Shown here: positions 1-33,832 of the stretch, piece by piece
Position numbering within the stretch: the stretch's first letter is position 1
Layout of the letters: each line of letters starts with the position of its first letter
Notes under the pieces: model-generated
What the model was told of the DNA's origin: nothing
Seen by the model: only the letters and a program-made list of their open reading frames with translations
Databases searched by the model: none
Program-made: the position numbers and the translations under genes
Assembly (NCBI GenBank): GCA_030679975.1
Contig: JAUXSL010000101.1
Coordinates: 1 to 33,832 of the forward strand
Length of the DNA: 33,832 nucleotides
Direction of reading: 5' to 3'
Origin: Actinomycetota bacterium
GTDB lineage: Bacteria; Actinomycetota; Aquicultoria; CAJVYJ01; JAUVQD01

Positions 1-359
1 GTCACTTCCCGTCCATTGTGGAACCGGACCCCGCGACGAAGCCAGAAAGTCCACTCATTGCCGGCCTTGTTTGAGCTCCACCGCCGGGCTACGGCCGGCT
101 TTAAGGCCAGAGTTTTCGGGTCGTAGTCAACGAGGCCGTCAAAGAGCTGTTTGACCACCTCGATGCCCTCGCCTTCGGTGACAAAAGCCGGGTCGATAGC
201 GACCGGTTCGCCAAGAAAATAGTTGATTGTGCCGCCATACCTGGGAGATGCCGCTTTACCGGCCGGGCGTTTAGCCGGCCCGCAGGCGGACAAAGATAAG
301 ATCAGGAGCAGTGCGAGAGCCAGGACAGATAAGACCCGCCGGGACCGATAAGCCAACAA
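1..359 (-). CDS. Peptide/oligopeptide ABC transporter substrate-binding lipoprotein, N-terminal part (truncated by window edge)
   Basis: Reverse-strand translation LLAYRSRRVLSVLALALLLILSLSACGPAKRP...RYGGTINYFLGEPVAIDPAFVTEGEGIEVVKQLFDGLVDYDP...ARRWSSNKAGNEWTFWLRRGVRFHNGREVT: lipobox plus SBP_bac_5-like N-terminus. Start taken as TTG with a GGAGGGG-type RBS just upstream. Confidence 0.85.
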   Translation of the reverse strand, partial: MLAYRSRRVLSVLALALLLILSLSACGPAKRPAGKAASPRYGGTINYFLGEPVAIDPAFVTEGEGIEVVKQLFDGLVDYDPKTLALKPAVARRWSSNKAGNEWTFWLRRGVRFHNGREV

Positions 360-451
360 CGTGTTGATTCTCCCCTCCAACCAAAGAACAGCTTGGCCTA
401 ATCATAAAGGCAAAATAGGTCGGATAGCAAGAAGAAGCAGGGAACTAATGA

Positions 452-676
452 TTAAAGACTTAAGACTAAGGCGATGGAGGTGAAAATAAAAGTGACGGCC
501 AGGCCGATGGTGATGCGGTCGAGGTTTCTTTCAATGACCCCGGTGCCGCCGATAGCGCTGGGGATACCGCCGCCAAAGGAACTGGATAGCCCCGTTCCTT
601 TACCGGAATGCAGTAACACGGCCCCGATGAGACCCAAACTGACTATTGAATGCAGAACCACAAAAACAATTACCAT
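452..676 (-). CDS. secG: Preprotein translocase subunit SecG
   Basis: 74 aa, two TM segments, HSGKGTGLSSSFGGG motif typical of SecG. Confidence 0.93.
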   Translation of the reverse strand: MVIVFVVLHSIVSLGLIGAVLLHSGKGTGLSSSFGGGIPSAIGGTGVIERNLDRITIGLAVTFIFTSIALVLSL

Positions 677-710
677 AGCGGCGATAATAACATAACGGCC
701 TTACCCTTGT

Positions 711-3269
711 CTAAATATTCCCCAACTTCTTACCCAAGCCGGGCAATTTTAGTAATTCAAACCAGATGACGCTCAAGACCCCGACACCGACGCTGATCAA
801 TATATCCGCGCCCCCCACTTGCCCGAGCGAAAAAAGCCGGCGCAAAAAGGTATTGCCCAAAACAGCGCCCAGCAAGAGCAAGGTACCGCCGATTACCAAC
901 CATAAAGCTTTGTTGGGGGAGTGGATTTTTTGAAATATCGTGGTCGACCAGGAGCGATTTATCAGTATCAAGCTTAAATTGGCGATTACCAGAGCCGTGA
1001 ATACGAGGGCGCGGGCGTGGCGCATCCCGTAACCGTGAGCTCTCGCCACAGTAAACAAAATCAAAAGCGCGACCAAGACGCCGGCCCCCTGCAAAAGACT
1101 AAAACCAATAGTTTTCCGGCTGAATAACGGCTCCTGCAGGTGTCGCGGCGGCTGGTCCATAATGTCGGGGTCGGCGGGTTCGGATTCAAAAACCACCGAA
1201 CACGTCGGATCGATTATTAATTCCAAAAAAGCGATGTGGGCCGGCGCCAGGATAAGGGGCCAGCCAAAAACGACCGGGAAAAACGACAAGCCGACAATCG
1301 GCACGTGTACGGAAAAAATATAAGCCACCGCTTTCTTGAGGTTGGCGAAGATCCTGCGCCCTGATTCAACGGCCTTTACAATCGATGAAAAGTCGTCATC
1401 CAAAAGGACCAGCGATGCCGTTTCGCGGGCAACATCCGTTCCTCTGGCCCCCATGGCGATCCCGATGTGAGCGGCCTTTAGAGCCGGCGCATCGTTGACG
1501 CCGTCGCCTGTCATGGCGACGATCTCCCCGTTGGCCTTCAAAGCGTTCACAAGCCTTAGCTTCTGTTCCGGGACTACCCTGGCAAAGATGGTTACCGTCT
1601 TGATCCGGCGGCTTAACTCGTCATCTCCCATCAGGCTTAATTCCGGTCCCGTGATCACTTGATCTGTTGACCTTAAGCCGATGCCGCCGGCGATATTCTG
1701 GGCCGTGCTTGGATAATCACCCGTGATCATGATGACTCGAATTCCGCCCCGATAACAATTCTTAACCGCGTCCGGAACAGTCGGTCTGATTTGGTCCCTA
1801 AAACCAACCAAACCAACAAATTCAAAATCGTAGGCGTGCTCTATCTCCGGGATTTTTTCAGTCACGCTAAAATGGGCCTTAGCTATGCCGAGCACCCTTA
1901 AGCCGGAGGAGGCCATCGATTCAAATCTCTTGAAAATCCGGTCCGCCTGATCAACGCGTAGGTGACAAAGGTCCATGATCGCTTCCGGCGCCCCCTTTGA
2001 GGCGATCACATAACTGCCGCCGCCCGGCGACTCCCAGACATGGGAGAGGGCCAGCAAGTCTTTGGAGAGGGGATATTGGCGGATCAGGTGCCAATTCGCA
2101 TGGATATGTTCGGTTCCGGCCAGAGCCCGGGCGCCTAAGTCTTTAATGGCTTTTTCCAACGGGTCATAAGGTTCCTTTTGGCTGGCGAGCATGGCATATT
2201 CCATCAACTCGTGGAATTTTTCCGGCAGTTGCCGGCCGGCATCGCCGACATCCAGAAATTCGCCGTCCGCGAAGATCTCCCCGACTGAAAGTCTGATAAA
2301 GGTGATCGTGCCGGTCTTGTCGGCGCACAGCACCGTCGCCGCGCCCAACATTTCGATCGCCGGCACCCGGCGGGTGAGGACCCGGCTTTTGGAGATGCGC
2401 CAAGCGCCCAGAGCCAGGAAGACCATCAACACGACCGGAAATTCCTCCGGCAAGACCGCCATGGCCAGGGCGATGCCGGCCAAGAACCCATCCAACCAAT
2501 TGCCTCTCGTCAGTCCGTAAACAACCACTATCAGCAAGCATATAGATAAGCCGATAATTGCCAGCTTACCAACCAGAGCTTTAGTTTCCTTTTGGATCAG
2601 CGTATCTTCCGTACTGATCACTTGGAGCGCCTGGCCGACTTTGCCCATTTCGGTAGCCGTGCCGATCGAAAGGACGTGGGCGACGGCATAACCCTGCACG
2701 ACCAGGGTCCCGGAATAGACGTATGGAGAATCATCGCCGCCCGGACATCTGTCATCTTTGTCGCCCTCGGCCATTTTTCGCACCGGAATCGACTCACCCG
2801 TCAGCAGGGACTCATCGATATGCAGATTGGTGGAGATCACCAGGACGGCGTCAGCGGGGACCCTATCGCCTTCAGTCAAGACCAGCATATCGCCTATGAC
2901 GACGTCGCGCCCGGCAATACGCCTCTGCTTGCCGTCGCGGATGACCAGCGCCCGGGGCGACGAGAGATTGCGCAGCGCTTCCAACGCCCGCTCGGTTTTG
3001 CGTTCCTGAAAGAAGGTGATGCCCATGACTACAACGACAAAGGCCAAGAGCATGAGGGCTTCATCAACGCTTCCGAGCAGGAGATAGACCAAACCGCTGG
3101 CCATAAGGAGCAGGAACATCGGTTCCCGGGCGACACTTAAGGCGATCGCGAAAACGCTTCTTTTGCCGGCTGAGGGAAGTTCGTTGTAGCCGTCTTTCGC
3201 CAGCCTCCGGGCCGACTCGGCTTCCGAGAGGCCGGTTATCGTGTCTACATCAAATCGCGGCATGATCAA
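711..3269 (-). CDS. Cation-transporting P-type ATPase (PacL/Ca2+-like)
   Basis: 852 aa; TGES, PEEFPVV, DKTGT, TGD and MTGDGVNDAPALK motifs. Confidence 0.93.
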   Translation of the reverse strand: MIMPRFDVDTITGLSEAESARRLAKDGYNELPSAGKRSVFAIALSVAREPMFLLLMASGLVYLLLGSVDEALMLLAFVVVVMGITFFQERKTERALEALRNLSSPRALVIRDGKQRRIAGRDVVIGDMLVLTEGDRVPADAVLVISTNLHIDESLLTGESIPVRKMAEGDKDDRCPGGDDSPYVYSGTLVVQGYAVAHVLSIGTATEMGKVGQALQVISTEDTLIQKETKALVGKLAIIGLSICLLIVVVYGLTRGNWLDGFLAGIALAMAVLPEEFPVVLMVFLALGAWRISKSRVLTRRVPAIEMLGAATVLCADKTGTITFIRLSVGEIFADGEFLDVGDAGRQLPEKFHELMEYAMLASQKEPYDPLEKAIKDLGARALAGTEHIHANWHLIRQYPLSKDLLALSHVWESPGGGSYVIASKGAPEAIMDLCHLRVDQADRIFKRFESMASSGLRVLGIAKAHFSVTEKIPEIEHAYDFEFVGLVGFRDQIRPTVPDAVKNCYRGGIRVIMITGDYPSTAQNIAGGIGLRSTDQVITGPELSLMGDDELSRRIKTVTIFARVVPEQKLRLVNALKANGEIVAMTGDGVNDAPALKAAHIGIAMGARGTDVARETASLVLLDDDFSSIVKAVESGRRIFANLKKAVAYIFSVHVPIVGLSFFPVVFGWPLILAPAHIAFLELIIDPTCSVVFESEPADPDIMDQPPRHLQEPLFSRKTIGFSLLQGAGVLVALLILFTVARAHGYGMRHARALVFTALVIANLSLILINRSWSTTIFQKIHSPNKALWLVIGGTLLLLGAVLGNTFLRRLFSLGQVGGADILISVGVGVLSVIWFELLKLPGLGKKLGNI

Positions 3270-3377
3270 AGTCTAACAGAAGCGGCCGAAAACCTCGTCT
3301 GCCGCGTTATCCTCCGCCTCGGTTCGGTCACGTAATCACACATACGCTCCCTCACCTCGGCGTTCGTCTGCCTTCTG

Positions 3378-3408
3378 CCCCACAAAGTCAAAGGCGGACT
3401 TTGCGGGG
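3378..3408. other. Intergenic stem-loop between gpmI and the P-type ATPase gene
   Basis: CCCCaCAAAGTC-aaaggcg-GACTTTGcGGGG, 12-bp arms with one mismatch; no clear U-tract. Confidence 0.5.
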
Positions 3409-3445
3409 ACCCCAAAATTGCATCCGAGGCTTTGGGCCGCTTCTC

Positions 3446-4999
3446 TCAATTTTGACCGGCCTGAGGGGTTTTCGGCCGGGAGTCTAACAGACTTGTCCCG
3501 GTCATTTCGGGCGGGACCGGGATGCCCATGACTGTCAGGATAGTCGGGGCTATGTCTGCCAGGCGGCCGCCGGATTTCAGGGCGGCGTCGCGATCATCGC
3601 TTATATAGATCATCGGCACCCGGTTGACCGTATGCGCGGTTCGGGGTTTGCCGTCGGTCTCAGCCATCTGCTCGGAGTTGCCGTGATCGGCGGTGATAAT
3701 AACAGCGCCGCCCCGGCGGCGGACGGCTTCAACGACACGACCGATAGCCCGGTCCACTGCCTCGATAGCCCGGACGGCGGCCGTTAATATGCCTGTGTGT
3801 CCGACCATATCGCAGTTGGCGAAGTTGACGACGATAAAGTCATAACTGCCGCTATCGACCGCCGCGACGACTTTGTCGGCCACTTCCGGCGCGCTCATCT
3901 CAGGCTTTAGATCATATGTGGCGACCTTCGGGGACGGGACGAGGATACGGTCCTCGCCCGGATAAGGCTGCTCGATGCCGCCGTTGAAAAAGAAGGTAAC
4001 GTGGGCGTATTTTTCGGTTTCCGCTATATGGAGTTGCTTCAGACCGCGCGCCGAGATCACCTCGGCTAAGATATTATCGAGCGGCTCAGGGCCAAAGGCC
4101 GCCGGCAACTTATAGTCGATATCGTACAGGGCCAGGCAGACAAAAAAGACCTTCGGCGGGGCCGGACCGCGCTCGAAACCGTCAAAGCCCGGTTGAGTGA
4201 GGGCCGCCGTCAGTTGTCGCGCCCGGTCGGCGCGAAAATTAAAGAAGATGACCGAATCGCCGGCCTCTATTCGCCCATCGACGCCGTCGATGACCGTCGG
4301 TTGCATGAATTCATCATTGGCTCCATCTTCATAGGATTGCTCGACGGCCGCCGTCGCGGATTCCGCCCGCGCCCCCTCGCCGTTGACGAGCGCCTGATAT
4401 GCCGCCAGCGTGCGCTCCCAACGATTGTCCCGGTCCATAGCAAAATACCGGCCCGAGACTGTGGCTATCTTACCCGCGCCGATAACCGCCAGCTCATCTT
4501 CCAGGTCCTTAACGTACTTGAGCGCGCTTCGCGGCGGCGTATCCCGGCCGTCAAGAAAACAATGAACAAAGACCTTTTCGAGACCCCGGTCTTTAGCTAA
4601 TTTGAGTAAAGCATAGAGATGGGTATTGTGGCTGTGGACGCCGCCATCGGAAAGTAAGCCCAATAGGTGCAGCGCCGCTCCGCCGGCTTTGGCCTTATCG
4701 ACCGCCTCGATAAGGACCGGATTAGCGCCAAAAGAGCCGTCTTCAATGGCTTTGTCGATGCGGGTCAGATCCTGGTAGACAATGCGCCCGGCGCCGATAT
4801 TCAAATGCCCGACCTCGGAATTGCCCATCTGACCGGCGGGCAGGCCGACATCAGTACCGGCGGCGTTCAGCGTGGTATGCGGATACATGGCCGTATAGGC
4901 GTCGTAGTTCGGCTTATCGGCAACGGTGACAGCGTTAGTCCGCCCTACCGGGGCGACCCCGAAGCCGTCCAGGATTATTAAACAGACCGGATCACTCAC
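3446..4999 (-). CDS. gpmI: 2,3-bisphosphoglycerate-independent phosphoglycerate mutase
   Basis: 517 aa; LIILDGFG start, [29 protein letters not shown] motifs. Confidence 0.97.
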
Positions 5000-6432
5000 G
5001 CTTTTTGAACAGTTTCCGGTTCAGGCTCGCCCATTAAGTATTTATGGATATCGTTGGCGGCCTTGCGCCCGGCGCCCATGGCCAGAATGACCGTTGCCGA
5101 ACCGGTAACGATGTCACCGCCGGCGTAGACACCCGGACGGCTGGTACGGCCGGTTTCCTCATCGGCGATAATATAGCCGCGCTGGGTCAGCTCAAGGTCG
5201 CGGGTGCTTCGCGGCACCAACGGGTTGGCGCCCGTCCCGATGGCCATGATAACGATATCCGCCGGGACCTCGAATTCCGAGCCCGCTATCGGCACGGGGC
5301 GGCGGCGACCTGAATCGTCAGGTTCGCCCAGCTCCATTTTGACGCACTCTATCGCTTTGGCCCAACCGTCTTCCCCAACGATGCGTATCGGGCTGGTAAG
5401 CATCTCAAAGCGGATACCTTCTTCTTTAGCGTGGTGGACTTCCTCTCCCCGGGCCGGAAGTTCCGTCTCGCTGCGACGATAGATGATCGTGGCCTCTTTA
5501 GCGCCCAGGCGCAGAGCGGTGCGCACTGAATCCATGGCGACATTGCCGCCGCCGACGACCGCGACCCGGTCCCCGACCTTTATCGGTGTATCGTATTCAG
5601 GGAAAGTGTAAGCTTTCATCAAGTTGGTGCGGGTCAGGAATTCGTTGGCCGAATAGACCCCATTTAGATTCTCGCCTTCAATGCCCATGAAATTCGGCAA
5701 CCCGGCGCCGGTCGCGATGTAGCAGGCGTCATATTCTTCCATAAGCTCGTCGACGGTCATCAGCTTGCCGACGACGGAGTTGGTGCGGATAACGACCCCC
5801 ATGTCGGCCAAACCGGCTATCTCGCCGGCGACCATCTTCTTGGGCAGCCGGAATTCGGGGATGCCATAGAGCAGGACGCCGCCGGGTTCATGCAAAGCTT
5901 CAAATATTGTCACCTGGTGACCGAGCTGAGCTAAGTCGCTGGCGCATGTGACGCCGGACGGACCGCTGCCGATTATCGCGACTTTCTTGCCGGTCGATGG
6001 GGCTATTTTTGGTTTGAGTCTATGGCCGTGCTCGCGCTCCCAGTCGGCGGCGAACCGCTCCAAGCGGCCGATCGCCACAGGTTCGAACTTCTTGCCGACA
6101 ACGCAGGCCTTCTCGCATTGATCTTCCTGCGGACAGACCCGCCCGCAGACCGCGGGCAAAATATTTGTCTCTTTTATCTTGTTGATGGCTGATTGAAAAT
6201 CTTGCGCTTGAATATACGCGATAAAATCTTTGATAGGCACGTTGACCGGACACCCCTTAACGCACGGGGGCCGGGCGCAGCCTATACACCGCTCGGCTTC
6301 GAGTAAAGCTTGTTCAACTGAGTAGCCCAGCGACACCTCGTTGAAGTTTTTGCCTCGCTCCTTTGGGTCTTGCTCCGGAATCGGGGTCCGGTTAGGTATT
6401 AGCTTAGGTTTCTTGCGCTCTTCATCAGTCAC
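4996..6432 (-). CDS. nfnB: NADPH-dependent glutamate synthase small-subunit-like / NfnB-like oxidoreductase
   Basis: 478 aa; Cys-rich N-terminal Fe-S region [19 protein letters not shown], two FAD/NAD(P) Rossmann motifs; adjacent to the NfnA-like gene. Confidence 0.88.
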
Positions 6433-6435
6433 TGT

Positions 6436-7284
6436 TTAAGCCTCCGTGAGAATATCTGGATGGCGGGCCTTCCAGGCTTCGAAAGATTCTTTTTCTTCGC
6501 CCAGATACATTTTTTGGCGGCTCATCAATAGGTCCCAGTCGACCAAATGCCCGTCGAAGTCGGGGCCGTCCGTACAGGCGAATCTTGTCTCCCCGCCCAC
6601 CGACACCCGGCAGGCGCCGCACATGCCGCTGCCGTCGACCATAATGGGATTCAAACTCACCATCGTTTTAACGCCGAAGTTCTTCGTCGTCAAACAGACG
6701 AATTTCATCATGATCGCCGGACCGACAGCGACGACCAGATTGGTGTCGCCTTTTTCAAGCTCTTGTTCAAGGGCGACGGTGACGACGCCCTTGACGCCTT
6801 TGCTGCCGTCATCGGTCGTCACCAGCACCTCGTCGCAGACTTCGCCCATCTCTTTTTCATAAATAAGCAGGTCCGCGCTACGGGCGCCCATTACGCAGAC
6901 GACTTTGTTGCCGGCCGCCTTAAAGGCCCGGGCGATCGGAAAGAGCGGCGCGACGCCGAAGCCGCCGCCGATAACGATAACTTTGCCGAGCTTCTCAATG
7001 TGAGTCGGCTGGCCCAAAGGCCCGCAGAGGTCGGAGATCTCATCGCCGGCCTTCATGCGGACGAATTCCGCGCTGGTCTTGCCGACAGCCATAACGATCA
7101 AGCTGATAGTACCTTCGTCCGGATCGATGTCCGCCAACGACAGCGGAATGCGTTCGCCGTGATCGTGCAGGCGGATGATGACGAATTGGCCCGGCTGCGC
7201 TTTACGCGAGATCTGCGGGGCATCGATTTTGAAGTAAAAAACGTCCGGGGGACGGATCAATCTCTTTTCAAGTATCTTGGCCAA
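6436..7284 (-). CDS. nfnA: Sulfide dehydrogenase / ferredoxin-NADP reductase FAD/NAD-binding subunit (NfnA/SudB-like)
   Basis: 282 aa; RIPLSLADID flavin region, GGGFGVAPLFPIA, MVDGSGMCGACRVSVGGE [2Fe-2S] Cys motif. Confidence 0.88.
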   Translation of the reverse strand: MAKILEKRLIRPPDVFYFKIDAPQISRKAQPGQFVIIRLHDHGERIPLSLADIDPDEGTISLIVMAVGKTSAEFVRMKAGDEISDLCGPLGQPTHIEKLGKVIVIGGGFGVAPLFPIARAFKAAGNKVVCVMGARSADLLIYEKEMGEVCDEVLVTTDDGSKGVKGVVTVALEQELEKGDTNLVVAVGPAIMMKFVCLTTKNFGVKTMVSLNPIMVDGSGMCGACRVSVGGETRFACTDGPDFDGHLVDWDLLMSRQKMYLGEEKESFEAWKARHPDILTEA

Positions 7285-7375
7285 GTCTCATTTCACCTCT
7301 TAAATTAGGATAAAAAAAAATAAGCTAGAGGTTAATTAAATCAATATCGCGCCGACTTGGCAAGGCAAGCTTGGC

Positions 7376-7615
7376 TCAAGCCAACCTTCTTATATAGACC
7401 TTATACTCGCCGCCAGAACCTTCGACGCCTAAATATTCGTTTCCAGTCGCGCGACACCAAGCCGGCATGTCCTCGATTATCCCCTCGTCGGTCGATAGGA
7501 CCTCGAGCACCTGCCCGACTTGCATCTCCTTGATCTTCGCCGCGGTCTTGACGATCGGCATCGGGCAGAGAAGCCCGAAACAGTCTAAACCGGCGTCCGC
7601 TTTTATGGTTTCCAT
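7376..7615 (-). CDS. tusA: TusA-family sulfurtransferase
   Basis: METIKADAGLDCFGLLCPMPIVKTAAKIKEMQVGQVLEVLSTDEG...; start shortened relative to the ORF track to METIKA. Confidence 0.88.
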   Translation of the reverse strand: METIKADAGLDCFGLLCPMPIVKTAAKIKEMQVGQVLEVLSTDEGIIEDMPAWCRATGNEYLGVEGSGGEYKVYIRRLA

Positions 7616-7625
7616 ATTCTCTCCT

Positions 7626-8153
7626 CTAAATGAATAAGTTGACGCTGCTTTCCTGCGCTTCCGCCAAATATGTGACGACGCCGGCAAAGCTGTCGATCTC
7701 CGGCCGCAGGGCTTCTTTTTCGATGCCCATGATACCCATGGTGATAGTGCAGGCCACAAACTTTATCCCCAGCTCTTTTCCGAGGACCATCATCTCGTCG
7801 ACGCTGGGCATCTTATGTTCGCGCATCAGTTTTTTCATCATCCAGGTGCCCATACCGTGCATGTGGAACTTGGATAGCGGCAAGCGGTCGGTCCCGCCTT
7901 TATTCATCCAGCCCAACATCTTCTTCATCCAGCCTTTTGCGGTATTCCCGGCATCGTTTTTCTTTAAGACGTTCAGCCCCCAGAACGTGAAAAAGAGAGT
8001 GGCGTCCATTCCCATCGACCGGGCACCTGTCGCGATATTGAACGCCGCCAGAACCTTGTCCAACTCGCCGCTGAAGACGATGATCGTCACCTTGTTCTTC
8101 GTCTTCCGCTCTTTCAGTCTCTCCAGTTCGTCTGCGGCTTCAACGTGTTCCAT
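7626..8153 (-). CDS. DsrE/DsrF/DrsH-like family protein
   Basis: 175 aa; IIVFSGELDKVLAAFNIATGARSMGMDATLFFTFWGLNVLKK and C-terminal FVACTITMGIMGIEKEALRPEI. Confidence 0.85.
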   Translation of the reverse strand: MEHVEAADELERLKERKTKNKVTIIVFSGELDKVLAAFNIATGARSMGMDATLFFTFWGLNVLKKNDAGNTAKGWMKKMLGWMNKGGTDRLPLSKFHMHGMGTWMMKKLMREHKMPSVDEMMVLGKELGIKFVACTITMGIMGIEKEALRPEIDSFAGVVTYLAEAQESSVNLFI

Positions 8154-8165
8154 ATAATAACCTCC

Positions 8166-9332
8166 CTAGCCGGCTTCGCCGGTGAATGGGCTCATCGCCC
8201 GCAGCCTCGCGACAATGGGCGGTAAGACCTCGATAACATAATCTACGTCGGCTTCGTCATTCTCTTTCCCGAAGCTAAATAATAACGAGCCGTGGATCTT
8301 TTCGGGCGGCACGCCCATAGCTGCCAACACATGCGACGCCTTCAATGCCCGTGAAGTGCAAGCCGATCCGCTGGCCGCGGCCACGCCCGCCATATCCAGC
8401 ATTATCAGCATCGATTCACCTTCAATATATTCTATCCCAATGTGGGCGTTTCCCGGCAGTCTAAGGGTTGGATGGCCGTTCAATCTGGTGTGCTCCATGG
8501 CTCCAAGCAGACCGGCTACCAACCGGTCGCGCAACGGAGCGATTTTCCCGGCCCAGGCTCCCATCTCGGCCCCGGCCAGTTCGGCGGCTTTACCCATGCC
8601 GATGATCCCGGCGACGTTTTCAGTCCCCGCTCGCCGTCCCTCTTCCTGGATGCCGCCGTCGATCAGAGGTGTGACCCGCACTCCGTGACGCACGTAAAGG
8701 GCGGCCGCTCCTTTGGGTCCATAGAATTGATTGGCGGCCAAACTGAGCGCATCGACCCCGAGTTCATCGATGTTCACGGGGATCGTCCCCGCCGAGGCGA
8801 CGGCGTCCGTGTGAAAAACTATTCCCAGCGCCCTGACCGGCTCGGCTATCCGCGCGATCGGCTGGATGGTCCCGACCTCACTGTTGGCGTGCATTATCGA
8901 GACGAGCACCGTATCATCCCGCAGAGCGGCAAGAATATCCGCCGGGTCGACCAGGCCGTTCTCGTCGACTGGGACCAGCGTCACTTCCCAGCCGGCCGTT
9001 TCCAGTCTCTTGGCCGCTTGGAGAACCGAAAAATGCTCTATTGCCGAGATAACGATATGCTTACCCTTCTTAGCCCGCGCGGCGGCTAGCCCTTTGATCG
9101 CTAGATTATTCGATTCGCTGCCGCTGGATGTGAAGATCACCTCTTCAGGCCGCGCTCCAATTAAGGCCGCGACCTTGGCTCTAGCCTCGTTTACATCTTC
9201 CTTGGCCGCCTCGCCCCACTGATGGAGGCTGGCGGGGTTACCATAATTCTCGGATAAATAGGGGACCATGGCCTCAACGACACGGGGGTCGGTCTTAGTA
9301 GCCGCGGCATTATCCAGATAAACTTTTCTCAT
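8166..9332 (-). CDS. nifS: Cysteine desulfurase (NifS/IscS class V aminotransferase)
   Basis: MRKVYLDNAAATKTDPRVVEAM...; GSESNNLAIKG, HTDAVA, SGSACTS motifs; GGAGG RBS upstream of ATG at 9332. Confidence 0.94.
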   Translation of the reverse strand: MRKVYLDNAAATKTDPRVVEAMVPYLSENYGNPASLHQWGEAAKEDVNEARAKVAALIGARPEEVIFTSSGSESNNLAIKGLAAARAKKGKHIVISAIEHFSVLQAAKRLETAGWEVTLVPVDENGLVDPADILAALRDDTVLVSIMHANSEVGTIQPIARIAEPVRALGIVFHTDAVASAGTIPVNIDELGVDALSLAANQFYGPKGAAALYVRHGVRVTPLIDGGIQEEGRRAGTENVAGIIGMGKAAELAGAEMGAWAGKIAPLRDRLVAGLLGAMEHTRLNGHPTLRLPGNAHIGIEYIEGESMLIMLDMAGVAAASGSACTSRALKASHVLAAMGVPPEKIHGSLLFSFGKENDEADVDYVIEVLPPIVARLRAMSPFTGEAG

Positions 9333-9333
9333 T

Positions 9334-9756
9334 TTAGCCTCCTTTATGAACCGGCGATAAATCATCCAATGTGACACCCCTCAGGACTTGCTCGTTGGCT
9401 GATTTAAGCGCCGACCAGACATCTCGAAGCAGGCAGTCCGCCCCGCCGATCAGGCAGGCGTCCAACCCACTTGTCTCCAAACAGCCCTTAGGCATCACCG
9501 GGCCCTGAAGCCGGGTGACTATATCCAATAGGGTTATGCTGTCGGCCGGCTGCGCCAGAAGATAGCCGCCATAGGGCCCGCGGCTGCTGCTGACCAGCCC
9601 GGTATTGACTAGCGCCCGCAGAACCTGGGTCAAAAACGGTATCGGGATACCTTGCCGCCGGGCGATCGCGCTTCGCTTTAGCGGACCATCGGAGGCGGCT
9701 ATCTCGACCATCGCCCGAATACCATACTCAGCTTTAGATGATATGTTCATATGCAT
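9334..9756 (-). CDS. Rrf2/IscR-family transcriptional regulator
   Basis: 140 aa; ISSKAEYGIRAMVEIA...IPIPFLTQVLRALVNTGLVSSSRGPYGGYLLA; C-terminal Cys residues. Start may be ATG at 9750. Confidence 0.92.
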   Translation of the reverse strand: MHMNISSKAEYGIRAMVEIAASDGPLKRSAIARRQGIPIPFLTQVLRALVNTGLVSSSRGPYGGYLLAQPADSITLLDIVTRLQGPVMPKGCLETSGLDACLIGGADCLLRDVWSALKSANEQVLRGVTLDDLSPVHKGG

Positions 9757-9784
9757 ATTTTATATTGTGCATCTACTTTGTCAA
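9757..9784 (-). promoter_or_regulatory. Candidate promoter of the Rrf2/nifS operon with overlapping inverted repeat
   Basis: Minus strand TTGACA-N16-TAAAAT (9784..9757); inverted repeat ATGCA...TGCAT at 9751-9772. Confidence 0.55.
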
Positions 9785-9860
9785 CTATATACCCGATTCC
9801 CATTGTTCCAGACAAGATCCTCGTATTTCAACGCTGCTTGATTTGGGTATTAATATCTGG

Positions 9861-11138
9861 ATGTCAACGCCTAGATTCAGCTTGACCGCCAAGTTCGCAA
9901 TTTATAGCTTGCTAGTTATAGCGTCGATCGGTCTGGTCATCGACTTCGTTCTAACCAACCAGATCCGCGCCCAACTTTTCGATGAGTACGTCACCCGCGC
10001 TTTAGCCATCCAGCGCGCGGTCGTTTCGCATCACGTCAAACCTTCAGATTTCGCGCCCGGCTCAAAGAGGCTCGCCGGGCCGGATTTCGACCATTTCGTC
10101 AGCAAAAACATGATCTCCAAAGATTTAGTTTTTGTGCGCATTGTCAGGCGCGACAGCACCGTCCTATACAGCAATGACCGCGGCACGATCGGCACACGAT
10201 TAACGTCTAAGAAAGACTTTGAAGAGGCGCTCGGGGGGCGGATCATCTATAAAGAAGAGTCGCATCCGGCAGACCGGGCGGGCGCGGGGCCGCTGCTGGA
10301 TATGTACTCGCCGATCAAATTCAACGGGCGCACGGTCGGCGCCTTCGAAACGTATTTCTCGCTGCAGCCGCTTTACGCCCGACAACGCGCAATGCTCCTG
10401 ACCGTCGCCTCTCTGCTCGCCGGCGGTTTAGGTCTCCTCTGGTTGGTTCTCTACGGAATGGTGCGGAACGCATCGATCATGATCGAAAGGCAGAATGTCG
10501 GCCTGCGCCGGCTTTCAGACAGCCTCTCCGGATCGCTTGATCAAACGCTTAAGAACTACTTGGGCACGATGGAGTCCCTGGCCCAGGCTGTGGAAGCCAG
10601 AGACCCGTATACAAGCGGCCATTCTCATCGTATGGAGGGCCTAAGTTCAGCCATAGCCAGACAGCTCAAATTGAGCGAAGAACAGGCCGTGAGGCTGGAT
10701 CGCGCCGGTGAACTCCATGATATCGGCAAGATAGGCATACCCGAGGCTATCCTGTCCAAACCCGAGACTTTAACTCCGGAAGAGTGGGGCATCATGAAAA
10801 AGCACCCGGTCATCGGCGCCGAGATAATCAGCCAAATTCCATTCTTGAAAGATGTGGCGCCAATCGTCCGCCATCACCATGAGCACTACGACGGGAGCGG
10901 CTACCCGGACGGCTGGAGAGGCGAGGCGATCCCCTTTGAGGCCCGCGCACTGGCGGTATTGGACGCTTTTGACACCATGATCAGCGATCGTCCATACCGC
11001 CACGCCCTCCCGGTAGAAGAAGCGCTGCGCCGGCTTATGGAAGCGTCCGGCACGCAATTTGACCCGACTGTGGTCGAGGCTTTTCTCACTCTCTACGACC
11101 GGCGTCCCAAACTCTTTAGGCGATTAAACGCGGCTTGA
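9861..11138 (+). CDS. Membrane-anchored HD-GYP domain protein (putative c-di-GMP phosphodiesterase)
   Basis: ELHDIGKIGIPEAIL, HPVIGAEI, HHEHYDGSGYPDG motifs; N-terminal TM and sensor region. The ORF track begins at 9738; ATG at 9861 preferred. Confidence 0.88.
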   Translation: MSTPRFSLTAKFAIYSLLVIASIGLVIDFVLTNQIRAQLFDEYVTRALAIQRAVVSHHVKPSDFAPGSKRLAGPDFDHFVSKNMISKDLVFVRIVRRDSTVLYSNDRGTIGTRLTSKKDFEEALGGRIIYKEESHPADRAGAGPLLDMYSPIKFNGRTVGAFETYFSLQPLYARQRAMLLTVASLLAGGLGLLWLVLYGMVRNASIMIERQNVGLRRLSDSLSGSLDQTLKNYLGTMESLAQAVEARDPYTSGHSHRMEGLSSAIARQLKLSEEQAVRLDRAGELHDIGKIGIPEAILSKPETLTPEEWGIMKKHPVIGAEIISQIPFLKDVAPIVRHHHEHYDGSGYPDGWRGEAIPFEARALAVLDAFDTMISDRPYRHALPVEEALRRLMEASGTQFDPTVVEAFLTLYDRRPKLFRRLNAA

Positions 11139-11195
11139 TTCCCGATGCCTGGCCCTCCTTCCTTCTGCTACACTGTTTCTGTCAGGAGTTGAGAC

Positions 11196-11759
11196 ATGAC
11201 GGAATACAAAGTGCAGCCGGACGCCACTCATCAAGAGTTGCATCGGGTCCCGCAGCAATATTTAACTGTCCCCGCCCACATTCATGTGGTCGGCTATATT
11301 AACGACGCGAATATGTCGCCGGATGCGCGGCGGCATTTTACGGCGCTGGCCGACCTGTTAGGTATCGAGCCAACCGATATTCATTGGCAAGACGCTCGAG
11401 CTTTCGCTATACGGTCCGACCGCGGCGGCCGGATACTACTGAAACTGGATGTTGCCCGGGACCATTACACGATCCAAACCTGGTGGGTAGACAACGCGCC
11501 GCCGACCTTTGGACGCCTACCCGCCTACCGGGACAATCATGAATTCCCCAGTAAGGGCAAGCTTACTGAGCTGGACATCTGCTGGCTAGGCGCGGCTCTA
11601 TCCGCGGAGGGAGTGCGCTCCCGCTTCGAGCCTAATACCGAGGTTTTGAGCAGCGCTGTCTTGGGCGGCAAGCTCCACATCGCCACAGACTATGAACCCG
11701 ACCACGAAGGACGTGAGTGTCAAGACTCGATTAAAATGTCCTCTCCCTTAACTCGTTAA
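11196..11759 (+). CDS. Hypothetical protein; C-terminus probably overwritten by IS end
   Basis: 187 aa ORF; last residues (CQDSIKMSSPLTR) are encoded by the IS-end repeat region. Confidence 0.55.
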   Translation: MTEYKVQPDATHQELHRVPQQYLTVPAHIHVVGYINDANMSPDARRHFTALADLLGIEPTDIHWQDARAFAIRSDRGGRILLKLDVARDHYTIQTWWVDNAPPTFGRLPAYRDNHEFPSKGKLTELDICWLGAALSAEGVRSRFEPNTEVLSSAVLGGKLHIATDYEPDHEGRECQDSIKMSSPLTR

Positions 11760-12010
11760 AAATGTCCTCTTTTACGGAGCTGCTCCAATGAGCTGTTTGC
11801 CCCACTTTGGGTGCCGCCAAGGGTGGTCCGGCGCCGGCATGCGCGCCATGCTTTTCTTGGGCTTTTCTTGTTCGACGACCGGTTGAGACTGAGCCTCCTT
11901 GGATATTTCGACGAATTCAAGTTCACGGTCGGAATAGATAAGGTGGAAACTGCCGTCAAGGCGCTTTTGGACGGTGAGCTTGGCCCTGCAGAGAAGCATG
12001 AACGAGACGG
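11717..12010 (-). mobile_element. IS relic: terminal sequence plus C-terminal transposase fragment
   Basis: Minus-strand AKLTVQKRLDGSFHLIYSDRELEFVEISKE...PAPDHPWRHPKWG resembles the C-terminus of DDE integrase-core transposases; two TTAAAA(A)TGTCCTCT repeats at 11731-11744 and 11756-11770. Boundaries approximate. Confidence 0.55.
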
Positions 12011-12021
12011 CCAGGAGCCAG

Positions 12022-12258
12022 ATGGCGATGCAGACGACCATCGAGGGCCTCTACATCTTTATTGTCGCTTTTTATCTGACCGAGTTGGCCCGGATCGTCT
12101 TTGAAGCGTTAAAAGAGCAGGGAATATTGAAAACTTCGCCCAATTTGCTGGCGGCGATATTCATCCCCTTTGCCATCGGCGCCGGTCTGGTCTTATCCGG
12201 CAAGGCCGGCCATTGGCTCCGCGAACAACGCGCGGGGGGAAATGAGGGCCACCCCTAG
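12022..12258 (+). CDS. Small membrane protein (hypothetical)
   Basis: MAMQTTIEGLYIFIVAFYLTELARIVFEALKEQG...FIPFAIGAGLVLSGKAGHWL; AGGAG upstream; two hydrophobic segments. Confidence 0.55.
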   Translation: MAMQTTIEGLYIFIVAFYLTELARIVFEALKEQGILKTSPNLLAAIFIPFAIGAGLVLSGKAGHWLREQRAGGNEGHP

Positions 12259-12950
12259 ACAATAGTCGTTTCCGCCAGTAAAGCGTCCACGTACTCTTTG
12301 ATATTGTCGCGAATCATCGCCCCGTGACCCGAAGCGATTATCTTGACCGGCAATTCCTCGACTCTGGCCAGCGCTTCTTTAGTGTATCTGGTATTGCCTA
12401 GTTTCATTTTCTGCAACATTTTCAGCGTTTCGGTCTTATCGCCGTCGGTAAAAACGCGCCACTCGGCCGGGCCGGAGGACGCGAATAAGTCGGCTGAAAA
12501 TAGCACTCCGTCGCTTTCCTCAAAGACCATCATCGTCCCCGGCGTGCAGGTAAACGGGGCCCCGACAAACCTTAGCCGGTGATGGCCGAGGCTGAGGACC
12601 TCGCCATCGCGGACCGCCTGAATATTGGCCGGCTGAACACCCCACATGCCGAAACCCCCGGCTTCCAATTCGGATGCGACAACCGTGGCTTGCGGGGCCG
12701 CTTCTAAAATGGCCGCCAGCCCGCCGCCGTGGTCGAGGTCGGTATGGGTCAAGATAACGTAGTCGATTTCTTTAGGGTCTACCAGGGTTTTTATGTTGGC
12801 CACCACCGCGCCGGCGGTCGCGGGCGCGCCCGTATCGATAATCGCGGTCTTGTTATCTTTTATCAAGAAAGCGTTGAGAGAGCCGCCGGGAGCGGGTGCC
12901 GCAAAATGGACGCCCACCCAGTAAATGCTGTCGGTGATCTGATTTTCCAT
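12255..12950 (-). CDS. MBL-fold metallo-hydrolase (FprA-like/flavodiiron beta-lactamase domain)
   Basis: 231 aa; LTHTDLDHGGGL motif, SGHGAMI near C-terminus. Confidence 0.85.
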   Translation of the reverse strand: MENQITDSIYWVGVHFAAPAPGGSLNAFLIKDNKTAIIDTGAPATAGAVVANIKTLVDPKEIDYVILTHTDLDHGGGLAAILEAAPQATVVASELEAGGFGMWGVQPANIQAVRDGEVLSLGHHRLRFVGAPFTCTPGTMMVFEESDGVLFSADLFASSGPAEWRVFTDGDKTETLKMLQKMKLGNTRYTKEALARVEELPVKIIASGHGAMIRDNIKEYVDALLAETTIV

Positions 12951-13922
12951 TTAAGCGGCTAACTTGCCTTCGGCCCACATCTGGACATGAGCGTTAAATT
13001 TAGACGGGTGCTCGAATTCCGGCATCGACCTGGCGTCGGGAAACGCTTGGAGGACGGCATTCTCATTCGCGTCCAAAAACTCCTGAGCATCGGACACCGG
13101 GATAGAAGAAGGCATCTCTCCCCAAAGTATCAAAATAGGTTGAGTCAGCTTGGCGTAAGAAGACCTGATATCGACATTGAGTTGGCCGCCGGAGACCGCC
13201 ATCGGCGCCCACTTAGCGCCCGGCTGATGCGTCTCGCGATACATGTCTTCGTCGGCGCTCGGAGTGATCAGGCTTGGGTCCTCGACAGTTTCAGTTCTGA
13301 GCCGGCGCGAAATTTGACGCTTGGAAACCATAGCGAAATAAGTGAGGGTGCCAACGACCGGTAGGCTCGACCAGCGATACGCCAACCGCTGTCCCATCGG
13401 GGCCGGACCGGCGAACCTCGTCAGGCCTGTCGGTGAATCTAAGACCAGGCGGCTTATAAGCTTGGGGTCCGAAGCAGCCACGTCGATAACAAACGGCGCC
13501 GACTGGCCGCCGGCCACGACAATTGCCGGCTGCTCCACGATTTCTTTCAGAAAATCCGCGATCAGGTCTTTATAGAGGTCCGGGCTGTAAGCCAGCGCCG
13601 GCCGCGATGACCGGCCGAACCCCAAAAGGTCCGGCGCGAAAACCTTGAATTGTTTCGACAAGGCGCTGAAGTTGCTCTCCCACTGCGCGTTGGAAGCGCC
13701 CGGATACATGCCGTGGATAAAAACAATCGGCCGACCCTCGCCGGCGCTCGCGAAATTGATATCGTAATCCCGCCACTGCCAGACCTGGTTGTCGCCACCC
13801 AGCACGGATTCAATCGGGCCGCCCCGACGACTAAGCCACCAGGACAACCCACCTGCGGCAGCGGCCACGGCTGCCAACGACGCGACAATGCTTCCGACTA
13901 TGTTTCTGATTTTCATGCGCAT
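12951..13922 (-). CDS. Alpha/beta hydrolase with N-terminal TM/signal segment
   Basis: 323 aa; FIHGMYPGASNAQW, DLLGFGRSSRP, nucleophile region VVAGGQSAPFVIDVA. Confidence 0.82.
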   Translation of the reverse strand: MRMKIRNIVGSIVASLAAVAAAAGGLSWWLSRRGGPIESVLGGDNQVWQWRDYDINFASAGEGRPIVFIHGMYPGASNAQWESNFSALSKQFKVFAPDLLGFGRSSRPALAYSPDLYKDLIADFLKEIVEQPAIVVAGGQSAPFVIDVAASDPKLISRLVLDSPTGLTRFAGPAPMGQRLAYRWSSLPVVGTLTYFAMVSKRQISRRLRTETVEDPSLITPSADEDMYRETHQPGAKWAPMAVSGGQLNVDIRSSYAKLTQPILILWGEMPSSIPVSDAQEFLDANENAVLQAFPDARSMPEFEHPSKFNAHVQMWAEGKLAA

Positions 13923-13957
13923 TTCTTACCCGTGGCGTCGCCAAACATAACTCGGTA

Positions 13958-13986
13958 TTGGAATTTGCCGCCACTCAAAATATAAT
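13958..13986 (+). promoter_or_regulatory. Sigma70-type promoter of tRNA-Arg
   Basis: TTGGAA-17 bp-TATAAT, 28 bp upstream of the tRNA 5' end. Confidence 0.65.
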
Positions 13987-14013
13987 GCGACTAGTTAATT
14001 CTACTGGTCCAAT

Positions 14014-14086
14014 GCCCTCGTAGCTCAGGGGATAGAGCACAGGTTTCCTAAACCTGGTGTCGCATGTTCGATTCATGCCGGGGGCA
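14014..14086 (+). tRNA. tRNA-Arg (anticodon CCT)
   Basis: GCCCTCG acceptor pairs with CGGGGGC; anticodon arm CAGGT-TTCCTAA-ACCTG; T-arm GCATG-TTCGATT-CATGC; discriminator A. Confidence 0.95.
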
Positions 14087-14088
14087 CG
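14043..14088 (+). repeat. attL: 46-bp direct repeat (tRNA anticodon loop to 3' end)
   Basis: GTTTCCTAAACCTGGTGTCGCATGTTCGATTCATGCCGGGGGCACG, identical to 24415-24460. Confidence 0.95.
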
Positions 14089-14115
14089 TACATTTACCAG
14101 GGAAGATACAACAAG

Positions 14116-14149
14116 AAGGCCCCTACGGTTTGCCGCCGAGGGGCCTTTT
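14116..14149. terminator. Rho-independent terminator-like hairpin beside tRNA-Arg/attL
   Basis: AAGGCCCCT-acggtttgccgccg-AGGGGCCTTTT. Confidence 0.8.
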
Positions 14150-14170
14150 GCTAATGGATTGCTAATGGAA
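14149..14170 (+). repeat. Putative integrase arm-type tandem site (left)
   Basis: TGCTAATGGATTGCTAATGGAA; near-identical tandem at 24279-24300. Confidence 0.65.
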
Positions 14171-14176
14171 ATATTT

Positions 14177-15274
14177 TCAGACGGCTTCACACACCCGGTC
14201 AGCGCCAAAGATGGCCGCTTCCAATTCAGCCGCCGCCGCGCTTTCTGTCTCTGGCAACAGGTGGCCGTAAGTATCGGCGGTTATCTGTATCGAGCTATGT
14301 CCTAATTGGCGCTGTATGACCTTTAGAGGCACGTTGCGGCTGATCGCCAGGGCTGCGTAACTATGTCTTAGATCATGGAACCTGACGCGCCTTAGCCCGG
14401 CTCTGGTAAGCGTCGGCCAGAAGATGCGCCTAAGTAGATTAGGGCCGTCTATCGGAGTTCCCACTTCACTTGGAAATATCAGGCCAAGCGGATTATCCGG
14501 GCCGTCTACCAGTAGCCGGGTTTGTAGTTCCCTTAAAGCTTTTATTAATGTGTCGGAGATCGACACCCGCCGGACGCTATGAGCGCTTTTAGTCTCTACT
14601 AGGATTGTCCCCCTGACCGAGCGCCTAACGCTGATCGTCTTAGCGTTAAAGTCTATGTCTTCCCACTTTAGGCCTAAGAGTTCCCCGCGTCTTAGTCCCG
14701 TCATACAGGCCGTTAAGAGTAGGGCATAATGGCGCTGATCGGTTGCGGCCAAGAGCTTGTTTATCTCCGCCGGGTTCAAGAAGTCCATTTCCACCTTGGG
14801 GACGCGTGGCTTTTTGACGGCTTTAGCCGGGTCTTTGCTTAAGTACCCCCACTGCTCAGCGGTCTTAAAGATGGTCTTTAAGACGGTCAGGCTATGCGCT
14901 ACCGTCCGGGGGCTAAGGCAAGAGGCCGACAGCTCGGAGACAAACAGATCAATAATTTCCGTAGAGATTGCCCTTGTCTGTAAGTGTCCGAAAGCCGGTT
15001 TTAGGCGGCGCTCAATCTGGACGCGGTAAAAATCCAAAGTGGACGGCTTGATAGCGGCCTCAGACTTCTTTAACCACTTGTCGCATAGATCGCGGAATAA
15101 AATGTCTTTCGGCGCTTGATATTCCCCCCGGTGAACCTGGCCCATAATCTGAGTCAAGGCCCGCTCGGCCTCTTTTTTATTCGGCCCGATGGTTTTCCAT
15201 TTCTGCTTACCGTCCACATAGTATACGACCGCATAATTCCCGCTTGCCCTCTTGACGATTGAACCGCTTGCCAT
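14177..15274 (-). CDS. int: Tyrosine recombinase / phage-type site-specific integrase
   Basis: 365 aa; TGLRRGELLGLKWEDID, RFHDLRHSYAALAI, QLGHSSIQITADTYGHL. Confidence 0.95.
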   Translation of the reverse strand: MASGSIVKRASGNYAVVYYVDGKQKWKTIGPNKKEAERALTQIMGQVHRGEYQAPKDILFRDLCDKWLKKSEAAIKPSTLDFYRVQIERRLKPAFGHLQTRAISTEIIDLFVSELSASCLSPRTVAHSLTVLKTIFKTAEQWGYLSKDPAKAVKKPRVPKVEMDFLNPAEINKLLAATDQRHYALLLTACMTGLRRGELLGLKWEDIDFNAKTISVRRSVRGTILVETKSAHSVRRVSISDTLIKALRELQTRLLVDGPDNPLGLIFPSEVGTPIDGPNLLRRIFWPTLTRAGLRRVRFHDLRHSYAALAISRNVPLKVIQRQLGHSSIQITADTYGHLLPETESAAAAELEAAIFGADRVCEAV

Positions 15275-15277
15275 GAT

Positions 15278-16375
15278 TTACCTGCCTTTCTGGTTTTTCC
15301 GTCTATGATAGTGAGCGCTTTTACGGCATGGCTCAGAACAATAATCTTGCCCCCTGCCCCTTGTTGCCGTTGGATAAAAATATTTGGCTCTGTTGCACCT
15401 TTCATATTTACAGCGTTTCGGAAACTTTACCCCGGTTGCTTCCAGGTGGAATTGCACATACATAGCGCCAAGAAGTGTTTGTGGAGTCAGGTGGCAAACT
15501 ATTTCATCCCAATCCCCTCTTTTCCCGGCGGTTAGTTGAAGCATTGGCCTTAAATTATGCTCTGCTAGCTCGTTGTTTATTAGATCACAAAAAAGAATAC
15601 GTGCAGCTTGCTTGTAATGGTAAAAACCAGTTTTTTTCCACCTTCTAAAGAATTGCGGATGTTGCAGATTATTGTCTGCGATCGAATATAAGTTAAAGTG
15701 CCCGGCGGTCGGCCAGAATTTTGAAGGCCATTTAATATAGCGTTCAATAAGATGCTTCTCGTTTCTTTTGAGATATTGAAGGCTGTTTCTTTGAGCGTCC
15801 AAAAAGTCATCGCTTGCATTAATGAAATAAGCGCCGAAGTCATCATCCCAAAATATGCGCTTTCTTAGATAGGGTTCATCTTCAAGATGTTCCCACAGAG
15901 CAAGAAGGAACTGCATTTTGTCGATTTCTTCTTGCCATTGCCGGCCACTTTCACATAGTGCCCAAATAGTTGACCAGGACAGGTCCCTTTCGCTTGGCTC
16001 AGTGTGCAGTGGCCCTATAAACGGGGCTAGCTTGTCATTTATCTTCACGCAAGGTTCACGTCCTATGCCAAGCATTCCATACTGGTTAACAAAGGCCAAT
16101 ATCTCGCTTAATTCCCCAGAAAGGTCGGCAAATGTTCTATACAGCGGAAAATCAAGATCGAATGGCGAGTAGAAACGCGGTTGTTCGTTTTTCTCTAATC
16201 GGTTCTTTCCTTCCGTTAAGAAAGGAATTAGGCACTTAGCGACTAAAAAAGGTGGCTTCTCTTCGCCCGCCGATAGAATATCGTCTCTCCATTCATGCCC
16301 GTCAGCCTCTACGCCCCAGCTAAACGTATTTAGACTATATTTAGACGTAATAAAGCCCTGTTTTGTCTCATTCAT
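15278..16375 (-). CDS. Uncharacterised protein with C-terminal CGNR-like zinc finger
   Basis: 365 aa; C-terminus KRCKYERCNRAKYFYPTATRGRGQDYCSEPCRKSAHYHRRKNQ; stops 3 bp before the integrase start. Confidence 0.7.
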   Translation of the reverse strand: MNETKQGFITSKYSLNTFSWGVEADGHEWRDDILSAGEEKPPFLVAKCLIPFLTEGKNRLEKNEQPRFYSPFDLDFPLYRTFADLSGELSEILAFVNQYGMLGIGREPCVKINDKLAPFIGPLHTEPSERDLSWSTIWALCESGRQWQEEIDKMQFLLALWEHLEDEPYLRKRIFWDDDFGAYFINASDDFLDAQRNSLQYLKRNEKHLIERYIKWPSKFWPTAGHFNLYSIADNNLQHPQFFRRWKKTGFYHYKQAARILFCDLINNELAEHNLRPMLQLTAGKRGDWDEIVCHLTPQTLLGAMYVQFHLEATGVKFPKRCKYERCNRAKYFYPTATRGRGQDYCSEPCRKSAHYHRRKNQKGR

Positions 16376-16396
16376 AAGCTAAAATTAAATTAAAAG

Positions 16397-16416
16397 TTAG
16401 CGAAAGTCAACTAGGA
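16397..16416 (+). promoter_or_regulatory. Candidate operator in the divergent CGNR/XRE promoter
   Basis: TTAGCGAAAGTCAACTAGGA resembles TTAGCGAAAACCGACTAAGA at 24376-24395 next to attR; also inverted repeat GCTAA/TTAGC at 16378-16401. Confidence 0.5.
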
Positions 16417-16426
16417 GGTTACTTAT

Positions 16427-16615
16427 ATGTCTAAGCTGCGAGAATTTAGACAAGCAAAAGGACTAACTCAAACTAAGTTAGCACGCAAAATCAAAATGGC
16501 CAATAGTTGCGTGTCTGCCGTAGAAACCGGCAACCGCCAACCTTGGCCGAATTTCCAAAAGCGCGTTTCTAAAGCGCTTGGCGTACCGGAATCTGAGATT
16601 TTCTGCGATGAATGA
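16427..16615 (+). CDS. XRE/Cro-CI family repressor
   Basis: 62 aa; LREFRQAKGLTQTKLARKIKMANSCVSAVETGNRQPW; AGGAGG RBS. Confidence 0.9.
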   Translation: MSKLREFRQAKGLTQTKLARKIKMANSCVSAVETGNRQPWPNFQKRVSKALGVPESEIFCDE

Positions 16616-16793
16616 GCGGCTTTTTACGCTAGACCAGGTGGCCGAGCGTTGGCAAGTCTCGAAGGGATTGCTATATCGAATGACTGAGGACGGACGCCTT
16701 GACCGCGTGAAAATCGGCAAGTATGTGCGCATACCGCAATCGGCGATTGAGGCTTTCGAGAATCAAACTAACGGCAACGGTGACGGCCAATGA
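16608..16793 (+). CDS. Excisionase-like / MerR-type helix-turn-helix protein
   Basis: MNERLFTLDQVAERWQVSKGLLYRMTEDGRLDRVKIGKYVRIPQSAIEAFENQ; overlaps the upstream stop. Confidence 0.88.
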   Translation: MNERLFTLDQVAERWQVSKGLLYRMTEDGRLDRVKIGKYVRIPQSAIEAFENQTNGNGDGQ

Positions 16794-16927
16794 CTAGGCT
16801 TGTTTCCTGGTTTTTTGGCCGTCTACCAAGATGGTTAGCTGATCGCTTTGTCTGGCGGCGGCACGAAAAACAAATTCAGACCCGCAACGCTGATTTTTTA
16901 GCTGAGCAGAAGGAGCGCCGCCCATGA
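16790..16927 (+). CDS. Small 45-aa ORF, amphipathic N-terminus, translationally coupled
   Basis: MTRLVSWFFGRLPRWLADRFVWRRHEKQIQTRNADFLAEQKERRP; ATGA overlap with both neighbours; not in the supplied ORF track. Confidence 0.6.
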   Translation: MTRLVSWFFGRLPRWLADRFVWRRHEKQIQTRNADFLAEQKERRP

Positions 16928-18798
16928 CACCCCTGCAAAACGTCCTATCCCGGCTTCAAGGCGTCAAACAGCGCGGCAAGGAATACTCGGCCAATTGTCC
17001 CGGCCCGAATCACAAGCGCGGCGACAAGCGGCCCAGCCTTAATGTCAGCGAAGGCGAAGATGGCCGGGCTTTGGTTAAATGTCAAACCGGCTGCGAGACA
17101 GCCGATATTTTAACGCCTATCGGCTTAGAGCTTAAAGACTTGTTCCCCAAAGCCAAGAGCGACCGGATAGAGATAGCGGCCTATCGCTATGACGATGCAA
17201 GCGGCAATCCCTCTTATGAAACCGTTCGCTTTCAGCCCAAAGAGTTTGGCGTTAAAACAATGGACGGCAAGTGGGGACTTAACGGACAAAAGAAGATTCT
17301 TTACCGCTTGCCACAGCTCATAAAGGCCGACAAAGAGCGCCGGGTTTTTATCGTGGAAGGTGAAAAACACGTCGATAAACTCATTGAGCTGGGCCTTGTC
17401 GCCACCTGTAACCCTTTTGGGGCGCTCAAGTGGCTGCCTGAATTTTCAGAGGATTTAAGAGATCGGCATATCGTCATATTGCCGGACGCCGACCCGCCGG
17501 AAAAGAATTTCCCGCAAGGCAAAGGCAAGGCACACGCCGAGCAGGTGGCCGAGTTGTCCAACGGCATAGCCGCCAGCATTAAGGTTATCGAGCTTCCCGG
17601 CCTTCCCGAAAAAGGCGACATAATGGACTGGTTGGCCGCCGGACATACCAAAGCGGAATTGATCGAGATCGTCAAAGAAGCGCCACTATGGGAACCGAAC
17701 GCGGAGCCGGAAGCGCCACAGACGGAACCCTTTGCTTTGCCGCTGGTTGATTTTATGGCCGGGCCGACGGAAGTCCCTTGGTTGTGGGATGAGATCATAG
17801 CCGCGCCGTCCCTTGCTATCCTGGCCGCCAAACCTAAGTTTGGAAAAACGCTTTTGAGCTTCAATCTGGCAATTGCGGCCAGCCGTGGCCGTGACTACCT
17901 AGGCCGGGCCGTTAAGCAAACCAATGTTTTAATCGTTCAGCTCGAAGACCCGCCTATCATCATTCGCAACCGGCTCTTGACTATGGGGGCCGAAGGCGCA
18001 GGAATCTTTATTCGGGCCGGGTTGCCCATGATTAAAGAGGACTGGCAGGCTTTGCGCTTGTTCATTGTCGAAAATCAGATCGGCTTAGCGATTATCGACC
18101 CCTTTATTTTCGCCATTAGAGGCAACGAACAAGACGCGACAGCAACCGGCACGTTTTTGCGGGAAATCCGGGAACTGATATTCGCAACCGATTGCAGCGT
18201 TTTGCTTGTCCACCACCACCGAAAGGGCGGCGGCGAACACGGCGACGCTATCCGGGGAAGCTCTGCAATTCTTGGAGCCGTGGACGTGGCGCTTGAGATC
18301 GTCCGGGAAGATGAAAACGACCCGGCCGCTACACTTAAGATAACGTCGAGGTTTGCCAGCATTGAATCTGAAACGCTATCGCTTGACGTTGAATCCCTAA
18401 CTTGGCGAAGTATGGGGAGCGCAAAAGAGTACAAGAAGACAAGGCGCGAAAATGAGATCATGACGGCGATTGAAGGCGAAGGCGAGGCCGACATACCGAC
18501 GCTAAGCGATGCCCTCAACCTTGACCCTTCAAACTTCCGAGCCGACCTAAAGCGCCTTGTTGCCGATGGCCTAGTTAATGAGCGTAAAGAGGCGACAAAA
18601 GGACGGCCGAAATACTGGTATTCCCTTGCCGCCGATAAGTCCCTTAAAAGTATGCCTGTCGCCGAAAACTTTGATAGTCCTGACCTGCCAAAAGATACCC
18701 AAACAGACCTTTTAAGCGAGATTCCTAACCCTGGGGTAAGTGAAACCGCCGAAAAGCCTGACGACGATTTAACCGGCTTTAGCGAGGTGGGAATATGA
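16924..18798 (+). CDS. Primase/RepA-type helicase fusion (element replication protein)
   Basis: 624 aa; N-terminal Zn-finger-like CPGPNHKRGDKRPSLNVSEG...CQTGC, TOPRIM-like VFIVEGEKHVDKL...ILPDAD, Walker A AAKPKFGKT, LAIIDPF, VLLVHHHRKGG. Confidence 0.88.
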   Translation: MTPLQNVLSRLQGVKQRGKEYSANCPGPNHKRGDKRPSLNVSEGEDGRALVKCQTGCETADILTPIGLELKDLFPKAKSDRIEIAAYRYDDASGNPSYETVRFQPKEFGVKTMDGKWGLNGQKKILYRLPQLIKADKERRVFIVEGEKHVDKLIELGLVATCNPFGALKWLPEFSEDLRDRHIVILPDADPPEKNFPQGKGKAHAEQVAELSNGIAASIKVIELPGLPEKGDIMDWLAAGHTKAELIEIVKEAPLWEPNAEPEAPQTEPFALPLVDFMAGPTEVPWLWDEIIAAPSLAILAAKPKFGKTLLSFNLAIAASRGRDYLGRAVKQTNVLIVQLEDPPIIIRNRLLTMGAEGAGIFIRAGLPMIKEDWQALRLFIVENQIGLAIIDPFIFAIRGNEQDATATGTFLREIRELIFATDCSVLLVHHHRKGGGEHGDAIRGSSAILGAVDVALEIVREDENDPAATLKITSRFASIESETLSLDVESLTWRSMGSAKEYKKTRRENEIMTAIEGEGEADIPTLSDALNLDPSNFRADLKRLVADGLVNERKEATKGRPKYWYSLAADKSLKSMPVAENFDSPDLPKDTQTDLLSEIPNPGVSETAEKPDDDLTGFSEVGI

Positions 18799-19205
18799 GC
18801 GCCGAAACCTTAATCGCGGAACTCGAAAGCCAAGGAATCATGTTAGCGATAAAGGACGGCAAGCTGTTAAGCAAACCAGCAATCCCCGCCGAGCTTATCC
18901 CGACGCTGAAAGAAAACAAGGCCGAGATCGTCCGGGCGCTTAAATGGCGGCAAAACGTCGAGCGCCTTAAGGCGACCTTTGGGGCCGCGGCGCTGACCGG
19001 CCCGGAACTTCTAAAGAGTGAATATAACTTCCACTTGGCGGAACTCCGGCGCGTGGAATCCTATCTTGACGACAAAGGAATACCGCAAGATCAGCGGGAA
19101 GCGCTGATACCTGAGCTTCAACGCCAAAGCCGTAAGCTGTCCGAGCTTCTTAATTGCATTGGCGAATATACCAGCCAAGAGGTAAGCGCGGGATTTTCGG
19201 TATGA
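18795..19205 (+). CDS. TubC_N-like docking-domain protein (element-encoded)
   Basis: 136 aa; N-terminus ETLIAELESQGIMLAIKDGKLLSKPAIPAELIPTLKENKAEIVRALK resembles the TubC N-terminal domain. Confidence 0.6.
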   Translation: MSAETLIAELESQGIMLAIKDGKLLSKPAIPAELIPTLKENKAEIVRALKWRQNVERLKATFGAAALTGPELLKSEYNFHLAELRRVESYLDDKGIPQDQREALIPELQRQSRKLSELLNCIGEYTSQEVSAGFSV

Positions 19206-19357
19206 CCAGCCCGAAACTGATCGAGATCAAAATACCCAAGGCCGTGCTTTTCTTGACACAAGCCGAGTATTGCCGGGCCTTAAAGCGTGGCAAGGCCATT
19301 AAGAGGCGACGTAACTTTGATGAAAGAAACAACGTGGAAAGGAAATCCCATGAGTGA
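19202..19357 (+). CDS. Small basic 51-aa protein (hypothetical)
   Basis: MTSPKLIEIKIPKAVLFLTQAEYCRALKRGKAIKRRRNFDERNNVERKSHE; ATGA overlap upstream, 8-nt overlap downstream. Confidence 0.55.
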   Translation: MTSPKLIEIKIPKAVLFLTQAEYCRALKRGKAIKRRRNFDERNNVERKSHE

Positions 19358-19883
19358 ACAGGATAAAAAGGAAATTCGGCATAGGAACGGGGCCAAGTTA
19401 TGCCGTGCCACTTCAAAGCGAACTAAAGAGCCGTGCGGGGCGGTTGCTATGGCCGGTAAGGACGTTTGCTATCATCATGGCGGCAAGGCCGGAAGGCCGA
19501 TTAAACACGGTCTGTACTCTAAGAGGTTTGCCAACCAGCCAACAATTGCCGAGCGCATTGAACAGTTAAAGAACGACCCGGAACTAACGAACATAGCATC
19601 TCACCTAGCCGCCGTTGTTGCCGTCTTGGAAAAGGTGATCGAGGGGTTAACCCCCGACCATCAGGACTATGAAAAGACGGTTGAAACCTTAAGCCTGGTG
19701 GTTGACCGAATAGCCAAGATCAAGGAAAGAGAACACAAGATTCAGATCGGGTATTATCTGAAACCCGAGCAGGTGGAACTGTTAAAGGTTGCGCTTGCTG
19801 GTTGTATTAAGAAAACGTGTGCCAACTGTCCGAGCCTGCCCAAGCTCGCTGATGATATAAGCAAGATTCCGATGCCGGATTAG
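19350..19883 (+). CDS. HGG-motif protein (HGGXTG / small-terminase-like DNA-binding family)
   Basis: AKLCRATSKRTKEPCGAVAMAGKDVCYHHGGKAGRPIKHGLYSKRF; later C-x2-C-type region KKTCANCPSLPKL. Confidence 0.7.
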   Translation: MSEQDKKEIRHRNGAKLCRATSKRTKEPCGAVAMAGKDVCYHHGGKAGRPIKHGLYSKRFANQPTIAERIEQLKNDPELTNIASHLAAVVAVLEKVIEGLTPDHQDYEKTVETLSLVVDRIAKIKEREHKIQIGYYLKPEQVELLKVALAGCIKKTCANCPSLPKLADDISKIPMPD

Positions 19884-19889
19884 TAAGCG

Positions 19890-19907
19890 CCGGTCTTCCG
19901 AGACCGG
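19890..19907. terminator. Stem-loop after the replication operon
   Basis: CCGGTCT-TCCG-AGACCGG perfect 7-bp stem with tetraloop; no strong U-tract. Confidence 0.5.
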
Positions 19908-20180
19908 GGAAAAATTTCCAGGCGGCTCATTCCTTGGCGGGTCGTTATTCGCTTAGCCGTCATTAGCAAGGTGCTTATCTACCAGCAGCTTTATGGCCTT
20001 AATGGGTTTGTTTAACCTGGTGTCGCTTTGGGCTAAATGTTTGCTGGTCTTGCCGTCTCTGCTTTGCGTTCTTGCCCTGCTCTACCCTTAACGGAGATCT
20101 GAAAATGCCTTAGATTAGCGCTCAGCGCTTTGTTTACCAGGGGTTTTGTCGAATAAAGATAACTTGGCCTGACCGGGCTG

Positions 20181-20582
20181 TTAAGGATTCTTGTCTGCCT
20201 TGTTTCGCCTCAATAGATACCAGATACCGATAAAGGCGGCGGCTGATGTTAGGTAAAGGTAAAAGAGGCGCACGCCTTGGCTAAAGATCGCGGGATACAC
20301 ATATTTGCCTGTCAACCAGGAAACCGACAGCTTGTATACCATCGTGGCCGCCAGCGCTGAGAACAAGAGGGCGATTAGAAGCGGGATAAATAAGGACATT
20401 CTTTTTAGTTCTTGCCGTTTCCGAACAAGCAGGTAGATGAATGTTCCCAGCAGCAGCAAAGGAATAGCTATTCCAAGATAGTTAAGTATTAAGGTTTGGT
20501 TGCTTGGCTTCGGCTTTACTGCCTTATATGTAGCGAGCGGTTTCCAGTCACGCTTATATTGTTCCCATTCACTTTGTGCCAT
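20181..20582 (-). CDS. Membrane protein, about three TM segments (hypothetical)
   Basis: 133 aa; hydrophobic LILNYLGIAIPLLLLGTFIYLLV, LFIPLLIALLFSALAATMVY, LYLTSAAAFIGIWYLL. Confidence 0.6.
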   Translation of the reverse strand: MAQSEWEQYKRDWKPLATYKAVKPKPSNQTLILNYLGIAIPLLLLGTFIYLLVRKRQELKRMSLFIPLLIALLFSALAATMVYKLSVSWLTGKYVYPAIFSQGVRLFYLYLTSAAAFIGIWYLLRRNKADKNP

Positions 20583-20727
20583 TTGCCCCCCGCTTGCGAT
20601 GCACCGTTTTCAGTCTAACCGTGTACCGCCCCCCGGGGCAACCCCCACCCCCCCGGTGGTCTCAAGTAACTTTAATAGCGTCTCTGGCTAGATTATAAAT
20701 TTAGCTCTCGGCCAAAAGTGCCTTAGG

Positions 20728-20763
20728 GAGGTTATCTCAATTTTTGTGAAAATAAATTTTCCA
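20728..20763 (-). promoter_or_regulatory. Copy 1 of shared AT-rich upstream box
   Basis: Minus strand TGGAAAATTTATTTTCACAAAAATTGAGATAACCTC, 181 bp upstream of the 20582 start. Confidence 0.4.
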
Positions 20764-20821
20764 TAGCCGAACGATTTAGAAATCTTCGGTAGTGGGTTCA
20801 GTTGAATTGGAAAATTTGCAA

Positions 20822-21301
20822 TTACGGAGCCGCAGCCACTGCAGGCTTGGACTTCTTTTTCTTTTTGGGGTCACGCTTCTTATGCGGCGTAATTTTCATT
20901 TGTTGCATTGGATGGTCAAAGGCAACCCAAAAGTAAGCGAAAAAATCATTGCGTCCGAGAAGGTTCTGCCCTATCTCGCGCCCTTGTTTGTCACGTAGCT
21001 CCCTGAAACAAGGATTCTTACATACAATGTCAATGCCCTCGAATTCAATAGTGATCTGCGGGCCAACCCAATAATCAAAGGGGCCGCCAGCGCCGACCCC
21101 TTTCACTTGTTTCAAGCTAGTCCTCTTGATGCCACATGCCTCTAATAACTCTATATCAAACGACGAAGCATCGGCCCCAGAGTCTACAAGTGCGCGCGTG
21201 CGCATTATTACCCCAGGCAAAATCGTCAAGTTCACCTTGACTAAAGGCAATAATATGGACTGTCCGTTAGGAAAAGTAAATTTTTGGTAGGTATGGAACA
21301 C
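20822..21301 (-). CDS. Retropepsin-like aspartic protease domain protein
   Basis: 159 aa from GTG; TRALVDSGADASSFDIELLEACG catalytic motif and QNLLGRNDFFAYFWVAFD flap/second-motif region; Lys/Ala-rich tail. Confidence 0.82.
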   Translation of the reverse strand: MFHTYQKFTFPNGQSILLPLVKVNLTILPGVIMRTRALVDSGADASSFDIELLEACGIKRTSLKQVKGVGAGGPFDYWVGPQITIEFEGIDIVCKNPCFRELRDKQGREIGQNLLGRNDFFAYFWVAFDHPMQQMKITPHKKRDPKKKKKSKPAVAAAP

Positions 21302-21302
21302 C

Positions 21303-21497
21303 CTAGAAGAAGAAGCAACCGTCCTGGGCGGGGACAGGGAACACTACAGGGTCTTTAACGTCATTAGCGTGTGCTTGTTCCACTGCCTCTTGCACTGTGT
21401 CGCCACAACCTACGACGCGATCATCATCAGTAGTCGCAACCCATTTGCCAGCGCAATTACCAAGTTCCTTCGCGAACTCTTCTTGCCTGTGTGTCAT
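21303..21497 (-). CDS. DUF5678-like small protein
   Basis: MTHRQEEFAKELGNCAGKWVATTDDDRVVGCGDTVQEAVEQAHANDVKDPVVFPVPAQDGCFFF; stop separated by 1 nt from the retropepsin GTG. Confidence 0.7.
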   Translation of the reverse strand: MTHRQEEFAKELGNCAGKWVATTDDDRVVGCGDTVQEAVEQAHANDVKDPVVFPVPAQDGCFFF

Positions 21498-21684
21498 ATG
21501 ACTACCCCCTTTAGACAATTATTCCCTCAGTCTGACTTCTTTAAAGATATTTATCGGCAGCTGAGGGATAACTCCTGAACACATTGCTAATATTGTTCCC
21601 AAGTATGCGGTCTGTCAATAGCAAGCATATGTTCGCAGGTGCTGCGTAAGGCAATCAGCGGTCAACGCTACCAAGCCAATAGGG

Positions 21685-21715
21685 GGCGCGTTTTTTTATG
21701 AAAATATTTTTGCCA
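21685..21715 (-). promoter_or_regulatory. Copy 2 of shared AT-rich upstream box
   Basis: Minus strand TGGCAAAAATATTTTCATAAAAAAACGCGCC, 218 bp upstream of the DUF5678-like start. Confidence 0.4.
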
Positions 21716-21747
21716 TCTTCAATTGACTGAGCCAATTTCAATCCGAT

Positions 21748-22554
21748 TCAGACGCTTGTGGTATCTTCTATTCTTTCATTTGCTAAAACTATCTCTTTGA
21801 TTTCGGCAAGCTGCTCAGCAATCTCCTGCAACTCAGGCGAGTGTTTTTGGTCTTCGGTGATTAGAAAGGCAGCAATGTTTGCGGTAAGCAAGCTGAAAAA
21901 TGCGATACCTGAAATCATTAAGAAAACCGCCACGCCGCGCCCGGCGGGACTCCGGGGAAAAGCATCGCCATAGCCGACGGTCGTAATGGTCGAAATCGCC
22001 CACCAGAGACCGTCGGCCATCGTGCTGATTGTTCTTTGGCCCTCTGGCACTGCCTTTTCAAACTCAACAACTAAGCCCCCTGCTACCAAAATCAAGATAA
22101 GCGTGACAGCCAGTGCATAATGCAGATGATGGCGTCGCAACATCAGCGTTAGTTCGTGGAGCGCCTCTGAGAAGAACGCGCCCAATCGCGCCAACCTGAT
22201 AAGCCGCAGCATCCGCGCCGACCGGACGATTCTAAGCGGCCTCAAAAATGGCAGAACGACAATTAGAAGATCGGGGATGTTGCCCTTGAAGAATTTCCAG
22301 CGACTAGGAGCCAGGGCAATCTTGACGCCATATTCAAGAGCAAAAGCGGCCCAAATAAACCATGAGGCGAATTCAAAACTGTTCTCGGTTGGCTTGGGTA
22401 GCTTGACGGCAATAGGTATTACGACCATCGGAATCATAAGCACTGCCAAGACCAACATGGGTATCTCGGTGGCTTCGCTCACTTTATCGAAAAGTACTTG
22501 GCGACCGACCTGATCTGCAGGCTTCTTACTTAACATCATAAGCCCTAAGGCCAC
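21748..22554 (-). CDS. Voltage-gated potassium channel-like protein (6TM)
   Basis: 268 aa; S4-like RPLRIVRSARMLRLIRLARL, selectivity filter TTVGYGDAFP; GTG start. Confidence 0.9.
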   Translation of the reverse strand: MALGLMMLSKKPADQVGRQVLFDKVSEATEIPMLVLAVLMIPMVVIPIAVKLPKPTENSFEFASWFIWAAFALEYGVKIALAPSRWKFFKGNIPDLLIVVLPFLRPLRIVRSARMLRLIRLARLGAFFSEALHELTLMLRRHHLHYALAVTLILILVAGGLVVEFEKAVPEGQRTISTMADGLWWAISTITTVGYGDAFPRSPAGRGVAVFLMISGIAFFSLLTANIAAFLITEDQKHSPELQEIAEQLAEIKEIVLANERIEDTTSV

Positions 22555-22694
22555 CTAAAAATCTTGCTCACAATTCGGCGGCCCAGCCATTTATTCTTGG
22601 CCCGACGCGCCATTTTTTTAGGATTGCCTGACGCCAGGACTTCAACGTCTCGACTGATCCGGGCGATTTTATACAGCCAACTTGTAAGTTTCAT
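22545..22694 (-). CDS. Small basic 49-aa conserved hypothetical protein
   Basis: MKLTSWLYKIARISRDVEVLASGNPKKMARRAKNKWLGRRIVSKIFRWP; overlaps the channel gene start. Confidence 0.65.
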   Translation of the reverse strand: MKLTSWLYKIARISRDVEVLASGNPKKMARRAKNKWLGRRIVSKIFRWP

Positions 22695-22698
22695 GTTT

Positions 22699-23421
22699 CT
22701 ACCATCCACACTGGCCGCATTGACACGGCGTGTATCCTTGAGCAATTGCCTGGCTCTTGCTGATTGCGAATTTGCTTCTGCTTAAGTAGCTATGGCAGCC
22801 GTCCGGGTGCGCGCGGTGATACCTCTCGCCCGTCTTAGTTATGTAGACCGTTTCGTCATTAGCGGGCGGCGGTGGTGGAGGCGGTGCATAGACGGGCGCA
22901 GGCGGGGGAGGTTCTTTAGTACCGTCCGCAATGATCTTAGGTGTTGGCTGAATGGAGACAACTTCATTCTCAAGTGTCCGAGTTACTTCCACGTCGTCTT
23001 TAAGCTGCACCTTGTAGACAAACGTCTTTACGCCGGTCGCCCCTTCTTGGCGCACTTGCGATTGACCTTTCTCAAGGTTTGGGTCTTGCGTTCGTTCTTC
23101 GACAAAAGGAACTGATTCAGTTACTTCAATCGTTTTGTAAGTTATCTTCGGTGCAGTCTTTTTCGGCATGGCTTGAGGCGCGGTGGATGTAGATGGAATA
23201 GGTTCCGGTAAATCATTTGCTGGCGGTGGCGAAGTTTGGGCCGCCGCAAGCCCGATGAACACAAAGGCGGCAACAATAGTCACGACCCACTTAACGGGGT
23301 TTGGCCAATCGGTTTTTGTCCAAGCGTAAATCGGGATGATGATCGGCCAGAAGAAGATTAGCGTGAGTGTTTTCCAGTACCACTTAAGCGGATTGAACCA
23401 GTTCCAGAATGTTTCGGCCAT
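22699..23421 (-). CDS. G5-domain membrane protein with proline-rich linker and C-terminal Cys/His zinc-binding-like domain
   Basis: 240 aa; TM segments, IEVTESVPFVEERTQDPNLEKGQSQVRQEGATGVKTFVYKVQLKDDVEVTRTLENEVVSIQPTPKIIADGT, C-terminus YHRAHPDGCHSYLSRSKFAISKSQAIAQGYTPCQCGQC. Confidence 0.8.
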   Translation of the reverse strand: MAETFWNWFNPLKWYWKTLTLIFFWPIIIPIYAWTKTDWPNPVKWVVTIVAAFVFIGLAAAQTSPPPANDLPEPIPSTSTAPQAMPKKTAPKITYKTIEVTESVPFVEERTQDPNLEKGQSQVRQEGATGVKTFVYKVQLKDDVEVTRTLENEVVSIQPTPKIIADGTKEPPPPAPVYAPPPPPPPANDETVYITKTGERYHRAHPDGCHSYLSRSKFAISKSQAIAQGYTPCQCGQCGW

Positions 23422-23573
23422 GGCTGCCCCTCTTTACAGTTATTTAGGAGGACTGCTTATTTTCGTTGAAGGCTAAGCGGGTGGTCATAAGCTTTATTTA
23501 ATTCTAACCGTTTGACGCATGTAGACAAGAGAACAGTTGTTCGTTCCTGCAGACTAAGCTTTAGAAAGGTTAA

Positions 23574-23603
23574 CCGCTTTTTTTATGAAAGGTATTTTTG
23601 CCA
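23574..23603 (-). promoter_or_regulatory. Copy 3 of shared AT-rich upstream box
   Basis: Minus strand TGGCAAAAATACCTTTCATAAAAAAAGCGG, 182 bp upstream of the 23421 start. Confidence 0.4.
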
Positions 23604-23682
23604 ACGCCGCCTTTAATGTTTAGTAAAAGCGCTTGGCATTTTTTTGGTCGCAGGAAGAAAAAGTTAAGGTACAATTGCCTTT

Positions 23683-24267
23683 ATGAAAAGACGATACCTT
23701 TTTGTACTGCTGGGCCTAATTTTGCTTTTGTTCATCGGTATAACCTTTGGCGTCAACGAATATCAAACCCGTCAAAGCTTTAAGCTGCTTGCTAAAACTG
23801 TGGGGACACTTTCGATAATAGACGCAAAGGCTAACAAGTTAATGCTGACGGACATAACACAGACTGAAAATATCCCCGCAACCAATGGGCCAACGCCTGA
23901 ACTTATTGAGCGCGCTATGCTCATAAAAGAACGGGGCCGGAAGAATGTCGAAGAAGTGGAGGCCGAGCTGCAAGCTGAAGCTTATGAGCAGCTAACGATC
24001 CAGTTACTCAAATTGTCCGACCAAACGAAAAACGCACACATCACAAGCGCCTTCTTGCCCACTAAGCGAAACATCCTATTAGTATTGAATACAAAATCGC
24101 GGGCATTAGCAGCGCTTGTCAGCACTAAGCGTGACGAAAAAAGCAAATCAGCTACTAGTTATGATGCCTTAAAGGCTAAAGCAGCATGGGAAGCAGCCAA
24201 CGAAAGCTTGAGCGCTTATGCGCAATCGCATGGTTATTCTGCTTGGTATGATTCTTTAATCAAGTAG
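23683..24267 (+). CDS. Hypothetical membrane-anchored/secreted protein
   Basis: 194 aa; N-terminal TM MKRRYLFVLLGLILLLFIGITFGV; TACAAT -10-like box seven nt before ATG. Confidence 0.6.
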   Translation: MKRRYLFVLLGLILLLFIGITFGVNEYQTRQSFKLLAKTVGTLSIIDAKANKLMLTDITQTENIPATNGPTPELIERAMLIKERGRKNVEEVEAELQAEAYEQLTIQLLKLSDQTKNAHITSAFLPTKRNILLVLNTKSRALAALVSTKRDEKSKSATSYDALKAKAAWEAANESLSAYAQSHGYSAWYDSLIK

Positions 24268-24278
24268 CTTCAAGGCGC

Positions 24279-24300
24279 TGCTAATGTACTGCTAATGGAA
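24279..24300 (+). repeat. Putative integrase arm-type tandem site (right)
   Basis: TGCTAATGTACTGCTAATGGAA, counterpart of 14149-14170. Confidence 0.65.
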
Positions 24301-24414
24301 TTAGCCACAATCGGGATTAAAGCCGACTAATACCGTCTAATTGCTTAGCGCTGTTTGTGCTGGTACTAGCTATAATTAGCGAAAACCGACTAAGAGCAAA
24401 TAATACCCTAAAGC

Positions 24415-24460
24415 GTTTCCTAAACCTGGTGTCGCATGTTCGATTCATGCCGGGGGCACG
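24415..24460 (+). repeat. attR1: second copy of the 46-bp tRNA-Arg 3' repeat
   Basis: 46/46 identical to 14043-14088. Confidence 0.95.
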
Positions 24461-24493
24461 CAGTTCAGAAGGGTTGTAAGGTAATACGTGGCC

Positions 24494-24892
24494 TTAGGCC
24501 GCTCGGTGCGGCTTCATCGTCACTTTCCCGCCGGGGGTAACAGTGAAAGCAACTCCTAAAACCTCGGTCAGCTTAAGCAAGGTCGTCAGTGTCGGCATCT
24601 GCCGGCCGCTTTCAAGTCTGGCTATGGCCGACTGTTTTAGACCCATGCGCTCAGCCAGTTGCGCTTGTGTCAACTTTTCCCGGAGCCTGGCGCCGATTAG
24701 TGCGCTCCTGAATTCATATTCCGGTTGCAGCTTCTCATACTCCTCGCGGAATTTCGGGTCTTTCACTTGTTCGTCTAAGTATTCGTTAACGTCCATCACA
24801 ACCCTTGCCCGCTCAGATTGATTCAAGCCATCAAGAAACTGCTTGACTGGAATCTTGCCGCTGTCCGTCTCATAGAAAACAACTGCCCACAT
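24494..24892 (-). CDS. HigB'-HigA chimera: truncated HigB-like toxin N-terminus fused to intact HigA-like XRE antitoxin
   Basis: MWAVVFYETDSGKIPVKQFLDGLNQSERARV (toxin-like) then MDVNEYLDEQVKDPKFREEYEKLQPEYEFRSALIGARLREKLTQAQLAERMGLKQSAIARLESGRQMPTLTTLLKLTEVLG (antitoxin); one open frame. Confidence 0.75.
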   Translation of the reverse strand: MWAVVFYETDSGKIPVKQFLDGLNQSERARVVMDVNEYLDEQVKDPKFREEYEKLQPEYEFRSALIGARLREKLTQAQLAERMGLKQSAIARLESGRQMPTLTTLLKLTEVLGVAFTVTPGGKVTMKPHRAA

Positions 24893-24900
24893 GCAAGAGG

Positions 24901-24922
24901 AATATAACATAGACGTTATATT
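24901..24922. promoter_or_regulatory. Palindromic operator upstream of the HigB'-HigA ORF
   Basis: AATATAAC-atagac-GTTATATT, perfect 8-bp arms, 8 bp upstream of the ATG at 24892. Confidence 0.7.
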
Positions 24923-25068
24923 CTTATCAAGCCTCCGCAATTGTCCGCGATTGGACAATCGGCCGCCGGGTGGCTACAGGCCGTACTCCTACTTGTATAA
25001 AACAGCGGCCAAGCTTTGAGGGCGCGGCCATGTCCTAAAAATCTCAAGTTCGCTTATTCTCCTTGCAA

Positions 25069-25088
25069 AACTGCACACAACTGCACAC
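25069..25088 (+). repeat. Tandem 10-bp repeat, possible arm site of the earlier element
   Basis: ACTGCACACAACTGCACACA, two perfect copies, ~150 bp before the third att copy. Confidence 0.5.
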
Positions 25089-25239
25089 AAAACACCCCAC
25101 AACACGGGTTAACACCGACTATAGCCGACTAAGTAATTAACTTAACGCTCGGCTTGTATGTGCTGGTCATCGCCGGTGACAGCTACAACTGGCGAGAATC
25201 AACTAAGACCAAATAAGACCACAAAATAGGCCTTTAAGC

Positions 25240-25281
25240 GTTTCCTAAACCTGGTGTCGCATGTTCGATTCATGCCGGGGG
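25240..25281 (+). repeat. attR2: third copy of the tRNA-Arg 3' repeat (42 bp)
   Basis: GTTTCCTAAACCTGGTGTCGCATGTTCGATTCATGCCGGGGG identical to the first 42 bp of attL/attR1. Confidence 0.93.
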
Positions 25282-25322
25282 GGTTATATTCTAAGGACTG
25301 GAAAAGGGGTAAACAACTGAGC

Positions 25323-26003
25323 ATGGGAAAGAAGCTTCTCTTATTGATCCTGGTCTTGTTGGCCCTCAACGGCTCGGGCACTGTCGCCGCCAAGGCTCAG
25401 ACGGGGACCGAGGGCGCCAAAAGAAAACAGATTTGGATGATGGGCCGCTCTGTGATGGCCGGCTGGTTCGCGCACATGGGTTCGGACGGCATCCGGCCGG
25501 TCAAGCGGGGCCGGTTTGTCTTTACCTATAAGGCGATCGCGCCGCCGCCCAAGATAGTAAATAGCGTCCGCAAACACCTGGCCGCCGCGGAGCGCCGGCC
25601 GATGGTCTTCTTTAAGCTCTGCTTTGTCGATTTCGAAGGCGGCACTCAGGAGGACGCGCAGGCCAACCTCACCCGCAATAAAACTTACATTCGCCGGGCC
25701 TACCGGGTGGTTGTGACCACATATCATAAGCGGCTGATCATCGGAAACGCTTTGCCGAAAGTAGCGGGGGAAACGGATACATGGCTGGTCTGGAACCATC
25801 AACAATACAATGCCTGGCTCAACGGTTTCGCCGCCGGCCACCCGGGGCAGGTCTATATCTTCAGCATGTACGACGTCTTGAGGGACGGTAGCGGCAACCT
25901 GCGCGCGGATTACGCCACCTCCGCGAGTGATTCCCACCCTAACGACGCGGGCTACTCGGCTTTGGACGCCGTCTACCTGCCCTTCTTAAGATCTAACTTT
26001 TAA
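25323..26003 (+). CDS. Secreted SGNH-hydrolase-like protein
   Basis: Signal peptide MGKKLLLLILVLLALNGSGTVAAKA; WMMGRSVMAGWFAHMG block and SDSHPNDAGY C-terminal D-x2-H-type motif. Confidence 0.65.
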   Translation: MGKKLLLLILVLLALNGSGTVAAKAQTGTEGAKRKQIWMMGRSVMAGWFAHMGSDGIRPVKRGRFVFTYKAIAPPPKIVNSVRKHLAAAERRPMVFFKLCFVDFEGGTQEDAQANLTRNKTYIRRAYRVVVTTYHKRLIIGNALPKVAGETDTWLVWNHQQYNAWLNGFAAGHPGQVYIFSMYDVLRDGSGNLRADYATSASDSHPNDAGYSALDAVYLPFLRSNF

Positions 26004-26208
26004 GAGAGGCCCGGTTCCTGAACCAGACGTAGATGAAGTAACCGGCGGCAAAGAGAAACCCGAAGCCGAACAAAAAACTGACAGCCAGCAACGCCAACAA
26101 CTTGGGGTGCTCTTTGACCAGCGAGACCTCCCGCTCTTCCGCGGTTTTAGCGTAACCGGCCAGCTTATGTTGCGACTTGGGCCAGAAACGTAACGCTGTT
26201 GCTTTCAT
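25993..26208 (-). CDS. Small single-TM protein (hypothetical)
   Basis: 71 aa; LLALLAVSFLFGFGFLFAAGYFIYVWFRNRASLKS. Confidence 0.55.
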   Translation of the reverse strand: MKATALRFWPKSQHKLAGYAKTAEEREVSLVKEHPKLLALLAVSFLFGFGFLFAAGYFIYVWFRNRASLKS

Positions 26209-26257
26209 TAGAAGGATTTAACCAAAAAGTTAAGTTTTTAAAACGGGGACGGTCCCT

Positions 26258-26899
26258 TTACGCGGGTAGATTGCCCGTAATGAGGTAAGCGACCCAGATG
26301 GCGATGTTGACGGCATGGTCGGCTATCCGCTCGAAGTAGCGGCCGGTCAAGACCATGTTGACGGCCAGTTCCAACGAACTCTCTTTTTCCAGCCGGAAAA
26401 GTTCCTTGATCAACCGCTTGTATAGCTCGTCTATCTGATTGTCTTTAGCATCCAAAGTCTGGGCGAGGAGCAGGTTTTTGCCGGTGAAAGCTCTCATGGC
26501 TGTCGACAGCAGGTCGCGGGCCATCAACCCCAGTTGGCCTATCGTCTCCGCCACCGGTTTTAATTTGACCATCTGTATGTCGCTTCGCACGATCTGGCCG
26601 ATGTTCTTGGCCAGATCGCCGGATCTCTCCAAGTCCTGGATTATCCGGACGATCGCTAATATGAGCCTGAGATCTTTAGCTACCGGCTGTTGTTGGGCTA
26701 ATAAACTATAGCCGCGGGCCTCGATATCCAAATAGAGAGCGTCGATGGCTTCGTCACCGGCAATCACGGCTTTGGCCAGCTCCGTATCGCCTTCAGCTAG
26801 GGCCGTTGTCGCCCGCCGGACAGCTTCTATGACGTACTCGCCCATGCGCAGCGTATCGCCGCGTAAATCGCGCAGCTCTTGGTGGAAAGTCTCCCTCAT
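26258..26899 (-). CDS. phoU: Phosphate transport system regulator PhoU
   Basis: 213 aa; MRETFHQELRDLRGDTLRMGEYV...ERIADHAVNIA. Confidence 0.95.
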   Translation of the reverse strand: MRETFHQELRDLRGDTLRMGEYVIEAVRRATTALAEGDTELAKAVIAGDEAIDALYLDIEARGYSLLAQQQPVAKDLRLILAIVRIIQDLERSGDLAKNIGQIVRSDIQMVKLKPVAETIGQLGLMARDLLSTAMRAFTGKNLLLAQTLDAKDNQIDELYKRLIKELFRLEKESSLELAVNMVLTGRYFERIADHAVNIAIWVAYLITGNLPA

Positions 26900-27658
26900 T
26901 TAACCAAACCGCCCCGTGATGTAATCCTCAGTCCGTTTGTCCTGTGGATTGGTAAATATCCGGCTGGTATCGTCAAACTCGATCAAACCGCCGTTGAGAA
27001 AAAAGCCGGTGTATTTTGATACTCTAGCCGCTTGCTGCATATTATGCGTGACGATGACGATGGCGTAGTTGTTTTGCAACTCGACCAAGAGGTCCTCAAC
27101 CCGCTGGGTGGCGGCCGGGTCAAGCGCCGAACAAGGTTCGTCCATTAGCAATATCTCCGGCTCAACAGCCAGAGCCCTGGCTATGCAAAGACGCTGCTGC
27201 TGGCCGCCGGATAGACTCGCCCCCGCCTCGCCCAGCCGGTCTTTCACCTGGTCCCACAGAGCCGCCTGTTCCAGGCTGCGTTGGACTATCTCCTGTAACT
27301 CAGCGCTGCGCCGGAAGCCGTTGAGCTTAAGTCCGGCGGCGACATTATCAAAGATAGACATGGTCGGAAAAGGATTGGGCCGCTGAAAGACCATACCGAT
27401 ACGCTTGCGGATAGCCACCGGATCGACAACCTGGGCGTAGATATCGTCTTTATCCAGCAGGACCCGGCCCGACATCCGCGCGCCGGGCACTGTTTCGTGC
27501 AAGCGGTTGACGCACCGTATAAAGGTCGACTTGCCGCAGCCGGATGGGCCGATGATGGCTGTGACGCATTTGTCTTCAATGGCGACATTGATGTCAAAAA
27601 GCACCTGTTGCTCATCGAACCAAGCTGACAAGTCGTGAACTTCGACCCGGTTTTTCAT
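26900..27658 (-). CDS. pstB: Phosphate ABC transporter ATP-binding protein
   Basis: [46 protein letters not shown]. Confidence 0.97.
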
Positions 27659-28548
27659 CTTCTCCTCGCCCCTCGAACTAAGGAACTCCTGGCGGCCAGA
27701 AAGCGCGCAGCCAGCCCTATCAGAACGACTATGCCGATCAAGATCAACGCCCCAGCCCAGGCCTGGCGGTGCCAGTCTTCATAAGGCGAGATGGCGTAGG
27801 TATATATCTGGACCGGCAAACTGCTGATCGGCTCACTTACCGACAAGCTCCAAAACCGGCTGCCGAGCGCTGTAAATAGTAGCGGCGCGGTTTCCCCGGC
27901 CGCCCGCGCCAGAGCCAGCATTATGCCGGTCAAGATGCCGGGCGACGCCGTCCGCAGAACCACCCTGAAAATCGTCCGCCATTTATTGACGCCCAGCGCC
28001 AGAGAGGCTTCGCGCAACGATGTCGGCACTAATCGGATCATGTCTTCAGTGGTGCGCGCGATTATCGGCACCATGATCACCCCCAAAGCAAACCCGCCGG
28101 CCAAGGCCGAAAAATGACGCATCGGCGCAACAATAATTGTATACGCAAAGATGCCGATGATGATAGACGGCGTAGAATTGAGTGTTTCACTAAGAAAACG
28201 GACGATAAAACCGAATTTGTTATCGCCAAATTCGGCCAGGTAAATTCCGGTCATGACACCCACAACCATACCGAAACCTGAGGCCAACCCCAATAACAAC
28301 AAGCTGCCGGCAATGGCATTGGCCATCCCGCCGCCGGACTCGCCCACCGGTTTCGGCATTTGCGTAAAGAGGGCAAGATTGACGGAGCTGATACCCTGAT
28401 ATATTAGGTAGCCGATGATCAGTAAGAGCGGGACGACCACGACGACCACGCTGGCGGCGCAGAGGCCCAGCATGATCCGGCTGACCAACCGGCGACGGTT
28501 GTATGGGTTCACACACGCGCTCTTTTCTGTCCGCCGCCGACGCGCCAT
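27655..28548 (-). CDS. pstA: Phosphate ABC transporter permease PstA
   Basis: Multi-[64 protein letters not shown]. Confidence 0.95.
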
Positions 28549-29480
28549 ATCAGCAACCGGGCGGCGGCGTTAACCAAAAATGTCACACCAAAAAGAACCA
28601 GCCCGACCTCGATCAACGCCGACACGTAAAGCCGGCTCGAAGCTTCCGTGAATTCATTGGCGATCACCGCGGCCATCGAATAGGCCGGATTAAACAGGGA
28701 AGCGGATATCCGGGGTGTATTGCCGATCACCATGGTCACCGCCATAGTCTCACCCAGCGCCCGGCCCAACGCTAAAATGACGGCGCCGATTATCCCGACC
28801 CGCCCATAAGGTAAGACCGCGTGGCGTATCACCTCCCAGCGAGTCATGCCCAAAGCCAGAGCCGCCTCCCGCTGGTCGCGGGGGACCGTGGCCAATATCT
28901 CGCGCGAAACAGAAGTGATAAACGGCAGGACCATTAAGGTCAATATCAACCCGGCGGTGAGCAAACCGACCCCGTAAGACGTCCCCCGGAATAGCGGCAG
29001 CCAGCCAAAATAGTGGTTGAGCCAGGGCGCCAGATGGTTCATGACTAAAGGCGCCAGAACAAATATCCCCCACAGGCCGTAGATGACGCTGGGGATACCG
29101 GCGAGCAGTTCGACCAAGAAACCGACCGGGGTTTTGAGCCAGGGAGGCGAGACTTCCGACAGGAATACAGCCACCCCCAATCCCAACGGAACAGCCAGCA
29201 ACAGCGCGATGACTGAACTGGCGACAGTCCCGAAGATCAGCGGCAGCGCCCCGAACTTGCCGGCTACCGGGTCCCAATCGCTGGACGTTATGAACCGCGG
29301 GCCAAACTTGATCAGGGACGGCCATGACATCACCGCCAACTCGATGAAAATAGCGGCGACGATAAGTAAGACCAGCCCGGCAAAGATAAAGGTGGCGATA
29401 AAGAAGGCCCGGTCGGCCAGCCGCCCTCTGGCGAGGGCCCCCGGGGCCTTCAGTCTCTTGACGATGGAATCAGCGGCCAT
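28509..29480 (-). CDS. pstC: Phosphate ABC transporter permease PstC
   Basis: Multi-TM; ATVPRDQREAALALGMTRWEVIRHAVLPYGRVGIIGAVILALGRALGETMAVTMVIGN. Confidence 0.95.
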   Translation of the reverse strand: MAADSIVKRLKAPGALARGRLADRAFFIATFIFAGLVLLIVAAIFIELAVMSWPSLIKFGPRFITSSDWDPVAGKFGALPLIFGTVASSVIALLLAVPLGLGVAVFLSEVSPPWLKTPVGFLVELLAGIPSVIYGLWGIFVLAPLVMNHLAPWLNHYFGWLPLFRGTSYGVGLLTAGLILTLMVLPFITSVSREILATVPRDQREAALALGMTRWEVIRHAVLPYGRVGIIGAVILALGRALGETMAVTMVIGNTPRISASLFNPAYSMAAVIANEFTEASSRLYVSALIEVGLVLFGVTFLVNAAARLLIWRVGGGQKRARV

Positions 29481-30573
29481 TTGCCTTACTGACTCTTATC
29501 TCTTTAATCTTGCCCTCCGCCAGCTTGACCACTTGCTCGGGAAGACGCGCGTAATCAAGTGGCTTGACCGCCTTCTGACCGTCATGAATCACCCACCATA
29601 AAAAATCGGTCAAGGCTTGGCCGCGCTTCTGGTTTTCCTGCCCGGCATAAACAAGCAGCCAGGCAAACCCGCTGACGGGATAAGCCCCCTTGCCCGGCGC
29701 GTTGGTTATTGAAACCCGCAGGTCGGCCGGTATGGTATTGGCAGCGCCGGCGCCGGCCGCCGAAACGCTCGCCGCTGAGCCCTTAATATACTGACCCGCG
29801 GGATTCTTCACCGCGCCGAATGTGATCTTGTTCTGCAGAGCATAGACAAGCTCAACGTAGCCGAGCGAGCCCGGCGTGCGCTTTATCTGACCCGCCACGC
29901 CCTCATTGCCCTTGCCGCCCAAGCCAACCGGCCAATTCACCGAGGTGGCCACGCCTACCTTAGCCTTCCACTCGGCGCTGACTTTGGCCAGATAATCGAC
30001 CCAGATATAGGTAGTTCCGCTGCCGTCCGCCCGGTGAACAACGACGATCTGCCGGTCCGGCAATTTAACCCCGGGGTTTAACGCCGCCAAGGCCGGATCG
30101 TTCCATTTCGTTATCTTGCCCAGGAAGATATCGGCCAGCATCGGGCCGGAGAATCTTATCGCCGGGTTGCCCGGGAGATAATAAGCGGGAACAACCGCCC
30201 CCATCACGACCGGTATATGCAGAACGGGTTTCTTGGCCTCTTGCAATTGCTCATCGGTCATCGGGCCGTCGGTGGCGCCAAAATCGACCGTCTTGGCTAT
30301 GACTTGGCGTATACCGCCGCCGCTGCCGATTGATTGGTAATTGACCTGAGCACCGGGTTTAACCGAATCATAAAGGGCCGACCACTTAGACATCATCGGG
30401 AAAACGAAAGTCGAACCGGCGCCGTTCAGTTTGACCTTGTTACCCGCGCCGCCGCCTGTTTCCGGGGTCACTGGTTTGCCGGGTCCGCACCCGGAGACGC
30501 CCGCCGCTATGGCGACGATGAGCGAAGCGGCCAGCACCGCTTTCACAATCGAGCTTGCGAAGAATCTCCTCAT
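29470..30573 (-). CDS. pstS: Phosphate ABC transporter substrate-binding lipoprotein PstS
   Basis: Lipobox VSGCGPG; LNGAGSTFVFPMMSKW, GATDGPM, VVHRADGSGTTYIWVDYL. Confidence 0.96.
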   Translation of the reverse strand: MRRFFASSIVKAVLAASLIVAIAAGVSGCGPGKPVTPETGGGAGNKVKLNGAGSTFVFPMMSKWSALYDSVKPGAQVNYQSIGSGGGIRQVIAKTVDFGATDGPMTDEQLQEAKKPVLHIPVVMGAVVPAYYLPGNPAIRFSGPMLADIFLGKITKWNDPALAALNPGVKLPDRQIVVVHRADGSGTTYIWVDYLAKVSAEWKAKVGVATSVNWPVGLGGKGNEGVAGQIKRTPGSLGYVELVYALQNKITFGAVKNPAGQYIKGSAASVSAAGAGAANTIPADLRVSITNAPGKGAYPVSGFAWLLVYAGQENQKRGQALTDFLWWVIHDGQKAVKPLDYARLPEQVVKLAEGKIKEIRVSKANGR

Positions 30574-30625
30574 TTCCCCTCCCGCTATCGGTTGAGGTGA
30601 AGATAGCCAATATCGGCGGTTTGTT

Positions 30626-30664
30626 GGTGAATAAAACGTTAAAAAAATGAAAACAAATTGTTAA
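30626..30664 (-). promoter_or_regulatory. Pho box: four hexamers at exact 11-bp period upstream of pstS
   Basis: Minus strand TTAACA-ATTTG-TTTTCA-TTTTT-TTAACG-TTTTA-TTCACC. Confidence 0.8.
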
Positions 30665-30707
30665 CGGCGCCGCTACTCTTCCGTAACTTTTAAGCCAACC
30701 CCGAGGG

Positions 30708-31269
30708 TTAAGAAAGCAACCGACCAACGGCAAAGCCGACGGCGGCGGCAACCGCGGCCACCATGACCATTTCCGCGCCGCTCCATTGCCAACGCTTGCC
30801 GGTGACGGCGGTCTTGAAAGCGCCCGCGGAGAACAAGGCGATCGCGGTTAAGGTGATTGAAACCAACGCGGCCGCGTAGGTCGCCAGCAAAAAATACGGC
30901 AAGATAGGGATGGCGGCCCCCAGAATATGGAAGCCGCTCATAAACAGGGCCTCTACCGCCGGGCGGCTCTTCTCGGGCGGCAATCTCCTCTTCGGGAAAA
31001 CGGCGGAACTCTTCTCTTTCCCGGTCGAGCCAATGCTCCCAGACCTCTCGCTGCGATTTAGCCGCTAAATATTCTTCGCTGAAAAGTGTGACCGCGCCTG
31101 TAAATAAGCTCACGAGGCCCGCAAAGATAATCGCGGGCTCCGGCGCGCCTCCCGCGGCCAAACCCGTAGTCAGCCCAACCAGAGATACTAAGCCATGCCC
31201 CAGGCCGAAGACGATTTCACGCAACCGCTCGGTAAAAGCCGATCGCTGGTGGTGGCCTTGCTTCTCCAT
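30708..31269 (-). pseudogene. VIT1/CCC1-family transporter-like gene split by a frameshift
   Basis: N-terminal part REIVFGLGHGLVSLVGLTTGLAAG...LVSLFTGAVTLFSEEYLAAKSQREVWEHWLDREREEFRRFPEEE (frame of 31269) continues as RPAVEALFMSGFHILGAAIPILPYFLLATYAAALVSITLTAIALFSAGAFKTAVTGK in the +1 frame (ORF 30708-30983). Confidence 0.75.
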
Positions 31270-31380
31270 CGATTATCTCTGCGGTTCCATCAACCCCAAC
31301 ATAGTCTTATTCTTCCCCGTTACCTTATTCAGTTAAGAGCTTGGGGGAAACGTTTTATTAACGAGCGACGCTGCTATACT

Positions 31381-32079
31381 ATGGTCATGCATCGCATCCT
31401 GATCATCGAAGACGACTCGACGATCCGCGAGACCCTGGAATACAACTTGCGGGCGGCGGGGTTTGACGTTGCCACGGCCGCGGACGGCCGGGATGGGTTA
31501 GAAAAGGCCCTGGCCGGTTCGCCGCATGTCATATTACTCGATCTGCTTTTGCCGAGAATGGGCGGTTTGGCGGTCTGCGAAGAACTTAGACGCCGGGAGA
31601 GCGACAGCCGCATTATTATGATAACCGCGCTCGGCACCGACGCTGATAAAGTCAAGGGCTTGACGGTCGGGGCCGACGACTACGTGACAAAACCTTTTAA
31701 TCTTGAGGAACTCACGGCCAGGATCCGGGCCCAGCTCCGGCGGGCTTCTGCGGAGACTAAGCCGCAAGTGTTTGCCTTTGGAGATGTCCGAATCGACGCG
31801 CTACGCCATGAATTGACGGTCGGGGGAAAGGCTGTAAAAGTCCGTCCCAAAGAATGGCAATTATTGGTGGCCTTAGCGGCCGGCCCGGGGGTCCTCTTTT
31901 CCCGCGAGCAACTGGCCGATCTCGTCTGGGGCACTGACTTTGTCGGCTCTTCGCGAACGATCGATGTCCATATCCGGCGTCTTCGAGAGAAAGTCGAAAC
32001 GTTGTCGGCCTATAATTTTATCGATACGGTTCACGGGCTCGGCTATCGTTTTGAGCTCGCGCCCAAGGTCGAGCCGTGA
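31381..32079 (+). CDS. phoB: PhoB/RegX3-like OmpR-family response regulator
   Basis: M(VM)HRILIIEDDSTIRETLEYNLRAAGF...LLDLLLPRMGG...TVGADDYVTKPF; winged-helix C-terminus. The ORF track starts too early at 31195; start is 31381 or 31387. Confidence 0.92.
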   Translation: MVMHRILIIEDDSTIRETLEYNLRAAGFDVATAADGRDGLEKALAGSPHVILLDLLLPRMGGLAVCEELRRRESDSRIIMITALGTDADKVKGLTVGADDYVTKPFNLEELTARIRAQLRRASAETKPQVFAFGDVRIDALRHELTVGGKAVKVRPKEWQLLVALAAGPGVLFSREQLADLVWGTDFVGSSRTIDVHIRRLREKVETLSAYNFIDTVHGLGYRFELAPKVEP

Positions 32080-33449
32080 AACGCCGGCTCCTGATTACCC
32101 ACATAGCAACAGCCCTCATTCTCCTGGCGCTGGCCAGATTGGCGCCGGGACTCAACTTATTGGTAATTGTCGCCCTGGCCCTGCTGACCGCCTGGATCAT
32201 CGCCGGCTCGGCCTGGGACTATGTCAGGGGCAGTTTAATTGAACTAGCCGGGTGGATAAGAAACGACGACCGGGAACAGCCGCCCCCGGCGGTTTCTGAT
32301 GACTTCGCCGACATCATCAAGGCCATCTCCTCGGTTCGCGACCGGTTCCGGTCCGGCCTAGCGGAATTGGTGGCCGATACCCATCGCGCCGGACTGATCC
32401 TGAACAATATGCGGGACGGGGTCATCCTGGCCGACCCCGAGGGTCTGGTTATTTTAGCCAACCCGGCCGCCGGCGCCATCTTCCGGCGCCCGGTCGAGGA
32501 ATTCATCGGGCGACCGCTTGTCTACGCCATTCACAGTCACGAGCTGGACAAGCTGATGAACGACGTCATCGCCGGCGGCCAAGAAGCAGAAGCTGAAATC
32601 GATGTTCTCCTCCCTCGCCAGAGGCGTCTTCGGACGGTCGCTTTGCCGGTTGTCGACGAGAACAAGCTATCGGCGGTTTTGCTGGTTTTTCAAGATATAA
32701 CCGGCCGGTATCGCGTCGACGCTGTCCGGCGCGCTTTTGTCGCAAACGTTTCCCATGAACTGAAGACGCCGGTGGCCGGCGTAAATCTCTTAGCCGATTC
32801 CTTGCTCGCCTGCGTCGGGGTCGACGATGAGGCGGCAAAAAGGTTCGCCGCCAAATTAAGCGGCGAAGCGAAGCTTCTCTCCCAGCTCATTAGCGACCTG
32901 CTTGATCTATCGCAATTAGAGGCGCCGGAGGTAGGGGCGATCTTCACCCCGGTCGCAGTGTCGTCCGTAGCGAAAAAGGTGGTCATCGGGTTTACCGAAA
33001 TCGCCGCCGCCAAGGGATTATCTCTGCGGACCGAGCTCGCCCGCGGACTGCCAAGAATAAGCGGCAATGAAGACCAGATAAGACTGATGCTCAGAAACCT
33101 GATAGAAAACGCCGTCCACTATACCCCAACGGGTGGGGACATCCTGGTTAAGACCGTTTCCGCTAACGGTGGTGTGGCGCTCGAGGTCATCGACACCGGC
33201 ATTGGCATCCCGGTCGCCGACTTAGGCCGTGTCTTCGAGCGCTTTTACCGGGTCGACAAGGCCCGCTCGCGTGAGACCGGCGGGACCGGGCTCGGCCTTT
33301 CTATTGTAAAACACGTGGTGGAAAATCATGACGGGGAAATCAAGATCTCGAGCACAGTCGGGGTCGGCAGCACGTTTACAGTTTACCTGCCCGCCAAAGT
33401 CAAATCTACCTTCGCCTCGGAGATCAGGCAGCCGAAGTCTATCTCTTAG
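32076..33449 (+). CDS. phoR: PhoR-like sensor histidine kinase
   Basis: N-terminal TMs, PAS-like domain, FVANVSHELKTPVAGV H-box, NLIENAVHYTP, GTGLGLSIVKHVVENH. Confidence 0.93.
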   Translation: MKRRLLITHIATALILLALARLAPGLNLLVIVALALLTAWIIAGSAWDYVRGSLIELAGWIRNDDREQPPPAVSDDFADIIKAISSVRDRFRSGLAELVADTHRAGLILNNMRDGVILADPEGLVILANPAAGAIFRRPVEEFIGRPLVYAIHSHELDKLMNDVIAGGQEAEAEIDVLLPRQRRLRTVALPVVDENKLSAVLLVFQDITGRYRVDAVRRAFVANVSHELKTPVAGVNLLADSLLACVGVDDEAAKRFAAKLSGEAKLLSQLISDLLDLSQLEAPEVGAIFTPVAVSSVAKKVVIGFTEIAAAKGLSLRTELARGLPRISGNEDQIRLMLRNLIENAVHYTPTGGDILVKTVSANGGVALEVIDTGIGIPVADLGRVFERFYRVDKARSRETGGTGLGLSIVKHVVENHDGEIKISSTVGVGSTFTVYLPAKVKSTFASEIRQPKSIS

Positions 33450-33832
33450 GCCGAACCGGCCCATGCGGAGTCGGCAGGTACTCGACGGACGGCCGGCGCT
33501 GGGCCGCTTGGGGGTAAAGGTCCATTAAGGCGTAGACTTCTCGTGGAAGATCCGTGCCGACATTTAGACCCATGGCTCGGGCCTCCGCCACGGTGATGGC
33601 GTAATCGTGGGTCCAACGGCCGGACGTCAGCGACTCAGCCAGGCCTTCCACCTTGTCTTCAGACATTTTATCCCTCACAAGCTTTATGACCGACGCCTTG
33701 CCCTGCTTGACGGCCTTGGCCGCGATATCGCCAAGCATCAGCGTCTGGTCGTCCCGGTTGGGATTCTCGGTCTTTAAGGCCGCTAAGATGGAAGCGGCCG
33801 GATAGCTGCTCCAAGCGCCGCTTGTCACAATC
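33439..33832 (-). CDS. SDH_sah/ClpP-class serine protease-like protein, C-terminal part (truncated by window edge)
   Basis: SYPAASILAALKT...TSGRWTHDYAITVAEARAMGLNVGTDLPREVYALMDLYPQAAQRRPSVEYLPTP; open at the right edge, overlaps the phoR stop convergently. Confidence 0.7.
   Translation of the reverse strand, partial: IVTSGAWSSYPAASILAALKTENPNRDDQTLMLGDIAAKAVKQGKASVIKLVRDKMSEDKVEGLAESLTSGRWTHDYAITVAEARAMGLNVGTDLPREVYALMDLYPQAAQRRPSVEYLPTPHGPVRPKR

Follow-up and report, generated by a model that had tools for sequence, protein, structure and literature searches.

Apparent stacking of two related integrative elements at one tRNA-Arg gene of an uncultured Actinomycetota bacterium

The window analysed in this study, a stretch of 33,832 nucleotides from a metagenome bin of an Actinomycetota bacterium (contig JAUXSL010000101.1), contains the 3' half of a tRNA-Arg gene three times in the same orientation. 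This raises the question of how a single attachment site came to hold three copies, and whether they delimit one mobile element or two that entered one after the other.

The target tRNA gene and its core copies

ARAGORN detected one tRNA gene in the window, and a search of the bacterium's own genome for a further good match to this tRNA-Arg(CCT) gave none. The features of the site, with the 10.4-kb element next to the tRNA gene termed E1 and the 0.8-kb remnant beyond it termed E2, are:

14014-14087, plus strand: tRNA-Arg(CCT), intact, target gene (attB/attL)
14043-14088, plus strand: core copy 1, attL of E1
14114-14149, plus strand: strong hairpin with a T-run just inside E1 (-25.4 kcal/mol, z -4.4)
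24415-24460, plus strand: core copy 2, junction of E1 and E2
25240-25281, plus strand: core copy 3, attR of E2, 3' end altered (C72 lost)

Copies 1 and 2 are identical (46/46 bp). Copy 3 agrees with them over 42/42 bp and then reads GGTT where the others read CACG. Sequence matching thereby bore out the two 46-bp copies and the 42-bp copy reported in the preliminary description, and the ARAGORN prediction placed the first of them, as claimed there, inside an intact tRNA gene. In 100 shuffles the number of matches expected by chance was 0.00, and the only three strong core matches in the whole 1.76-Mb genome are those of this array. Copy 1 begins in the 5' strand of the anticodon stem and spans the anticodon loop; the crossover would have taken place in this stem-loop. 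The hairpin inside E1 probably replaces the terminator of the tRNA-Arg gene.

It might be suspected that copy 3 or the whole tandem is an artefact of assembly, as the contig comes from a draft bin of 127 contigs and the repeats measure 42-46 bp. This is barely credible, however, as each copy has flanks of its own, all three were kept apart by the assembler, and the host DNA to the left and to the right of the array finds its match in the same sister genomes.

Gene content of E1 and of the remnant E2

E1 extends from 14089 to 24414 and adjoins the tRNA gene. The preliminary description had called this integrase-bearing element the outer one, a label that has to be reversed, as it is E2 that lies outside. 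The GC content is 49% in E1 and 50% in E2, compared to 56-58% in the host flanks. The following features were assigned to E1:

14177-15274, minus strand: tyrosine integrase, 365 aa (Pfam PF00589, E 2.8e-27; PHROG integrase, 3.8e-86)
15278-16375, minus strand: 365-aa protein with a Cys-rich C-terminus, no family match
16427-16615, plus strand: XRE/Cro-type repressor, 62 aa (Pfam and PHROG profile searches)
16611-16793, plus strand: excisionase-type HTH_17 protein (TIGR01764 above cut-off; phrog_66 excisionase)
16924-18798, plus strand: primase/helicase-like protein, AAA_25, 624 aa (Pfam and PHROG profile searches)
18795-19883, plus strand: two small ORFs of 136 and 198 aa, 3' of the primase gene, the second HGGxSTG/phrog_3678-like
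19995-20026, plus strand: possible decayed fourth att fossil
20181-24267, no strand assigned: cargo, i.e. membrane protein, retropepsin-like protease, DUF5678, ion channel, G5-domain protein and membrane-anchored ORF (profile searches)
24304-24414, plus strand: right-end arm (P') with CCGACTAA-type repeats (arm alignment)

The integrase gene is directed toward the tRNA gene and ends 89 bp from it. Its residues R195, K229, H300, R303, H326 and Y336, which we take to be the catalytic residues of tyrosine recombinases, are invariant in an alignment of eight sequences. For the neighbouring 365-aa protein no family match was obtained in Pfam, PHROGs, NCBIfam or PADLOC. A weak relative of this protein (24%) is encoded beside a related integrase in a Dehalococcoidia MAG (L107).

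Judged by its predicted genes, E1 is of the small integrative element or phage satellite type. The combination of integrase, excisionase, repressor and primase in a small element would be compatible with a phage satellite or prophage, but no packaging or helper-interference gene was identified. Searches of the scanned E1 ORFs with Pfam, NCBIfam and PHROG recognised no capsid, relaxase or conjugation family, so that the relaxase or conjugation gene marking an ICE or IME was not found. With the tRNA-targeting islands of tyrosine integrases E1 has in common the integrase catalytic residues, the restored tRNA 3' end and the displaced copy at the far end; the corresponding empty site is that of a sister genus, in which a related element occupies the same tRNA gene of another genome.

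Similarity of the primase did not lead to a helper or parent of E1: the phage proteins matched at about 25-27% identity, which is too remote to name either. Against viral contigs, the sole match of the primase query was a stretch of 52 residues, and the exact core pattern had no match there.

Within E1, positions 19995-20026 agree with copy 3 and its arm at 26/32 positions in the same orientation (0/400 shuffles, Gumbel p ~5e-4). The agreement with copy 2 or with the core alone is weaker (p ~0.01), and a search for homology of the arm upstream of this stretch found none. The stretch may represent a fourth att that has decayed, or the match may be due to chance. In the former case the site might have seen three integrations: 19995-20026 would be an older boundary, E1 an integrase-replication module fused to captured cargo, and element activity would have removed chromosomal genes that once lay beside the tRNA gene. 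We consider this scenario distinctly unlikely.

E2 (24461-25239) lies in the 825-bp step between copies 2 and 3 and contains a single recognisable gene:

24494-24892, minus strand: HigB'-HigA in-frame fusion, 132 aa
25096-25239, plus strand: right-end arm (P') of E2, diverged homologue of the E1 arm (arm alignment)

Compared to the genome G031 (L170), in which HigB and HigA are encoded by separate genes, the first ~32 residues of HigB are joined in frame to HigA and the remaining ~80 HigB codons are missing, which makes it very likely that the toxin function of HigB was lost. No trace of an integrase was found in E2. This is in line with the preliminary description of the step as the residue of an insertion carrying only a HigB'-HigA chimera.

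The right arms of the two elements are homologous (~24304-24407 in E1, 25096-25222 in E2), with a local score of 44 as against shuffle maxima of 27-31. The homology covers the ~110-140 bp immediately preceding copy 3 and the ~105 bp immediately preceding copy 2; the divergent homology of the flanks noted earlier is therefore real and longer than first described. Repeats of the CCGACTAA type recur in both arms in similar form and are candidate integrase arm sites. Since the right-end arms are diverged homologues, E2 appears to represent the right-hand end of a separate element related to E1 rather than a simple duplication. A simple tandem duplication was rejected on account of the arm divergence and the unrelated rest of E2. 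Alternatively it might be that E2 is a local duplication of the right end of E1, which would account for the core and ~110-140 bp of right-end homology. We regard this as very improbable, because the homology then stops, nothing in E1 corresponds to the HigB'-HigA part of E2, and the arms have diverged strongly in spite of identical cores.

The left arm of E2 resembles neither that of E1 nor that of the decayed element in the sister genome G001 (see below), and no left arm is common to the three. For this reason, and since E2 contains no integrase trace, the case for a separate integration of E2 draws on its right arm and the cores. Like a CIME, E2 is bounded by cores on both sides (copies 2 and 3, the latter altered at its last bases) and is devoid of integration and transfer genes. 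Regarding a descent from an ICE or IME by deletion, its right arm is homologous to that of E1 and no conjugation gene was seen.

Sister genomes, related integrases and the right boundary

The site was compared among 36 genomes of the class. In G003, which belongs to the same family and another genus, the same upstream hydrolase gene and tRNA-Arg gene are present with one core copy and no element. G001, of the same genus as G003, contains a 3.43-kb decayed element at the same tRNA gene, followed by a second core copy, and to the right of this copy lies the flank that directly adjoins the tRNA gene in G003. Hence the element-free relative carries one copy rather than three, and the relative with one element carries two. 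Together they form an empty/occupied pair with the same outer flank for the tRNA-Arg site and this integrase family. The element of G001 encodes a C-terminal integrase remnant 74% identical to the E1 integrase. This value is above the 54-55% identity of the host protein neighbouring the tRNA gene between the genera, as would be expected of mobile DNA. The right arm of the G001 element showed no significant similarity to the right arms of E1 and E2. At the start of this element GC-rich inverted repeats were also seen by eye, comparable to the hairpin of E1.

Of 167 loci encoding related integrases, about 47 have an integrase gene that ends at most 400 bp from the 3' end of a tRNA gene and faces it; related integrases are located at tRNA-Gly, Ala, Val, Lys and others. 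At least one downstream copy of the tRNA tail is found within the sequence in view in 12 of these ~47 loci, including L129 (tRNA-Pro). As L129 and L130 (tRNA-Met) each show two extra tail copies, those of L130 being 95 bp apart, stacking is not unique to this tRNA-Arg gene. By eye, each of the L130 copies is then followed by terminator-like sequence, giving a very short stack. At another tRNA-Arg(CCT) gene (L059, G032:C40, ~4319-8236) the tail recurs 3.8 kb away. Between the two tails lie, by eye, genes resembling AbiEi/AbiEii and a fragment of a type I methylase gene; the E1 integrase has no match there.

Right of the array, one gene separates copy 3 from conserved host DNA:

25323-26003, plus strand: GDSL-like secreted protein, host side, absent at this place in sister genera

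From ~26008 rightward the window shares synteny with G001:C68 and G003:C220 at their phoU/pst locus. In both of these the neighbour of phoU is a CPA1-type antiporter gene (named by eye); at the corresponding place the window has, within 25282-26008, the GDSL-like gene. This antiporter gene is present in four relatives and was not found in the bacterium's own genome. Nor did searches of this genome at the DNA and protein level detect the right-flank gene of the sister genera, an ADP-ribosylglycohydrolase-like gene (named by eye) that adjoins the tRNA gene in G003. With the bin being 95.8% complete, these absences are suggestive only. Two events would explain this: a deletion of the ancestral flank reaching copy 3 or running into it, or a rearrangement of the genome at this point. 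The right end of E2 is soundly marked by copy 3, whose outer junction is nevertheless altered and not ancestral, because the copy is devoid of tRNA base C72 and its outer flank differs from that of G001 and G003.

Order of integrations and known systems

We infer, with a probability of about 0.83, that an earlier element related to E1 decayed to E2 and that E1 then entered the restored tRNA gene. According to this reading, an integrase-bearing relative of E1 entered tRNA-Arg(CCT), and its attP would have provided a replacement 3' end of the tRNA. By deletion this first element would have shrunk to the 0.8 kb of E2, keeping a core on each side, the right-end arm and HigB'-HigA. E1, with its full integrase, excisionase and replication module, would next have entered the restored tRNA gene, resulting in the arrangement tRNA/att1 - E1 - att2 - E2 - att3. 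If E1 is active at present, it may excise alone (att1 x att2) or together with E2 (att1 x att3), as in CIME accretion.

E2 would be the older element because integration into a restored tRNA gene puts the newest element next to it. The copies alone cannot fix the order, since insertion of E2 into the attR of E1 gives the same map, with cores, arms and flanks in the order observed. It might thus be that E1 came first and that E2, or a longer parent of it, later entered the attR of E1 and decayed. For tandems of functional elements, insertion into an att site of the resident is indeed regarded as the probable route (PMC5704250). The far stronger decay of E2 and the greater alteration of copy 3 compared to copies 1 and 2 nevertheless fit an older E2, and we regard arrival of E1 first as unlikely, if well worth considering; it is the decay alone that favours E2 before E1. 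A further possibility is that both elements arrived together in a composite already stacked elsewhere. CIME-ICE composites have been documented to transfer as tandems (PMC5704250), but the collections searched yielded no donor with the same E1-E2 tandem, and we judge joint arrival to be improbable. The preliminary description had taken copy 3 as an older attR rather than a product of tandem duplication: the assignment to the right end of a separate element held up, the greater age did not to the same degree, as arrival of E1 first leads to the same map.

Within the uncultured Actinomycetota lineage, the locus provides a readable small-scale case of island build-up at one tRNA gene, and an empty site, a single decayed element and a double stack are all found among related genomes. 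As the mechanism is already established, its value is that of a documented example with annotated element boundaries. Integration, decay and re-integration, i.e. CIME-type accretion, have long been known from ICEs and IMEs as well as from the Dehalococcoides ssrA islands.

For CIME and tandem accretion at tRNA 3' ends (ICESt1-type), the same three steps of integration, decay to a CIME and re-integration have been set out (PMC5704250). Here, too, a decayed, att-flanked element without integrase lies beside an intact integrase-bearing one, with a chimeric att common to both. The differences are that neither a conjugation nor a relaxase gene was recognised among the scanned E1 ORFs, that E2 comprises only 0.8 kb and that the host is an uncultured Actinomycetota bacterium. 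The Dehalococcoides ssrA islands (PMC3146451) likewise form tandems of several islands with direct repeats of the 3' end of an RNA gene, many of them without integration modules. They differ in their Ccr-like integrase (DsiB) and 20-bp ssrA repeat, in contrast to the tyrosine integrase and 46-bp tRNA-Arg repeat of the present site. The tDNA islands collected by Islander (PMC4383910) share the tyrosine integrase, the restoration of the target tRNA gene by the island and the displaced tRNA fragment at the far end; nothing differs in principle, except that the displaced fragment is doubled here.
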